A DNA stretch of 64,000 nucleotides, from NCBI RefSeq assembly GCF_000443995.1, contig NZ_AUMC01000006.1:248001-312000 (forward strand), read 5' to 3'. The notes below the pieces were generated by a model, which worked only from the letters and a program-made list of their open reading frames with translations, made no database searches and was not told the DNA's origin. The stretch is from Bacteriovorax sp. BAL6_X (GTDB lineage Bacteria; Bdellovibrionota; Bacteriovoracia; Bacteriovoracales; Bacteriovoracaceae). This document shows, piece after piece, positions 1-64,000 of the stretch (positions within the stretch are counted from its first letter, which is position 1; every line of letters begins with the position of its first letter). A program made the position numbers and the translations under genes.

Positions 1-1
1 C

Positions 2-241
2 ACTTATCCAAGAGTTATTTCTCAAATTATTAATGAAGCATACTTTGCTAAAGAAGAGGCACTTGCCTCAAATGCTGATATTGATAAGGCGATGAAATTT
101 GGAGTTAATTACCCTCTTGGCCCATTTGAGTGGTCGGAAAAAATTGGCGTTGAAAAGATCTTAATTCTTCTTGAAGAACTAAGAGAAATCACAGGTGATG
201 CACGCTATCGTCCATCACGTCTATTAAGGATGAATCTATGA
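2..241 (+). CDS. 3-hydroxyacyl-CoA dehydrogenase, C-terminal fragment
   Basis: The frame is open from the window edge and ends at a TGA that overlaps the next start codon (ATGA). The visible 79 residues match the C-terminal dimerisation domain of 3-hydroxyacyl-CoA dehydrogenases: a segment starting YPRV, then an NEA helix, a run ending in MKFGVNYPLGPFEW, and a closing YRPSRLL. The family oxidises 3-hydroxyacyl-CoA to 3-ketoacyl-CoA with NAD in beta-oxidation. Translational coupling to the downstream thiolase, which catalyses the next step, supports the call. The NAD-binding Rossmann half and the catalytic His/Glu lie outside the window, so FadB-like fusion versus stand-alone enzyme cannot be decided. 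Confidence 0.85.
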   Translation, partial: TYPRVISQIINEAYFAKEEALASNADIDKAMKFGVNYPLGPFEWSEKIGVEKILILLEELREITGDARYRPSRLLRMNL

Positions 242-1449
242 GTTTAAATAATAGAGACGCATACATTGTGTATGCAAAACGAACTCCAATTGGAAAACTT
301 GGTGGAAGTCTAGCTCACCTACGTGTCGATGATATGTTGGCGAACCTATTTCGTGACTTCTCTCAAAACTTTGATTTTGATATGAAAGAAATCGACGATG
401 TTATCGTTGGTTGTGCTAACCAGGCCGGAGAAGATAATCGCAACCTAGCAAGAATGGCAGCACTTCTTGGAGGTCTTCCGTACGAAGTTCCAGGAGTAAC
501 TCTTAACCGTCTTTGTGCTTCTTCACTTGATGCAATTATTGATGGTTGGTCACGAATTAACTTAGGAATGGCAGATTGCCTTCTCATTGGTGGTGCAGAA
601 AGCATGACAAGAGCACCTCTTGTAATCTCAAAAGGATCAACTCCATTTGGGAGAGACTCACAAATGTTTGATACTACTTTTGGATGGCGATTTCCAAATA
701 AGAAAATGGAAGAAATATTTCCTCTATTAGGAATGGGGCAAACTGCAGAAGAAGTTGTAACAAAACTTGGAATCTCTCGAGAAGACCAGGATCGATTCGC
801 ACTAGCTTCTCACCAAAAAGCATGTCAAGCATGGGAGAATGGAGAATTTAACGACGAAATTCTTCCTGTGGAAATTAAACTAAGAAAACAAACGCTTACG
901 GTTGAAAAAGATGAAGGACCTCGTCCTTCAACAACTCTAGAGGCCTTAGCTGGACTTCGAGCAGTTTTTAAAAAAGATGGATCAGTAACGGCCGGAAACT
1001 CTTCAATGATGAACGACGGGGCAGCTTGTGTTGCCCTAGTCAGTGAAGATTTTTTAAAGCGTCACAACCTAACTCCTCTAGTAAAATTAACTGGTGCAGG
1101 AGTTCGAGGCATCCACCCAAGTATTATGGGCCTTGGTCCAGTAGAGTCAACAAAGAGACTAATGGATAAGTTTGGAAAGAAAGTTTCTGACTTTGATGTT
1201 GTCGAACTAAATGAAGCCTTTGCATCTCAATCACTTGGATGTATTCGAGAACTAGGTCTAGATGAATCAAAAATTAATCTACGTGGTGGAGCAATCTCAC
1301 TTGGACACCCTCTAGGATGTTCAGGGGCAAGAATTGTAACAACCCTTACTCATATTATGAAAGACAATGTAAACCTTAAACAAGGTCTTGCGTCAATGTG
1401 TGTCGGTGTTGGGCAAGGTGTTTCTTTAAGTGTAGAGAATTGTAAATAG
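238..1449 (+). CDS. Acetyl-CoA C-acyltransferase (3-ketoacyl-CoA thiolase)
   Basis: Thiolase of 403 residues, the usual length for the family. It cleaves 3-ketoacyl-CoA with CoA to acetyl-CoA and a shortened acyl-CoA, or runs in reverse. The nucleophile Cys93 sits in NRLCASS, the NEAFA motif is at 324-328, His356 is in [10 protein letters not shown] and the second catalytic Cys387 is in MCVGVGQG, so the full catalytic set is present. The ATG overlaps the stop of the upstream dehydrogenase by 4 nt, and an aldehyde dehydrogenase follows after 9 nt, so the three form one fatty-acid oxidation operon. FadA-like and PcaF/PhbA-like thiolases cannot be separated by eye; context favours beta-oxidation. 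Confidence 0.93.
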
Positions 1450-1458
1450 GAGAAAGAT

Positions 1459-2949
1459 ATGGATGAAATCAAATTATACATAAATGGAGAAATCCGCCCT
1501 TCTTCGGAAGGCAAAATGGTCGATTCAATTGACCCATCGAATGGTGAATTAGTGGCCAAGGTTCACATTCCATCAACGCAAGACCTTGAAGAGGCAGTAC
1601 AATCCGCGAAGACAGCATTCTACAATAAAGAATGGCGCGAAATGACACCTGCTAAGCGTGGAGAAATTCTATTAAAAGTCTCAGAGCTTTTAAAAGAAAG
1701 AAAGCGTGACTTTATCGCACAAGAGATCAAGGATAGTGGCTCTACTTTTAGAAAAGCCGCCGCTGATCTTCATAACACAGCTAGCTTCTTTAAAGTTATG
1801 AGTAAAGTGGCAACAAACTTCAAGTTTGAACAACTTGATGAAAAGGCCACAAGAGCGGGCTTTTCCAAGAACACTCGTCGTTACGAACCAGTTGGTGTTT
1901 GTGCTCAAATTATTCCTTGGAACTTCCCTCTAGTCATGGCCGGTTGGAAAATTGGGCCAATCCTAGCAACTGGTTGTACAACAGTTCTAAAGTCAGCGAT
2001 TGAAACTCCTGTAACAGCAATGATGCTTGCACAAGTTCTTATTGATGCTGGTGTACCTAAGGGTGTTGTTAATATCGTAACAGGTGGAGCTAAAGAAGGG
2101 CAATTTCTAGTAAGTCACAAAGATATCACCAAAGTTGCATTTACTGGATCGACGGCCGTTGGGCGAGAAATCCTAAAGCAAAGTGCACAAGAGATAAAGA
2201 ATACGACAATGGAGCTTGGTGGAAAATCTGCTAATATCGTTTTAGACGATGCTGACCTCGATATTGCCGTTGATGGTGCTTTATACGCATTCCTCTATCA
2301 TTCAGGTCAAGCTTGTGACTCAGGGACTCGCCTACTTGTTCAAGATGGCATCTATGATGAGTTCATGACAAAGTTCAAAGAAAGAATTGCTCAAGTTGCT
2401 ATTGGCCCAACGCCTGAGAAGACAACAGGTTTCGGACCAGTAGTCTCAGAAAAGCAATTTAATACAATTATGAATTATATCAATAAGACTAAAGAAGAAG
2501 GTGCAAATCTTATTTATGGTGGTGAGCGTATCACAGATGGTGACTTTGCCAAGGGTTATTATATCCAACCAACAGCTTTTGAAATCACTCCGGATAATAC
2601 TATTTGGCATGAAGAAATCTTCGGTCCGGTTGTTGGAATTACAAAATTTTCAACGCAAGAGGAAGCAATCTCATTAGCAAATAACTCAATTTACGGACTT
2701 GCTGGTGCTGTATGGTCAAAGAATGAAGATCGTGCGCTAAAACTAGCAAAAGAGATTGAAGCAGGTACTGTATGGATAAATGAGTATCACCTACTTAACC
2801 CAGGTATGCCATTTGGTGGCTTTAAACAATCTGGTATTGGACGTGAAATGGGTGAAGAAGGTATCAAGGCCTACCTTGAAGTGAAGCACCTATGGGAATC
2901 TGATTGCAATACTCGTGAAGGAAAAATGTGGTTTGATGCACTTTTTTAA
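1459..2949 (+). CDS. Aldehyde dehydrogenase family protein
   Basis: A 496-residue NAD(P)-dependent aldehyde dehydrogenase, normal length. Asn155 in PWNFP, the general base Glu252 in MELGGKS and the nucleophile Cys286 in GQACDSG are all visible, as are the cofactor motif FTGST and the C-terminal PFGGFKQSG. The start has a good ribosome site (AGGAGAAAG, about 7 nt upstream). The stop is followed by a hairpin terminator. Position behind thiolase suggests a role in fatty aldehyde or CoA-linked catabolism, but the substrate cannot be read from the sequence. The residue after the usual GQ is Ala-Cys rather than the common Cys-Cys or Ile-Cys, which is within family variation. Confidence 0.93.
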   Translation: MDEIKLYINGEIRPSSEGKMVDSIDPSNGELVAKVHIPSTQDLEEAVQSAKTAFYNKEWREMTPAKRGEILLKVSELLKERKRDFIAQEIKDSGSTFRKAAADLHNTASFFKVMSKVATNFKFEQLDEKATRAGFSKNTRRYEPVGVCAQIIPWNFPLVMAGWKIGPILATGCTTVLKSAIETPVTAMMLAQVLIDAGVPKGVVNIVTGGAKEGQFLVSHKDITKVAFTGSTAVGREILKQSAQEIKNTTMELGGKSANIVLDDADLDIAVDGALYAFLYHSGQACDSGTRLLVQDGIYDEFMTKFKERIAQVAIGPTPEKTTGFGPVVSEKQFNTIMNYINKTKEEGANLIYGGERITDGDFAKGYYIQPTAFEITPDNTIWHEEIFGPVVGITKFSTQEEAISLANNSIYGLAGAVWSKNEDRALKLAKEIEAGTVWINEYHLLNPGMPFGGFKQSGIGREMGEEGIKAYLEVKHLWESDCNTREGKMWFDALF

Positions 2950-2960
2950 ATAGATAACAA

Positions 2961-2988
2961 AAGGTCTTCAATACGAAGGCCTTTTTTT
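2961..2988 (+). terminator. Rho-independent terminator after the beta-oxidation operon
   Basis: AAGGTCTTC, a 5-nt loop and GAAGGCCTT pair with one G-T wobble and are followed by TTTTTTTATTT. The convergent lipoprotein gene stops at 2987, and on the minus strand the stem is followed by TTTTG, so it may act in both directions. Confidence 0.8.
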
Positions 2989-4171
2989 ATTTGTATAATA
3001 CTTTCAGAGCAATACCACCAAAGACATCGTAAATTGAGAATGACTTTTCTAAATGACTTTCTCTAAACACAATATCGAGAGAGGTATCAATACACGTCGT
3101 GATAAAATCACGTCCATAAATCTCATAACTACGATTCAAGTAAGGTTGGAATTCACAGATCCTAACCCTTGGGTATTGATAAGGAATGCTTTCATAACTT
3201 AAAGCAAAGAATTCACGGTAACTAATAAAGTTTTCACCAATTCCAGCTAGTCTAGAAAAAACATGATCAATTTGACGATTATTAAACTTAAATAAATCTG
3301 CTAATTGCTTAGAGTGCTCTCCAGTACCAGGACGATAAACTGGTTCATTACAGTACCTAGCTTCGTCACTTCCTTCCACATCGAGATTAAATGATTTTAA
3401 GATACATTTAATCGGGGTTGCCAGAGTAAGAGTCGAGCCTTTTCTTCCGTGCATAAATCGTCTGAAGGTTTTATCTTCATTAATCGATCCATGAACAAGG
3501 CCTAGAACATTTCCTGTTCTCGTGTCAACAACTCCAGCACCCATTGAATCATCACGAATATTACAATTCTTCATAGCAACGGCCGAAGAGTCATCATTAT
3601 TACTTGGAAAGAGAACATTATTATTTGTTTTTCGACAGTTATATCTCATACGGTTAAGTTCATAGCCTGTATTATCGAGCTTCTTCTTAATGAACCATAA
3701 TTGATAGTAGCTAAAGTCACTCATCTTATTGTCAGAAACTTCTGCATAATTACCAGGAATCACTTCTTTAAATTTGATCGTAGTGAAGTTTCCATTATAA
3801 GTTTTTTCTTCATTGAATTGAGAATGACCAGCGAGAATTTCACCACACTGATAAACTCGGCCATTTGTAGTCTTTGCTGCAATTGAGCTACATTTTGCTT
3901 CGGCCACACAATGTGAAGGAACAACCATATGCTGTTCATCTGCCATGTAACCAGTACAGTAGGTTGGAAACTCACCTGCACTATTTATAAAAAGAATGAA
4001 TGAGTCAGTACACTGTCCCTCTTCGAAACAGTCGAACTTAACCTTCGTTGAGGTCTCTAATTTCGAGGTCTGTCTCGTCACATTCTTTTTTAGACCATCT
4101 TCTCCACCAGGAGTTCCACATGAACATAGAACAAGCAGAGAGATAGTTACAAGTAATATTGCCTTAAGCAA
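2987..4171 (-). CDS. Trypsin-like serine protease lipoprotein
   Basis: A 394-residue exported protein. It starts with a hydrophobic signal ending in the lipobox-like LCSC (Cys about 18), so it is probably membrane-anchored after export. A chymotrypsin-fold signature is visible: the catalytic His in VVPSHCVAE replaces the usual TAAHC, and the Ser motif reads DDSMGAGVVD instead of GDSGGP. The Ser is kept, but the glycine after it is Met, so the oxyanion hole may be altered. The remaining 150 residues have no clear assignment. It stands alone between convergent and divergent neighbours. The family call is fairly safe; activity is uncertain because of the altered motif. Confidence 0.7.
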   Translation of the reverse strand: MLKAILLVTISLLVLCSCGTPGGEDGLKKNVTRQTSKLETSTKVKFDCFEEGQCTDSFILFINSAGEFPTYCTGYMADEQHMVVPSHCVAEAKCSSIAAKTTNGRVYQCGEILAGHSQFNEEKTYNGNFTTIKFKEVIPGNYAEVSDNKMSDFSYYQLWFIKKKLDNTGYELNRMRYNCRKTNNNVLFPSNNDDSSAVAMKNCNIRDDSMGAGVVDTRTGNVLGLVHGSINEDKTFRRFMHGRKGSTLTLATPIKCILKSFNLDVEGSDEARYCNEPVYRPGTGEHSKQLADLFKFNNRQIDHVFSRLAGIGENFISYREFFALSYESIPYQYPRVRICEFQPYLNRSYEIYGRDFITTCIDTSLDIVFRESHLEKSFSIYDVFGGIALKVLYK

Positions 4172-4306
4172 AGTTCGTCTCCAAAAACTTCATTTAGTCT
4201 GGTTTTTTTACCATATGTAGGATTTTCAATAATGATATTGTAATTTATTCAAGAATTCTCGACACATAGTGGCGAATTCGACGATTTTAACGTATTCTTG
4301 TTAAAT

Positions 4307-4714
4307 ATGATGATCGTAAGTGCATGCTTGGCCGGAAAAAAGTGTCGATATGACGGAGAGCATAAAAAACAACAGCTTATAAGTGACCTCGTTGCCCAAG
4401 GCAAGGCCATCGCGGTATGCCCAGAAGAACTTGGAGGGCTTCCCACTCCTCGCCCACCAGCAGAAAACGTTGATGGAAAGCTCATTACAATTGACGGAGA
4501 AGATGTCAGTGTCAACTATGAACTAGGTGCCAAGAAGTCTTTAGAGATTGCATTGGAAAACTCATGTACCAAGGCCCTGTTAAAATCAAAGTCACCAATG
4601 TGCGGAGCTGGTCTTGTTTACGATGGTAACTTTGCAGGTAATCTCATCGAAGGTGACGGTGAGTTTACAAAGAAGCTAAAAGAGAACGGTATCCAAGTTC
4701 AAGCAATCGACTAA
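4307..4714 (+). CDS. DUF523 family protein
   Basis: About 135 residues. The N-terminal VSACLAGKKCRYDG, the central AVCPEELGGLPTPRPPAE and a late CGAG motif are the hallmarks of the DUF523 family (small bacterial proteins with conserved cysteines, function unknown). Two adjacent ATGs (4307 and 4310) follow an in-frame TTG at 4298. The family normally begins about three residues before SACL, which favours 4310 or 4307 over the TTG. No convincing Shine-Dalgarno sequence is seen. It is transcribed away from the protease gene and has no operon partner. Confidence 0.85.
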   Translation: MMIVSACLAGKKCRYDGEHKKQQLISDLVAQGKAIAVCPEELGGLPTPRPPAENVDGKLITIDGEDVSVNYELGAKKSLEIALENSCTKALLKSKSPMCGAGLVYDGNFAGNLIEGDGEFTKKLKENGIQVQAID

Positions 4715-4803
4715 TCCAAAGTTTTCATACATCTAACAAAGCTGTAACAACTCAATTACAAAATCATTTATGATGAACCTACTAGAGCACTAGGAGGGTC
4801 TAG

Positions 4804-5148
4804 ATGAATGAATTAGAACTAAAGAAATTTCAAGCAAGAAATTTACAAGGACGAATGAAGCACCTCAGTCATCAACTTGAATACTTAAAAGTTAATCCTG
4901 AAGACTGGGAGAATTTTCAATCAATCATTAATATGAAGTTTAATCATCTTATCAATGATTCAATTTCCCTTGGAAGCGTTGAGGCAGCAAATTACCTTGC
5001 TCTCTTACAAAACCATTTAAATGAAAATTTTAATAGTGAAACGATCACAATCGTAAAAGATCAGTTTGACGAAGTTCTTGATGCATTGGATGGGCTTGGA
5101 GTTGAGTTATTGATTAATACTGAGTCTCAATCGGAATTTACGCACTAG
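4804..5148 (+). CDS. Hypothetical protein, small cytoplasmic
   Basis: A 114-residue protein without signal peptide, membrane segment or cysteine. It is predicted to be mostly helical and is rich in Leu, Asn and Glu. The start has a strong ribosome site (GGAGGG, 5 nt upstream of ATG), so it is probably a real gene. It lies convergent to flagellin, with a 50-bp palindrome between them. I do not recognise the family; a chaperone-like or regulatory role linked to the flagellar neighbour would be a guess. Confidence 0.65.
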   Translation: MNELELKKFQARNLQGRMKHLSHQLEYLKVNPEDWENFQSIINMKFNHLINDSISLGSVEAANYLALLQNHLNENFNSETITIVKDQFDEVLDALDGLGVELLINTESQSEFTH

Positions 5149-5198
5149 GTGCCATGCACCTTTGGTTTCGCATGTGCGAAACCAAAGGTGCATGGCAC
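5149..5198. repeat. Perfect 24-bp inverted repeat (REP-like palindrome)
   Basis: Two arms of 24 bp pair perfectly around a 2-nt centre. The outer part of each arm reads GTGCCATGCACC on the left and GGTGCATGGCAC on the right. It starts directly behind the stop codon of the small upstream gene and is not followed by a T-run on the plus strand, so it does not look like a normal terminator. It resembles the GGTGC(C/A)TGGCAC-type extragenic palindromes scattered in many genomes; no second copy was noticed in this window. Confidence 0.75.
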
Positions 5199-5200
5199 AT

Positions 5201-5224
5201 AAAAAAGCCCCGCATTCGCGGGGC
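5201..5224 (-). terminator. Rho-independent terminator of flagellin
   Basis: On the minus strand GCCCCGC, a GAAT loop and GCGGGGC form a 7-bp G+C stem followed by TTTTTT. It lies about 30 nt beyond the flagellin stop codon. Confidence 0.9.
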
Positions 5225-5255
5225 CATCCTTTTGCAGTAATTATTGTGGTTTTAA

Positions 5256-6089
5256 TTAACCAATTAGTTTTAAAGCTGCAGCACCTTGAGAGTTAGACTG
5301 AGCAAGTACTGAAGAACCAGCGTTAACAAGAATATCATTCTTAGCTTTCTTCGCTGTCTCAGCTGCATAATCAGTGTCTCTGATACGAGAGTTAGCAGCA
5401 CTTAAGTTTTCTGAACTGATTTGTAGGTTGTTAATTGTAGAATTTAATCTATTTTGCTTAGCACCTAGCTCAGCTCTTTGCCCTGCGATACTTTCGATTG
5501 CAGAGTCTAGGTTTGCAAGTGCAGATTGAGCACCTTCTTTTGATCCAACTTGAAGATCAGCAACACCTAAGTTTTCAAGAGAAGAATTTAAAACATTCGT
5601 ATCAAATTGAATTCTATCTTGAAAGTCATCATTATTAATACCGATTTGGATATCAAACTTATCACCAGAACCAGTTAGAAGTTTCTTTCCATTAAATTCA
5701 GTAACTTCTGAAATTCTTTGGATCTCTTGCTTAAGGTTTTGATATTCAAGATCTGTAAACTGTCTCTCAGTGTCACCTACTGTGTCCGATGCAGCTTGTA
5801 CAGATAGTTCTCTTAGTCTTACTAAGATGTTTGATACTTCATTCAAACCACCTTCTGCGATTTGAATCATTGAAATACCGTCACTCGCGTTTCTTTCTGC
5901 TTGATTAGTAGATCTAATTTGCCCTTTTAATTTTTCAGAAATTGCTAGACCTGCAGCATCGTCAGCTGAACGTACAATTCTTGTACCAGATGATAGTTTT
6001 TCTAATGACTTTGATTGAGCTGAATTTGATTGACCTAATGATCTTTGTGCAGCTAAAGACGTTACATTTGTGTTAATACGCATACCCAT
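5256..6089 (-). CDS. fliC: Flagellin
   Basis: A 277-residue flagellin, the main filament subunit exported through the flagellar type III apparatus. The N-terminal D0/D1 region (INTNVTSLAAQRSL, then a conserved stretch through SADDAAGLAISEKL to about residue 110) and the C-terminal region (NLSAANSRIRDTDYA to VLAQSNSQGAAALKL) are both intact. The central variable domain is short, giving a small flagellin as in several predatory bacteria. The ATG at 6089 has GGAGG 7 nt upstream; a second ATG two codons later is less well placed. No sigma-28 or sigma-54 signature was found in the roughly 280-nt upstream region, so its promoter remains unassigned. Confidence 0.97.
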   Translation of the reverse strand: MGMRINTNVTSLAAQRSLGQSNSAQSKSLEKLSSGTRIVRSADDAAGLAISEKLKGQIRSTNQAERNASDGISMIQIAEGGLNEVSNILVRLRELSVQAASDTVGDTERQFTDLEYQNLKQEIQRISEVTEFNGKKLLTGSGDKFDIQIGINNDDFQDRIQFDTNVLNSSLENLGVADLQVGSKEGAQSALANLDSAIESIAGQRAELGAKQNRLNSTINNLQISSENLSAANSRIRDTDYAAETAKKAKNDILVNAGSSVLAQSNSQGAAALKLIG

Positions 6090-6341
6090 TGTGATACCTC
6101 CGTGATCTATTTCCCCCCCGTACTCAGGGTTGTCCCGACCATTGGAACAATGAGCATACTGCTCTTGTGAATTTTATTAACTTTTTAATTAAGTCTTCTG
6201 ACCTAACATGAATCTTCTCGGAGGTAAAAATTAAAGCTTTAGGAAAATATTAAATTATTTTATATATTTTTTTACATATTCTAAAATTAAGAAAATCCTC
6301 CAATATCCTTAATATTTTTGGCCTCTATAATGATAAGTTTA

Positions 6342-6368
6342 TAAATAAAATAAACAAAACACCGATAA
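6342..6368 (+). promoter_or_regulatory. Sigma-28 (FliA)-like promoter
   Basis: TAAA (6342-6345), a spacer of exactly 15 nt and ACCGATAA (6361-6368) match the enterobacterial FliA consensus TAAA-N15-GCCGATAA at 11 of 12 fixed positions. The predicted start lies around 6375, one or two nt before the ATG at 6377, which would make a leaderless mRNA. A TATAAT at 6326-6331 offers an alternative sigma-70 start. Confidence 0.45.
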
Positions 6369-6376
6369 TATCCTAT

Positions 6377-8872
6377 ATGGAAGAAGGGAAACCACTCATA
6401 TTTCTTGAGCCTCTTACTGAAACAGTAAAGAAGCTCAAGAGCACGATTGAAGCATCTGCGCAAGCAGAAGGTATCGAAATCTATGAAGTTGATAGTCCTG
6501 AGGAATATAATCAACTAATCCCTACTATTGGCCAGTCACTCACAATTGCTTGTAGTCCTAAGAAGACTGCCCAATGTATTCAGCCCCTAAGAAAGTTCAT
6601 TCTCAAGAGTAATGTTAAGGTACTTTTAATTAATTCGAAGTCCATTCCACCTAAAACGCTAGAGAAGTTTAGAAAGATAGGTCTTACTGAATATATTCAA
6701 GAACCTGTTCCGGCTAAAACATTAGAATATAAAGTTAATCTTATTCTAAGATCTCTAAAGAAAGCAGAAGAATCCGCAGAGATGGAGCTAAAAAGTGGTG
6801 AGGAAAAATCGCTTGCACCTGAAAGTAATTATGAAGATAAGAAAGAGGCCGAACGAAAGAACAACGGTGGGCACCTGCAAGGCAAGGTTGCTAAGGCCAC
6901 ACCTCAAAAAGACAATAAAGATGTCTTTGATGACAGTACTTATACAGACTATAGTGATGAAGATGAGATTGAACAGCGAGGAATGTCATTAAAAGAGTTA
7001 AATGCTCATCAAAAACAAAATAACCAGGAACGAGGTAACCTAAAAGGATCAGTTAATAAGAGTGATCAGCAAAGTGCATCTCCTGAGATTAACTTTGAAG
7101 AGGACCTCTTTAAAAGTCTTGAGCAACAGTCTAGTAAATCGAATAAGGACCTTGGTGGTAACTTAAAGGGTCAAACATCTCCTACTTTAGATCATCCTGA
7201 AAAAAATAAGGACGACTTTGGAGATGATCTCCTAAAAAGTCTTGATGATGTAAAAAAGAGTTCACAAAAATCTGATGAACCTACTGGACAACTAAAAGGA
7301 AGCCTCACTCCAACAATGGATGATGTTGAAGATGATGCAACAGAAGAAGACCTTTTTAAAAACCTCGATAGTTTAAAGAAGTCAGCAAATAAAGCAGATA
7401 ATCTAGGGGGCTCCCTTCAAGGAAATATGTCTCCGACATTAGATGATGTTGAAGACGAAAAAGATGCTGATGAGGATCTATTTGCTGGCCTCGATAAAGT
7501 AAAGAAGTCTGCAAATAAATCAGAAGATCTTGATGACCAACTTCAAGGAGTCATCTCCCCTACACTAGATGATGTAGATGATGAAAGGGAACCTGATGAA
7601 GATCTCTTTGCAAGCCTTGATAATGTAAAAAAATCTAATTTTAATGAAAAGAAGAGTACCCCAAGCCTAAAAGGCAAGATTGATCCGACACCAGATGATA
7701 TTAATAATGATGACCTTGACGACGATCTACTTAAGGCTTTGAATGAACTACAGTCCAATCGAGGTACCACTAGGCCATCAGAGAAACTAAATTCTAATGA
7801 TTCGCTAAATGATGAGCTTATTGATAATGAAAAAGGCTTAGAAAGAAAACATAAGAATGGTTCCGAAATGGGTAACACTAACAAAGGGACAGCACAAGAA
7901 AATGACAAAAAGAGTAGTGACGAGGACGATCTTTTCGCTTCTCTTGATGCATACTCGAAAGAGAAGAATAAAAGATATGAAAATGTTCACAACCTTGACC
8001 TAGCTAGAGAAGATGAAAAAGAGCAAGAGGAAGAATTAAATGCTAAAGGCCCGACAATTGAATATGAGAAAAAAGGTGGTCTTGGAGAGCAGACTATCGA
8101 TTATAGTAACCTCGACAAGCAACCGGAGTATGATGGTGGTACAAAAGAAGAGTTAGAGATCAAGTTCACAGAGGGCGATGCCCTTGCTAATAAAAACAAT
8201 AATGATGATGCCACTCGCCTTGCTCAAGAACTAAAGCAACAAGAGGAAGGTAGAAAAGAAGAGGAAGCAAGACAAAAGGCGCTTGATACCGAACGCGCCA
8301 AAGCTTTAGCAGAAGCAGAAGCAGAAAGGCTTCAAGATGAAAAAGATATAGAAGATGCGCTTGGGTCCATCTTTGTTCCCGATCCTAAGGATATGAACTT
8401 TTTTATCGAGGCCATGAATTTTGTAATTGATGGGGATAGCATCAAAAACTTCACAAATGAATATATAAACACCTTCTGCCAAGGAACTGTCGTTGTATAT
8501 AATATCCAAAATGAATGTATTCTGGGCAATGAAGACGTAGATGATCGATTTGATGACATAAAGAATGTCTTAAAGGCCAAGAGAAAGCCTAGTTGGAATG
8601 ATACGACTTTTCAAAGTGAGCTTCTCTATTATCACATCCCTATTATAGAAAATGGGCAGTATCATAACTTTCTACTTTTTTTAACTTCAAAAGATGAGGT
8701 TGCGAGAGCTAGTGAGACCCCGAAGAGAGTCGAGTTATGCCTCCAAGTAATGAAAGGTAGTTACCTAAGTGGAGAGGATCGGGCCTCAACAAAAGTAACA
8801 TCAAAAAAGAGTCATTCTATTACTGATTCAGTCAGTGGACTTTTTAGAGGTATCTTTGGAGGCAAGAAATGA
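6377..8872 (+). CDS. Acidic tandem-repeat protein with receiver-like N-terminus
   Basis: An 831-residue cytoplasmic protein. Residues 5-127 fold-match a response-regulator receiver in secondary-structure pattern (alternating strands such as KVLLINS and a late YIQEPVPAKTLEYKV), but no phosphoacceptor Asp is evident. Residues 164-460 hold seven repeats of about 42 residues, each with L(K/Q)G, (S/T)PT(L/M)DD and (E/D)DLFxxLD followed by KKS. Residues 620-670 are a charged coiled coil. Residues 675-810 form a globular C-terminal domain, possibly GAF-like (weak). There is no signal peptide. It is coupled by an ATGA overlap to the HD-GYP-like gene, so the two probably act together. The repeats look like an intrinsically disordered binding scaffold; the family is unknown to me. 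Confidence 0.8.
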   Translation: MEEGKPLIFLEPLTETVKKLKSTIEASAQAEGIEIYEVDSPEEYNQLIPTIGQSLTIACSPKKTAQCIQPLRKFILKSNVKVLLINSKSIPPKTLEKFRKIGLTEYIQEPVPAKTLEYKVNLILRSLKKAEESAEMELKSGEEKSLAPESNYEDKKEAERKNNGGHLQGKVAKATPQKDNKDVFDDSTYTDYSDEDEIEQRGMSLKELNAHQKQNNQERGNLKGSVNKSDQQSASPEINFEEDLFKSLEQQSSKSNKDLGGNLKGQTSPTLDHPEKNKDDFGDDLLKSLDDVKKSSQKSDEPTGQLKGSLTPTMDDVEDDATEEDLFKNLDSLKKSANKADNLGGSLQGNMSPTLDDVEDEKDADEDLFAGLDKVKKSANKSEDLDDQLQGVISPTLDDVDDEREPDEDLFASLDNVKKSNFNEKKSTPSLKGKIDPTPDDINNDDLDDDLLKALNELQSNRGTTRPSEKLNSNDSLNDELIDNEKGLERKHKNGSEMGNTNKGTAQENDKKSSDEDDLFASLDAYSKEKNKRYENVHNLDLAREDEKEQEEELNAKGPTIEYEKKGGLGEQTIDYSNLDKQPEYDGGTKEELEIKFTEGDALANKNNNDDATRLAQELKQQEEGRKEEEARQKALDTERAKALAEAEAERLQDEKDIEDALGSIFVPDPKDMNFFIEAMNFVIDGDSIKNFTNEYINTFCQGTVVVYNIQNECILGNEDVDDRFDDIKNVLKAKRKPSWNDTTFQSELLYYHIPIIENGQYHNFLLFLTSKDEVARASETPKRVELCLQVMKGSYLSGEDRASTKVTSKKSHSITDSVSGLFRGIFGGKK
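6866..7757 (+). repeat. Seven degenerate coding repeats (about 126 bp each)
   Basis: The coding repeats correspond to residues 164-460 of the acidic repeat protein. The inner copies (residues 305-425) are most alike, with SPTLDDVEDE and DEDLFAxLD nearly invariant; the outer copies have diverged, a pattern expected from expansion at the centre of an array. Confidence 0.7.
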
Positions 8873-9882
8873 GAGCATACTTCTTTATTAAATTAAGTTC
8901 CCTTAGAGACATTAAGACTTTTGCTTTCTCACTCTATATCTATAATTTAAAAGATAAAACCTATAACTTATCTCTAAAGGCCAATACGCCTTTAACAAAA
9001 GATAGTTATGAACTGCTTCGCTATATTGAAGAAAGTAAGAAAGGAAAAATTGCAGTCAAGCTTTCTCAACGAATGACATATCTGGCAACTGTCGGAGAGC
9101 TTGAAAAGATTGAATCTAAAGTAATTGAAAAAACTAAACAAAAAATTGAAGTTCTCAAGGAGTATGAGAATATCATTGAAGAACAGCGAATCAGTGAACA
9201 TATCGCACTACCTCCCCTTCGTAGTATGGTATCAAAGGCAATTGATAAGGATGATTTCCTACCTATTATTTTAAGGGCGCAAAAAGAGATAATGCTTTTT
9301 TCTATTGATATAGGCCATACTGTATCTCTTGCACGACACTTTGCAGGTGTTCATCTGAATAAAGATAATCTGACTAATCGTATTGTCTCACTAAGTTACT
9401 TCTTTGCTAAGAAACTCATGATAGACAAGCCTAGTGACTTAGCGGATCTAGTATGCGCTTCTTTTTTAGCAAATATTGGCCTGACTCAAATATCTCCTAA
9501 TATCATTCACGGCAACCACACCGAAATAACAGCAGACCAAAGAGAACAATATTATAAGCATGTTAAATTCAGTCGTATGTTCATTGAGCAAAGTGGAATT
9601 GAGCTTAGTGACACATGTAAGAAGCTAATCGATACTCATCACGAAAAATATGATGGTACAGGAATGCCAGATCAGATCTCCCAAGCAGGTCTTAACCTTA
9701 GCAGTGAGATCCTTGAGTTTATCTCCCACATTATGGAGTTTAGCGACGGTTTAATCACTGGAGAAAAGACATCACTAAGTAGTGTTGTCTATATGATTGA
9801 TGCGGGCGCTGGCGTAAATGGCCTAAATATTAACTATAGTGGGCGAATAAGGCCTCATATTACAAGTGTTTTAAATCTCTAG
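8869..9882 (+). CDS. HD-GYP-like protein lacking the HD dyad
   Basis: A 337-residue protein without signal or membrane segment. The N-terminal 130 residues are unassigned. The C-terminal half resembles HD-GYP phosphodiesterases: HHEKYDGTGMPD at 257-268 matches the HHE...DGxGYP signature. The position of the usual HDIGK reads ANIGL (201-205), so the His and Asp that bind metal are missing. Enzymatic c-di-GMP hydrolysis is therefore doubtful, and a c-di-GMP sensor or scaffold role is more likely (inference). The start overlaps the stop of the upstream repeat protein by 4 nt, implying coupled translation. The 3' end overlaps the convergent phosphoesterase gene by 4 nt. Confidence 0.8.
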   Translation: MRAYFFIKLSSLRDIKTFAFSLYIYNLKDKTYNLSLKANTPLTKDSYELLRYIEESKKGKIAVKLSQRMTYLATVGELEKIESKVIEKTKQKIEVLKEYENIIEEQRISEHIALPPLRSMVSKAIDKDDFLPIILRAQKEIMLFSIDIGHTVSLARHFAGVHLNKDNLTNRIVSLSYFFAKKLMIDKPSDLADLVCASFLANIGLTQISPNIIHGNHTEITADQREQYYKHVKFSRMFIEQSGIELSDTCKKLIDTHHEKYDGTGMPDQISQAGLNLSSEILEFISHIMEFSDGLITGEKTSLSSVVYMIDAGAGVNGLNINYSGRIRPHITSVLNL

Positions 9883-11018
9883 TTAAACGTTCCGTAAGGA
9901 AGAGTATTGCGCCCCATCCAAGTATGAAGGTTTGCCTGAATCTTAATATCTTCATCATTCTTACTATCCATTACTTCAATCTTTGCAAAAGTTAGCTGAG
10001 TTGTACCTGTTCCTTTCCCAAAATCAAGATTATACATACGAGTCCATGTTCCCGTATTAATAAATGTTTTACCGTTAGAGTATGTACGGCAAATAGGCTC
10101 ATGAGTGTGACCTACAATTAGAACGTCTGTATCCTCGGCCTGTTGTAGATAGTCGAACGTAAGAGATTCATAGTCCTGAAAAAGTGTAAGTTCTTTAAAG
10201 AAGAGCTTCAGCCAGTCACCAAAATTATCGCTTATTTTAAAGAGAAAAATCGAACGCACCATAATGAAGTAGATTACATTTGCCAACATAAACCTAAGAG
10301 TAAAGAATGTGTCGTAAATAAGCCCATTAATAAGAAACTTATTAATTGGTCTTACTGCATTAACATGATCACGCTCTTCCTTAAATTTATTGATAACTCT
10401 TGTGACGTAGTATGATCCCCATGGAGGATTAAAATATCTCTTACCTGACTCATCTTCAATTATACAATGTTCTTCATCAAAAGTATGGGCAATCTCGTAC
10501 TCGTGTCCATGCTTTAAGACAACTCGATCGGCCGGACGATAATCATCGTTAAGATGGCGAATTTCAAAGCGAGATCGAACACTCTCTTCAAAACATTCTA
10601 GGACTAAGTCCTGTAATGATTTAAAGACTAGCTCAGCATCGTGATTTCCTATAATAAAAGTTATCTTCTTATTCTTTGCCTTAAGAAAGTCATTTAAACC
10701 TTGCATAACTTCTTTATGAGCCTCTAGTATCATCTTTAGTTTCTTTAAAGACGACTCTTCTGACCAAAACTCATCATCATAGACTTTAATATAAGGAACC
10801 GCCAATAGATCGAAGAAGTCACCATTGATAATTAACTCGACATCTTTATTGGCATATTCCTCTTTACTAAAGTATTCAAGAAAGTCCACTAGTTCTTCAT
10901 CGTAGTGAAAATCCTCTAGATAATTTCTTACACCATCTACATATTCACCTGCTCCTAAATGAACATCAGAAATTACAATAATAGTTTTTTTTGAATTATT
11001 TTTGCGAAGGAATCTCAT
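9879..11018 (-). CDS. Calcineurin-like metallophosphoesterase
   Basis: A 379-residue protein with all metallophosphoesterase motifs: DVHLG (Asp18, His20), INGDFFD, GNHD, a central KHGHEYE and GHTH near residue 300. These residues bind two metal ions and hydrolyse phosphoester bonds. The motif set resembles UDP-2,3-diacylglucosamine hydrolases (LpxH-type) and related phosphoesterases, but the protein is longer and has an inserted hydrophobic segment around residues 230-260 (FFTLRFMLANVIYFIMVRSIFLF), which may contact the membrane. Its start overlaps the preceding exported-protein gene by 23 nt, suggesting a two-gene operon. The substrate cannot be assigned. Confidence 0.85.
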   Translation of the reverse strand: MRFLRKNNSKKTIIVISDVHLGAGEYVDGVRNYLEDFHYDEELVDFLEYFSKEEYANKDVELIINGDFFDLLAVPYIKVYDDEFWSEESSLKKLKMILEAHKEVMQGLNDFLKAKNKKITFIIGNHDAELVFKSLQDLVLECFEESVRSRFEIRHLNDDYRPADRVVLKHGHEYEIAHTFDEEHCIIEDESGKRYFNPPWGSYYVTRVINKFKEERDHVNAVRPINKFLINGLIYDTFFTLRFMLANVIYFIMVRSIFLFKISDNFGDWLKLFFKELTLFQDYESLTFDYLQQAEDTDVLIVGHTHEPICRTYSNGKTFINTGTWTRMYNLDFGKGTGTTQLTFAKIEVMDSKNDEDIKIQANLHTWMGRNTLPYGTFN

Positions 11019-11388
11019 ACGCCGATTTACCTATATTCAAGACTACTTTCTGAAAAGCAGGGTCTAGTGGAACGAAGAAAAATTTCTTCTTAGTATTAAA
11101 GTCAAATTCAGTACTTACTTCCATATCAGACTTAACAGTAATAAATTCTAAATTTTTGTCATTCTCATCAATAAACTTCCCTCGAATGGGAGTAAGAGTT
11201 TTATTCTGAACAATAACCGAAACTCTTCCATTTCTCATCTTGGCAGGAGAGATAACTTTATAATAACTAGGCATGGCCGTCACAATAAATGCTTCAGACC
11301 TCTCCATTCTCTGCTGAGCATAGACTTCATAAGGTAATAAAAAGCTAAATATAAGGGAGAAGAGGCAGGTTAATTGTTTATTATTCAT
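10996..11388 (-). CDS. Hypothetical exported protein
   Basis: About 130 residues from the preferred ATG at 11388, which begins a signal peptide (MNNKQLTCLFSLIFSF to VYAQ). An upstream in-frame start at 11433 would add 15 residues that break the signal-peptide layout. The mature part is a small beta-rich domain with a pattern of strands typical of periplasmic pilus-chaperone or Ig-like folds (inference). It overlaps the phosphoesterase gene downstream by 23 nt, so the two are probably co-translated. No family recognised. Confidence 0.65.
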   Translation of the reverse strand: MNNKQLTCLFSLIFSFLLPYEVYAQQRMERSEAFIVTAMPSYYKVISPAKMRNGRVSVIVQNKTLTPIRGKFIDENDKNLEFITVKSDMEVSTEFDFNTKKKFFFVPLDPAFQKVVLNIGKSAYEIPSQK

Positions 11389-11503
11389 GTTTATATTGTA
11401 ACTTTTTAATAGTTTACCGATTACAGCTGGCAAAGCTTACCTAGTAATTGTCTAATGTACTCTGAAACTGATGTCACCATAGTTTCGATCCGATGAATAA
11501 TGT

Positions 11504-12016
11504 ATGATAAACGCAATAAAGAAAACATTTACAAAGAATATTGAAGAACAAAATCTACCATTAGTAGACTTTTCTGATCCAGCACACCATTGGATTGTTT
11601 CAAACCCACATATTTTCAGATTCTTTCAAGATATACTTGGTCAACTTGATGATGAGGAGTGTGAAAGCTTAGCATCTTATGGGCAACTCGTTTTTCTAGA
11701 CAGCCAAGGATTTTACTCAAGTGTTATCCCATCACATGGTGATAAAACATTTATCCTTATTTATCCTCAATTACTTAAAATGATTCGTTCTGCAGATAAT
11801 ATTATGGCCCAAGCTGTGATCTTCCACGAGTTAGGACACCTATACTATCGTCATTTCACGATGAGATCTCAACTAAGTGAGATGACAAAACAAATTGAAG
11901 CAGACGAGTTTTCAATTCGTCATGGCCATGCACTAGGTCTCTTTAGTTTCTTAAAGAGCATGCCTATCACGACAGAGGTTAGCCAAAGACTAGAAATGAT
12001 TCGTTTAAGAACTTAA
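11504..12016 (+). CDS. Small HExxH zinc metallopeptidase-like protein
   Basis: A 170-residue cytoplasmic protein. HELGH at 108-112 within [13 protein letters not shown] is a gluzincin-type zinc site, and an EADEF segment about 25 residues later can supply the third ligand, as in M48-like peptidases. There is no signal peptide or membrane helix, unlike classical HtpX/Oma1 M48 enzymes. The 3' end overlaps the 3' end of the convergent uvrB gene by 38 nt. The peptidase fold is likely; its substrate is unknown. Confidence 0.65.
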
Positions 12017-13976
12017 TTTCATCTCGAATCTTAGCAGCATCTTCGAAACGTAAATCTTTAGAAGCTTCTTTCATTTCAAGCTTAAGCTCAGCGATGCGTT
12101 TTTTTATCTCATCAGGAGACATTGTAACTTCTTTTGGCCCGCTATTTTTCCCCTTCTTCTTACCTCCACGAAGTGTCTCAATAACTCCACCAGATACTTC
12201 TTTTAGAATTGTTTGTGGTGTAATTCCATTGACCTCGTTATATTCCATTTGAATCGCTCGACGCCTCTTTGTCTCGCCAATTGCACGTTCCATCGATTTC
12301 GTCGTCTGGTAAGCATACATGAGAACTTTACCGTCGCTATTTCGAGCTGCACGTCCGATTGTTTGAACAAGTGACCTTTCAGACCTTAAGAAGCCTTCCT
12401 TATCAGCATCTAAGATAGCAACGAGTGAAACTTCCGGAATATCAAGTCCTTCCCTTAATAAGTTAATCCCCACAAGAACATCAAACTCGCCAAGCCTAAG
12501 ATCGCGAATAATCTCAACTCGCTCAATGGTATCAATATCACTATGCAGGTACTTAACCTTAATTCCACTACCATGATAGAAATTTGTTAACTCTTCGGCC
12601 AACTTCTTTGTTAATGTTGTAATCAGAACTCTTTGACCTTTATCGATAATCTTCTTAACTTCAACCAAAAGATCATCGACCTGATTAGTCGCATCCCTTA
12701 CTTCAATGATTGGATCAAGAAGACCTGTTGGCCTAATAATTTGCTCTACAAACTCTCCATGTGTTCTCTCCAACTCATAATTTCCCGGAGTCGCAGACAC
12801 GTAAAGAATATCATCTAGTTTCGATTTAAATTCTTCAAAATTAAGAGGACGATTATCAAGAGCAGAAGGAAGCCTAAAGCCATAATCAACGAGATTCATT
12901 TTCCTTGCTCGGTCTCCCCTATACATACCACCAACCTGTGGAACAGTAATATGTGACTCATCAATAATCATAAGAAAATCTTTTCTAAAAAAATCAATTA
13001 GAGTCGGTGGAGGATCTCCCGGTTCACTTCCTGTCATGTGACGAGAGTAATTTTCAATTCCTGAACAAAAGCCCATCTCCTCTAGCATCTCAATATCTAA
13101 AAGAGTTCTTTGTTCAAGCCTTTGCTTTTCAACCAATTTATTTTTCTTTTCTAAATCCTGTAGTGTTTCACGGAGTTCAACTTTAATTGTCTCCAAGGCT
13201 TGTTCCATTCGTTCTTCACCAACAACGTAGTGAGACTTTGGATAGATAGTCACCTTTTGAAGTGCTTGAATCTTAGTTCCTCTCAAGGGGTCAACGACAG
13301 TTATACTTTCAATTTCATCATCAAAGAACTCAATACGCACGACATTTGAATCTTCATGGGCCGGGAAAACTTCAACGATATCACCACGTACACGAAAGCA
13401 ACCGCGAACAAAGTCGATATCATTTCTTTCGTATTGTATGGCAACAAGTGATTTTAAAAATTCATCACGATCTCTCTCATCACCGACAAAAAGTGTCTCT
13501 CTCATATTTGCATATTCATCAGGAGAACCAATCCCATAAATACAACTAACAGATGAAATGATAATAACATCATCTCTCTCTAATAAAGATCGAGTTGCAG
13601 AGTGGCGAAGCTTATCTATCTCATCATTTACAGACGAGTCTTTTTCAATATAAGTGTCACTGCCTGGCACATAGGCTTCAGGTTGATAGTAGTCGTAGTA
13701 TGAAACAAAGTACTCGACAGCATTATCAGGAAAGAACTCACGAAACTCTGCATAGAGTTGCGCTGCGAGTGTTTTATTATGAGCTAGAATAAGAGTTTTC
13801 TTTCCAAGCTTTTGTATAACATTGGCCATGGTAAAAGTTTTACCAGAACCAGTTACTCCTAAAAGTGTCTGTTCTTTAGCGCCAGAGCCAATTTTATCGA
13901 CTATTGTTTTTATTGCCTCGGGCTGATCACCACAAGGTTGAAATTTTGATTTTAAGTTAAAGACTGTGTCACTCAT
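11979..13976 (-). CDS. uvrB: Excinuclease ABC subunit B
   Basis: UvrB of 665 residues, the usual length. It takes damaged DNA from UvrA and, with UvrC, positions the dual incision in nucleotide excision repair. Walker A GVTGSGKT lies at 40-47, the beta-hairpin region ([20 protein letters not shown]) near 93, the DESH box in IIDESH, helicase motif VI in QTIGRAARN, and the C-terminal UVR domain that contacts UvrC occupies the last 35 residues. It is monocistronic between the CarD gene upstream and the convergent peptidase gene downstream. Confidence 0.98.
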
Positions 13977-14013
13977 AAGTGTATTCTAGCCTAAAAGAAG
14001 ACAAAAACAAATA

Positions 14014-14043
14014 AAGCGTTTGTAAGTTGCCCCACAAACGCTT
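14014..14043 (-). terminator. Terminator between carD and uvrB
   Basis: AAGCGTTTGT and ACAAACGCTT pair perfectly across a 10-nt loop. On the minus strand the stem is followed by a T-rich stretch (TTTATTTGTTTTTG). It separates the CarD-type gene from uvrB. Confidence 0.75.
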
Positions 14044-14101
14044 ATTTCACACACACAACACAAGAGAATAAGTTCAAAAGAATCATGAACCTATATAGCT
14101 A

Positions 14102-14575
14102 TTAATTAAAACAGCTCTCAATTTGATTTTTAATTTCAGTTTTCTCTGCCCCGTTCTTGATTGAAATTTCTTGCACAATTAAATCTCTACACTGCTCAAG
14201 CATTTTCTTTTCACCAAATGACAGATTTTTCTTATTCTTTAATAAGAATAATGATCTTAGGACATCAGCAATCTCTAAAAGTGAACCAGTCTTCACTTTT
14301 TCCATATAGTCTCTATAGCGACGATTCCAAGTTGAATTATCAACTGTTACATCGTGATCATTAAGAAGTTCATAGACTTCACTTATCTCACTTTCGTCGA
14401 CGAGTACTCTAATTCCGTCTTTGGAATTTGTAGGAACCATAACAGTCATTCCATTTGCTACAACTTTGATGATGTAGAATGAAAGGCTCTGTCCTCCCAC
14501 CTCGCGATCTTCGATGTCCACAATTTGTCCCACACCGTGGCCAGGGCAAACTGCGTAATCTCCAATGTTAAACAT
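14102..14575 (-). CDS. carD: CarD/CdnL-type RNA polymerase-binding regulator
   Basis: About 157 residues from the preferred ATG at 14575, which has GGAGG 5 nt upstream; an earlier in-frame ATG at 14635 would add 20 residues with no family counterpart. The N-terminal half (MFNIGDYAVCPGHGVGQI and the following strands) is the CarD_CdnL_TRCF Tudor-like RNA polymerase-beta interaction domain. The C-terminal helical half (NSTWNRRYRDYMEKVKTG onward, with LSFGEKKMLEQ) is the DNA-contact domain. Members stabilise open promoter complexes, especially at rRNA promoters, in myxobacteria, mycobacteria and related groups. Confidence 0.93.
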   Translation of the reverse strand: MFNIGDYAVCPGHGVGQIVDIEDREVGGQSLSFYIIKVVANGMTVMVPTNSKDGIRVLVDESEISEVYELLNDHDVTVDNSTWNRRYRDYMEKVKTGSLLEIADVLRSLFLLKNKKNLSFGEKKMLEQCRDLIVQEISIKNGAEKTEIKNQIESCFN

Positions 14576-14710
14576 TTCTACCTCCATGGGTACTTCTCTC
14601 CCATTGAATATACTATGACGCAGCATCAGTCTCAATGAGCCTTGTAAGATTTACATATGATCTTTGATTTTTAGACAGTTCGTTGTAGAGAGCAACTCTT
14701 ATAATTTCAA

Positions 14711-16102
14711 TTACTTATGTTTAGCAGAACTACGGTACAGTGGCAGCATGATTTCAAATGTCGTATTCTTCTCTTCATTGAGATATTTGATATGGCCATT
14801 CATCGATTCAATAATTTGCGTGCTAAGGGCCAATCCAATCCCCATACCGGCTTCTGGCTTGGTCGTATACATATAGGCAAAGAGCTTCTTTTGATCCTTA
14901 AGCTTAATCCCCTTTCCTGTATCAATGATGTGAATAATGAGTTGATTGTCACTACTATTTTTGTAGCGAATAGTAATTCTTCCCTTCTCCATCTCTTCAA
15001 TAGCGTCAACAGAATTGGAAACAAAATTTGTTAGCACCTGAAGGATTTGAACTTCCTTTCCCCAAATCTGACAACCATCGCAGTCACCTTCGATATTCAA
15101 AGCAATATTATTTGCACTACATTTATGTATAACAAGCTCTTGAAGCTGTTCAAAAAGCTTATCAACATCAATTGCGCTATTGTTAAGATGATTTGAGTTC
15201 TTTGATAAAAGCTTAATCCCTTTAATGATTTGATCAATCCTCTGTGCCTGATTCTTGATCATATTAAATCGTTTCTTCTCTTCTTCATTGACTGTATTCT
15301 TCTCGAGTCTTTTTACACTCCACAAAAGGACAGTCAGAGGGTTATTAATTTCATGTGCAACATTGGCCGCAAACTCTCCAAGATTTGCCAGGCGGTAATT
15401 ATTAACCAACTCTACATTCTTTTCTTCAAGTCTTGAATCACTACGAATCTTAAGCACAAGTATAACTAGGAAACCGATTAGGCAAATAGTCAGTCCCGAA
15501 AAAGATGCAACATAGACCGCTCGTTTAAAATCGAAAGAACTAGTAATATCTCCATAAACATAAGCTGAGAGCTGCCAAAACTCACTTTCTAGCTCTAAGT
15601 TTAAATCACTTAATCGCTCAAGAATTACAATCGATTTAACAATCTTTTTAAAATCACTTTCTTGAAATTTATAACCTTCAATACTCTCGGCCTTGATGAG
15701 AACCTCTTCAATTATATTGCGAGCAGATGTAAGTATAGAATTTACGACTTTTAAATAGTCTTGAAATGACTTTGTTTCAATTTCATCTAAAATGAAGGCC
15801 TCATTCTTAAGAGCACTAATTTGTCCAAAACTAGCATCTATTCTTAAATAGGCATCCTCTAGATTATCAACAGTAGGTTTATCTTTGAACTTAATCAGTT
15901 TTTTATGAGTATCATGTATGGCGTAGGCGACGTGAAAATATAGCCTTGCGACGACTCTTGAGTTAAAGAGTCTGTGCTCCTCCTTGTCAAAAATTCGAAA
16001 CCCTGCTCCAAAACCAGCAGAGAGCATAAGTACAAGGATTATTAGAAAACTGTAAAATAAGTGCTTATTAGAAAGCTTACTCATAGATGAATTCGATTTC
16101 AT
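14711..16102 (-). CDS. Membrane sensor histidine kinase
   Basis: A 463-residue kinase. A membrane helix at about 14-34, an all-helical periplasmic domain (about 36-195) and a second helix at about 197-218 precede the dimerisation box LGEFAANVAHEINNP with phospho-acceptor His250. N box (NFVSNSVDAIEEM), G1 (DTGKGI) and G2 (GMGIGLAL) follow, so it is a complete HATPase. No HAMP or PAS is seen. There is no response regulator next to it, so it is an orphan in this window. The start at 16102 overlaps the upstream periplasmic-protein gene by 26 nt; an internal ATG at 16084 is an alternative. Confidence 0.92.
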   Translation of the reverse strand: MKSNSSMSKLSNKHLFYSFLIILVLMLSAGFGAGFRIFDKEEHRLFNSRVVARLYFHVAYAIHDTHKKLIKFKDKPTVDNLEDAYLRIDASFGQISALKNEAFILDEIETKSFQDYLKVVNSILTSARNIIEEVLIKAESIEGYKFQESDFKKIVKSIVILERLSDLNLELESEFWQLSAYVYGDITSSFDFKRAVYVASFSGLTICLIGFLVILVLKIRSDSRLEEKNVELVNNYRLANLGEFAANVAHEINNPLTVLLWSVKRLEKNTVNEEEKKRFNMIKNQAQRIDQIIKGIKLLSKNSNHLNNSAIDVDKLFEQLQELVIHKCSANNIALNIEGDCDGCQIWGKEVQILQVLTNFVSNSVDAIEEMEKGRITIRYKNSSDNQLIIHIIDTGKGIKLKDQKKLFAYMYTTKPEAGMGIGLALSTQIIESMNGHIKYLNEEKNTTFEIMLPLYRSSAKHK

Positions 16103-16559
16103 TAATCATCCAAATCCAATCAGCTCCCTCTTCAGTAATTTTATCTTTGGCAATTACTCCAAGGCCCTTTCTGATAATTCTCAATGGTCCCAATTCAGAA
16201 TTCTTCAACCATTTACCATCTTGCTTATACATTAAGTATGTAGTTTTCGAACGCTCTACATTCCTTTTTATATGAACTTTATAAAGATTAATGGCCTTTA
16301 GCTTTACAGAGATAGCACTAGGTGCAAAGTATGCAAATAGATTCTCAAGTGAAATCGCAGTGACCTTAACTTTCTTATGTTGCTGATAAGGATCGATAAA
16401 ATCAAATTCAACGCTTGGAATTTTATTAAAGTAATCAACCTTCACAATCTCAACTTCCATATGGCGCTTATGATTAAGAATTTTAATCTTTTGCCTAGGA
16501 ATCTTATTTGCAAAAGCACTAAGACTAATAAGTGTAGTGATTAATATCAATATTCTCAT
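16077..16559 (-). CDS. Periplasmic protein paired with the histidine kinase
   Basis: 160 residues with a clear signal peptide (MRILILITTLISLSAFA). The last third, with GPLRIIRKG and WIWMINEIEFIYE, resembles the end of sulfite-oxidase-like molybdopterin-binding domains, where PLRLV and a Trp-rich strand occupy similar positions; the Cys that binds the cofactor in true enzymes is absent. I infer a non-enzymatic ligand-binding relative. Overlap with the downstream kinase gene by 26 nt implies coupled expression and suggests it feeds a periplasmic signal to the kinase. The family call is tentative. Confidence 0.6.
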   Translation of the reverse strand: MRILILITTLISLSAFANKIPRQKIKILNHKRHMEVEIVKVDYFNKIPSVEFDFIDPYQQHKKVKVTAISLENLFAYFAPSAISVKLKAINLYKVHIKRNVERSKTTYLMYKQDGKWLKNSELGPLRIIRKGLGVIAKDKITEEGADWIWMINEIEFIYE

Positions 16560-16597
16560 AAATAATTTTTATCACGTTTAGAACGTTATGACCAAGT

Positions 16598-16628
16598 ATA
16601 AAAAAGGCCCTGTTTAAAACAGGACCTT
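16598..16628 (-). terminator. Terminator of the sucCD-ndk operon
   Basis: On the minus strand AAGGTCCTGTTT and AACAGGGCCTT pair with one wobble and are followed by TTTTTTA. It lies about 30 nt beyond the ndk stop codon. Confidence 0.88.
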
Positions 16629-16658
16629 CTCATATTATGCTTTTAATTTAAAAGATAA

Positions 16659-17081
16659 TTAGAAACGTGAAACGATTTCATCTTTTTCGAAGAAATAAGC
16701 AAGTTCTCTTTCTGCAGAAGCAAGAGAGTCTGAACCGTGAACAGCGTTTTCACCGATTGACTTAGCATATAGCTTTCTTAGCGTATTTTCTGCTGCTTCA
16801 GCTGGGTTAGTTGCACCCATGATTTCTCTATTTCTTTCAACTGCATTTTCACCTTCTAGGCACATAAGTACTACTGGTGCAGAAGTCATGAAAGCAACAA
16901 GCTCACCAAAGAATGGTCTATCTTTGTGCTCGATATAGAACCCTTCAGCTTTCTCTTTTGAAAGATGAGTAAGTTTAAGTGCAGCGATTCTTAGACCTTC
17001 TTCTTCGAATCTCTTTACAATGTTACCGATGTTGTTATCAAGTAGCGCGTTTGGCTTAATGATACTAAAAGTTCTTTCCAT
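16659..17081 (-). CDS. ndk: Nucleoside diphosphate kinase
   Basis: 140 residues from the ATG at 17081, preceded by AAGGAGATT; the longer frame to 17117 has no ribosome site and adds 12 atypical residues. It transfers the gamma-phosphate from ATP to other NDPs through phosphohistidine. Lys9 in IIKPNAL, the segment MGATNPAEA and the active-site His115 in NAVHGSDS are all present. It lies 47 nt after sucD, so GTP or ATP made by succinyl-CoA synthetase can be exchanged among nucleotides, an arrangement with functional logic. Confidence 0.97.
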
Positions 17082-17128
17082 TTTAATCTCCTTAAAATTA
17101 TCTAGTGGAAAATTCACTAATTTTTTAC

Positions 17129-18004
17129 TTAAAGGTTCTTTAAAACCTTCTCCATTGTCTCACCAAGCTCAGCAGGAGAACGTGAAACTGTTACACCACA
17201 TTCTTCAAGAATTCTAAACTTAGCTTCTGCAGTATCATCTCCACCAGAAATGATTGCACCTGCGTGACCCATTCTCTTACCCGGAGGCGCTGAAGCACCA
17301 GCGATGAAAGATACAACAGGCTTACTCATGTTCTTTTGAATCCAACGACCTGCATCTGTTTCAGCAGAACCACCGATTTCACCAATCATGATAACGGCAT
17401 CAGTATCAGGATCTTTTTCGAAAAGTTCTAATACGTCGATGAAGTTAGTTCCATTTACTGGGTCACCACCAATACCGACACAAGTTGATTGACCAATATC
17501 TCTTTGAGTTAATTGGTAAACAGCTTCGTATGTAAGAGTTCCTGAACGAGAGATAACACCAACACGACCTGGCATGTGGATATGACCTGGCATAATTCCG
17601 ATCTTACACTCACCTGGAGTGATAACACCTGGACAGTTAGGACCAATTAGTCTTGACTTTGAACCTTTAAGAGCTGCTTTTACCTTAACCATATCAAGGA
17701 TAGGAATCCCTTCAGTAATAGCAATGATAAGTGGCATTTCTGCATCAATTGCTTCAAGGATTGAGTCAGCTGCGAACGGAGGTGGAACCATAATCATGGC
17801 CGCATTTGCTTCCGTCTTATTCATAGCTTCTTTAATTGTATTGAAAACAGGGAAACCTTCGTGAACTGTTCCACCTTTACCTGGAGTTACACCACCAACA
17901 AAATTAGTACCGTAATCTCTTGATTGTAGTGAGTGGAAAGTACCTTGCTTACCTGTAAAACCAACAGTGATTAGTTTTGTATCACGATTAATAAGAATGG
18001 CCAT
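17129..18004 (-). CDS. sucD: Succinyl-CoA synthetase alpha subunit
   Basis: 291 residues, family-typical. The N-terminal CoA-binding Rossmann domain ([12 protein letters not shown]), [16 protein letters not shown], and the phospho-His in KRMGHAGAI near residue 247 are present. With SucC it converts succinyl-CoA, phosphate and NDP to succinate, CoA and NTP in the TCA cycle. Its ATG overlaps the sucC stop by one base (TAATG), ensuring balanced translation of the two subunits. Confidence 0.98.
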
Positions 18005-19176
18005 TACGCCTCCCCTTTTGCTGCTTCTACTGCTTTCTTCGCAGCGTCAGCTAGATCTTCAGCAGCGATAATTGCAAGATCTGATTCATTTAATATTTTC
18101 TTACCTAGAGCAACGTTTGTTCCTTCTAGTCTTACTACTAATGGAACTGTTAACTCTAGTTCTTTTGCAGCAGCGACAACACCTTCAGCAATGATGTCAC
18201 ATTTCATGATCCCACCAAAGATATTAACTAGAATTGCTTTTACGTTCTCATCTTGAAGAATAAGAGAGAATGCTTTTTGAACAGTTTCTTTAGTTGCTGA
18301 ACCACCAACATCAAGGAAGTTAGCCGGCTCACCACCGTGAAGCTTAATGATGTCCATTGTACCCATCGCAAGACCAGCACCGTTTACAAGACAACCAATA
18401 TTTCCATCAAGCTCAATATATGCAGCACCAAACTCACTTGCTGCAAGTTCTTTATCACTTTCTTCAGTTGGGTCTCTTAGTTCTTGAACTTCAGGATGTC
18501 TAAAAAGAGCATTCGAGTCAAAGTTCAGCTTTGCATCTAGTGCTAAGATATCACCTTGCTTAGTTTTCACTAATGGGTTGATTTCTGCAATTGAGCAGTC
18601 GTACTTCATGTATAGATCATAAAGACCTTTAAAGAAAATTGAAGCTTCCTTCACTTCTTCTTTTGTCTTAAGACCAATTCCGTATGCAAGCTTTCTTGCA
18701 ACAAATGGAGTAAATCCAGCTGCAGGATCGATTGCTACCTTAATAATTTTCTCTGGAGTTTTATGAGCAACTTCTTCAATTTCAACTCCACCCTCTTCAG
18801 AGGCCATCATTGTAACTTTACCAGTTGCACGATCTAGAACAACACCAGCATAGTACTCGTGCTCGATGTCACAACCTTCTTCGATGAAAAGAGTGTGAAC
18901 TTTCTTGCCTTCTGGACCAGTTTGGTGAGTAACAAGAGTCTTACCTAGAATATCGTCAGCGTGTAAGCGAACTTCTTCGATTGACTTTGCAAGCTTTACA
19001 CCACCTGCTTTACCACGCCCACCTGCGTGAATTTGAGCTTTAACAACCCAAATATTTCCACCTAATTTTTCTGCCGCAGCAACTGCTTCATCAACAGTCT
19101 TTGCAACTTCACCTCTAAGAACCTTCAGGCCCATATCTCTCATTAAACCCTTGGCCTGGTACTCATGTACGTTCAT
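18004..19176 (-). CDS. sucC: Succinyl-CoA synthetase beta subunit
   Basis: 390 residues, normal length. The N-terminal [12 protein letters not shown], the ATP-grasp segment [20 protein letters not shown], the Mg/nucleotide region (AEINPLV, DAKLNFD) and the C-terminal [12 protein letters not shown] are all characteristic. A GGAG ribosome site sits 5 nt before the ATG. It is the first gene of the sucC-sucD-ndk operon. The region to 19381 between it and the divergent hydrolase gene must hold promoters for both; a TATTATAAG on the minus strand near 19227 is a possible -10 element. Confidence 0.98.
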
Positions 19177-19381
19177 TAAAACTCCTAAGTTTTTAGTCTA
19201 TGAAATATTCATGATTTTACTGGCTTATAATAGAGGGCAAGACCATATCTTTCTAGGTGAGTCGTGTCATTTTCCCAAAGTTTTTTGTGCATTAAATGAT
19301 TAAACTTTAGAACAAAAGAGTTATCAACAATATAACGCTTACAGTCTTGAAGCTATTTCCAAACTTTCGCACAATTAAGGC

Positions 19382-20224
19382 ATGGAAAACATACTTATTA
19401 GCCCTGGTAAATTTAGATTAGACGGTGGTGCCATGTTCGGCATTATACCAAAACCATTATGGAATAAGGTTCATCCTGCGGATGATTATAACCGCATTGA
19501 CCTCGATCTCCGTCTTTGGATTATTAAGGACCAGGATCGTATCATTATTACTGATACGGGAATTGGTGATTATCACGGCGAGAAGTTTGACCAGCAATTT
19601 GATGTTCGCCAAGAACACTCTCCTCTAGTTAAGGCCCTTGCAAATAAGGGAATTAATTGTACTGACGTAACAGATCTTGTGATCTCTCACCTTCACTTCG
19701 ATCATGTTGGAGGGATGGTATATAAGGATGAGAATGGTCAATTTACACCAGTCTTTCCCAATGCCACAATTCACCTTCATAAAGATCACTGGGAATATGC
19801 ACTTAATCCAACAGTAAGAGATAGTGGCTCCTTCCATACTCAATATTTCAAAGAAACAATTGAAAATTTTGATAAGGCCGGACGCGTTCATTGGCTGAGT
19901 GGCAAAGAAGGCGAAATCTTAAAGTTAAGTGACGATAGTCTGCGCTTTAAGTGCTCTTACGGTCACACTCCACACCTTATTCATCCTTATACTAATGAAT
20001 ATATTTACTTGGCAGACCTAATTCCAACATCTAATCATGTCCACGTTCCATGGGTTATGGGCTACGATATTGCTCCAGGGCAGACAACAATGGATAAGAT
20101 CGAGTTTTTAAAGATGATTGTGGAAAAAGATCTTCGCGTAATCTTTGAACATGACCCAAAATATGCCAGTGCAAAGATTACGCAAAATGAGCGCGGTAAG
20201 TATATTCCAGTTGAACTAGAATAA
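19382..20224 (+). CDS. Metallo-beta-lactamase-fold hydrolase
   Basis: 280 residues, cytoplasmic. The zinc motif HLHFDHVGG gives His103, His105, Asp107 and His108; a later GHTPH and a DLIPT segment supply the remaining ligands, and EHDPK closes the fold. The arrangement resembles quorum-quenching lactonases and related AttM/AhlD-like MBL proteins, where the second domain carries a YLADL-type Asp. The substrate cannot be assigned. It is transcribed divergently from sucC and convergent to the GYF-domain gene with 2 nt between stops. Confidence 0.88.
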   Translation: MENILISPGKFRLDGGAMFGIIPKPLWNKVHPADDYNRIDLDLRLWIIKDQDRIIITDTGIGDYHGEKFDQQFDVRQEHSPLVKALANKGINCTDVTDLVISHLHFDHVGGMVYKDENGQFTPVFPNATIHLHKDHWEYALNPTVRDSGSFHTQYFKETIENFDKAGRVHWLSGKEGEILKLSDDSLRFKCSYGHTPHLIHPYTNEYIYLADLIPTSNHVHVPWVMGYDIAPGQTTMDKIEFLKMIVEKDLRVIFEHDPKYASAKITQNERGKYIPVELE

Positions 20225-20226
20225 AA

Positions 20227-21600
20227 TTAAAGTAGCTTTTTGATTTGCTTTTGAACTTCGTTCTTTAAAGACTGAAAGTTCACACGATCTTTATCCATGA
20301 ATCTTCTCAGATAAAGACGCTTCTTCTTATTAAGCATGCCATAACGAGAAAGTTTTTCAGTTAACTTCACGCTCCATGCACTAATATCCTTACCAAGTGA
20401 ATGAATCTCATTTTCAAGCTTTCTTTCCTTATCAGATAACTTCGTATTATTGAGGTCATAATTTGATAAAACAATACTTTGTAAGAGAGGTGCAATATTC
20501 TTAGCGTAACGCTGTTTGAACTCTTTATGAGCAAGCCATCCACTTTGTTGACTTAGAGAAAGTCGATAGTGAATCGACATTGAAGAAATGATGGCCTCCA
20601 ATGTTCTAAGCTTTTCATTAATAGCGGCAATATTCTTCTTAGAGGCTACCGTTTTCTTCTTTTCAATTTTAGTAATTCTCTCTAGATATTTTTCGCGAGT
20701 TTCTGGAACAAGGAAGACTTTCTTTTCTAAGACTTCTCGACTTGGGCCACTACCAAATTTACTTTTAATATTATCCAGTAAGCCTAAGTAGTCATAAATG
20801 AATGTGACTGCGTATGTACCGGGAATAAAATTTTGACCTTCTTCAAGAATTAGATCCTTAAACTCAATAACTCCACCCTCTCCAATATTATGGGCCTTAA
20901 CAAGAACATCACCACGGTGAAACTCATCAGGCTTTCGATGCAAGATCAACTCGACACTCACTCTCTTTTCGAAAGGAAGCTTGAGATAGAGAGTAGACAT
21001 ATCCTTATTCACAATTAAGTGAACATCATTAGAACGAACAGGCTTTTTAAACTCATTTAAAGCACTTATAGAAATATTTTTTAACTCAACCTCTTTTACC
21101 TTAGGGCCAGCTGCCATATAAAAACTAACAACGACAACAACAGCAATAATAAAGCTCGCCACTACTGTTGAGTAAATGGGAAATTTGCTAGGTATCTGCG
21201 CCTCTAATTCTGCTTCTGAATCCTTGAGATCAAATGAAGAATTTGATTCCAAGATATCCTGGTCGTATTCCTGATCAAGTTCTTCACTTAATTCTTCCTC
21301 TAAGAGAGGGGGAATATTCTCATCATTAAGCTCATCATAATCACCTGTGGACTTTACTTCGTGAATAGGAATTTCAGGAAGATCGTGCCCCTCATCTAAT
21401 ACCTTAGACTCATAATAAGACTGGGCCTCATTGCGGGCAATTTGAATGACAGCAAAGACAGGCTTCCAATTAGCAGCTCCTTTGCGCCAACAAAGTTGAT
21501 AGGATTTAATTAGACCTTTATCATAAAAGTCGATAATATCTTGAGCGTTGAATGGTCCCTTGTTTTTACCGGACTGATTAATATACCAATTTTTTTGCAT
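20227..21600 (-). CDS. GYF-domain membrane protein
   Basis: 457 residues. Residues 4-50 (WYINQSGKNKGPFNAQDI to GAANWKPVFAV) match the bacterial GYF_2 domain, a probable peptide-binding module seen at the N-terminus of membrane proteins. An acidic linker (about 70-140) leads to one membrane helix (about 146-166). The rest is exported: a beta-rich domain (about 180-290) and a Lys-rich coiled coil at the end. Its start lies only 23 bp from the divergent ureohydrolase start, so the two promoters must overlap or lie in coding DNA. The function is unknown. Confidence 0.75.
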   Translation of the reverse strand: MQKNWYINQSGKNKGPFNAQDIIDFYDKGLIKSYQLCWRKGAANWKPVFAVIQIARNEAQSYYESKVLDEGHDLPEIPIHEVKSTGDYDELNDENIPPLLEEELSEELDQEYDQDILESNSSFDLKDSEAELEAQIPSKFPIYSTVVASFIIAVVVVVSFYMAAGPKVKEVELKNISISALNEFKKPVRSNDVHLIVNKDMSTLYLKLPFEKRVSVELILHRKPDEFHRGDVLVKAHNIGEGGVIEFKDLILEEGQNFIPGTYAVTFIYDYLGLLDNIKSKFGSGPSREVLEKKVFLVPETREKYLERITKIEKKKTVASKKNIAAINEKLRTLEAIISSMSIHYRLSLSQQSGWLAHKEFKQRYAKNIAPLLQSIVLSNYDLNNTKLSDKERKLENEIHSLGKDISAWSVKLTEKLSRYGMLNKKKRLYLRRFMDKDRVNFQSLKNEVQKQIKKLL

Positions 21601-21623
21601 AGTTATACTTTAAAGGAAGTTAC

Positions 21624-22499
21624 ATGGGCTGGAAAGAAATAGATGACAATCTTAATAAAAGAAAATCACAATCCATTGTCACTCGCTTCAAAATAGATGA
21701 TTTAAAGACCCAACAAGCACTTCTTTTAAGTGAGAATGATCTCGGAGTTGTTAGAAATGGTGGGCGTCGAGGTGCTTCTCATGGGCCAAAAGTCATACTT
21801 TCACAACTTAAAAAGTTTGCCGACCATAATAATCTACAAGAGCTTGGTATCATCAGCGTCGCAAACCAAACGCAGTTAGACTTTGACAAAATGCAGGCCC
21901 AATCAATTGAGACGATAAAAAGTGTTATGGCCAAGAAGATTATTCATTTAGGGGGAGGCCATGATCATCTATACCCATTGGCGATGGGAGTTGAATTAAA
22001 GAATCCACTTCTCATTAATATTGATGCTCATCTCGATACAAGAAATGATGATGTCTATCATTCGGGTACACCTTTTCGCCAAGTCGCCAATCAAAAAGAA
22101 GTTAAGATTCTTCAAATAGGAATTCACCATTATGCCAATATTCCTGAAAATTATGAGGGCATGAAGATGGATATTATCGATACAAAGAAGCTAAAAGAGT
22201 TATCCCACACATTCAATGATATTAGCTTTATGGATGATATCTATAAAAGTCACGATGGAGATATCCTCTTTAGTATTGATGCTGATGCCATTGCCGCAAG
22301 TGACATGCAAAGTGTGAGTGCAGTTAATCACGATGGTATACCACTTGAATTTTTAAGGAAGCTTGTTTCGCAATATAAAGAGTATACTGCTAATAAAAAG
22401 CAAATTTTGGGAATTTATGAATACAATCCGATATTTGACGAGCTATCGGCAAAGGACGCGCGCGCCCTCGCCTCACTCATCTATGATTTTCTAATTTGA
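21624..22499 (+). CDS. Ureohydrolase (arginase/agmatinase/formimidoylglutamase family)
   Basis: 291 residues. The dinuclear Mn ligands are visible: GGGHDH near residue 113, NIDAHLDTR near 133 and SIDADAI near 218, where the family usually shows SxDxDxxDP. The Pro of the last motif is missing (DADAIAAS), as in several formimidoylglutamase-like members. It would release urea or formamide from a guanidino or formimidoyl substrate. AAAGGAAG lies 5 nt before the ATG. Its 3' end overlaps the convergent periplasmic protein gene by 9 nt. The exact substrate is undecided. Confidence 0.85.
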   Translation: MGWKEIDDNLNKRKSQSIVTRFKIDDLKTQQALLLSENDLGVVRNGGRRGASHGPKVILSQLKKFADHNNLQELGIISVANQTQLDFDKMQAQSIETIKSVMAKKIIHLGGGHDHLYPLAMGVELKNPLLINIDAHLDTRNDDVYHSGTPFRQVANQKEVKILQIGIHHYANIPENYEGMKMDIIDTKKLKELSHTFNDISFMDDIYKSHDGDILFSIDADAIAASDMQSVSAVNHDGIPLEFLRKLVSQYKEYTANKKQILGIYEYNPIFDELSAKDARALASLIYDFLI

Positions 22500-22922
22500 T
22501 CTTAATTCGATTGTTTTATTCAAATCAGTTTGCTGATCAATGATTTTAATGGACTTCTCTGAAATATCCCACTTTGGATTATCAACCTTCTTAGACGCCT
22601 CTTGCGCTTTATAGGCCCAAGGATAATCCCCGAGAAATTGATTTTTCTTTTTATCAAAGATAACCGCATAGTAAATATCGATTAGTTGAAAAGTACCGGC
22701 AGATCCAGAATAATAAATGATAAGCTCATAATTCTCACCTACTGATTTTGTCTCCGTGACTTTACTTTTACCAGTTCGTTTTGTGATCTTTGCCTTAAGT
22801 GTTTTTGAATCTTTCTTCTTAAGCCAGAAGTCACCTTTAATATTTACAATTGACCAGTCACTAACACCAGCGAATGCAATTGTTTGTAAAATAATTGTAG
22901 AAATTAATAGTAGCTTTTTCAT
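22491..22922 (-). CDS. Hypothetical periplasmic protein
   Basis: 143 residues with a signal peptide (MKKLLLISTIILQTIAFA). The mature part is Lys-rich and beta-stranded, with no cysteine. Its ATG overlaps the stop of the upstream SleB-like gene by one base (TAATG), so the two are translated together. No family recognised; the coupling suggests an accessory to the wall hydrolase. Confidence 0.65.
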   Translation of the reverse strand: MKKLLLISTIILQTIAFAGVSDWSIVNIKGDFWLKKKDSKTLKAKITKRTGKSKVTETKSVGENYELIIYYSGSAGTFQLIDIYYAVIFDKKKNQFLGDYPWAYKAQEASKKVDNPKWDISEKSIKIIDQQTDLNKTIELRSN

Positions 22923-24211
22923 TATGACCTAAATGGCTTTCTTACCGTCCAATGCCAATCGTCGCCATCAACGATCTTTCCATCGGTATCAATCGGTTTA
23001 TAAAAAATATGGCGTTGTCTTTTCCAACTCTTTGCAATTTTCTTGCGATCACTTGCATTGTTTTCATTATACATCGGGTTTGGTTGTCTTAAAAGATCTC
23101 CATTTACCTTCACATTTAATTCCCAATTATCTTGATTTGCTCTGAAGTTGTCTCCCCAAGCATCATTTGAAGGAAGCATCCAGTTTGCGTGGTAATGATA
23201 AACATGATCAACATCTGGCTTAGGCTTAAAATCCGCTGTTCCAAACTTCATATAAGCATCAATGGCCGTATCAAACTCCTGATTACGTCCTGGAAACATC
23301 ATCTGTCGCCAGTTGTCTTCATTGTGGTTATACATTGAGAATTGCCAAGGATCTAAAGCAATATCGAGAGCTCTTGTATCACCTTTCTTTCCAGCACGGG
23401 CCGCATCTTCATTTGAATTACGGACACGGTTATCAATAACCTTCATAATCATCATCATTTCTTCAGGATGTCTCTCCCCGCCATTTAAATCACGAACAAG
23501 AATCCCAGCCTCACCTTGAGCTGTAAATACCATCGCTGCAAAATGCTGTTCTTCTGGCCTTAGATACCTATAAAGATTTTTAAAGATTTGCCCACGGTTC
23601 GAAAGAGTCCCCTGACGAGTGATAGAATTTTGAATACTCTTCATACACTGTGCAAGCTTAGATTTTGACTCACTATCTTCTGCTGATAATGAACCGCGAT
23701 TTTCAAGAACTTCACAACCAGCTTTCCATTTTTGATTATTTGTAATGATACTTTCAGGTTCTTCAAAAATTTCACTTACATAAACAGGACGAGGCTTAGG
23801 TCTTAGACTCGTTGATACAGTACTATCTCCACAAGGTTCAACAGGTGGATTTCCAACCTCTCCAACCATACGGTTTAGACGAATATAATTATAGGCCGTT
23901 GCCATATCTAGGGCCTCTTTAAGGTATCTCTTTGTTACGTGATATGTTTTGTCGTGCTCGATACCATCAACTTCAATCTTTATTCTATAGGCCCACTTAT
24001 TTTGGCCAACAATACGAACCTTAATACTCTTATCGCTTCTCTTTTTTGGGGCATCAATACGATGGGAATAGCCAGTTTCTGTATCTAGAACATCAAATGA
24101 ACGAACAACATCAAATTGAATATCTGAAATTTCCTCATAAGAAGGATCTGACGTACCTGCATATATACTTGAAACTGCAAGGATACTTAAAAATAATATC
24201 AACTTTTTCAT
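22922..24211 (-). CDS. Exported SleB-like cell-wall hydrolase
   Basis: About 429 residues from the ATG at 24211, preceded by GGGGAAG; upstream ATGs add residues before a typical signal peptide (MKKLILFLSILAVSSIYA). The region near 235-370 fits the SleB/Hydrolase_2 lytic transglycosylase-like family: FTAQGEAG with the likely catalytic Glu, KVIDNRVRN, DPWQFSMYN and the YHYHANWMLPSNDAWG end. The N-terminal 200 residues are unassigned. A wall-cutting enzyme with an accessory protein would suit peptidoglycan remodelling in a predatory life cycle (inference). Confidence 0.7.
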   Translation of the reverse strand: MKKLILFLSILAVSSIYAGTSDPSYEEISDIQFDVVRSFDVLDTETGYSHRIDAPKKRSDKSIKVRIVGQNKWAYRIKIEVDGIEHDKTYHVTKRYLKEALDMATAYNYIRLNRMVGEVGNPPVEPCGDSTVSTSLRPKPRPVYVSEIFEEPESIITNNQKWKAGCEVLENRGSLSAEDSESKSKLAQCMKSIQNSITRQGTLSNRGQIFKNLYRYLRPEEQHFAAMVFTAQGEAGILVRDLNGGERHPEEMMMIMKVIDNRVRNSNEDAARAGKKGDTRALDIALDPWQFSMYNHNEDNWRQMMFPGRNQEFDTAIDAYMKFGTADFKPKPDVDHVYHYHANWMLPSNDAWGDNFRANQDNWELNVKVNGDLLRQPNPMYNENNASDRKKIAKSWKRQRHIFYKPIDTDGKIVDGDDWHWTVRKPFRS

Positions 24212-24320
24212 CAACTTCCCCATAAGTTTAACGCGACAATAGTTATTGTAGCACACTGCAGGAAGGTTAATAAAATATGGGCGAAATCTGCTTGTTTATA
24301 CAAATTTCGCTACCAATTAT

Positions 24321-25634
24321 TTAAGGCACTATTTTATCGAGGTCTTTTTCGTCAGTTAATCCATACTTTAAAAAGTAGACTAAATCGCTTTTTTGAGAAT
24401 TATTAAGGCGAATAAGGTGATCTTTAAGGATCGTATCTGCGGCATTTTTCTTCTTAAAGTTCATATAGTTATTAGTTTCAACAAATAACTTTCGTCCAAA
24501 ATTCTTCAAGAATGTATTCTCCACCCAAGAACTATCATAAGTATCAATAGACTTTATTCCGTTATTATAATGATCCACTACCTCTTCTAATGTCCCATAG
24601 GCTCCAGCGTGAAAGTATGGGCCAGTAAGAGCGATATTCCTAAGTGGTGGAACTCTAAACTGATAACGATCAAAGTCACGTTTAGTAATATTAAATCGAC
24701 CTTCATCATTCTTTCTAGGATCATTTTTACCTGGACCAACCTGAGGAGAGGCAACAGAGAAGAACCCGCGCCCACCCAGTAGATCACCTGAGTGGCATGA
24801 AAAACAACTACCATTTTCAAAAAAGATCACTGCTCCACGCTTTGCCTTTTGGTTAAGGGCCATACGCTCGCCTCTTAGGTACTTATCCCAACCAGTATTA
24901 TATGCAGCAAATTCATGTGTTTCAAAATGGGCCATCGCCTGTCCGAAGTGACCAATATTAAGCTCGGCCTGTGGAGTTTTAGGAAATGCTTCTTTAAAAA
25001 GCTTCTGGTACTTTGGCATGGCCAATAGTCTCTTCATGACAAGATCCCAGACAGCTTCTTCATTTGTAGCATTTGCAATATCGTTACTCCCCTTAACACC
25101 TCTCATTTCCTCATGAGAAGTAATTGGAAAAAGAGCTTGAGCAGCAAGGGCACTTCCTAAGTTTTCTGTAATATCCCAACGCTCAGGATAGTCACCGTTT
25201 AGGGCCTCAACTGGAGTTGTGTAAACGTCCCAATCTTTTCTGTAGTGAACTCTCCCATCCCAAAAAAGAAATTCGACATTCTTATCACCAAGATTATAAA
25301 GAGGCTGAGAATTTCGTGGGATTGCATGTCCACTACCAATCAAGCGCTCACCAGCTTGCCACTTCCCACCTTCACCAATTCCAACAGGAAGCTTGTCACC
25401 ACTTCCAAACTCTGGCCTATGACAATCAGCACAGCTAATATTTCGATTTCCAGAAATCTCTTTCTCATTAAAGAGCTCTTGTCCCAATTTAAAGATTTGA
25501 GGATTCTTTCCCTTAGGCTTTACAACGGCCTCTAATCTAAAGTCACTAATATAGCGTTTTAGTTTGATATCAAGTTGGTCTGCTTGCGCCGATAAAGCGG
25601 CCAAGCAAAAAGTGAGGATAAATAATGTTTTCAT
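24321..25634 (-). CDS. Di-haem cytochrome c peroxidase (MauG/CcpA family)
   Basis: 437 residues with a signal peptide (MKTLFILTFCLAALSAQA). Two c-type haem motifs, CADCH at 68-72 and CFSCH at 277-281, are spaced as in bacterial di-haem peroxidases, which reduce hydrogen peroxide in the periplasm with electrons from cytochrome c; MauG-type relatives modify proteins. PPLRNIALTGPYFHAGAYGTLEEVVDHYN is the typical C-terminal haem-domain segment. It is monocistronic and has its own clear sigma-70 promoter with an overlapping palindrome (see that entry). Confidence 0.93.
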   Translation of the reverse strand: MKTLFILTFCLAALSAQADQLDIKLKRYISDFRLEAVVKPKGKNPQIFKLGQELFNEKEISGNRNISCADCHRPEFGSGDKLPVGIGEGGKWQAGERLIGSGHAIPRNSQPLYNLGDKNVEFLFWDGRVHYRKDWDVYTTPVEALNGDYPERWDITENLGSALAAQALFPITSHEEMRGVKGSNDIANATNEEAVWDLVMKRLLAMPKYQKLFKEAFPKTPQAELNIGHFGQAMAHFETHEFAAYNTGWDKYLRGERMALNQKAKRGAVIFFENGSCFSCHSGDLLGGRGFFSVASPQVGPGKNDPRKNDEGRFNITKRDFDRYQFRVPPLRNIALTGPYFHAGAYGTLEEVVDHYNNGIKSIDTYDSSWVENTFLKNFGRKLFVETNNYMNFKKKNAADTILKDHLIRLNNSQKSDLVYFLKYGLTDEKDLDKIVP

Positions 25635-25666
25635 TTTGTGTGTGTCCCAAAAAATTAATTTTCAAA

Positions 25667-25698
25667 ATATTAGGAAAGAGTGTTTGATACGTCAAACA
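25667..25698 (-). promoter_or_regulatory. Promoter and operator of the cytochrome c peroxidase gene
   Basis: On the minus strand TTGACG (25690-25695), a 17-nt spacer and TAATAT (25667-25672) give a near-consensus sigma-70 promoter about 33-60 nt before the start codon. The -35 box lies inside an 18-bp palindrome, TGTTTGA-TACG-TCAAACA as read on the plus strand (25681-25698). A factor bound here would cover the -35 element. The TTGA...TCAA half-sites recall CRP/FNR-family boxes, but the 4-nt spacer is shorter than in DNR sites. Confidence 0.6.
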
Positions 25699-25728
25699 TT
25701 TAACTTCCTAAATCTTACACGACGCCCG

Positions 25729-26200
25729 TCAAACCCACATCAGAAAAGGTAGGATATTAAGACAATCAGTCGCACCTTTTTCGTCCACACCAGCCACACG
25801 AATGTAAAACTCCATGGTTTTCAAATCTCTCCAACCACAAATTTTCATCACAATTACAGCAAGTGTTCCTTTGCTAAGAGCTGAGTTGCAAAACAAGCTC
25901 TTAAAGCATGAAATTTAATCTTGGGAAGGCCGTTACCAATCAAGAATATCTTTGATTGATCTCCCCCCCTCCAATCGTTGAATCTTGGTAAAACAATTTT
26001 TTTATTAGATGATGACTTTAAAGAAATAATAAGCTCTTTGAGTTCTGGTAACATTGGAACATTTCGCCAATAACCAGCTTTTGTACTCTTGATCTCATTA
26101 GTTCTTTTATTAAATGATTTTGAAACACGAACAATCTCATTTTCAAAATCAACATCATCCCACCCGAGACAGAACTTTATTTTAGTAATAAATCATTACT
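25729..26200 (-). pseudogene. Tyrosine recombinase (phage-type integrase) relic
   Basis: Only the C-terminal catalytic part survives. Read on the minus strand it contains GWDDVDFENEIVRVSKSFNK, STKAGYWRNVPMLPELKEL and the HALRACFATQLLAK box with catalytic His and Arg. A frameshift near 25870 then moves the frame, after which VMKICGWRDLKTMEFYIR follows with the nucleophilic Tyr and ends at 25729. The first catalytic Arg region and the N-terminal arm-binding domain are missing. The frameshift and the truncation make it inactive. It sits at the left edge of the accessory island and probably belonged to its original mobility module. Confidence 0.85.
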
Positions 26201-26425
26201 CCACAAGGCCAAGAAGGCAGAATTTAGAGTTTACTTAATTGAACAGATAAATAATTATTTTTAAGCATGTAAGATTGAAGCGAGATTAATAGATAACAAT
26301 GTTCCTACAAAGAAGAGATACATATTGTAAGAGACAAAATCTTAAAAAGAGAGTTACCTATGCGTGCCGCAGTAAAATACTAACACAAACAAAATTATAT
26401 TTAACAGTCCAACTCCCTAACTTGA
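26201..26425. other. A+T-rich stretch without recognisable gene
   Basis: Together with the integrase relic this makes about 790 nt without an intact gene. No ORF, hairpin terminator or repeat stands out between 26201 and 26425. Confidence 0.4.
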
Positions 26426-27628
26426 TTATTTTTTAGCCTTTCCTTCTCCCCTACCTTTATTATATCTATGCAGCTCTTTTAATATCTTTTCATCACTTTC
26501 TAAGCTTTTCTCTAGCAATTCTATGATTTTCTTACTGCTATCATCACTAGCCGTATTCTGATTATTAATTGATTTTACAATTTCATTTAATGGAGGAATC
26601 ATTTCATCAGTAGAGGAACTAGATGATTCATATGTTGTGTAAATTGTCGCAAAACCAAACAATACTGTTATAAAAATAACTAAATACGTTAGTCGAACAT
26701 TTGTCTTTGACGAGGTTTGTGAATGCCGACTTGATTCTTTAGCCAAATCGCCTGAATCTTTCATTTCATTAAGCATTTCCGTGGTGACAGAAATAAAAAC
26801 ATCCATTTTTGTGGTCATAAGACTAAAGCTTTCTTTGAGTTCTTTCAATGCATCTAATCGATTATCTCTAGGTACAATTAGTTGTGGATTTTCCTTTCTT
26901 AATTCAAAACTGCTTTGATCATTTAAAATTTTATAAAATGGTGAGTTTAATACACTTTTGTTAATAGTATCATTTAATTTTGTAGCCCTAGCGACAGACT
27001 CACTTAATCCACTTAATGGTTGATAAATCTGTGCCATTTTTTGCATATGAGACATTTGATTTGCTACAGGACTCAATTTTTTGAGCATATCAGTGATTCT
27101 ATTATTTAATCCAGAAGAAAAGTGAAGTTGGCTCTTGAAACTTTCAGTTATTTTTCGTGAACTCTCTTCAATTCCTTCCTCTTCGATAACACTTAGTCGG
27201 TGAAAATAATGGAAGAGACTTTCCCCATCTTCCTTAGGGTACTCGATTTCACCATATTTAAATTCAATTGAAGTATTCCCATCTTCATCTGTTTTCTTAT
27301 CTGTAATATTCTTTCTATATAAACCTTCATTCTCTTTTAGCAATACATTAATTATTTTTTCTTTGTCTTCATAAGACATATTTGCAATATCTTCCTCTTT
27401 AACCATTTCTTCATCACCACTCTCATTTTTTTTAAATATTACAAATAGCAACAAATTTTCAACATATTCTTCAGGAGAACAATCTTTAATTTTTTTTTTT
27501 AGTTTCTTACAAAGCTCAAACATTAGACCAAAATTAAGAGGATAGATGTTTACTTCTCCAACTCCATTTAAAGATAATGCCCCAATGGGACGATTTCGAT
27601 ATAATGTTTTATCCTCTTCTATACTCAC
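26426..27628 (-). CDS. Hypothetical protein with one C-terminal membrane helix
   Basis: 400 residues from a GTG at 27628, preceded by AGGAG 5 nt upstream. The N-terminal 130 residues are acidic and globular. Residues 160-300 are helical with heptad-like Leu/Met spacing. A single membrane helix at about 312-332 (LTYLVIFITVLFGFATIYTTY) is followed by a charged tail that would be coiled coil. There is no signal peptide, so the N-terminus is probably cytoplasmic. It sits between the integrase relic and RHS debris. No family recognised; island cargo is the only inference. Confidence 0.65.
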   Translation of the reverse strand: MSIEEDKTLYRNRPIGALSLNGVGEVNIYPLNFGLMFELCKKLKKKIKDCSPEEYVENLLLFVIFKKNESGDEEMVKEEDIANMSYEDKEKIINVLLKENEGLYRKNITDKKTDEDGNTSIEFKYGEIEYPKEDGESLFHYFHRLSVIEEEGIEESSRKITESFKSQLHFSSGLNNRITDMLKKLSPVANQMSHMQKMAQIYQPLSGLSESVARATKLNDTINKSVLNSPFYKILNDQSSFELRKENPQLIVPRDNRLDALKELKESFSLMTTKMDVFISVTTEMLNEMKDSGDLAKESSRHSQTSSKTNVRLTYLVIFITVLFGFATIYTTYESSSSSTDEMIPPLNEIVKSINNQNTASDDSSKKIIELLEKSLESDEKILKELHRYNKGRGEGKAKK

Positions 27629-27919
27629 TAAAACTCCTAAATTAGACTCTAGTAAAAATCATAATTTACTAGTTATTAATAAGCTAGAAAAACAACAAAT
27701 TATTCAAAACAGGATTATATATAGCCAATACAAGAGGCTATTAAGATACTCAACCATTTTGGGGTCACGATGAGAAAAGAACTGACTTTCTCCAGTCTTC
27801 AACTTTTTTTATCTCATCCATGTCCTACCTTGCGTAGAGAAAAAGTATTTGAAGCGTATAGATATAAAGCAAATATCATTGAGCTAGAATTAATGGAGAA
27901 CAGTCTATATACTACAATT
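27629..27919. other. Intergenic, possible gene remnant
   Basis: A plus-strand frame from the ATG at 27770 (beginning MRKELTFSSLQLFLSHPC) runs into the 3' end of the opposing gene. It has no ribosome site. It could be the start of a lost gene, but nothing else supports coding. The 140 nt before it are A+T-rich without features. Confidence 0.25.
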
Positions 27920-28549
27920 TTACTTGTCCCTATATTTAAGAAAAGTCTTTGTTATTTTTTTTTCTTCGTAACGATTGTTCAATAAGAACAAGACGTTATC
28001 CGACTCAATGCAGGAATTGATATTAGTTATATCTAATCCTGTTTTATTAAAAAATATTTTTATGTCATCAATATACAAATACTTCTTGAACCTATTTTCT
28101 GGTTTAATTATCAACAACCATTTTTTATCTCCTGATAAGTAAATAATTTTATTTATATCATTTTTATAAAAATCATATTTAGAAAATAAATCTTTTACGC
28201 TATACCCATCATTCGTTGAGTTTCTTCTTAATGAAAGACACCAATGATTACACAATGCAAAAATGTAAAAAATGAATATTGAAACTATGATTAACATAAA
28301 ATGATAACCATACTCCTTATTCATAACTGTCATAATTAGGTAAAAAACGAATATTACAGAAACACATGCTAATATAGTGTGACTTATAAAATTTCTGTAT
28401 ATATACAATAGAAAATTAGTAGTGTTTCTATTTACATAACTTGTATCTATTTCCAAATTAATCTTCCCCCCGGCCCAATCAAAGTTTATATTTGGTGCAA
28501 CTGTAGTTGTAATATTACGGTTAGTTTCATTTACTGTATTTGCAAACAC
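27920..28549 (-). CDS. Orphan membrane-protein fragment (possible lost RHS/toxin tip)
   Basis: 209 residues from a GTG at 28549, but the frame stays open up to a stop at 28640-28642, adding a Gly/Ser-rich stretch (SLYGIAGGFGGAISSGINP) that looks like protein sequence. No upstream ATG or ribosome site exists, so this is most likely the truncated C-terminus of a larger protein. Two membrane helices (about 46-66 and 75-97) are followed by a basic soluble domain. Location downstream of the RHS gene on the same strand suits a displaced tip or its partner, as seen at polymorphic-toxin loci (inference). Function unknown. Confidence 0.45.
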   Translation of the reverse strand: MFANTVNETNRNITTTVAPNINFDWAGGKINLEIDTSYVNRNTTNFLLYIYRNFISHTILACVSVIFVFYLIMTVMNKEYGYHFMLIIVSIFIFYIFALCNHWCLSLRRNSTNDGYSVKDLFSKYDFYKNDINKIIYLSGDKKWLLIIKPENRFKKYLYIDDIKIFFNKTGLDITNINSCIESDNVLFLLNNRYEEKKITKTFLKYRDK

Positions 28550-28617
28550 TGAACTCGATGAGCTTGGATTTATTCCCGAGCTGATAGCACCCCCGAATCC
28601 ACCAGCAATACCATACA

Positions 28618-28740
28618 GTGATTGATTTAAATGATCTTTCTAATCTTGATCTTAGGTCTTTATATTTAAACAACGGTCTTAAAATTGATGTTAATACCCT
28701 AAGAAGACTTATCGACGGTGGAGATATGGGTGGAGGATAA
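28618..28740 (+). pseudogene. Short coding remnant, plus strand
   Basis: A 40-residue frame from GTG 28618 to TAA 28740 reads VIDLNDLSNLDLRSLYLNNG, then a LRRLIDGGDMGGG end. Composition and a regular Leu pattern look like real C-terminal protein sequence, yet it has no start context and lies antisense to the open frame of the neighbouring fragment. It looks like the 3' end of a gene left by a rearrangement. Confidence 0.4.
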
Positions 28741-28787
28741 TAATCATATTTCTCAATACACCTAAATAATTAGAAACGAATCATTAC

Positions 28788-29045
28788 CTAATAACATGAC
28801 ACATCCTCCCATCCTCTATCCATACTACTAATCTCAAGTTTTTCTTTAGTTTCTACATTTACAAGATAGATACTCACTCCATCCATGCTTTTAACTCGAT
28901 ATATCCCGCTCACCCAATTATTTTTCATACATTGACCAACTGTAAATCTTCGCGACATAGAATCACAAGAAACAATTAATATAAAAATGAGAACTTTAAT
29001 ATATGAATACAAATTACACCTCTCGTATTTAATGTACAAATTCAA
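28788..29045 (-). CDS. Small lipoprotein overlapping the RHS gene (immunity candidate)
   Basis: 85 residues. A hydrophobic segment ends in the lipobox IVSC, giving a mature lipoprotein of about 58 residues with two further cysteines (QCMKNNW and a final DVSCY). The start lies 17 nt inside the 3' end of the RHS gene, so it is translated straight after it. In polymorphic-toxin loci this is the usual position of the immunity gene; a lipoprotein would protect the periplasmic face. That role is inferred from position only, and I do not recognise the family. Confidence 0.6.
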   Translation of the reverse strand: MNLYIKYERCNLYSYIKVLIFILIVSCDSMSRRFTVGQCMKNNWVSGIYRVKSMDGVSIYLVNVETKEKLEISSMDRGWEDVSCY

Positions 29046-32000
29046 TCGGATTCATACTGTCAGGAAGCCCCATTAGTCGCAGCCCCGCACCAATTCCACC
29101 TATTATCGTATATAAGAACCATGTTTGCGAAGGTTTCTTTGATCCTCTCGCTATTGCTATAAACTGTATTGTATGAGAAAGCTCATGCACACTTAGCCCA
29201 CTTCCAAAGTTATAAGTTGTGGAGCTACCAATCGTAAGTCCACTCCCCTCTCCCATGAAAGGATCCCAAGACTCAACATAGCCTTGTAACCCATCACCAC
29301 CTAATCCTGCTACTCCCCCTTTTGCAAATATTGCAGACAAAGTAAGAAAGCTCAAAGATATACGAAAATAACTATGAAAAGCATCCCCAAAGTCACCGCC
29401 GGCTAAAGAGCTAGCTCCTGCAGCCAAAGCTGAACCAATAGCAGTAGATCCAATCGCATATAAGACATCTAAAACACCTACCATAGCACCTCCGGTAGCG
29501 TATAAAATTGTCCCCGCCACAAATGCTGCAACAAGGTCACCTGTCCAACCACCGCTTCCAGAAAAGAAGCTTTTCATCTCCTTACCAAAATCACCTAAAA
29601 ATGATTCACCAGTCGGATCAGTTAATCCCAATGGATTATTTGCGACATATACATACTTATTATTTAATGTACTAGGTAGAAGCAAGTTTCCATTATTTGG
29701 ATCTATCTGCAGAAAGCGACCGCTCTCGGGACTATAGGCCCTAGAGCGAAAATGAAATAGACTTGATTCCTCATCATATTCTCTGCCTGTAAATGTAAAG
29801 AAATTATTAATCAGAGAATTATTTGAAGAAAGAGTCTCACCGAAGACGGAGTACTTATAGGTTTCTTTAATATTACCAGATCCATCAACTATGTTAACAA
29901 TCGAGTTTAAGTGATCTTTTAAATAAAAGTAACTATTATTGTCTGCACTTCCAACTGAATCATTATTTTTTACATCATAAGAAAGTACATCATCGATTAC
30001 TGTATTTGAATGTGTAACTTTTTGAAGTAAATTATTTGATCCGTTGTATATGTGAACAATCTGTTGCCCATCATATGCAAATCGTAATATCTTAGATGTA
30101 TTATTTCTATAATTACTAACTACTTTCTCGACTCTCCGTCCTAAAGAATCAAAGGTATAGAATGACTCAATCTCTTTTTGCGTTCCTTCTTTGAAGAATT
30201 GATACCCAATCAATTGATTCTCAGAATTATAAATATACTGATGAGTATCGTTATTCTGTTTATCGATTTTACTCGAAAGGTTACCAGCATCATCAAAATA
30301 ATATAAATATTTCCAATCTTCGGTGAGGCGTTGCCCTGTTTGATCATAAGAGTAAGAGCCATTATCATCGGCAATTCTATTTCCTAAATTATCGTACTCA
30401 AAGTTTTCTAGAGGAACTCCACCACTAGAGACACCCACGAGTTGATTATTGTTGCCATAGCTGTAGTCTTCGACTGAAGAAGGTGTTCTTTTTTGAGTAA
30501 TATTTCCGATTCCATCAACTTGATAATAAAAGCTATTTATTATTCCTTGATTATTTTCATGAATAATTGATTGAACAGCATTATTATCAAAGTATGTATA
30601 TGACGATGTACTTCCGGGCCTTGTAATTTTCGACAGTCTATTTTTAGAATCGAAGTCAAAATCAAAGACCTCTCCTTTATGATTAACTAAACGTCGAAGC
30701 CTATTTATCGAATCATATTCGTAAGTATTTATCTCATCTCCATCTCTGAACTCAACACGATTTCCACGAGAGTCATAAGAGTACTCAAAATCAAGACTTG
30801 GAAGATCTGTTCTCTCCCCTACTCCAAACGTTCCAGCAACACTTACCACATCACCACTTTCTAAATGTTCGTACTCAAAATTTACTTGAGTCACATTATT
30901 ACGGGCCATTGTTAGATTTCCACGGCTATCGTATGCATATTCATATAGATTATCAGGAAGAATTTTTTTAATTAGCTCATTTGCACTATTATACTGATAT
31001 TGCTTAATGACTCCATTCGGTAGAACTTCTTTTGTGACGTTATTATTTAAGTCATATTCAAGAGATGTAACTCGACCTAAGGGATCAATTTTTTCCACTA
31101 GTCGATCTAAATTATCATAAGTAAAACTTGTAACTTTTCCATTAGGATCTAGAATATTAGCAAGTTGACCTGTTGCTGAATATGTATATGATGTTTTTTG
31201 TCCATTACCATCAGTAACAGATAGTGACCTATTAAATTCGTCATATTCTCTTAAAACATTTTGCCCTTTAGCATTTGTAATAGAAATAATATTACCGGAG
31301 GCATCTCTTACAAAGTCAGTAACGTTGCCAAGCTCATCCGAACTAGCTAGAACATTTCCGACATCACTATAAAGATATTCAACAAAAGTTCCATCCGGAT
31401 TTGTCTTCTTACTAACCAATCCCATAGAGTTGTATTCATATGAAACACTTTGGCCGATTTGATTTATTTTAGAAACGAGTTGTCCAATTTCATTATATAA
31501 ATTTTCTTCTACGACATCTCCATTTTCTGTTTTTAGAAGAAGTTGACCAAAGTCGTTATAAGTATATTTTACTCGTACACCTGTAGCTGTATCATACTTC
31601 TCAATTAAATCACTAGAGAAGCCAGCATATACAAAGGAAACTTCTGATCCATCTGGACGTTTAACAAAGACTGGACGCCCTATAGAATCTCTTTCGATTT
31701 CAGTGGTTTGCCCTTTTACATCTGTAATAGTGTTTACAAATCCAGTGAAGTCCTTTTTCATTGTAACTTCATTACCTTTCGCATCAACTAAGTAGTCTGC
31801 GATTGCAGGATCATCAAAGTCTTTTAATTCTGTCTCTTCACTTCCATTACCAACAGTATTTGATGTACCGACCTCTACAGAAGTTTGTGCACCATTAGCA
31901 CTTTCACTGCTGACAAGCTGATCGTATTCATCAAAAAAGTAACTAGTGGCAATATTGTTCTTATTAAAGCTTTGAATAACTTTTCCAGCTTCATCGTACA

Positions 32001-35000
32001 CAAACTTTTCTTTTGTTTGATCAGGATATATTATTTCTGTGAGCTTTGAGTCCTCATATACAAATTGAGTTTCTCTTTGTGCTTTATCCACAACCCTGTC
32101 CAGAAGGCCGTCGTAGTAATAGAAGTCATAAAGCTTGATATCATCTTTAATAACCTCAGTTAATAGCTCATCTTGATATTTATATTCTAGAGTTGTCCCG
32201 ATTAAGCTTTGTGATAAGTATTCTCGACCTTTGTTATCAAAGAACGTGTGAGTTCCATCACGCATAGTTAGTTTGATTTCCCCATTATCCAATCTCTCAA
32301 GAGTTGTTCCATCATTATCTTTTGTAAAGAAAGCTAGGTTGTTTACACCAGTATTTAGAATTACACGTCTAATACTTCTGTGTCCTTTATCAAAAATAAG
32401 AAGATTATTATTTTCATCTAGTGCGACTCTTTCGGGAGAGCATAGAGATGCAGATGTAGCAGGGACATTTTCTTTAATTGTAGCACGACATTCACCATCT
32501 CCTGCAACAACATAACTGTCTAAAGTTGTTAAATTAATCGCAAGAACACGATTATTTCCAGAATCAGCAACATATAATACATTTTTACTATGATCAATTG
32601 TCATCCCTTTAGGGAATGTAAGTGCCATTTCTAGAGCATGCCCACTTAATGCAATTTTCCCACCATCTAAAGTATTAAGACCTGCAATTTTTGTAATATA
32701 TCCAGCCGAGTCAATTTTACGGATATATCCATTTTCTGTAGAGATATAAACATTTCCTTGTTTATCGGCAACTATGCCATTCGGGTGATAAATACTTGCA
32801 GCAGTAGCAAGTCCACCATCTCCATTATCAAGTGTTTGTCTATTTCCAGCGAATATTTCGACAGTATTTGTCTCCATATTTACAGAACGAATTACATTGT
32901 TCCCTGAATCAACAATTAAAAGACTATTAAAAGGCGTTGATGTAAAATCTGTAATATTGTTAAACTTAGAAGAAAGTCTATCACCTGCGACATATCCAGA
33001 ATAAATTCTTTGACCAGTACTTGCAGTAGGCGTACCACATGAAACACCGTTGTATTTATTTAAATAGACATCATTTGAACATTCGAAACCAGTTGTTGCA
33101 CAGGTGGTGTTCTTATATGAATTTGAAGATGATCTACCACTACTTACTCCAGCCATATTTGCAACATTTCCAACAATGACTTCTTTAGAAGAGTCATCTA
33201 TGACAAATAAAGCACCATTAACATCTGAACCAACAAGCTTTCCTTCATCATTTTTGAAAATCTTAGAAAATACGTGACTTTGCTTATAATCGACTCTTCT
33301 ATTGTGACATCTATAACGATTACAACGTTTTGAATTTAAGAACCCACAACCATATGTACCTTCATGACGAACATAGTTATAGCCCATATAACCTTCAAAA
33401 CTTGGAGTTTGTGTTGTGCCTAGAAATTCTCCAGTATTAGAACTTAGCTCAATAACTTCTCCATTAGTCTTTGAAAGAAAGGCTGACGTGCCATCAAAAC
33501 TTGCGCTAAATATATCTTCTTCTGATGTATATACATTCTGAATAAGGTTATTAGCATAATATGTTTTTACGTCACCACTTGGCCCTTCTAAAGCTAAGAC
33601 AGCTGATTTCGGATCTAGGATTTGACTATTAATACCTAATTTCCATCCCTTCCCAAACTCAGATTTAGACTTATTTTGAACGATGACATTTCCAGAATAT
33701 GCATAAGGATAAAGCTCTTCCATTACGCTTGACTCTGGGTCTGACAATTTATTCTTTATTGTACCTGAAAGAAGATATAAAGCATTACTAGTTGGCCTTA
33801 AATAATACGTCCCAAGAGTCATTGTTTTTAATTGAATCTCATATTCTGATAAATATGGATGATAACCAGAAGCTTGATCTTTTAAATCTAAAGCATAAGA
33901 AACTACAGATTTATTAGGAACTCCTGTAAATGGGTATTTTTCACTTGTATAATCACCAACTGAAGCCCATGCCCAAAGGTTCTCAGGTTCAACCCATTGC
34001 TTCCCTTCAAAAGAAACCTCGTAACCATGTCCTTCAATTCGAGATTTTCCAAGACTCGTTCTTTCTATTTTTCTCTCTTGTTTATCAACATTGATAATAT
34101 TTGAAACAACTAATTTAGGATTTGCCCATGCACTATTGTAAACAAAACTAGGTGCAAAATCTTTTCCAGCAATTTTCATTGAAGGTATTGTTGCAGATAA
34201 AGAAAGACCATTTTTGCCAACAGTTGCACCATTAATTGCATCATCTGAAAAGCTACTTAATTTAGGAGCAATAGGAGCCACAAATACTTCTGAAAAATGT
34301 GTAATCCCACCATTTTCAACTGATTCAACAGTTTGTCCATCTTCAGAAACTTGAGATAATCCGTCAACTTCCCAAATTCCTGTATCACTATTTTTAGAAT
34401 ATACAATTAACTGAGTCTTTGGTGGAAATTCATTGTCATTTGGTAATACAAGACTTGCAGGCTCTCTAAATTTAAGCCCCGAAGGTTCTAGCGCATAAAC
34501 AAACTCAGGCTTCACGTATTCAGGAGGTGTAACATTTAAATGTTCAGACGAGAGCTTACTAACACTGATTGTCCCCGTTTCTGTTCCATCAGGGAAAACA
34601 GTATTACCTGCGGACACACTTAAAGCAAAACCTTCGACGTTAGGATTTGTTACTGTTGTAGAAGTTGTTTCATCTACAATCGTTTCATTACCATCAATTA
34701 CAAGAGGTACTAAAGTAATAGGTTTACTTAATACGTTTAACTGATTACTACCTAAAGAGAATGCCACACTTGTTTTTTGATAACGTTCTTCGTATGTCTG
34801 TTCTTCATCTACAACATTTATACCTGATGCATCAAAAGAAACCTTTTGATCCCCAGTTGCCGGATCAGAGATAGAAAAAATACCTGAAGCATCAGTAATA
34901 GCACTCTGGTTAGAGTTAATAATTGTAACAGTTACACCGGCCATTGCTTCACCGTGAATGTTCTGAACTTTACCAGAAAAAGTAGTATCAATATTATATC

Positions 35001-37161
35001 TTAATGTTACATACTCTGTACGGTCATATACACTATCTACACCCTTAAGTGTAACTTCAGACGCGATTGGAAGTTCTATTTCAAATCGCCCTCGTTCATC
35101 TGAGTTAATAGAATTAAACCCAAAGAAACCAGTAGAAATTTTAAGACCTGGCTGAGAAGCCCACTCTGCACCTGTGACTACAATTGTGTATGGATCATTC
35201 TCCTTAGGCTTTATAGAGATTAGTTCAGCTCTTAGAACTTCTAATACAATAACAGCATCTACTTCAACGACTGTTTCATTTAGCGCATAGTCAACAGCCT
35301 TAATTTTAAGGTGAAAATCCCCTTCTCTTTCGGCTGTAAAAACATGATTAATATTCAAGCGATTTGATGAAATATCAATTTCTTCATCATTTAAAAATAC
35401 CTGATAAAGATTTTCGCTACTTTTAAATTTAACTGGAAATGTAATTAAATCAATAATAGAGTCTTGAATTGGAGAAATATCACTCAACGTTGGCGCAATT
35501 GTATCTAATTCAATCGCAGGATAAGATGCCTCGTTAATATTTCCAGCACGGTCAACGACACGAACAACAATGTTATTCATTCCTTCGGATAAAGACACAA
35601 AATTACTAAAGACACTGTCTTCTACAGAATTGACTAGTTGGTTATTATTAAAAACTTCAATTTGTGTCGGAGACTTATCTGTCACAATAACGTCTGATTG
35701 AAATAATGCTTCGTTAGTAATTATCCTTTCAACATTATTTAGAGCAATTTCTGGAATTACAGTATCCCAAAAGAAAGTATATTCTAATGTATCAGTAGCA
35801 TTACCAGCATGATCAAATGCAGTAGCTTTAAATAGGTATTCACCATCTGCTAACGAGTTAAAGTCGATATTAATATCTAATACTCTGTCTTCGCCTACAT
35901 TTTGATTAATACTTGGTAGAGCAAGCTCTGTTAAAGTCCCGTCTACAACCTTAAACAGCTCAAACTTGGACTTTGTAGTATCAAGATCACCAAAATCATC
36001 ACCGGCCTGTAAATTTATAGAAAAGTCTGAATTAAAGTAATTATTCTGTCCTTCATATGAAATATGAGACCATTTTGGAGCAATTAAATCCTCAGCTACA
36101 GGAATTGTATAATCTAGAGACCCGTATACAAATTCTTTTTCAGATTTTTTACCTTTTCCTTTAAAATCAAGATTGAGTTTTTTAAGAAGATCAAGTCTTA
36201 AGCTATTGGCCTCAGAAATACTTAAAGATGATATTTCTCTGTTGATTTCCAACTCATTTCCAAAAGGTACTTCAATATATCCCGTATTAGAGATTTCAAC
36301 ACTTTTATGAAATAGAGACAATGCATACTGATTTAGCCCATCATCTTCAAATGACTTATCATGCTTATCATTTTTCTCATCAATTTCAGGAAACCAAAAG
36401 CTTTTCTCTGATAGGTTCTTAGATTTCGCTTCAACATTTACACTTCTACCTTCAATTGGTGATCCTAGTGGTACTCTTAGAGACATTTTATGTCCTGAGT
36501 AAAAACTAGAATAATAGAATGGAAAAGATATTTGATTATCGACTTGAAGTGGTACTTTTATCTGAGCTAAAACAGAAGTATCCTCTTCAACTAAACTATC
36601 AATATTTTTAGATACTCTTTCTAGCCTAGATTTAAGCTGCTCTAACCACTCAACTAAACGGTCTGTTAATACGCGCCCTTCTAGTTTTGCTATTCTTTTT
36701 TCCACTAAAAGAATTCTCTTATTTAGCTTGGCTTGGAGTTTTTCATACTTCTTTATTCTTTTATCTTCTTTAGCAACTAAGATATGAAGAGTATTTTCTG
36801 TACCAGTGCTAAGCTCTGGCGTAGAAAAACTCCATTTATATTCATGGCCATGCTTCGTCACCTGAAGCTGGTTAGTCACTTCTGTCATTGCATCTGGAAA
36901 ATAAGCTCTTATAGAAACATTACCATCTAACGTTGCTCTACACTTTTGTTTATTATGAATAGAAGAATATTTCGAAACACAAATTGAACCTGATAGTTCA
37001 GTTGTTGAGCCTGAATCATGCTTAACATCATTAGGTGCTGGTGTATCGTACTTAATAACAACACCCTTTCTATTATACTTTGATCCAACAAATGCCAAAG
37101 AACTTAGTGAGATTGAAAATAATAAAATAAGCTTAGTGAATAAGTTTCTATTCATGATCAT
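29029..37161 (-). CDS. Giant teneurin-like RHS/YD-repeat protein with metallopeptidase-like tip
   Basis: 2710 residues. A signal peptide (NLFTKLILLFSISLSSLAF) is followed by a coiled coil (about 130-190), Ig-like strands (about 380-660, with WDTVIPEI and LDTIAPTLSD repeats), a carboxypeptidase-regulatory-like domain (about 727-790), NHL propeller repeats (about 1400-1590, PNGIVADKQGNVYIS), dozens of YD repeats (about 1620-2430) and the RHS core end (GREYDEESSLFHFRSR, SGRFLQIDP, LTDPTGE). The DPTG motif separates a 190-residue tip, with two or three hydrophobic helices and VHELSHTIQ (HELSH at 2659-2663), a zinc-peptidase motif known from RHS tips. RHS cages shelter such tips. AGGACG upstream fits the second ATG (37155) better than the first. 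It is preceded by a small lipoprotein gene and followed by the immunity candidate. Confidence 0.9.
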   Translation of the reverse strand: MIMNRNLFTKLILLFSISLSSLAFVGSKYNRKGVVIKYDTPAPNDVKHDSGSTTELSGSICVSKYSSIHNKQKCRATLDGNVSIRAYFPDAMTEVTNQLQVTKHGHEYKWSFSTPELSTGTENTLHILVAKEDKRIKKYEKLQAKLNKRILLVEKRIAKLEGRVLTDRLVEWLEQLKSRLERVSKNIDSLVEEDTSVLAQIKVPLQVDNQISFPFYYSSFYSGHKMSLRVPLGSPIEGRSVNVEAKSKNLSEKSFWFPEIDEKNDKHDKSFEDDGLNQYALSLFHKSVEISNTGYIEVPFGNELEINREISSLSISEANSLRLDLLKKLNLDFKGKGKKSEKEFVYGSLDYTIPVAEDLIAPKWSHISYEGQNNYFNSDFSINLQAGDDFGDLDTTKSKFELFKVVDGTLTELALPSINQNVGEDRVLDINIDFNSLADGEYLFKATAFDHAGNATDTLEYTFFWDTVIPEIALNNVERIITNEALFQSDVIVTDKSPTQIEVFNNNQLVNSVEDSVFSNFVSLSEGMNNIVVRVVDRAGNINEASYPAIELDTIAPTLSDISPIQDSIIDLITFPVKFKSSENLYQVFLNDEEIDISSNRLNINHVFTAEREGDFHLKIKAVDYALNETVVEVDAVIVLEVLRAELISIKPKENDPYTIVVTGAEWASQPGLKISTGFFGFNSINSDERGRFEIELPIASEVTLKGVDSVYDRTEYVTLRYNIDTTFSGKVQNIHGEAMAGVTVTIINSNQSAITDASGIFSISDPATGDQKVSFDASGINVVDEEQTYEERYQKTSVAFSLGSNQLNVLSKPITLVPLVIDGNETIVDETTSTTVTNPNVEGFALSVSAGNTVFPDGTETGTISVSKLSSEHLNVTPPEYVKPEFVYALEPSGLKFREPASLVLPNDNEFPPKTQLIVYSKNSDTGIWEVDGLSQVSEDGQTVESVENGGITHFSEVFVAPIAPKLSSFSDDAINGATVGKNGLSLSATIPSMKIAGKDFAPSFVYNSAWANPKLVVSNIINVDKQERKIERTSLGKSRIEGHGYEVSFEGKQWVEPENLWAWASVGDYTSEKYPFTGVPNKSVVSYALDLKDQASGYHPYLSEYEIQLKTMTLGTYYLRPTSNALYLLSGTIKNKLSDPESSVMEELYPYAYSGNVIVQNKSKSEFGKGWKLGINSQILDPKSAVLALEGPSGDVKTYYANNLIQNVYTSEEDIFSASFDGTSAFLSKTNGEVIELSSNTGEFLGTTQTPSFEGYMGYNYVRHEGTYGCGFLNSKRCNRYRCHNRRVDYKQSHVFSKIFKNDEGKLVGSDVNGALFVIDDSSKEVIVGNVANMAGVSSGRSSSNSYKNTTCATTGFECSNDVYLNKYNGVSCGTPTASTGQRIYSGYVAGDRLSSKFNNITDFTSTPFNSLLIVDSGNNVIRSVNMETNTVEIFAGNRQTLDNGDGGLATAASIYHPNGIVADKQGNVYISTENGYIRKIDSAGYITKIAGLNTLDGGKIALSGHALEMALTFPKGMTIDHSKNVLYVADSGNNRVLAINLTTLDSYVVAGDGECRATIKENVPATSASLCSPERVALDENNNLLIFDKGHRSIRRVILNTGVNNLAFFTKDNDGTTLERLDNGEIKLTMRDGTHTFFDNKGREYLSQSLIGTTLEYKYQDELLTEVIKDDIKLYDFYYYDGLLDRVVDKAQRETQFVYEDSKLTEIIYPDQTKEKFVYDEAGKVIQSFNKNNIATSYFFDEYDQLVSSESANGAQTSVEVGTSNTVGNGSEETELKDFDDPAIADYLVDAKGNEVTMKKDFTGFVNTITDVKGQTTEIERDSIGRPVFVKRPDGSEVSFVYAGFSSDLIEKYDTATGVRVKYTYNDFGQLLLKTENGDVVEENLYNEIGQLVSKINQIGQSVSYEYNSMGLVSKKTNPDGTFVEYLYSDVGNVLASSDELGNVTDFVRDASGNIISITNAKGQNVLREYDEFNRSLSVTDGNGQKTSYTYSATGQLANILDPNGKVTSFTYDNLDRLVEKIDPLGRVTSLEYDLNNNVTKEVLPNGVIKQYQYNSANELIKKILPDNLYEYAYDSRGNLTMARNNVTQVNFEYEHLESGDVVSVAGTFGVGERTDLPSLDFEYSYDSRGNRVEFRDGDEINTYEYDSINRLRRLVNHKGEVFDFDFDSKNRLSKITRPGSTSSYTYFDNNAVQSIIHENNQGIINSFYYQVDGIGNITQKRTPSSVEDYSYGNNNQLVGVSSGGVPLENFEYDNLGNRIADDNGSYSYDQTGQRLTEDWKYLYYFDDAGNLSSKIDKQNNDTHQYIYNSENQLIGYQFFKEGTQKEIESFYTFDSLGRRVEKVVSNYRNNTSKILRFAYDGQQIVHIYNGSNNLLQKVTHSNTVIDDVLSYDVKNNDSVGSADNNSYFYLKDHLNSIVNIVDGSGNIKETYKYSVFGETLSSNNSLINNFFTFTGREYDEESSLFHFRSRAYSPESGRFLQIDPNNGNLLLPSTLNNKYVYVANNPLGLTDPTGESFLGDFGKEMKSFFSGSGGWTGDLVAAFVAGTILYATGGAMVGVLDVLYAIGSTAIGSALAAGASSLAGGDFGDAFHSYFRISLSFLTLSAIFAKGGVAGLGGDGLQGYVESWDPFMGEGSGLTIGSSTTYNFGSGLSVHELSHTIQFIAIARGSKKPSQTWFLYTIIGGIGAGLRLMGLPDSMNPIEFVH

Positions 37162-37181
37162 ACGTCCTGCTATTATTTTAA

Positions 37182-37457
37182 TTAATTAGTTGCTGAAGAG
37201 TTTGAATTAGCTAAAGCTAGTAGTTCTTGATAGTCTTCATCCGAAATTGCCCCATCAGCTTTCAAGTTATCTAATTCTGATTTAGATAAGATATATGGGG
37301 TTTCTTTTAAAGCTTCTTTAAATTGAGCGATTTCTTCTGACTTTGACTGTGAGAATGATTTATTACTACTAGAGACCTTTGGGCCATCTCCTGTTCCAGA
37401 GTTACAGCTAAAAAGTAAAAAAGAACAAAAAACTAAAACTATGAATGAATTCTTCAT
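37182..37457 (-). CDS. Small lipoprotein upstream of the RHS gene
   Basis: 91 residues. The signal ends with lipobox LFSC and the mature part is Ser/Asn-rich at first, then helical (KSELDNLKADGAISDEDYQELLALA), which resembles short SHOCT/EF-hand-like helix pairs in bacterial lipoproteins. It ends 20 nt before the RHS start on the same strand, so the two form an operon. A role in surface delivery or folding of the RHS protein is a guess from position. Confidence 0.7.
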   Translation of the reverse strand: MKNSFIVLVFCSFLLFSCNSGTGDGPKVSSSNKSFSQSKSEEIAQFKEALKETPYILSKSELDNLKADGAISDEDYQELLALANSNSSATN

Positions 37458-37788
37458 TTATCCCTCATCAAATATTTATATTTAATTGAGTATCGGGCAC
37501 AACAAATTCTTCTGAAAAAGAAAGTTTATTTTTCTTTAAAATAGGCAATAAATTCGATAACTTACATTGCAAAACTCAAGAAATCGCACGACTTGCACAC
37601 ACAAAGGCTATTCTAACAACGGCTTTCCGAAGTTGTTTCTAAAGATACTCTTAAGAAAAAGAGCTTTTTATCAAAATGGAATTTAAAAACATTGGATAAA
37701 AACACAAAATATTGGCAATTTTCTCAAAATGAAACGCACCTAATCAAAGGCACGCTCCGTTGTAGCATAGCTAACTTTTAACAACCTT
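37458..37788. other. Intergenic region, 331 nt
   Basis: A+T-rich DNA upstream of the lipoprotein-RHS operon and downstream of the DUF3892 gene. It must hold the operon promoter, but no clear -35/-10 pair was found. A GGCACG...TTGT string near 37750 resembles a sigma-54 site, but the spacing is wrong. Confidence 0.4.
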
Positions 37789-38049
37789 TTAACAAGGAGG
37801 TAAGTTATCTAAGTTGTTCGAGCTATAGTTATCTGGGGCAGTCGTTAAATACTCACTCCCCCCGTTTGACTTAACTAGAACATCTACCTTGTTCCCACCT
37901 ACTTTAACAAAATAAGCATAACTTCCAGACTTAATGTCTGAAATTACCTCTGATGCTTTCCTCGGGGACCAGTAATTACCAGCATTACATACACCGGTAA
38001 TGTTGTCGCGAGTGTCCTTTTGGACTCGTTTGATTTCTCTACTTAGCAT
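37789..38049 (-). CDS. DUF3892 family protein
   Basis: 86 residues. The end pattern (YLTTAPDNYSSNNLDNLPPC) and the YAYFVKVGGNKVDVLV strand are diagnostic of DUF3892, small proteins of unknown function that are often found near mobile or defence loci. A GGAG ribosome site lies just before the ATG. It is divergent from the XRE-type regulator, with 136 bp between starts. Confidence 0.85.
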   Translation of the reverse strand: MLSREIKRVQKDTRDNITGVCNAGNYWSPRKASEVISDIKSGSYAYFVKVGGNKVDVLVKSNGGSEYLTTAPDNYSSNNLDNLPPC

Positions 38050-38185
38050 AATAACTCCTTTAAAAAATCTAAAACATTAGTAAAGTCAACCTTTTACATT
38101 TAGTAGACATTTATATCAATTTTATTTTCTAATATTGAAAAAAATATAGACGATAAGTTATTTAGAAAACTTTGAGTGGTAATTT

Positions 38186-38977
38186 ATGAGCTATAAAAAC
38201 TTTAATGAATTGTTATTTTGCAAGAATCTTAAAAAATTAAGAAAGTCATCTGGCTATACACAGGCACAGGTGGAAGCGAAGCTAGACTTAAGGCCAATGG
38301 CAATCTTCGATTTTGAAAGAGGAAGAATAAAACTTAATATTGAAACAGCAATACAGCTAGCAAATCTATATGACTGTTCACTAGAAGAAATATACTCAAT
38401 TGAAAAAGAAAAAAACAATACAGAAACAAAGGAAACATCAGATTTACGTTTCCTGCCAGTACTTCAAACAGGAATTTCAAATAAGAACTACTACATAATA
38501 CATCATCACCTCATAACTGATCCAATAATCATGGCCGATCTTGGCCTTAATGAAGTCCCTCTTAGAAAATCACCATTTGATAGGATTACAGATAAGCTAA
38601 CAGAGAACCAAAAAAGAAAAGTAACAATTGAAGTACTAAAATATATGAGTTCTTTAATAAATATAGACAATAAAATAACGACTGAAGAGAAGATTATATT
38701 TAATGAATTAATGAGTTCTCTTAGTTTTCCTCTTACAGAACAAGAAAAATCATCAATAAACAGAGCGAATAAGAAAGTTTACCTAGGAAAGACATCTCCA
38801 AAGTATTTCAAAACTGATGCAATAAAGCGATTCTTAGTATGGCTTCTAATAATCACTGCAAAATCTGATAATGACTTCGCAGAAGAAGAGGAAAGCTATA
38901 TAAAAAGGATAGTTCAGCATATAGGTCTAAGGCTTGAAGACTTCCACTATATTAAAAAGAAAGTTATAAGTATTTAA
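38186..38977 (+). CDS. XRE-family regulator with TerB-like C-terminal domain
   Basis: 263 residues. Residues 10-70 form a helix-turn-helix of the XRE/HTH_3 type (SGYTQAQVEAKLDLRPMAIFDFERGR). After a linker, residues about 145-255 are helical with NIDNKITTEEKIIFNELM and KSDNDFAEEEESYIKRI, two acidic repeats spaced as in TerB/DjlA-like domains, which can bind metal. The combination suggests a regulator that reads a cellular signal through TerB. It faces the DUF3892 gene and may control the shared intergenic region. Confidence 0.75.
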   Translation: MSYKNFNELLFCKNLKKLRKSSGYTQAQVEAKLDLRPMAIFDFERGRIKLNIETAIQLANLYDCSLEEIYSIEKEKNNTETKETSDLRFLPVLQTGISNKNYYIIHHHLITDPIIMADLGLNEVPLRKSPFDRITDKLTENQKRKVTIEVLKYMSSLINIDNKITTEEKIIFNELMSSLSFPLTEQEKSSINRANKKVYLGKTSPKYFKTDAIKRFLVWLLIITAKSDNDFAEEEESYIKRIVQHIGLRLEDFHYIKKKVISI

Positions 38978-39008
38978 CAAAAAGCAGTAACTTTAACATA
39001 TACCTTCT

Positions 39009-40022
39009 TTAACTTTTTAGAATATTTTTTAGTCTAGATTCACTCTCACAAACGAGTAATTCAATCTCTGATTCAGTTAAAGGCTTTCTATTACCAAATC
39101 TTTTTTTATTAATATAATAATCTATTACTGTATCGATATTCTTTTCATTCTCTAAATATTTAAAATCAAAATTCCTTATACTTAATGAAACTCTATTATT
39201 CTCAACTTTTATCAATGATGGCTTTAGAATATCAAACAATTCTTTTATAGAGTGCTCGAAGGTACAGATATAACAGTATTTTGCAACTGTAGGAAGTGAT
39301 GAGCCAAAAAAGTCTTCAATCATTCGAATAAAATATAAATCTCTAGATGTAGCTTTTAAATTACTGGAACATTTCATGAAAGAAGAATTCAACTCTATTT
39401 TAAAAAAAGAATTAAACTTATTAAAAAAATAATGTATCGCTAAAATCTCCTCAACACCCATTTTATTTCTTATTTTTTCATCTATAAAGTTTAAAAACTC
39501 CTCCATCTTTTTAGGTACACTTTTTTTACTAGTTTTATGGATCAAAAACATTTCAATTAAACAAATATAACTTATCTTCATTGCAAGCCCCATGGACTTA
39601 GCTGTAGGCCAGCTATTTAACTTTTGTTTAAGAATTGATAAGGAAATTTCTTCTACAGAGTTTGAATTGTATTTTTCACAATAAAACCTAAAAGTCTCAT
39701 CACAAATAGTAACACTTCCAGACTCTAAAAACTGATCATTATTGAGCATTAAAACCCTATTAATGTTTATTAATGAGTCTAAAGAGCTCTTAATAAAGTC
39801 ATTAGGTCCATTATTTAATAATGACTCCAATAGGTAAAAGTTATAGTTAAAGTCCCATTTTGACTTTGCAGTGAATGTTAATAGATCATGAACGAGTAAG
39901 GATCTATCATCATGCTCTTTTGAATAATTTATATTATTAAAATATAGATCTAAATTACCGACTATATTTGAATCAAGTAATAACACTGGAGTATTATTTA
40001 TTTCTTTAATCGGTTTATTATT
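39009..40022 (-). pseudogene. PIN-like protein gene, 3' part, split by IS3 element
   Basis: The larger part of a gene cut by the insertion element at 40026-41264. The frame is open into the element; a GTG at 39986 could restart it, giving 325 residues. PVLLLDSNIVGN looks like the first strand and acidic residue of a PIN-type nuclease fold, and the rest is helical and A+T-rich, with further acidic residues. Removing the element and one copy of the AAC duplication joins this part in frame with the 5' part at 41268-41507 to give about 407-418 residues. No other family signal. Activity of the truncated protein is doubtful. Confidence 0.7.
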
Positions 40023-40056
40023 AACTGGACTTCCCCACGAATAGTGGACACTTAGT

Positions 40057-40963
40057 TTAAGCGCTTAGCGCTGATAATTCATACTCCAATGGACTTTTGT
40101 TATCAAGTGAAGAATGAATTCTTTTTCTATTATACCAACTTTCTATATACTCAAATATTTCAAACTTCAAATGCTTTTCACTTAAGAAATTTTGATTCCA
40201 CAATAATTCACTCTTGATCGTCTTAAAAAATGTTTCTACAAATGCATTATCATAACAATTTCCTCTTCTGCTCATACTACCTCTAATTTTATATTTTTTA
40301 AGAGTATCTCTAAATCCTATGCTCTTATATTGAGCTCCTTGGTCAGAATGAAAGACTGATGCTACTTCTCGTTCTCGCTTACAGGCGTTCTCTAGGGCCT
40401 TAATTACACCGATAGAGCTTAGCGTTTCATCAATTGACCATCCAACTATCTTTCTTCTCTTCAGGTCCATCACTACAGACAAATAAAGAAACTTATTATC
40501 CACTGGGATATATGTAATATCTCCCGCCCACACTTCATTTCGTTTAAACTCTTTATTTTCTTCAATCTTAAAGATACGCTCGTGAGCTTCATTTGAAACT
40601 CTCTCATCAAGTGAGACAGCTTTAAAACTCTTCTTTTTTCTCGCTGCAAGACCTTCCTCATTCATAAGCTTTGCGATTGTATTCTCAGAAATACTGATCC
40701 CCTTACTCTTCAAGTAAATATGTATTCGAGGAGAGCCGTACCTGCCCTTAAACTTCTTAAATGTATTCTTAACTAAGCCTCTGTACTCGCTCAAGGTGAT
40801 ATTCCGCCTTGAGGCAGTCCTCCTCAGCCAAGCATAGTAGCCACTACGACTTACTGAGAAGTGATCACAAAGAAAAGTAAGGCTTATCTCACTTGATAGC
40901 GCCTGAATTACTTGAAAGGTGGAAATTCGTCCTGAGAAAAGATCGCTGTGCTTTTTTTTAGAA
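40057..40963 (-). CDS. IS3-family transposase OrfB (via -1 frameshift)
   Basis: About 298 codons of open frame. It holds the HTH_21 segment (HFSVSRSGYYAWLRR), YGSPRIHIYLK and the DDE catalytic core: Asp in WAGDITYIP, Asp in HSDQGAQY and Glu in FVETFFKTIKSE. No good start codon exists at the beginning of the frame; an internal TTG at 40794 begins too late. The A8 run at 40952-40959 (CTA AAA AAA AGC in orfA) lets ribosomes slip back one base and make an OrfAB fusion of about 381 residues, the active transposase in this family. Confidence 0.93.
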
Positions 40964-41201
40964 CATCATTAATCTTTTTCAAGTATTGAATTTCTTTTTG
41001 AAGTCTTTTATTTTCTTTTAAGAGGTCTGTTTCTGTTTTTCTTGAAGACGATGTTGAAGAGAGTATTTTCTTTTGCCAATTTCTGATCGACATCTCAGAA
41101 ACACCTAGCTCCTGGGCGGCCTTAATAATTCCAAGCTCTTTTGATAATTCGACAGCATTCTGCTTGAATTCATCAGTGTAGCTGTTCTTTTTCTTAGTCA
41201 T
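40908..41201 (-). CDS. IS3-family OrfA (helix-turn-helix protein)
   Basis: 97 residues. KNSYTDEFKQNAVELSKELGI and AQELGVSEMSIRNWQKK are the HTH_Tnp_1 DNA-binding signature, followed by a leucine-zipper coiled coil (about 60-85). It binds the terminal repeats and, alone, acts as a regulator. GGAGAGGG lies just before the ATG. The A8 frameshift site is in its last 15 codons. Confidence 0.95.
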   Translation of the reverse strand: MTKKKNSYTDEFKQNAVELSKELGIIKAAQELGVSEMSIRNWQKKILSSTSSSRKTETDLLKENKRLQKEIQYLKKINDVLKKSTAIFSQDEFPPFK

Positions 41202-41267
41202 ATCCCTCTCCTAGTGGTGATTATACCACATGTTGAAAGTGTCTACTTTTGGTGGGGAAGTCCAAAC

Positions 41268-41507
41268 AACATACTCGTAATCAAATATATAAGGTTGAAA
41301 ATTTTCCATCATAGAATCAATATATAGTTTTTTCTTCCCTCTTTGGAAGTATTTATCAACATTAAAAGAACTAGGAAGTTTCTTATATTTTGTATTGAAG
41401 TCTACAAAAAAAGTGTCCTTACGTTTAAATTTTGAAAAATAGGATTTTATGAATTCATCTGGTTCTACTCTCATATAATATAAATTTAACATAAAAATAA
41501 GTTTCAA
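41268..41507 (-). pseudogene. PIN-like protein gene, 5' part, split by IS3 element
   Basis: The first 70-80 codons of the gene continued at 39009-40022. Possible starts are TTG 41507, ATG 41492 and ATG 41474; none has a strong ribosome site. The protein part ends ...FDYEYVV at the target duplication, then the frame runs into the element. It joins in frame to NNKPIKEINNTPVLLLDSN on the other side. Confidence 0.7.
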
Positions 41508-41686
41508 TCCAAAGTATATTTAACTTTAGAATACAGTATTCAAAAATCTAAAGATTAACCAAATTAAGTAAACAGCCTTCCATATTATCTAAAGTACATT
41601 AAGTATTTAGATAATATGGAAGCTAATAAATTTAATAATAAAGTCGCAAGCGACTTAAGAGTATTCATCAAATCTCCCTTTAGTCG
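41508..41686. other. Intergenic with 17-bp inverted repeat
   Basis: CTTCCATATTATCTAAA (41577-41593) and its exact complement (41606-41622) are separated by 12 nt. It lies about 65 nt past the stop of the XRE gene. The stem is A+T-rich and has no following T-run, so it could be a weak terminator or a protein-binding dyad. Confidence 0.6.
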
Positions 41687-42040
41687 CTAAAAACTTTCCA
41701 AAATCGCATTAATAGTCTTTAGCTTTTCTTTATCAAGCCTCTTCAAAATTTCAACACAATCAGCGTACGTATTCTCAGGCAGAGGAACACTCTTATTTAC
41801 TAAAGCAATAAATTCTTCATAGCTGTAACCAAGCCCATTTAATACCTTTAGTATTAAAGTAGGATTAAGGTCACAACGGCCATTTTCAGTATGGTTTAAT
41901 TTAGTATCAGAAATACCAATGACTTTTGCAGCTTTCCTAATAGATAATTTCCGAGACTCTCTTAAGTATTTTAAGACACTGGCCTCTTTGGTTATGATCT
42001 TGTGATCACTTCTTCTTACTTTCTTCTTTGTTGTTTTCAT
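41687..42040 (-). CDS. XRE-family transcriptional regulator
   Basis: 117 residues. Residues 22-76 form a helix-turn-helix of the XRE type (LRESRKLSIRKAAKVIGISDTKLNHTENGR, with a regular recognition helix). The C-terminal tail (about 40 residues) is helical. Basic N-terminus. The promoter region carries two copies of a 10-bp palindrome, one on each side of the likely -35/-10, so autoregulation is likely. GGAG is 6 nt before the ATG. It may be the master regulator of the island. Confidence 0.88.
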   Translation of the reverse strand: MKTTKKKVRRSDHKIITKEASVLKYLRESRKLSIRKAAKVIGISDTKLNHTENGRCDLNPTLILKVLNGLGYSYEEFIALVNKSVPLPENTYADCVEILKRLDKEKLKTINAILESF

Positions 42041-42083
42041 AAAACATCTCCATAAAAAATTAACGAAGATGCCCTTTGTTTGT

Positions 42084-42149
42084 TACACGTGTAGTCCTTG
42101 TTATAATAGAGACTTATCCTTATTTTTAAGGGTACCTCCTACACGTGTA
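42084..42149 (-). promoter_or_regulatory. Promoter with two TACACGTGTA operators
   Basis: Identical sites TACACGTGTA(GTCC) lie at 42084-42093 and 42140-42149, 56 bp apart. Between them, read on the minus strand, TTAAAA and TATAAC are spaced by 18 nt as a -35/-10 pair directed at the XRE gene. One operator is upstream of the -35 box and one just downstream of the -10 box, an arrangement typical of autorepression, perhaps with looping. Confidence 0.65.
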
Positions 42150-42436
42150 GTCCAAATAGAGACGACTAAATTTTTGAACTAAGCCAAAACTAAGCCAACG
42201 AGAGTAATGTCGAGACATTTCCAGTAACATTGGCAGTGGGCGACTTGAACTAACCTACTGAAAGTTAATTGAAATGATTTAAAATTCTTATGAATTAAAT
42301 GTGGTGATTCCACCAAAACCCTTGCGAATTTTGGTAAGGGTGATTTCTAGATTGCAAAGTTGGTTCACCTGACCTCCCATACTGGTCGGTCGGCGTTGTT
42401 CAGCGTCATTTTGCCATCGTGGCAAATGCCGCTTCC
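42150..42436. other. Non-coding stretch, possible right edge of island
   Basis: 287 nt without a gene. It contains a repeated AACTAAGCCA string, a small hairpin (TTTGCCATCGTGGCAAA, 42411-42427) and a minus-strand stretch that faintly resembles a tRNA 3' half (GTTCAAGTCGCCCACTGCCA) but cannot form a T-stem. Nothing firm is seen. Confidence 0.35.
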
Positions 42437-42463
42437 AAAAAAAAGCCGGATCAGGGATCCGGC
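42437..42463 (-). terminator. Strong rho-independent terminator
   Basis: On the minus strand GCCGGATC, a 3-nt loop and GATCCGGC form a perfect 8-bp stem followed by eight T residues. It ends the candidate small RNA, and could also terminate read-through from the 81-residue protein gene upstream. Confidence 0.92.
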
Positions 42464-42527
42464 TTCTTAAAGAGAGACATTTTGACGGAGTGAAAAAATC
42501 CTTTCTTCTGCTCCAACACACACACGT
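42437..42527 (-). ncRNA. Candidate sigma-54-dependent small RNA (about 90 nt)
   Basis: A consensus sigma-54 promoter (42537-42553, minus strand) predicts a start near 42527, and a strong rho-independent terminator ends transcription near 42437. The transcript has no convincing gene: only a short MSLFKKPDP frame, which runs into the terminator. The 5' part has a GUGUGUGUGUUGGAG stretch and a possible GGAG/CUCC stem, and the middle is unstructured (AAAAUGUCUCUCUUUAAG), which could pair with target mRNAs. Qrr RNAs of Vibrio show the same logic of sigma-54 control. The RNA itself is predicted and not shown. Confidence 0.55.
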
Positions 42528-42536
42528 TTATATATA

Positions 42537-42553
42537 AGCAAGGCCCGTGCCAA
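42537..42553 (-). promoter_or_regulatory. Consensus sigma-54 promoter
   Basis: Minus strand reads TTGGCACGGGCCTTGCT, with GG and GC 10 nt apart, matching TGGCACG-N4-TTGC at every fixed base. It points away from the 81-residue gene and toward a terminator about 100 nt on. It requires an enhancer-binding protein with ATPase activity; a dyad suitable as its upstream site lies at 42615-42636. Confidence 0.8.
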
Positions 42554-42614
42554 CTTTTGCAAACCATTGACGCATCGAAAAGGTGCTGATTTTATATAAA
42601 GAAGAAAATAGACG

Positions 42615-42636
42615 GTGTCATATTCATGACTGACAC
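42615..42636. promoter_or_regulatory. Possible enhancer (UAS) dyad
   Basis: GTGTCA, 10 nt, TGACAC: a perfect 6-bp dyad centred about 98 bp upstream of the predicted small-RNA start, within the usual range for sigma-54 activators. It lies between the promoter and the stop codon of the 81-residue gene. Confidence 0.4.
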
Positions 42637-42653
42637 ATATAGTCTTTGTGTTG

Positions 42654-42899
42654 TTAAATTGACTTCACTGACTTTAAAAAGCGAGAAAGTTTCATCATGC
42701 CAATGTCGCAAGCTTCTGTTTCATCCTCTGCGTTAAAAACTTGATCTACATGTTTGAAAATTTTTTTCGTCTCTTTATAGACGATTGCAATATCTGCGTT
42801 GAATCCACGAGATGTTTTATTAACTTCAATCTGACCAATGAGATTGTCATTATTTTGTAAAGTTACATAAAAATCTTTCGGATAATCATTTTGTTTCAT
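42654..42899 (-). CDS. Hypothetical small cytoplasmic protein
   Basis: 81 residues, no signal or membrane segment. It is likely one alpha/beta domain: two strands (DFYVTLQNNDNLIGQIEV and GFNADIAIVYKE) and a final helix with DETEACDIGMMKLSRFLK. It is divergent from the YceI-family gene with 34 bp between starts. Not recognised; a cold-shock-independent or regulatory role cannot be inferred. Confidence 0.6.
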   Translation of the reverse strand: MKQNDYPKDFYVTLQNNDNLIGQIEVNKTSRGFNADIAIVYKETKKIFKHVDQVFNAEDETEACDIGMMKLSRFLKSVKSI

Positions 42900-42933
42900 A
42901 TACTTGATTTATCTAATTCAAAGGAGAAAGACA

Positions 42934-43476
42934 ATGAAATTTATTATTGCTGGGCTCCTCTTTTCTAGTATGACATTTGCAAATTGTTACGAAGTAAGTA
43001 ATGCGAATACGAAGATAAAGTGGGAAGCCTACAAGACTGCTAAGAAAGTCGGTGTAAAAGGTGAATTTAAGAAATTCGACATTAAGGCAACTAAGAAACA
43101 AGGCAAGATTGAAGAACTTATTCGTGGTGCACGTTTTACTATCGACGTAAATTCTGTACACACAAAAGATAAATCTCGTGATGCTAAGATTGAAAAGTTC
43201 TTCTTTCAAGACATGAAGATTTCAGGTGTTGTAAATAAAGTAGATAGCAACTACCTATATGTTGATATGACTTTAGCAGGAAAAACTGTGAAAGTTCCAA
43301 TGAAGTATGACATTGAAGATGGTGAACTAGAAGCAGAAGGAACAATTGATGTTCTTGACTTTGCTCTAGGAAAAAATCTTTCGGCCATCAATAAAGCATG
43401 TCTAGCTCTACACGAAGGTAAAACTTGGAACGTTGTTCAGGTTGAAATCGAATCTAAGTTCTCAAAGTGTAAATAA
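42934..43476 (+). CDS. YceI family protein (exported)
   Basis: 180 residues from the ATG at 42934, preceded by AAAGGAG; the longer frame from 42904 has no ribosome site. A short signal peptide (MKFIIAGLLFSSMTFA) precedes a YceI-like lipocalin-type domain: the opening strand pattern IKWEAYKTAKKVGVKGEFKKF, then ARFTIDVNSVHTKDKSRDAKI and the FFFQDMK segment. YceI proteins are periplasmic and bind polyisoprenoid lipids. It ends with two Cys-containing strands. Monocistronic. Confidence 0.88.
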   Translation: MKFIIAGLLFSSMTFANCYEVSNANTKIKWEAYKTAKKVGVKGEFKKFDIKATKKQGKIEELIRGARFTIDVNSVHTKDKSRDAKIEKFFFQDMKISGVVNKVDSNYLYVDMTLAGKTVKVPMKYDIEDGELEAEGTIDVLDFALGKNLSAINKACLALHEGKTWNVVQVEIESKFSKCK

Positions 43477-43609
43477 TATACCCGATTGTGGGTAAAGAAC
43501 GTGAACCCTCACTAACTTTACCCGCATCTTTTTGTGATTAATTCTATTAACTATCATACTCCCTCTAAGTTCAGGGTCGAACCCTATTTAAGTAAGCTTG
43601 GAGGCATAT

Positions 43610-44434
43610 TTGAAAAAGATAGCAACACTATTACTTTCATTAGTAATAAACCTTACCTATGCACAGGTAAATGAAATTTCAATTGAAGAAGCTTCTTTTC
43701 TTGATTCCCTATCAAAGAATTTTAAATTTCTTTATTTAAACTCAACTTATACTGAGATGAATGCAAAGAATAGAGACGGCTTCACAATGGATCACCTTTT
43801 CTACTTCCGTTACAACCTAACAAAGAATCAAAATATTCGTTGGGTTCCTGTATACACGCAATCAATCGGGCAAGAAGGAAAGAAAACTCTTCAAGGTGAG
43901 TACGCTTACTCTTCATTAAGATGGTATGTAAACAACATCCTTACAGAAGATAAGCATGGTATTAATTTAAACTTTCAAAATAGAAATTATATTTTTGATG
44001 GCGAAGATCGCAACAGTGGTTACGACTCTTATCATAGGGCCTACTTCCTATCATCGAAAACAGTTGCGGATGGAAAGCTAACTCTAGAAGCAAATACTTA
44101 CTTGCAGGTTTATAACAAGAACGGAAGGAATCCTAATGCAAACACATGGCGTACAATGTTTGGAACTTTTGCTTTTTACAACTTTAATGACAACTGGTCT
44201 CTTGGCTTTGGTGGCGAGTGGTATACTGACCACAGAGACGGTGAAAGAAAATCAGGGGACGATCGATTCGTAGCTTGGCTTCCTTACTTAAGATATGCAA
44301 AGGGTGATGGCTTTGTTGAACTTTATGCAACTTATACAGCGGCCCAATCTGGTGATAATGATCACGCTCTTATCATCGATGACTTTCATAAACATGGAAC
44401 TTTAACTCTCGATATCGGTTATTACTTTTTCTAA
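43610..44434 (+). CDS. Outer-membrane beta-barrel protein
   Basis: 274 residues starting with TTG at 43610, which has GGAGG 5 nt upstream; the earlier in-frame TTG at 43598 overlaps the ribosome site. A signal peptide (KKIATLLLSLVINLTYAQ) is followed by alternating amphipathic strands rich in Tyr, Trp and Asn, and the chain ends in IGYYFF with terminal Phe, the signature for BAM-inserted barrels. It resembles small Bdellovibrio-type outer-membrane proteins (10-12 strands by eye). No ligand can be inferred. Confidence 0.75.
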   Translation: MKKIATLLLSLVINLTYAQVNEISIEEASFLDSLSKNFKFLYLNSTYTEMNAKNRDGFTMDHLFYFRYNLTKNQNIRWVPVYTQSIGQEGKKTLQGEYAYSSLRWYVNNILTEDKHGINLNFQNRNYIFDGEDRNSGYDSYHRAYFLSSKTVADGKLTLEANTYLQVYNKNGRNPNANTWRTMFGTFAFYNFNDNWSLGFGGEWYTDHRDGERKSGDDRFVAWLPYLRYAKGDGFVELYATYTAAQSGDNDHALIIDDFHKHGTLTLDIGYYFF

Positions 44435-44557
44435 ATCTTAACAGAATCTCAACTTTGCAAGAGCAGAGGATCTTGTTATTTTCTTTGAGAACACAAGAAC
44501 AATATCCTCTCCACTTAATTACATATGCATAGAGTAATCAGGTTTAGAGAACACACT

Positions 44558-44585
44558 CGCGGCAAGACCCCTGAATCTTGCCGCG
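44558..44585 (+). other. Hairpin after the outer-membrane protein gene
   Basis: CGCGGCAAGA and TCTTGCCGCG pair perfectly over an 8-nt loop. The following sequence ATTCCATTTCAACTTTTC is only moderately T-rich, so terminator function is probable but not certain. Confidence 0.6.
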
Positions 44586-44795
44586 ATTCCATTTCAACTT
44601 TTCTCTTTTCATTCGATCAATTAATTGTTACTACAAATAAAATTTAGATATATCTGTAGGGGGATATAAAGTTTACTTCACTAGAGCAACCGTTTTCTAG
44701 TGTGCCGCTATATAACCTATCCAACTACTTTAAATTATATATTTTTTTTAGAGCTCAGGTACGCGAGCCTGAGCTCTATTTCTCTAAGTATCTGG

Positions 44796-44823
44796 CGTGG
44801 CACTTGTGCCACGTCTTTTCTTT
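44796..44823 (+). terminator. Rho-independent terminator
   Basis: CGTGGCAC, TT, GTGCCACG, then TCTTTTCTTT. Preceded by a second long stem (AGAGCTCAGG/CCTGAGCTCT at 44750-44777). No gene ends directly upstream, so it may end a non-coding transcript starting near 44660. Confidence 0.7.
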
Positions 44824-44913
44824 AAAGCAATGCTCAAATCTTAACAGAAACCAAACTTTTCTTTTGAGTCTCTGATTGGTACTTAACCAGCATAAACAAA
44901 CTTGGAGATTATT

Positions 44914-45384
44914 ATGAAACTTGTTATCGCATTATTTGTTACACTTTCAGCTTTTGCTAATACTTACCAACTTTCAAACACAGTTGCTTCTGAAGCAAAC
45001 TATGACTACAAAGTTCTAGAAACAATCACACTTACAGATGTTGAGCACCTTAACTCTGACATCTTTGCTAGAACTGTTACTTTTAGAGCAGTACTTAACG
45101 GTGAACTAAAGTCTTTCACAGGAAAGATCGTTGAGCGTGAAGTTGTTGGATCAGATTACCTATACAAAGTTCAAGGATCTCTAGACAGAGACGTTGTTGC
45201 TAACGGTTACCGTTGTGACGAATTTGAAGCATTTAACTATGTTTTCGATGCAGAGCTTGAAGTTAACTTTGAAGCAAGATACAGAGAAGTAAAAATCACA
45301 AAAATTTCATTACTTAGAGAGTACAGCTACGACATCTGTCACGACAGAAAAGAGTCAACTCTAACTCCATACATCCTAAAATAA
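44914..45384 (+). CDS. Hypothetical small exported protein
   Basis: 156 residues from the ATG at 44914, with GGAG 6 nt upstream. A short signal (MKLVIALFVTLSAFA) precedes a beta-rich mature domain with Tyr/Glu-rich strands and two Cys (YRCDEF and YDICHD). Codon use is strongly optimised (CTT, GTT, AAC, TCA ends), hinting at high expression. A strong terminator follows. No family recognised. Confidence 0.7.
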   Translation: MKLVIALFVTLSAFANTYQLSNTVASEANYDYKVLETITLTDVEHLNSDIFARTVTFRAVLNGELKSFTGKIVEREVVGSDYLYKVQGSLDRDVVANGYRCDEFEAFNYVFDAELEVNFEARYREVKITKISLLREYSYDICHDRKESTLTPYILK

Positions 45385-45397
45385 TTCAATACTTCTA

Positions 45398-45424
45398 AGC
45401 GACACTTCGGTGTCGCTATTTTTT
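45398..45424 (+). terminator. Rho-independent terminator (UUCG loop)
   Basis: AGCGACAC, a TTCG tetraloop, GTGTCGCT, followed by ATTTTTT. It ends the small exported-protein gene. Confidence 0.92.
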
Positions 45425-45614
45425 GCGATGGACGAAGTCCTAGCAGCGACAACACGCTCCTTCCTATCAACAAAACCAGCGATGGACGAAGTCCTAGCAG
45501 CGACAACACGCTCCTTCCTATCAACAAAACCAGCGATGGACGAAGTCCTAGCAGCGACAACACGTCCCTCTCCCATCAACAAAACCAGCGATGGACGAAG
45601 TCCTAGCAGCGACA
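45425..45614. repeat. 54-bp tandem repeat, about 3.5 copies
   Basis: Copies start at 45425, 45479, 45533 and 45588; the first two are identical, the third has small changes and the fourth is partial. Each unit holds the palindrome GGACGAAGTCC and a stem AGCG...CGCT. The region is clearly more G+C-rich than its surroundings. It lies between the terminator of the exported-protein gene and a structured element at the ffh end. Frames through it are open on both strands only because 54 is a multiple of three. Confidence 0.85.
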
Positions 45615-45665
45615 GGCGCAGCCTGAGCCACCGGCGAAGCCGTAAAACAAATTTTGAAATGATAT

Positions 45666-45774
45666 TTAATTCTTTAAGGCTTGCTTCGGATGCTAGCGTA
45701 AGACGAGGGAAGGCGTAGTTTGCTACGCCGACCGAAGTCAGGCGCAGCAGACGGAGTGAGACCTAAAGAATTAA
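45666..45774. repeat. Structured element bounded by 13-bp inverted repeats
   Basis: TTAATTCTTTA(A)GG at 45666-45679 and CCTAAAGAATTAA at 45762-45774 enclose about 80 bp with a G+C-rich hairpin (GGCGTAG/CTACGCC at 45712-45729). The right end overlaps the ffh stop codon. It resembles a small MITE-like or long-hairpin element, or an extended ffh 3' structure. Confidence 0.5.
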
Positions 45775-47213
45775 AAGAAGCCACCGCCCCATGGGCCGCC
45801 CTTCTTGCGAGGCTTTTTCTTTTTCCCACCAAGACCAGGAAGATTAGGCATTCCACCTCCCCCCATTCCAGGCATACCAGGCATCCCCGGCATTCCTCCA
45901 CCTTTCATCATTTGAGAAAGGCCACCCATCATTTGCTCCATTTGCTTAAATTTAGCAATGAAGTCTCGTACCTGAGCTTCAGTATTTCCTGAACCTTTTG
46001 CAATTCGTTTGATGTGAGAGTCTTTCATGATCTTATAATTATCGCGCTCTTTCTTCGTCATCGAGTTGATAATAACGCGCATTCTTTTCATTTCATTTTC
46101 AGCAGGAGTTAAGTCCCCTACTTGTTTAAGCATACCACCCATACCAGGGATCATTTTCATAATTGATGCCATCGAACCTAAGTTCTTCATCATATCCATT
46201 TGCTTCATGAAGTCGTTAACAGAGAATTTACCTTTCTCTAGACGCTTCATCATTCCCTCGGCATCATCTTTGTCAATTGCAGCTTCTGCTTTTTCAACAA
46301 GAGTTAGAACATCTCCCATATCAAGAATTCGTCCCGCAAGACGATCAGGGTGAAAGAGTTCCAGATCTTTCATTTTTTCACCTGTTGAGATGAACTTAAT
46401 TGGTACGCCTGTTACGTGCTTAATTGAAAGTGCGGCACCACCACGAGCATCTGAATCCATTTTTGAAAGAACAACACCAGTAAGTCCTACGGCCTCGTGA
46501 AAGCTCTTAGCAACATTTACGGCCTCTTGACCAGTCATTGCATCTGCAACCATTAGAACTTCAGGATTAAGACCTTCTAGGCTTTGACGAACTTCTTTGA
46601 TTTGCCCCATTAGTTCTTCATCAACGTGAAGACGTCCGGCCGTATCAATGATAACGATTTCTTTACCGTGCTCTTTTGCGTAGGCCATGGCATCAGCAGC
46701 GATATCCTTAGGGTGCTTCCCAAGGTCTGAATCGAACCAATCCATATTCATTGACTTAGCAAGAGTGATTAGCTGGTCCTTAGCAGCAGGTCTGAAAGTA
46801 TCGGCCGGAACAAGGAGAACGTTCTTCTTTTCTTTCTTTGTTAAGAAAAGTGAAAGCTTACCAGAAAAAGTTGTCTTACCTTGACCGTTTAGACCAACAA
46901 CAAGAATTGGAGTAATACCACCCTCAACATAGTTAAGTTCAGTATTCTTATCCCCCATTGTTTTTGCAAGTTCATCATGAACGATCTTGATGAATTGCTC
47001 TTCAGGGTTAACACCTTTGATAACTTTTTCACCGAGAGCTTCTTCTTTAACGTTGTTAATAAAATTCTTTACAACCTTAAAGTTAACATCAGCTTCTAGG
47101 AGCGCAGTCTTTACAAGTTTTAGAGTATCCTCAATATTGCTTTCAGTAATCTTTCCCTTACCCGAGATATTCTTAAACGCTTCTGAAAACTTATCACTTA
47201 AATTATCAAACAT
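45771..47213 (-). CDS. ffh: Signal recognition particle protein (SRP54)
   Basis: 480 residues, near the usual length. N domain (1-85), then the GTPase: G1 VVGLNGQGKTT (105-115), G2/insertion VPADTFRPAAKDQL, G3 DTAGRLHVDEEL, G4 as LSKMDSDARGG (normally TKMDGDARGG). The M domain (about 300-440) is Met-rich and binds signal peptides and 4.5S RNA (IKRIAKGSG). The C-terminal tail has GMPGMPGMPGMGGGGMPNLPG repeats and a basic end. It delivers nascent membrane and secreted proteins to FtsY. Confidence 0.98.
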   Translation of the reverse strand: MFDNLSDKFSEAFKNISGKGKITESNIEDTLKLVKTALLEADVNFKVVKNFINNVKEEALGEKVIKGVNPEEQFIKIVHDELAKTMGDKNTELNYVEGGITPILVVGLNGQGKTTFSGKLSLFLTKKEKKNVLLVPADTFRPAAKDQLITLAKSMNMDWFDSDLGKHPKDIAADAMAYAKEHGKEIVIIDTAGRLHVDEELMGQIKEVRQSLEGLNPEVLMVADAMTGQEAVNVAKSFHEAVGLTGVVLSKMDSDARGGAALSIKHVTGVPIKFISTGEKMKDLELFHPDRLAGRILDMGDVLTLVEKAEAAIDKDDAEGMMKRLEKGKFSVNDFMKQMDMMKNLGSMASIMKMIPGMGGMLKQVGDLTPAENEMKRMRVIINSMTKKERDNYKIMKDSHIKRIAKGSGNTEAQVRDFIAKFKQMEQMMGGLSQMMKGGGMPGMPGMPGMGGGGMPNLPGLGGKKKKPRKKGGPWGGGFF

Positions 47214-47224
47214 TCTTGTCGTCC

Positions 47225-47893
47225 TTATTTTATTTTATTCAAAATTATTTCTAAACATTCACTAGGATGCGAGGCCCAATAGTCAGCACTATGATCACCA
47301 AAGCCTTCTTTAGTAATTCCACTTTCCCAAAGTGCGCCAATAGACTCAACACCAAAACCTTTTGCCCCTTGCGTATCCGTGAAACTATCACCAATCATCA
47401 TAATCTTATTCTTAGGCATATCTTCAAGCATCTCACTAAGTCCCTGCGGATGTGGCTTAGGAGTCGTATCATCAAGACAACGAAGTTCTAAAAAATGCTG
47501 AAGTACATTTTGGTCATCTAAGATTCTAAGAGTAGACCTGCGATCACGTGCCGTCCAAACATAGAGTTGGAATTGGTGATCAAGAAGATCTAAGATTAGC
47601 TTTCTCATCCCATCAAAGAGCTTGTAGTTATTGCTCTGCTTTGCCGTCACTTCTTTCCAAGTCGTCATAAGCTTGTTTCTCTGTAGCTCAGAGTTGACAG
47701 GATCAAGTCCAAATTGATTTGCCGTATAAACAAGGTCTGGCCCATACTTTGAACGGGCCTCATCAATCGAAACTTCACGATTTAAAATAATCGTCATCAT
47801 CTCGGCCACGGCACAAATAACGGCCTCTTTAGATGAAACTAAAGTTCCGTCGCAATCAAAAACAATATATCCTCTTGGATTCTCAAAAAACAT
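47225..47893 (-). CDS. HAD-family hydrolase (phosphatase-like)
   Basis: 222 residues. Motif I VFDCDGTLV gives nucleophile Asp13 and Asp15, and motif III/IV is KIMMIGDSFTDTQGAK. The cap region is type I, so it resembles phosphoglycolate or beta-phosphoglucomutase-like phosphatases. VWTARDRRS is the motif II strand. It lies 12 nt downstream of... and transcribed before ffh on the same strand, so the two may be co-transcribed. Substrate not assigned. Confidence 0.85.
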   Translation of the reverse strand: MFFENPRGYIVFDCDGTLVSSKEAVICAVAEMMTIILNREVSIDEARSKYGPDLVYTANQFGLDPVNSELQRNKLMTTWKEVTAKQSNNYKLFDGMRKLILDLLDHQFQLYVWTARDRRSTLRILDDQNVLQHFLELRCLDDTTPKPHPQGLSEMLEDMPKNKIMMIGDSFTDTQGAKGFGVESIGALWESGITKEGFGDHSADYWASHPSECLEIILNKIK

Positions 47894-47957
47894 TAGTAAT
47901 TATTTCCAAATTATTGAAATATGTTGACCTAATTCTAGCTACTTGCTAAATAAACGC

Positions 47958-49043
47958 ATGGCCAATAATCGCACTTTTTCACCATCTCTTCAAGCTAAGA
48001 TTGACACTCTAATGGCACGACGCCCAAAGGTCAAACTTGGTAATATTTCATTTGATTCACCACTTCTACTGGCCCCTATGAGTAGTATTTGCACGGCCCC
48101 ATATCGTTTATTGATGGAAGAGTTGGGATGCGGTGGTACAGTAAGTGAGCTCGTAAGTTGTCACGGAATCAATTACAAGAATGAAAAAACCACTAAAATG
48201 CTTGAGATTCATCCACGAGAGAAGAATATTGGACTTCAACTTTTTGGTGAAGATGGATCTGCCATGGCCGAAGCTGCAAAAGTGGCAGAGGAAAGAGAGC
48301 CTAAGTTTATCGACATTAATATGGGGTGTCCCGTACGAAAAGTTGTAACAAAGGGTGGTGGTTCCGCTCTTCTAAAAGATACATCAAAGCTTGGGAAATT
48401 CTTTAATCAAATGAAGAATGCTATTGAGGTTCCACTTACAATTAAAATTAGAACTGGCTGGGATGAAAATTCAATAAATGCCCAGGAAGTCATTCATATT
48501 GCCAAAGAAGAAGGTGTAGAATTTGTTGCAATTCACGGTAGAACAAGAACTCAGGCCTATAAAGGCTCTGCAAATTGGGATCTACTTGAGAGTATTGCAG
48601 AGACTTCTCCCCTGCCAATTATTGGAAATGGAGATCTACACTCGGCCCCTCTAACAAAGCAGCGCCTCATGGCAACTCGTTGCCAGGCACTAATGTTAGG
48701 ACGTGGCCCTCTTAGAAATCCTTTTATTTTCTTAGAAAGCTTTTTAAATGAAGATGACGATATCAGCTTTAGTCCAAGTGACTACCTTGAAGTTATCGAA
48801 AGATTTCGTGACTATATGGAAGAGTATACAGATCGCGAAAGAACAGTTCTTATCACTCTTAGAAAGAATATCGTTTGGATGGCCGCAGGCTTCCCAAATG
48901 TTACTCACTTTAGAAATGTAATGTTCCAAACCCCTGATATCGAAGAAACGATGAAGGTAACTCGTGAATATTTCGATGCCATAAAAAATGATCACAAGAA
49001 ATTAGATCTAACTCAGGCCTTCATGGCCGGTGGACACGGCTAA
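47958..49043 (+). CDS. tRNA-dihydrouridine synthase family protein
   Basis: About 361 residues from ATG 47958; an in-frame TTG at 47943 is less likely. It follows the Dus pattern: LLAPMSSICTAPYRLLMEELGCGGTVSELVS (FMN barrel), QLFGEDG, INMGCPVRKVVTKGGGSALL with the catalytic Cys, IKIRTGWDE, IHGRTRTQAYKGSANW and IIGNGDL. It reduces uridine to dihydrouridine in tRNA with FMN/NADPH. DusA, B or C cannot be resolved, though the KGSANW form favours DusB-like. Confidence 0.93.
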   Translation: MANNRTFSPSLQAKIDTLMARRPKVKLGNISFDSPLLLAPMSSICTAPYRLLMEELGCGGTVSELVSCHGINYKNEKTTKMLEIHPREKNIGLQLFGEDGSAMAEAAKVAEEREPKFIDINMGCPVRKVVTKGGGSALLKDTSKLGKFFNQMKNAIEVPLTIKIRTGWDENSINAQEVIHIAKEEGVEFVAIHGRTRTQAYKGSANWDLLESIAETSPLPIIGNGDLHSAPLTKQRLMATRCQALMLGRGPLRNPFIFLESFLNEDDDISFSPSDYLEVIERFRDYMEEYTDRERTVLITLRKNIVWMAAGFPNVTHFRNVMFQTPDIEETMKVTREYFDAIKNDHKKLDLTQAFMAGGHG

Positions 49044-49140
49044 GACTCCGAAATTACTTCTTATACTAAAGTTTTCCACTTGAAATGTCGAAGAGGCATA
49101 CGTGGAGATAGTGTAAATTACTTTATACTTAATTTTAGAG

Positions 49141-51321
49141 ATGAAGAGACTTTTCAAGAACATTTTTAATACAGTACTCATAAGTACGTTTGCCTTCAAT
49201 GCAACGGCTTCGGATATGTGTACTGATCTTGAAGTAGAAATCTCTGCCATTCACGCGAAACAAGACCAGATGAAAAAAGACGATAAGGCAGACTCTCCTA
49301 CACTTATCGAACTCAAAAAAATTCGCGACGCTCAAATGGCCCAAGTCGTTGCTCTAAGGGCACTAAAGAAGATTCGCAGTGAATACCTCAATTTTAAAAA
49401 AGAAGCAGAAGTTCTAGATGTTGCGAAATTATTTGATACAAATACGGCAAAGGCCTTAAAAGAGCTTGAAACTCATACACAGGCAGTGACCAAGTATGCT
49501 GTCATTCATTCCACAGTGTCAGCACTAGCAAAGAAGCAGGCCGCAAGTATTGCTGAGAATAATAAAGAAGACAATGCCTTTGTAAAGCTCTTTAACCACT
49601 TAAAGGACGGAAACGGAAAAGATCTCTTCTCATATGTTAAGTCTGCCTGTCGAGGAAAGGACGCGAGTGTTCAAAAAGAGTGTGAGGTCTTTAATGATTT
49701 TACAAATAACTTTGAAATGGACCAAGGCTATGAAGATATGGCCAAGGATACGATTAATAATTATGGTGTTATCCTACAAAAGATTTACGCTGGTAGCGCG
49801 ACAGAAAGTGATGCAAATGATTTTCTAGAGGCTCACCTAGAAGCCCTTAAGGACGATACTGTAAATGTTGCTTTAACAACGACAAAAGAAGGTACACCTT
49901 CAATAAAAATCAACACATCAGGAAATAGCTTAAATCTCCTCTCTCATAATGATCAGCTTAAGCACTACTATGAGAATACTATTTTAAAGCTATACGAAGA
50001 AACTTTTGACCATAATGATGACCCTAATATTTTCAACACTCAACAAGGCTCATACGCTTCATTCTACTTAGACAGTGGAATCTCTGATCAGTCATTTAGT
50101 GATCTATCGTCTGCACTAACTGGCCTTAAAAGTTGTCGTATTAAAATAAAAGAATGCGATGCAAGTAGCGATCTTGAAAAGATCAAGAATGCTATTAACG
50201 ACTCTAGGGCGGCAATTGGAAATTACAATACACTTGAAAGTATCTCTCTCTACCCTAGTGAGGAAGAAAAGAAAGCTGATGAAAATAGAAGGGATAAGTT
50301 AAAAAATGACATTCACTCATTTTTAAAAAATGCTAATGACAAGGTCGAGGCATTAAATAAAACAAGTAAAAATAATCAGAACTTTGGTCAAATTTTAGCG
50401 GATAACCTTGCAGAACTTTGTCCTGGAACAACAGGAGCTTCAACAACAGACATCCTCTATAGTTGCGTAGAAAGTGATTTAAATGCCGAATCTATAAACC
50501 AAAAAATAAAAGAACGTGAAGAGGCACTAGTTGACGTTGAAAAACAGATTGCATCGATTTTCACGACTAGGTCAATGAAAGACTTAGAAGTTCTCAAGGC
50601 CTTAAACCTAAAGACATATAAGTTAAATTGCCGTGGATTCAAGGAAGCTAATATCTCTTGCATGCCAGCACTTGAAACTGGCAATGAAGGTATTTCAATA
50701 CTCACAAAACTAAGTGATGGAATAGATGATAAGTTAATTACAGAGGACTACTCGCGCTACTTCTATGGTGAACAAGAACCAAATGATTATCGTATGACAG
50801 ATCGATACCTTCTTGAATACTGTCACAAAAAGAAGAACAAACGCTGTAACGGAGCTGTTGTCGAGAATGGAGCAAATGGAGATGATGAGGATAATCGCGA
50901 CGATGAATTCAGTTACGCTTGTCGTGCTCTTCACGTACGAACTTGTAACTTAAAGAAGAACTCATTTGCTAAAAGTAGTGTTCAACTTGAAAGTAACGAG
51001 TATTTTGACTGGGACCCAGTTTCAGAAAGAATGGTAAAAAGAAAACACAGAAAGAGCTTCTGGCCTCAAGTTGCCATGTATGCTGCTCATAACTCTTATG
51101 CCTTTATAGGTCCGATGATCTCAACACAACAGCTTAGAGCACAACTTCCAGGCTATATCTATACAGGCCGTGTGCAACAGCAACAACTAGCGTATCAACA
51201 ACAGTACTACGATTGGTACATGAATAAACTCGACCTCTCCAATCAAAGAATGTTTAGTGGTAGTAATAGCCCATTCTACAGCTCATATGATTTCTACGCT
51301 AATTACGGCTATAGCTTCTAA
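49141..51321 (+). CDS. Large exported protein, function unknown
   Basis: 726 residues with a signal peptide (MKRLFKNIFNTVLISTFAFNATA). The mature protein is mainly helical and highly charged (coiled-coil-like stretches at about 30-140 and 380-490) with scattered Cys pairs (CRIKIKECD, CRGKDASVQKEC, CHKKKNKRC). The last 100 residues are Tyr/Gln-rich (RVQQQQLAYQQQYYDWY) and low in charge. It opens the run of nine same-strand genes to 62367. No family recognised. By size and export it could be a surface or periplasmic scaffold. Confidence 0.75.
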   Translation: MKRLFKNIFNTVLISTFAFNATASDMCTDLEVEISAIHAKQDQMKKDDKADSPTLIELKKIRDAQMAQVVALRALKKIRSEYLNFKKEAEVLDVAKLFDTNTAKALKELETHTQAVTKYAVIHSTVSALAKKQAASIAENNKEDNAFVKLFNHLKDGNGKDLFSYVKSACRGKDASVQKECEVFNDFTNNFEMDQGYEDMAKDTINNYGVILQKIYAGSATESDANDFLEAHLEALKDDTVNVALTTTKEGTPSIKINTSGNSLNLLSHNDQLKHYYENTILKLYEETFDHNDDPNIFNTQQGSYASFYLDSGISDQSFSDLSSALTGLKSCRIKIKECDASSDLEKIKNAINDSRAAIGNYNTLESISLYPSEEEKKADENRRDKLKNDIHSFLKNANDKVEALNKTSKNNQNFGQILADNLAELCPGTTGASTTDILYSCVESDLNAESINQKIKEREEALVDVEKQIASIFTTRSMKDLEVLKALNLKTYKLNCRGFKEANISCMPALETGNEGISILTKLSDGIDDKLITEDYSRYFYGEQEPNDYRMTDRYLLEYCHKKKNKRCNGAVVENGANGDDEDNRDDEFSYACRALHVRTCNLKKNSFAKSSVQLESNEYFDWDPVSERMVKRKHRKSFWPQVAMYAAHNSYAFIGPMISTQQLRAQLPGYIYTGRVQQQQLAYQQQYYDWYMNKLDLSNQRMFSGSNSPFYSSYDFYANYGYSF

Positions 51322-51512
51322 GTGGCCCTAAACCACACAAATTCTTGTCGTCTAAATTACTTTCACCTCTAAACGAGAGGCATTGAAGCCTAGTTATATC
51401 AACGGCTTAGAGAAAACTAGGTATTTCTTACCTTTTCTTTAATATCAACAGGTTAATATAAAGAAAGGCGTCGAATTTCACGAAGAGTGAATGGGTAGGA
51501 AAATGTAAACCA

Positions 51513-54500
51513 ATGAAATTTAAAATAAGTTTGCTCACATTCATAAGCACATTGATGCTCCTTACATCTTGTATGGAAGCGGTCAATAACCGCCGCTCAG
51601 ATCTAGACTTAAATGACTCGGAACAAGAGTCTTCTGATCATATTGTCGAAAATCCTACTGATCCTTCATGGTATGCCAAAGGCCAATATGTTGATGGTGC
51701 CCTTACCCTTAACTCCGAAGATACAGGCAGTATCTATCTTGTTGGCGGTATTATTAATAACTATATTGTTTCACAAGATAAGAAGAACTCAGTTTTCTGT
51801 CTAATAGGATCAATTAATACAGTGAGTTCGACAGGTGTAGATAAAAAACCTCAAGTAAGACTCGTGGCCACTCCTATTAAATCAAGTAAATCACAAGAAA
51901 CAAGTTTAAGAATTAATATTGCGAATGCTGCTGACAACGCTGCATTTTGTGGTGGGAATAATATCGTAAGCTATACTACAACAGGCTCATCTGTTCTAGT
52001 TGATGCAAATGAAGCGGCCTATAGTCTAGCGACGATTTGCCCTGAGTGTTCAACAAGTTTTACAACGATAGCACTGACACTTCACGAATCAGTTTCTGGT
52101 ATCTTAAAACAAGCACCGGTTTCAAATACATCGGTGAATCTCACTAGCCTATCTATCACGACGAATGTTAATGGATCTTCGACAACACCTGGTGGTAGTT
52201 GTACGAATACTTCATGTCAGCAACAAGGATATAATTGTTGTCTAAATGGACAATGTGTTATTGATGGTGAAGTTCGACCAGAAACTGATCAAAATAGCTC
52301 TGAGTACAAAACTGCTCTAGCAGAGATTCTAGAAGATGCTAATAGCTTCAAAAATTATCCTGAACTATTCTATGTATGTCCGATTAATACTGACCCCGAT
52401 GAAGATGATGGTGACGCTTCTGATGGTGATCCTATCGACGATGCAAATCAACAGTTATTAAAAGATATCGAAGACTACAAGTGCCTACTTGGACAGCTTG
52501 ATAGTTGTGATCCTGACCTTGACAGTGTTCGTGTAAAAGTATGGCAGAAATGTGGATGTTCATTTGAGCCGACTTATATCGGTGGAGAACTTCAACTTGA
52601 CTCTCGCTGTATTGATTACGGACTAAAGGCGCAAAAAAATGCTAACGGAAATATTTTAAATATTCAATGTGATATCCCTGTTGCTGAAAACGAAGATAAG
52701 CCTTTCCAAAACTTATCAGTACTCGTATCAGGAAAAAGTGCCCCTCACCGCTTCTTCTCTCTTGCGGGCACACCTTATGATGATCTTACAGAGATTCCAG
52801 AAGGAACAAATCAAGAGGGAGAAACATTTTATTATCTAGATGATGCTAACAAAGCAGGACCTTTAGAAACAACATATAATATGAATGCAGTTATTGGTCA
52901 GATGACACTTGATCTGCAACAAGCTCAACCGGCCAAGGCACTTGATGTTGAAGTTGATAAGGTTTATATCGTTTCAGTTACAAGTGGATACGCGACCCCT
53001 TGTCCATACTGTCAACAAGATGCTTGGCAAAAAGTTTTTAGCTCTCAACCTGAGACGAGTAAGGGCTACGGGCTTACTTGGCGTGGATACACGACAGATC
53101 GAGCGGCCATTGGAAGTAATACGACGTATGGTAATTATGAAGATACTGTGTTTGGACGTGCATGTTGGGTTCCACCAACAATGTTACCAAGTTCACATAT
53201 TAGCTATGCAGATGCTGGCGTTCAAAGAAGAAATCGTCTTGAAACTCAAGCGGCCATGTTTGTAAATGGTTACCAAAGAGATTGGTATGGTTTTAATCAA
53301 GGAGCACTCATTGGCTCATTCGATGGAGTTTCATGGTTCTCTGTTGGAGCAGGAAGACGTGTTCGCTCAACAACTCAAAAGCTTTTTCTAGCAATCAACG
53401 CTCCTTTTGCAGACCTTGCTCAGAATACAAATTATACAGTATCAGTGGTCGAAGACCTTGGTGGACAAACAGCAGCTGATTATGACTGGGATTTTTCAAA
53501 AGACCCATCAGCGGCAGGACAAGGCTATGGGGCCAGTTGCCAATATATGCATGCATGTAATGTTGATAGTGACTGTGTTGCCAAGCTTGGTTGGGAATAT
53601 GCCTGTGCCCAAGTAACAGACGTTAAAACAAATTGGCCAAAATTTGATATTGATGCATTTGAAAGAAATAACTATTCAAGAGAAGGCGTTTCACTTTCAT
53701 CTATCTTAAATACAAATATTAGTAGTGGGCAGAATAAGAGATGTGTTTATCGTGGAGCCGGTTCTCTTTGTAAACTAAGTCCAACAACTAATGTAAAGAA
53801 AACATCTCATACAAAGCTTCTAACTTGTGCACCAAATTTTTACTGTGCGGCCCTAGATTCAGCAAGCTTTTCAAAGGAGCTTATTCGCTCACCAAATGAG
53901 CCAACAGCAATTCTCTACGGACAAGCGGCAAGTATTTTAGGAAGACCAATTACTTATAGTAATCGTGGTGAAGAGTTACCTACAAATATTCAACAGGCCA
54001 TCGCAGCTAACCTATCTATTTATGCAGCTTCTGGAACATTTGGTCCAGGAGATGTTGGTCTTTGTGTACCAGGACGATCTACTGATACAACAAATGGTTT
54101 TGAAAGTCGCCATGAGTCTGAAGATAATAAAAACCGTACAGACTATATCTCTCAAATAGCAGCATGTAATGAAGATGCTACAGGGGTTAATCGTACACGA
54201 TCATGTCCAGTATTTGACACTGATGGTAATTATGTAACGGTTGAAGATGCTTCAATCAATGTACCTTCTATTCTACAAAATATGTGTTCTGCTGCTTCAG
54301 TAGACACTGACGAGTCCTCTTCTTTTAAATCAATTGAAGCTGGCCTTATTCAAGATATCCTTCAACTACAAACTGAAACACTCGCAGCTAACGCCTGTAT
54401 AAGAAGGGCAGGAGCTGTTTGTCATACAAATTTAGATTGTGGCCCTAATCGTCTTCATGCAGATATTGCAAGAGGACTCTCTCCTTCTAGCTTTGGTGAC

Positions 54501-56522
54501 ACAATAGCTGAACAAAAATACTGGGAAGAAGAACTAGTATGTGGCCAAAGCCAACAAGAGCCTCTGCTAAACACGATTCTTGCTGGTAACTATTATAACT
54601 ACGACATGGGACAAAATCGTTGTTGTCGTGAAATTTCAAAAGACTTCACAATGTATACACAGGTGGAGACAAATACTTCGTTCCCTGGTTATGACTCACA
54701 AAATGAAGTTCTAAACACAAGAACAACATCTAATGACTCTCCGGATGCAACAGGACGCTATTCGCGTTATATTGCCTCAGAGACTTATAACACTAGTACG
54801 ATTCAAATGAAGGTTGAGCCAGGAGTTCTTCCCGATACAGGACAGGCCCTAATCATTAATGAAACAGGACAATCAAACTGTTGTGGTGGTGGCTTCATTA
54901 GAAAATTTGAAGATGGAACAAATAACTGGACTGCTGGTGGACGCTTAAACCTTTCGCCGACAAAATTAGCATGTCTAAACTATTCGATGAAGTCTTGGCG
55001 TGAAGAGCTTCAACCACTCTATCGTAATAACTGGCTAATGGAATACTCTTTTATGAGTTCAATTGGTGGATATCGCACTTATAATGGTGAAGTTGGACAG
55101 CCATTTGTATGGCTTAGACCAGGCGACCCTATTGGAAGTATTCAAGCAAATATTGATCCAAGCTCTAGTGCAACTCCTGAAAATATAAATACATCTTCAG
55201 CAATTGATGGCCGTATTAGTTTCTACCCTGCTGATGAGTCAGGAACACTATTTAATACAAAAATTGCTTTTGGACTTTACCAAAACACAGGCTTTAATGA
55301 TACATTTAATGCACCTTACTCACCAGTCGTTGTAAAGCCGGCGGGATTCAATAACCCTATCGCTCCAGCACTTGGTGCTGATGATCTAGAGCAACAAACA
55401 CTTGCAATTTATATCCCTGACTATGTAGATGGGGCATCAATTAACGACGTTATCTTAAACTATATCACTGATCCAGATGCCACTGATTTCTCAGATCTTT
55501 CTACACATGATGAGGCAGCGATGACAGAAGTTATCTGTCCATCGGTTGCAGGAGCGGAGCTTGCACTAGCATCAATTGGTCAACCTGCTTACTGTACAGT
55601 TACAGAGAACAACTTAAGATATATGTTCTTTAGAATTAATAATGACCTACTTTCGGCCCCTACACCAATGCAAATTGGATGGGTATCATTTAGATATAAC
55701 TTTCCAGCAAGTGCTTTTGGAACGATTCCTGGTGGGCAAAAGTACTACGAAAGTATCTTTGAAAGATATGAACTTCTTGGTGTACCACAAGTTACATATG
55801 AGGCCATCCGTTGTAATGATGAAAAGGCCAACCCTTTAGCTCATACTTCAAATGAAGGACGCCTTATTGAAGGTATTTATAATGAAGTAAGTGATCCGTT
55901 CTTTACAGATCCTGATCGAATTCCGGCAACGGATCCAAATATTGGAACTGCTGATGATATTGATAACCAGATCTACTATAAGACAGATGGATCAACGATT
56001 GCCCTACCACAGATCTTTGCAGCAAATGACTTTAAATGTTGTTCAAAGCTTGGAACAAATGTAACAGACCCTGGTTCAATGTGCTGTTCAGGATTTGGTG
56101 TCTTAAACGAAGATAATACATATGAATGCCGTCTACCTAGTGGGACAAATATCAACACATATCTAAACCTATTTATCTCTTCTGAAGGTATCGTAACTGA
56201 AAGTGCAGATATGTCACTTGATCCAGAGAAGCACTACGACCTAAGAACAGGGTTCCCACTTGTTGAGGGTGCCAATGCCGATCAAGTTAAATCAAAACTA
56301 AACCAAATCGGTAATCGCTTCTGTCAACTTGGAAAAGTAAGAACAGGTAGCGCCTTTGATAATTACTACCCACAGCCTGCTGCTGGTTATTTTACAGAAG
56401 ATACACAACTTCAAGGCTATAACTCAATTGTCGATTCAATGGATGATTTAACAGCTGATGATGCAAATTACTCAAGCTTTATTAAAGGCTTCCGTTGGAA
56501 TCACCACTTCTACTGTGAATAA
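51513..56522 (+). CDS. Giant Cys-rich lipoprotein, function unknown
   Basis: 1669 residues. The signal ends at lipobox LLTSC (Cys20), so it is anchored to a membrane, probably the outer one. The chain has dozens of Cys in pairs: a knottin-like cluster (CTNTSCQQQGYNCCLNGQC, about 230-247), CNVDSDCVAK, CRREISK-type CC pairs (NRCCREI, SNCCGGG, KCCSKLG, MCCSGFG) and CHTNLDC. Acidic spacers occur near 290-310. The clusters look like disulfide-stabilised extracellular modules in several large blocks. No enzymatic motif or known family. It is the centre of the exported cluster. Confidence 0.8.
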   Translation: MKFKISLLTFISTLMLLTSCMEAVNNRRSDLDLNDSEQESSDHIVENPTDPSWYAKGQYVDGALTLNSEDTGSIYLVGGIINNYIVSQDKKNSVFCLIGSINTVSSTGVDKKPQVRLVATPIKSSKSQETSLRINIANAADNAAFCGGNNIVSYTTTGSSVLVDANEAAYSLATICPECSTSFTTIALTLHESVSGILKQAPVSNTSVNLTSLSITTNVNGSSTTPGGSCTNTSCQQQGYNCCLNGQCVIDGEVRPETDQNSSEYKTALAEILEDANSFKNYPELFYVCPINTDPDEDDGDASDGDPIDDANQQLLKDIEDYKCLLGQLDSCDPDLDSVRVKVWQKCGCSFEPTYIGGELQLDSRCIDYGLKAQKNANGNILNIQCDIPVAENEDKPFQNLSVLVSGKSAPHRFFSLAGTPYDDLTEIPEGTNQEGETFYYLDDANKAGPLETTYNMNAVIGQMTLDLQQAQPAKALDVEVDKVYIVSVTSGYATPCPYCQQDAWQKVFSSQPETSKGYGLTWRGYTTDRAAIGSNTTYGNYEDTVFGRACWVPPTMLPSSHISYADAGVQRRNRLETQAAMFVNGYQRDWYGFNQGALIGSFDGVSWFSVGAGRRVRSTTQKLFLAINAPFADLAQNTNYTVSVVEDLGGQTAADYDWDFSKDPSAAGQGYGASCQYMHACNVDSDCVAKLGWEYACAQVTDVKTNWPKFDIDAFERNNYSREGVSLSSILNTNISSGQNKRCVYRGAGSLCKLSPTTNVKKTSHTKLLTCAPNFYCAALDSASFSKELIRSPNEPTAILYGQAASILGRPITYSNRGEELPTNIQQAIAANLSIYAASGTFGPGDVGLCVPGRSTDTTNGFESRHESEDNKNRTDYISQIAACNEDATGVNRTRSCPVFDTDGNYVTVEDASINVPSILQNMCSAASVDTDESSSFKSIEAGLIQDILQLQTETLAANACIRRAGAVCHTNLDCGPNRLHADIARGLSPSSFGDTIAEQKYWEEELVCGQSQQEPLLNTILAGNYYNYDMGQNRCCREISKDFTMYTQVETNTSFPGYDSQNEVLNTRTTSNDSPDATGRYSRYIASETYNTSTIQMKVEPGVLPDTGQALIINETGQSNCCGGGFIRKFEDGTNNWTAGGRLNLSPTKLACLNYSMKSWREELQPLYRNNWLMEYSFMSSIGGYRTYNGEVGQPFVWLRPGDPIGSIQANIDPSSSATPENINTSSAIDGRISFYPADESGTLFNTKIAFGLYQNTGFNDTFNAPYSPVVVKPAGFNNPIAPALGADDLEQQTLAIYIPDYVDGASINDVILNYITDPDATDFSDLSTHDEAAMTEVICPSVAGAELALASIGQPAYCTVTENNLRYMFFRINNDLLSAPTPMQIGWVSFRYNFPASAFGTIPGGQKYYESIFERYELLGVPQVTYEAIRCNDEKANPLAHTSNEGRLIEGIYNEVSDPFFTDPDRIPATDPNIGTADDIDNQIYYKTDGSTIALPQIFAANDFKCCSKLGTNVTDPGSMCCSGFGVLNEDNTYECRLPSGTNINTYLNLFISSEGIVTESADMSLDPEKHYDLRTGFPLVEGANADQVKSKLNQIGNRFCQLGKVRTGSAFDNYYPQPAAGYFTEDTQLQGYNSIVDSMDDLTADDANYSSFIKGFRWNHHFYCE

Positions 56523-56664
56523 GATTCAAACACTGTTCATTTTTTAGACAGTACAATCTTCATATTAAATTAAAATTCAATGACTTATCCTTTCTGTTTT
56601 TTGGCACACTTGTTGCTTTATACATAGTATCTAAATTTAAAAATTAAAAGCAAATGGGGAAACT

Positions 56665-57729
56665 ATGAAAAAGCAAAATCTATCGAAACTGATTAAAATT
56701 GCCATCTTCACTGGATTAATTCCACTTTCGGCCTATGCAAATATTTGTACGATTGTGGAGAGAAAATTTGAAAGGAAAGGTTTTGAGAAGATTAGTGACT
56801 TCGATAAAGATTTCCAAGAAAGATACAATAAGTATAAAGAGAGATGTGACCTAGAAAAGTATAAGATCGCAGAAGAAAAGTTTCAAAAGAAACAAACTGA
56901 TATTGCGAAAGATGAGCAGAAACATGCTGATTTTATCAAAGACCGTGAGTCTATTGAACTTACAACAGAAGATCTACGAGACTACTATGATAACTCACCT
57001 ATTATCGCTTACCGTGCATCACTAAAGTATAAGGTGTTTGACGGTAATAAAGAAATTTATCTTCAAAAGATTTCTGATGCAAATGCAATTTGCCAAAACA
57101 TCCTAGGAGACAAGAAGGCCAAAGCAAAGAGTGCAATAGTTTCAATTGCTGAAAAAGAGCATATGGGGCAAGTTCGCACACCACAAGAAGTTAGCGATCA
57201 ACTAGAATCGAGATTTGATGGTGCAGGATCATCTGCAGCCTTTAAAATCACTAAAAGAGGAATCTTTGATCTTGGAGACAATGTAGAGGCAGGAACTGTT
57301 ACAGAAGATTTTGAAACCTCGAGAAAAGAGCGTATGGAATTTAATGCAGACCTTAGAGTTCTACAGGCCAACGGTAAAATTTCAACATTTGCAAGTGATA
57401 TAAGAGCACTTGAGTTCTCGAAGCTAGAGTGTATAAACAACCCAGTAAATGATAAAGATAATTTAGATGATATTGAAACAAAGACTACGGTAGAAACAAG
57501 AGTAAACTCTGCAAAGATTGATAGCGATGAAGATGAGCAAAAGGTTATCGTAAAATTTGAAGCTCAAGAAAAGCAAAACTTCATGGCCCAGAAAGGAAAT
57601 AGTGATAATGCTAATCCAAATCAGCCAACGATCAATGATATCCGCAGAGGCGAAACAACAGAAAAGTACACAGTTGATGATCAAATTGACTTTATCCTTC
57701 GAGGAAAAGTTAACTCAAGATCACAATAA
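56665..57729 (+). CDS. Exported charged protein, function unknown
   Basis: 354 residues with a signal peptide (KLIKIAIFTGLIPLSAYA). Residues 30-120 are Lys/Glu-rich helices (coiled-coil-like), with four Cys in the mature chain (ICTIVERK, RCDLEK, AICQNI, ECINN). The C-terminal 80 residues are acidic and disordered. GGGGAAA-type ribosome site upstream. A strong terminator follows, so it ends the first transcription unit of the cluster. No family recognised. Confidence 0.7.
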   Translation: MKKQNLSKLIKIAIFTGLIPLSAYANICTIVERKFERKGFEKISDFDKDFQERYNKYKERCDLEKYKIAEEKFQKKQTDIAKDEQKHADFIKDRESIELTTEDLRDYYDNSPIIAYRASLKYKVFDGNKEIYLQKISDANAICQNILGDKKAKAKSAIVSIAEKEHMGQVRTPQEVSDQLESRFDGAGSSAAFKITKRGIFDLGDNVEAGTVTEDFETSRKERMEFNADLRVLQANGKISTFASDIRALEFSKLECINNPVNDKDNLDDIETKTTVETRVNSAKIDSDEDEQKVIVKFEAQEKQNFMAQKGNSDNANPNQPTINDIRRGETTEKYTVDDQIDFILRGKVNSRSQ

Positions 57730-57753
57730 TAAAATACCCCTCCCCCTTTAAAA

Positions 57754-57777
57754 GCCTGCCTCGAGCGGGCTTTTTTT
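57754..57777 (+). terminator. Rho-independent terminator in the exported cluster
   Basis: GCCTGC, CTCGA, GCGGGC (one G-T wobble), followed by TTTTTTTATT. It separates the 354-residue gene from the 253-residue gene. Confidence 0.9.
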
Positions 57778-57815
57778 ATTTTGAGAAATATTCAAATACC
57801 ATATACAATTTAGAT

Positions 57816-58577
57816 ATGAATAATTACTTTAAAATACTACTCATTACTAGTATCACTCATTTCTCAATTGCACTAAGTCCTCAGGTACCACCAAAAGTGA
57901 TTCAAGAGATTGAGTTTAAGCCTCATATGGTTGAACACCTTATTAAGGGATGTCCTGAAAATTCAGAATGTTCATCAAAAATGGGTGATATATCAGAGAA
58001 GTTTAAGAATACTATCTTAAAAGGCACTCTCAAGATGAAAATGGAGTTTGCAGACAAGCATGGCCTTCCTTTCACATTCTGGACAACTCTTCCAAAAGAA
58101 AATGATACGATAACATATCAATCTAAGTGTAATTTTCATCATCCACAAAAAGATAAATTTGGAAAGATCATAAGCGACAGGCAACCAATCTATGAAGGGA
58201 TTCGATTTCTTAAAAGCACCAAAAATTTAAAAGATTCGCAAGATATTCTTCCAAATATTATGCTTAAAGAAGGACAACAAAAGCCTATCATTATACCTCG
58301 TCATAGTCTTCCATTTTATACAAACGGGGACGCTATCTTCTTTCAGCAAGAGTTCCGCGGTGTCGATTTTAAATTTAAAGTTGAAAATGAAAGAGTCTCT
58401 CTCTACACAGCGGCGCTTGAGAACCATGAAATACAAAGCGCAGCTTGTAGCAAGGAGCTCTTAACTAAGTTTAAGGAAATCAATAGTCAAAAGCTCTATC
58501 AGAGTGCATACTGTAAGCTTATCTATGATGTAAGAGCGAAAAAGTACTTTCGCTATATTTTTGGGTGGAGCTGTTAA
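57816..58577 (+). CDS. Hypothetical exported protein
   Basis: 253 residues. The N-terminus (NNYFKILLITSITHFSIALS) is a signal peptide. The mature chain has four or five Cys (GCPENSECSSK, CNFHH, ACSKELL, YCKLIY) and ends in YIFGWSC. It is directly followed by the EEP-family gene, whose start codon is adjacent to its stop, so the two are coupled. No family recognised. Confidence 0.65.
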   Translation: MNNYFKILLITSITHFSIALSPQVPPKVIQEIEFKPHMVEHLIKGCPENSECSSKMGDISEKFKNTILKGTLKMKMEFADKHGLPFTFWTTLPKENDTITYQSKCNFHHPQKDKFGKIISDRQPIYEGIRFLKSTKNLKDSQDILPNIMLKEGQQKPIIIPRHSLPFYTNGDAIFFQQEFRGVDFKFKVENERVSLYTAALENHEIQSAACSKELLTKFKEINSQKLYQSAYCKLIYDVRAKKYFRYIFGWSC

Positions 58578-59513
58578 TTGCAACAGAAACAAATAGAAGA
58601 AATTGAACTTTGTGTTTATAACCTAGAAAACCTCTTTATCAAGGATGCTTTAGATCATCCACCAAATCTCAACTATTTCAAATCACCATTAAATCTTAAT
58701 CAGCTTCGTACTGTTTTTAACGAAATTAATGCCGATATCTATGCATTAACAGAAATTGGCTATATTGAAAGCCTCCATTACTTTAATGATAAATACTTAG
58801 CTAACGAATATGAAGTCTACCACAATCAAGGTAATAGTGACCGTGGAATCGAAAATGCATTTTTGGTAAGAAAAGGGCTTCCTTTTTACTTTGAGCATCT
58901 ATCTCACACAGAAAAGGAAATTGATTTTACCTTACACGATGAAGATGAAACTAATTACTTTCTCTCAAGAGACTTTTCTCACCTACGAATCTTTAAAGAT
59001 CAAGAAAAGACTCAACATTTAATGAGTCTTTTAAATGTTCACTTAAAGTCACAACGTGATGATGACACCGGTCATGACTTTCGTTCAGCAAGACGAAGAA
59101 AGGCCGAACTTGAATTATTGATACACGTTTATAAACAAGAGTGCTCTGTCTATAATGAAACCCCTATTATTCTATGTGGTGACTTTAACGGTAACGCTTC
59201 AAGTGACAATACGGACGAAGAATTCTCTTCACTTTATAGTGAAACAAATCTCAAGGATGTTTTGGGCCTCTTCCAGCTACCACTCGAGTACCGAACAACC
59301 TTTTATCAATTTGTCGCTCAGACAGCACACCCTTTACAGCTAGATTACCTATTTATCGATGAAAGATTTAAATCTCAAATTAAAGATGCGGCCGTTTATC
59401 GCTATCGTAACTCAGTGGGTAAGGTACTAGGCCCGCCGCGTAAACGCTCTGATATTTGGAATAATCCTTCTGATCACTACCCTGTCTATGTAATTTATAA
59501 GCTATTGAAATAA
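58578..59513 (+). CDS. Endonuclease/exonuclease/phosphatase family protein
   Basis: 311 residues from a TTG start adjoining the previous stop; GGAG lies 7 nt upstream. EEP motifs: VYNLENLF (Asn), YALTEIG (metal Glu), LNVHLKSQ, ILCGDFNGN (Asp/Asn pair) and the final NPSDHYPV (catalytic Asp-His). The fold covers DNase I-like nucleases, sphingomyelinases and phosphoinositide phosphatases; it resembles secreted nuclease-like members. No signal peptide is seen at this start, so it may be cytoplasmic unless another start or route is used. Confidence 0.85.
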   Translation: MQQKQIEEIELCVYNLENLFIKDALDHPPNLNYFKSPLNLNQLRTVFNEINADIYALTEIGYIESLHYFNDKYLANEYEVYHNQGNSDRGIENAFLVRKGLPFYFEHLSHTEKEIDFTLHDEDETNYFLSRDFSHLRIFKDQEKTQHLMSLLNVHLKSQRDDDTGHDFRSARRRKAELELLIHVYKQECSVYNETPIILCGDFNGNASSDNTDEEFSSLYSETNLKDVLGLFQLPLEYRTTFYQFVAQTAHPLQLDYLFIDERFKSQIKDAAVYRYRNSVGKVLGPPRKRSDIWNNPSDHYPVYVIYKLLK

Positions 59514-59579
59514 GATTAGTGAATCTTAAAATTACGCGATGCAATTGCAAGGATGAAAAAGATCATTTAAAAATTTTCT

Positions 59580-60863
59580 ATGCATCAAATCACACAACAC
59601 ATACTAATCTGGCTTCTTGCGTTACAAACTTTTGCAACATCAGTTGTTGCTATTAGTGATAATCAAATTGATATCAACCATATCGATCTTAAAGATCAAC
59701 TTTATACAAATCAACATGAGTATAGCAATGGCAAAGACAGTGATCGTAATGGAAAAGTCGACGACATTAATGGGTGGAATTACATTCAAAACTCTGCAGA
59801 AGTTTTTGATTCAAGTCTAATTGGTACATTTGATCCTAGAGTTTTTGAGTACTATGAAATTAGAAAAAGAAAAACTCTTAAAACGGCCACCGAAAGTGAA
59901 CTAGAGTGGTATAAAGAAATTCGAAAAGATGATGATTTCATGAATAGCCGAGATGACTTCTCTTCATATACTCACGGCTCACATGTTACCTGCTTGGCCA
60001 TGAACACAAAGGCCTTACCATACGAGTTAAAATCTAATGATATTAAATTTCTACCTATTCGCTACCTCGGAGATAATCCAGTCGGCCTATTTGCGAAGAA
60101 AGACTTTGTAGCTAGCAAGCATAAGAAGTCATATCTTAAGATTAGAAATATTAAAAACTATCTTGCTTATTATCAGGATTGGATGATCGCTAAGATGAGT
60201 GAGACAGTGAATTACTCATCAAAGTTTTCTAATATATACCATGCCTCTTGGGGACAAAGTTGGGGGCCGGCCTACGATATGATCAATGGTCATTTTCAAG
60301 AAGAATTTGCACTAAGTGAAAAAGAAGTTAATAAAAAATACGAAAAAATCATTTCTAAAATGCGTGATGAGTACATGAGTGGTTTGATGAGCAAAGGCCT
60401 TGCAGTTGTAAAAATGTATCCAAAAATGCTCTTTGTTTTCTCTGCTGGAAATAAGAAGGATGATACCGACACTTTTCTTCACTACCCTTCGTCAATCATT
60501 GCAGATAATGTCATCTCAGTAGCAGCAATTGATGAACACAATAAGGATAAGGCCTATTTTTCAAATTATGGAAAGAAAACGGTGACTATCTTTGCACCAG
60601 GAGTGGCCATTAGTTCTTGCTCTCCAGGAGATCGCTATATTCCAATTAATGGTACATCACAAGCTGCGCCACAAGTTACAAATACTGCTGCCATGATCTT
60701 TGCCATGGCCCAATTCTACAAGAAAGATATTAAAGCATCTGTCGTTAAAGACATACTAGAGAAGTCGGCCAAAAAACTGACTAGCCTAAGCAGCTATTGT
60801 ACAAGTGGTGGAACCCTCGACCATGAGGCGGCCCTGGGGCTTGCTCGTTATTATTTCAAATAA
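59580..60863 (+). CDS. Subtilisin-like (S8) serine protease
   Basis: 427 residues with the full triad: Asp27 in AISDNQID, His132 in THGSHVTC and Ser360 in NGTSQAAP. The Asp motif follows the hydrophobic N-terminus at once, so there is no room for a propeptide; the leading segment (IWLLALQTFA) may be a signal peptide or a strand leading to the Asp. The spacing between Asp and His is filled by a charged insert of about 70 residues, including two Ca-binding-like DSDRNGKVDD residues (52-61). It probably acts outside the cytoplasm on prey or own proteins (inference). Confidence 0.88.
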   Translation: MHQITQHILIWLLALQTFATSVVAISDNQIDINHIDLKDQLYTNQHEYSNGKDSDRNGKVDDINGWNYIQNSAEVFDSSLIGTFDPRVFEYYEIRKRKTLKTATESELEWYKEIRKDDDFMNSRDDFSSYTHGSHVTCLAMNTKALPYELKSNDIKFLPIRYLGDNPVGLFAKKDFVASKHKKSYLKIRNIKNYLAYYQDWMIAKMSETVNYSSKFSNIYHASWGQSWGPAYDMINGHFQEEFALSEKEVNKKYEKIISKMRDEYMSGLMSKGLAVVKMYPKMLFVFSAGNKKDDTDTFLHYPSSIIADNVISVAAIDEHNKDKAYFSNYGKKTVTIFAPGVAISSCSPGDRYIPINGTSQAAPQVTNTAAMIFAMAQFYKKDIKASVVKDILEKSAKKLTSLSSYCTSGGTLDHEAALGLARYYFK

Positions 60864-60908
60864 CTTCTAGGGTAAAAATTCATATGAATTGAGCATATTT
60901 TGCCTAAA

Positions 60909-60945
60909 CCTCTTATCTATTTTGACGATAAGAATAGATAAGAGG
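60909..60945 (+). promoter_or_regulatory. 13-bp inverted repeat covering a ribosome binding site
   Basis: CCTCTTATCTATT (60909-60921) and AATAGATAAGAGG (60933-60945) pair perfectly over 11 nt. The right arm contains most of the AAGAGGTGG ribosome site of the gene starting at 60954. The stem is not followed by a T-run. It could mask the ribosome site and so act as a translational switch. Confidence 0.55.
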
Positions 60946-60953
60946 TGGACCAT

Positions 60954-61718
60954 ATGAACAAATTAGCAACTTTAATCTTACTATCTTCACTCATGAGCTG
61001 TGCTACTAGCACACATCATACTGAAACAATTGAAAACAAAATTGCAGGTTTTGAAGACCGCTCAGGTAGTGAAATTAACCCAATCCCTTCTTATAAAATT
61101 AGAACTTTTAAAAAGAAAAGTCGTGGGCCAGCTAGTGTTGGACAAGAGCCCACAAAAGATATTTCAAAACTTGATAATAAGAAAGTTTACTTTCTTTCAC
61201 TCTATGAACAATATCTAACTTTTTCTCAACTTTATCCAAGCTTTAAAAAAACGGTAAAGACCTGTGCGTACTTTCACCAAGAGTTTATCTCTTACAATGA
61301 TAGGCCACGCCTTTGGGATTATCAGTTGAAAGAAGAGATTGATGATAATATTGAAAATATCGTTTGGCATCTACCATATGATGGAGAGCGTGCGACTAAG
61401 AGTACTCTCCCACTTGCGATGCAAGAGCATATGGATAGAACTCACTATGAACTAACAAAATTATGCGACAATGGCTTCTCCGATAATTACTACGTTTTTG
61501 AAAACTATATCACACTTGCAAAGAGTGATAAGGTAGGAGCAGGTACAAGCGAGGGTGCAAACTCACTAGTTAAGACAAGTTTAGTTTTTAATAAGCTTCT
61601 AATCGACAACCTCTCAACGAAGAAAAAAGTTAATATTGGACGAGGGCTAGCGTCAAGTACTGAAGAGATCGAATATACTGATATCTCATTTAGACGAATG
61701 CAGGCCCTTTGGTTTTAG
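60954..61718 (+). CDS. Hypothetical lipoprotein
   Basis: 254 residues from the ATG at 60954, preceded by AGAGGTGG. The signal ends at lipobox LMSC. The mature part is helical, with Tyr/Asp-rich stretches and two Cys (KTCAYF, KLCDNG). A stable stem overlaps the ribosome site. No family recognised. Part of the exported cluster. Confidence 0.7.
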   Translation: MNKLATLILLSSLMSCATSTHHTETIENKIAGFEDRSGSEINPIPSYKIRTFKKKSRGPASVGQEPTKDISKLDNKKVYFLSLYEQYLTFSQLYPSFKKTVKTCAYFHQEFISYNDRPRLWDYQLKEEIDDNIENIVWHLPYDGERATKSTLPLAMQEHMDRTHYELTKLCDNGFSDNYYVFENYITLAKSDKVGAGTSEGANSLVKTSLVFNKLLIDNLSTKKKVNIGRGLASSTEEIEYTDISFRRMQALWF

Positions 61719-61785
61719 GAATCTTTAACTAATTTAAGCCTTACCGACCTTTAAATTAAGATTAGGTAGAACCTATCATATTTCT

Positions 61786-62367
61786 ATGAAAGCTCTACTA
61801 ATCATTCCCTTACTATTACTAGTGGCGATCTCTTGTAATCAAGAGCGCCCTAAAGAAACACGCCTATCTGAGATAACGAGAAGCTTCTATGAGATTCCAA
61901 ACTTCTTCGATATTGAAATTGTCTCCATTGATGTCCATAGTGAGGTCATAGACGAAAATTATAATTGTTACGAATATAAGTTAGACATTAACTTACGAGC
62001 AAAAGAAGATCTGCTAACACTTAGACCAAATCGGCCATTTGGAAAGTATCGTATAAGTACGACTAAGGGAGAAGAGTTTATTCCTATAACAAATACAAAA
62101 ATTGAGCTCGAAAAAGAAATTCAATATTATGAGAACCTAATTGATCAAGTTGCTCTTATAAAACAGTGTGTTCGTATGCGAGGAAAGAAGTGTATTCGCT
62201 ATCGTAATGTAAAGGCTTCTCGAAGACACAAGGAAAGTATGATTGAACGAAAAATAGCCTCGACAAAAAAATTCTTTCCTTACGAAATTAATAAGAATCA
62301 AAACACAATCGTGAAAGAGTTACCTATTATTGTGTGTAAGAATGAATTAACTAATAAGTGGAATTAA
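61786..62367 (+). CDS. Hypothetical lipoprotein
   Basis: 193 residues. The signal (MKALLIIPLLLLVAISC) ends in the lipobox AISC. Mature part with one beta-rich half and a long basic segment (CVRMRGKKCIRYRNVKASRRHK) that could contact nucleic acid or lipid A. It is the last gene of the exported run; its 3' end overlaps the convergent transporter gene by 4 nt. No family recognised. Confidence 0.7.
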   Translation: MKALLIIPLLLLVAISCNQERPKETRLSEITRSFYEIPNFFDIEIVSIDVHSEVIDENYNCYEYKLDINLRAKEDLLTLRPNRPFGKYRISTTKGEEFIPITNTKIELEKEIQYYENLIDQVALIKQCVRMRGKKCIRYRNVKASRRHKESMIERKIASTKKFFPYEINKNQNTIVKELPIIVCKNELTNKWN

Positions 62368-63992
62368 ATTACACCAGTTAAGAGTAAGTAGACCTCTCTA
62401 ACATTTGCACGTACTACAGAGATCGATGTCATCATATCTGAGTAATAGATATGCTTACGCCCATCCTCTTTATGGTGAACTTTCGCAAAGTCCTCTCTTT
62501 CAGTCATAAGATGTCTCTTAAGTTCACGAGTGCTAACAACGACTTCGTTAATTTCTTCTTCAGTAGCAACTTGACCTTTATAGACAGAGATACTTCTTTG
62601 ATAAAGAGACTGTACTTCAGAAAAGTAACTTAGCAGACGATCTGTTTCATCAGCTGAGAGTTTCCAATTCTCATAGTACTTAGTTAGCATCGTTGTAAGC
62701 TTATCAAGACTATCTGCTAATTGTTCAAGGTCTGAAGCAATTTGCATCAACTTGATAGCATTGCGACTCTCAACTTCTTCAGCTCCATTAGCAATTACTT
62801 TTGAGATAAAATCATTTATCTCTAATTGAATATTATCAATGATTTTTTCGTAATCTTTAATTTTAGCAAGTGCCCGTGCACCTTTAGTAGGACTTTCTAT
62901 ATACTCGTGACATTTATCAAACATTCTTGAAACGATATCTAATAACTTTCCAATTTCTAGCTCGACTAAAACATAGGCCATTGTTGATGAAATATGTCTT
63001 CTCTCTCCTAAGAACTTAAGCTTAGGACGATCCTTAAACTTCGCGTCTGGATACATTCCTTTAATCAACTCTGACACGATATTCTTAAAGAAAAAATAAT
63101 TTAATATTGCAAGTGAGATAACAAAGAACTGCCCCACTATAATCAGGCCTAGGTTGCCCACTGTTGTTTCAACATTGTGGTCGATAATGACTATAAGTAA
63201 GAAACTTGCAAATGTCGCAACTAAATAATGTACAAGAGGATGAAGAGAAAGTCTTATAGCAAGAGGCCTTGCCACCTTTCGGGCCGTATTAAAATTAACA
63301 AAGAACGAACTTAGTGTTGATGCACAAATAATTGAGAAGCATACACTTGCAGGAAAAACTCGTGTAAATATCATAACAACTGAAATTGCTAACGTCATTG
63401 TTTGGCTTCTTAGAATGAAAGAAATCAAACATCCAATAACAAATCCAATTAAGAGATTTGTAAATAATGAGTAGTCGACAAATCTCATCACAATATCTTG
63501 GACGAAATTCCAAGTCAAAAGAGACACAAAGCTCTCATGCATAACCGAGATTCCTAAGAATAGGAACGCCAGGCCAAATAGTAGCTTCGTGAGTTTTCTT
63601 ACGAAATGTTGAGTGAAAACGAGACCTATGATAAGAGCAAAAGCCATCAGATTAAGGGCCAACTCTTGCTTGGCAAGCATCAAAATGAGAAAGATACTAA
63701 CGGCACCAATGGCCGAGCCAAACAGCATCGGAACCACGCGCTGTTTTCTCACCAAGTTTGCATTAACTAAGCCCACAGTCACAATATTTGCCATTGTCGG
63801 AGAAAACGCCAAAAGACTCAACCTTGCTCCATTCCAAAAATTGACAACAAAGTTCTTACCATCAATATCCGATGCTATATGTTTAATTGCAGTAGAGCCC
63901 AAACTCTGAATACCAGCGGATATGATTCGTTGCCCATAATAAAAAATAGCGAGTCCCGAGATGAAAAATAAAATCGTTTGCAAGTATTCCAT
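62364..63992 (-). CDS. Na/Pi cotransporter family protein with PhoU-like domain
   Basis: 542 residues. The N-terminal half has about eight to nine membrane helices with the two inverted half-repeats of the Na/Pi-cotransporter (NptA/PNaS) family (SAGIQSLGSTAI and SQTMTLAISV-like elements). The C-terminal half (about 330-542) is helical and PhoU-like (LDIVSRMFDKCHE, IKLMQIASDLEQLADSLDKLTTML). The ATG at 63992 is at the window edge, so the promoter is not seen. It probably imports or exports phosphate with Na. Confidence 0.85.
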   Translation of the reverse strand: MEYLQTILFFISGLAIFYYGQRIISAGIQSLGSTAIKHIASDIDGKNFVVNFWNGARLSLLAFSPTMANIVTVGLVNANLVRKQRVVPMLFGSAIGAVSIFLILMLAKQELALNLMAFALIIGLVFTQHFVRKLTKLLFGLAFLFLGISVMHESFVSLLTWNFVQDIVMRFVDYSLFTNLLIGFVIGCLISFILRSQTMTLAISVVMIFTRVFPASVCFSIICASTLSSFFVNFNTARKVARPLAIRLSLHPLVHYLVATFASFLLIVIIDHNVETTVGNLGLIIVGQFFVISLAILNYFFFKNIVSELIKGMYPDAKFKDRPKLKFLGERRHISSTMAYVLVELEIGKLLDIVSRMFDKCHEYIESPTKGARALAKIKDYEKIIDNIQLEINDFISKVIANGAEEVESRNAIKLMQIASDLEQLADSLDKLTTMLTKYYENWKLSADETDRLLSYFSEVQSLYQRSISVYKGQVATEEEINEVVVSTRELKRHLMTEREDFAKVHHKEDGRKHIYYSDMMTSISVVRANVREVYLLLTGVI

Positions 63993-64000
63993 GACTTATT

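Follow-up and report, generated by a model that had tools for sequence, protein, structure and literature searches.

Comparative evidence for a sigma-54-controlled small RNA of Bacteriovoracaceae, probably CsrA-bound, with a predicted replication regulon

The locus and its surroundings

The window, by which we mean the whole 64,000-nt stretch of DNA that was analysed, comes from a 3.23-Mb assembly of Bdellovibrionota. On its minus strand, the promoter TTGGCACGGGCCTTGCT is followed after about 10 nt by CGUGUGUGUGUUGGAGCAGAAGAAAGGAUUUUUUCACUCCGUCAAAAUGUCUCUC and then, past a short spacer, by an intrinsic terminator ending at 42437 (Table 1). The exact sigma-54 -24/-12 match that the first-pass annotation had claimed here was borne out: TGGCACGN4TTGCW occurs exactly once in the window, as TTGGCACGGGCCTTGCT, while 4.9 matches would be expected by chance for the promoter pattern with up to two mismatches. 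The annotation had further described a perfect 8-bp stem with eight T residues. The T run stands; the stem is longer than was claimed, with 10 Watson-Crick pairs that the fold extends further. Its statement that no protein gene lies between promoter and terminator agrees with our finding of no credible overlapping ORF. A 77-aa GTG ORF (42288-42521, minus) was rejected as the product, since it crosses the terminator and the relatives showed no conserved reading frame.

The 92-nt RNA folds with -28.4 kcal/mol (z = -2.95), and one of 200 shuffled sequences folded as well or better. Its near-invariant parts are the GUGUGUGU tail, the hairpin with a CsrA-type AAGGAU loop, and UGUCUCUC. No Rfam family matched the RNA above the gathering score; a weak match to SorY (29.8 bits, with 111 needed) was taken as coincidence, and Qrr gave no gathering match and was absent among the weak matches too. 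A search of the window for tRNA and tmRNA found none, and the terminator had no match in a viral collection. Within the incomplete coverage of our literature search, nothing relevant was found in the way of earlier reports of this RNA.

In relatives, the RNA is flanked on one side by the gene of a small 81-aa protein, or else of a lipoprotein, and on the other by an arginase-family gene in convergent orientation, behind which comes a GYF-domain gene. The 81-aa protein has no Pfam match. In the source genome, about 20 kb (22500-42430) separate the sRNA terminator from the arginase gene, apparently as an insertion directly downstream of the sRNA. This segment harbors a 2710-aa RHS/teneurin-NHL protein (29029-37161), an IS3-type transposase pair (40057-41201) and Xre regulators. 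On the other side of the sRNA, a tandem repeat of 54 bp (45425-45614, 3.5 copies, 97% matches) lies between a hypothetical gene and a signal-recognition-particle-like GTPase gene (45771-47213).

Table 1. Positions of the putative sRNA, its elements, neighboring genes and the clearest predicted target
Feature	Position	Strand	Remarks
Palindrome GTCATGAATATGAC, GTCA-N6-TGAC	42617-42630	minus	FleQ-box-like; presumed enhancer-binding-protein site
Sigma-54 promoter TTGGCACGGGCCTTGCT	42553-42537	minus	-24 GG, -12 GC; exact consensus
Small RNA, about 90 nt	42526-42437	minus	Start (about 42526) inferred from the -12 element
5' tail GUGUGUGUGU, single-stranded seed A	42516-42525	minus	Near-invariant in alignments
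Hairpin 1	42487-42514	minus	Outer GGAG/CUCC, inner GAAGAAA-GGA-UUUUUUC, apical GGA
Hexaloop AAGGAU in hairpin 1	42498-42503	minus	CsrA-type site by sequence
CUCCGUCAAAAUGUCU	42475-42490	minus	16-nt perfect complement to the ribosome-binding region of the HNH gene in the same genome
UGUCUCUC, single-stranded seed B	42472-42479	minus	Invariant in alignments
Intrinsic terminator AAGCCGGATC-CCT-GATCCGGCTT-T8	42465-42437	minus
81-aa protein	42654-42899	minus	Upstream of sRNA; homologue in 33 compared loci
Arginase-family gene	21624-22499	plus	Usual convergent neighbor downstream of sRNA in relatives; here about 20 kb off
GYF-domain gene	20227-21600		In window
HNH-domain gene	L128:1501-2004 = G000:C6:541489-541992	minus	Clearest target in source genome

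Conservation, sigma-54 control and the GGA hairpin

With promoter plus RNA as the query, blastn gave a match in 35 of 97 relatives, nearly all of the matches spanning both parts. A covariance model was then restricted to the RNA core, leaving out promoter and terminator to serve as independent tests. It finds the core in 96 of 129 Bacteriovoracaceae genomes and in none of 240 other genomes sampled from the phylum outside this family. The named carriers include Bacteriovorax, Halobacteriovorax, other Bacteriovoracaceae and some genomes filed under Bdellovibrio or Oligoflexia. The RNA is nearly always single-copy; two copies were present in one contaminated assembly.

Among 58 distinct RNA copies, GG-N10-GC is kept in 57, the sole exception (L074) having GT in place of GC. 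The promoter starts with TTGGCA in 56 of them and lies 9-12 nt from the GUGUG tail. A terminator (hairpin and T run) is present in each of the 58, with differing stem sequences. A chance promoter match is ruled out by this conservation, as seen in the blastn matches, the model matches and the retained GG-N10-GC. Loss of the GG and GC elements in relatives, which the first-pass annotation had named as disproof of its proposal, was thus not seen in 57 of the 58 copies.

The hairpin shows compensatory changes. In an alignment of 52 distinct sequences fitted to the structure, which favours a positive outcome, 35 double-change cells were counted against 14.4 in shuffles; none of 500 shuffles reached as high a value, and slid controls were exceeded as well. 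The first 20 sequences had been uninformative, and the result became positive only with the 52 distinct ones. From a plain alignment, RNAalifold recovered the inner hairpin alone because the terminator misaligns. The conserved promoter-terminator block with compensatory changes, looked for at the suggestion of the first-pass annotation, is therefore present, with 57 of 58 promoters, 58 of 58 terminators and the excess of double changes. On these comparative grounds, we regard an RNA gene under sigma-54 control as close to certain, and the RNA is apparently switched on by sigma-54.

RpoN is encoded in the source genome (PF04552 at G000:C3:502572, E 1.9e-62) and present in 51 of the 57 genomes searched. 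Upstream of the promoter, GTCA/TGAC sites occur 57 times in the 58 copies, compared to 32 matches in 1160 random 150-nt windows. In 39 of 58 copies, the halves of the palindrome are separated by a spacer of exactly 6, and no copy has a spacer of 0-5 or 7-9. The positions of the palindrome differ by multiples of 10-11 bp, roughly a turn of the helix; paired sites are 31-33 bp apart. Such helical phasing and pairing of sites is the usual behaviour of enhancer-binding-protein sites, which we presume them to be. The palindrome together with the sigma-54 promoter pattern was found in 43 of 124 genomes (backward control 0). The FleQ box of Pseudomonas is a 14-bp GTCA-N6-TGAC palindrome, GTCaNTAAAtTGAC (PMC8125075, PMC10723142), with the same core as the upstream palindrome; the inner bases vary here. 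We take this likeness as a lead, not as an identification of the activator. Another near-consensus sigma-54 promoter in the window, TTGGCACACTTGTTGCT (56601-56617, plus), lies about 50 nt before an ORF without a Pfam family (56665-57729).

The search for palindrome plus promoter also matches genomes in which the covariance model finds no RNA. There, the predicted transcripts of divergent homologues lack UGUCUCUC and have one or two hairpins, for example GAGAAAAGGGAUUUUCUC, UGAAAAUGGAUUUUCA and GAGAAAACGGAAUUUCUC. An apical GGA loop is present in the best fold of all 58 RNA copies, and across all forms the hairpin loop is constant in A-N-GGA, where N is A, G, U or C. The site rule of CsrA/RsmE is ANGGAN (PMC7652899), and that of Campylobacter CsrA is mAwGGAs (PMC6692469). 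One GGA hairpin is present per RNA here, two in the divergent g32 and g48 forms. In the divergent sRNAs of L108-L112, two ANGGAN hairpins stand in tandem and antisense seeds are missing; tdk leaders of those genera have no CA element. In genus g3 (L114-L117), a small lipoprotein-like gene follows the arrangement of GTCA-N6-TGAC and sigma-54 promoter, and in L114-L116 the leader forms a hairpin with ACGGA or AAGGA in its loop.

CsrA is encoded in 115 of 124 family genomes, and csrA of the source genome is close to fliW and flagellar genes. Hfq (PF17209) was found in none of 58 Bacteriovoracaceae genomes by a search that was positive in control genomes. Since Hfq is not recognisable and CsrA is present, CsrA probably binds the hairpin, as a chaperone or as a titrated partner. 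The loop rule, the near-universal CsrA and the missing Hfq together make such binding likely, and we consider a CsrA partnership of the RNA probable. The flagellin leader in the window (6085-6115, minus) contains AUCACGGAGGUAUCACA, in which an ANGGA motif covers the ribosome site; CsrA-FliW control of flagellin would predict this.

Predicted targets

From the two near-invariant single-stranded segments follow two predicted target sites, ACACACAC and GAGAGA(C). We searched for both with the pattern ACACACACN{2,32}GAGAGA, scored against backward controls. In 89 genomes that carry the sRNA, this double motif gave 106 matches against 35 in controls; in 30 genomes without the sRNA, there were 9 matches and 8 in controls. 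The enrichment is thus confined to genomes with the sRNA. By a simple rule, 42 of 50 fetched matches lie at most 30 nt ahead of an ORF of at least 80 aa, a few of them, such as L142, L146 and L151-L153, being doubtful. By Pfam names, the predicted target genes encode DnaA (L149, L186), thymidylate synthase (thyA), thymidine kinase (tdk), deoxynucleoside kinase, class II ribonucleotide reductase, RecA, ScpA, ScpB and an SMC-type ATPase, besides a ParB-N protein, a tyrosine recombinase, DksA, a PHP-domain protein with a DnaE-like start and some membrane proteins.

The leader of tdk provides a separate comparison. ACACAC precedes tdk in 36 of 48 genomes with the sRNA and in 2 of 22 without it (p = 2e-7), one of these two being from a genus in which the RNA occurs. 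Counted by genus, the numbers are 13 of 22 and 1 of 13 (p = 0.004). No genome has GUGUGU before tdk on the sense strand, hence the ACACAC signal is strand-specific. Nine genera with the sRNA have no CA element before tdk, which counts against the target reading. In most targets, the CA element is 5' of GAGAGA, an order that does not allow simple antiparallel pairing of one RNA with both segments. We regard base pairing with a replication-centred regulon as well supported by these comparisons.

Within the source genome, targets were sought in a 464-kb sample and by orthologue. The strict double motif gave no match there (one in the control), and the case for targets relies on the HNH gene, on 7-nt matches ahead of tdk and on weaker runs of CA. 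The HNH leader has ACACACAACACAC and AGACATTTTGACGGAG, and the 16-nt perfect complement of the RNA covers its Shine-Dalgarno sequence. The gene has its own consensus sigma-54 promoter, TTGGCACGCCCTTTGC, and relatives are similar: in G002, G003, G015 and G097, the orthologue leaders contain a CA run and a GAGAG-type ribosome site, each behind a sigma-54-like promoter. The sRNA and its HNH target may therefore share one signal. In a whole-RNA duplex scan of 359 genes, HNH ranks first, but shuffled RNAs reach similar energies. The tdk leader of the source genome contains AGAGACA and CAACACA, while those of G001 and G003 contain GAGACATT. Leaders of dnaA are CA-rich in G001, G002 and G003, and weakly so in the source genome. 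A further possible target in the window is the gene for a di-haem cytochrome c peroxidase (24321-25634), whose leader reads GGGACACACACAAAATG (25635-25650, minus).

Proposed mechanism, rival explanations and related systems

We consider it likely that the locus encodes a sigma-54-driven trans-acting antisense RNA of Bacteriovoracaceae, probably bound by CsrA, that represses a replication regulon. Gene, promoter, upstream site, conserved structure and the target enrichment tied to presence of the RNA are shown by the sequences; the steps that follow are our inference. An enhancer-binding protein at GTCA-N6-TGAC would activate transcription of the sRNA from the sigma-54 promoter. The resulting RNA of about 90 nt would expose two segments for pairing, the 5' tail GUGUGUGUGU and UGUCUCUC together with its flank, one on each side of the A-N-GGA-N hairpin, to which CsrA would bind as chaperone or titrated partner. 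The partners of these segments would be CA-rich stretches and GAGAGA(C)/Shine-Dalgarno sequences directly ahead of the start codons of targets, and the core regulon would consist of genes for DNA replication and recombination, for the supply of dNTPs and for chromosome segregation. Because pairing would take place on or next to ribosome-binding sites, a translation block is the simplest outcome, so that pairing over the ribosome site would most likely be repressive. Activation of targets instead may also occur.

How far CsrA is needed can be argued. The RNA might work as an antisense RNA without it, the GGA hairpin being a structural or RNase-protection element. Every target result holds regardless of CsrA, and selection with E. 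coli CsrA did not favour very stable stems (PMC7652899). We nevertheless regard this as rather unlikely, since in divergent homologues A and GGA are invariant and N is variable, and no Hfq is there to aid pairing. The opposite extreme, a pure CsrA-titrating RNA of the Csr/Rsm type under sigma-54 with single-stranded parts that serve stability alone, we hold to be improbable. It draws on the same loop, which follows the RsmE/CsrA rule with variable N in all copies and in divergent homologues devoid of seeds (PMC7652899), and on the near-universal CsrA, encoded beside fliW in the source genome, together with the failure to find Hfq. It leaves unexplained the invariant GUGUGUGU and UGUCUCUC and the complementary sites linked to the sRNA, and a single site on each RNA would be sparse for a sponge.

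The target sites themselves might belong to some other factor, such as a translation enhancer or an RNA-binding protein, and their match to the sRNA be coincidental. CA-rich leaders can boost translation in other bacteria, and the two elements stand in an order ill suited to pairing at the same time. Yet the enrichment occurs only in genomes with the sRNA, at similar control rates, and in GAGACATT and the 16-nt extension the match to the sRNA goes past the short motif, which makes this explanation quite improbable. Finally, a micropeptide mRNA (ATGTCTCTC... reads MSL...) is hardly credible, for although ATG stands at that position in most copies, others have TTG or GTG there, neither the sequence nor the length of the peptide is conserved, the frame enters the terminator and a ribosome site is missing at the usual distance.

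The antisense RNA proposed here belongs with sigma-54-driven sRNAs, and to our knowledge its combination of features has not been described together before. CrcZ and NrsZ are likewise transcribed from sigma-54 promoters, and the Qrr RNAs are Hfq-dependent quorum-sensing RNAs. The first-pass annotation had given Qrr as the known example of a sigma-54 sRNA, which was too narrow, as GlmY (PMC6075780) and Pxr (PMC5568312) exist as well. Like our candidate, Qrr of Vibrio is short, acts in trans and depends for its transcription on sigma-54 and an activating enhancer-binding protein (PMC10162802); the two have no sequence relation over the Rfam threshold, and here Hfq is not found and the predicted targets are different. 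Pxr of Myxococcus, a developmental gatekeeper RNA of about 100 nt with an apparent sigma-54 promoter, also comes from a host with a switching life cycle (PMC5568312), but it is a triple stem-loop beside nla19 and differs in synteny and structure. GlmY of E. coli shares the sigma-54 promoter with upstream activator sites (PMC6075780); it works via RapZ and GlmZ on glmS, and a CsrA-type hairpin or replication targets are not known for it. The antagonists CsrB/RsmY/RsmZ have hairpins with ANGGAN loops as well (PMC7652899), yet they carry many GGA motifs, whereas here a single one accompanies the antisense seeds, and certain divergent homologues have two. In Bacillus subtilis, CsrA promotes base pairing of SR1 (PMC8501984), as it may do here, although sequence, promoter and targets of SR1 are different.

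Phase-specific non-coding RNAs of a related predator are known from Bdellovibrio bacteriovorus, namely attack-phase sRNAs and merRNA (PMC3627812). In the part of that report available to us none is described as sigma-54-driven, and our covariance model finds no copy of the RNA studied here outside Bacteriovoracaceae. The attack phase of Bdellovibrio is described as non-replicative (PMC3627812), and repression of replication genes by a sigma-54 signal would hence suit a predatory life cycle. In its fullest form, our proposal is that, in predators without Hfq, one CsrA-presented sigma-54 RNA serves as an antisense master switch of chromosome replication. The genes dnaA and those for dNTP synthesis, recombination and condensin would be silenced while the predator is free-living in attack phase, so that replication is held off outside prey; inside prey, the RNA would be off. 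This we put forward tentatively, as something that may hold and falls short of probable.

Predators of this phylum are believed to refrain from replication during the hunt, and the mechanism of this hold-back is largely open. A conserved RNA with predicted dnaA, nucleotide-synthesis and condensin targets makes it directly testable. If our assumptions are true, Bacteriovoracaceae possess a base-pairing RNA system without Hfq, possibly with CsrA instead, and sigma-54 and the CsrA-FliW system would be joined to the cell cycle. The RNA would then probably help to decide when the presumed predator replicates.
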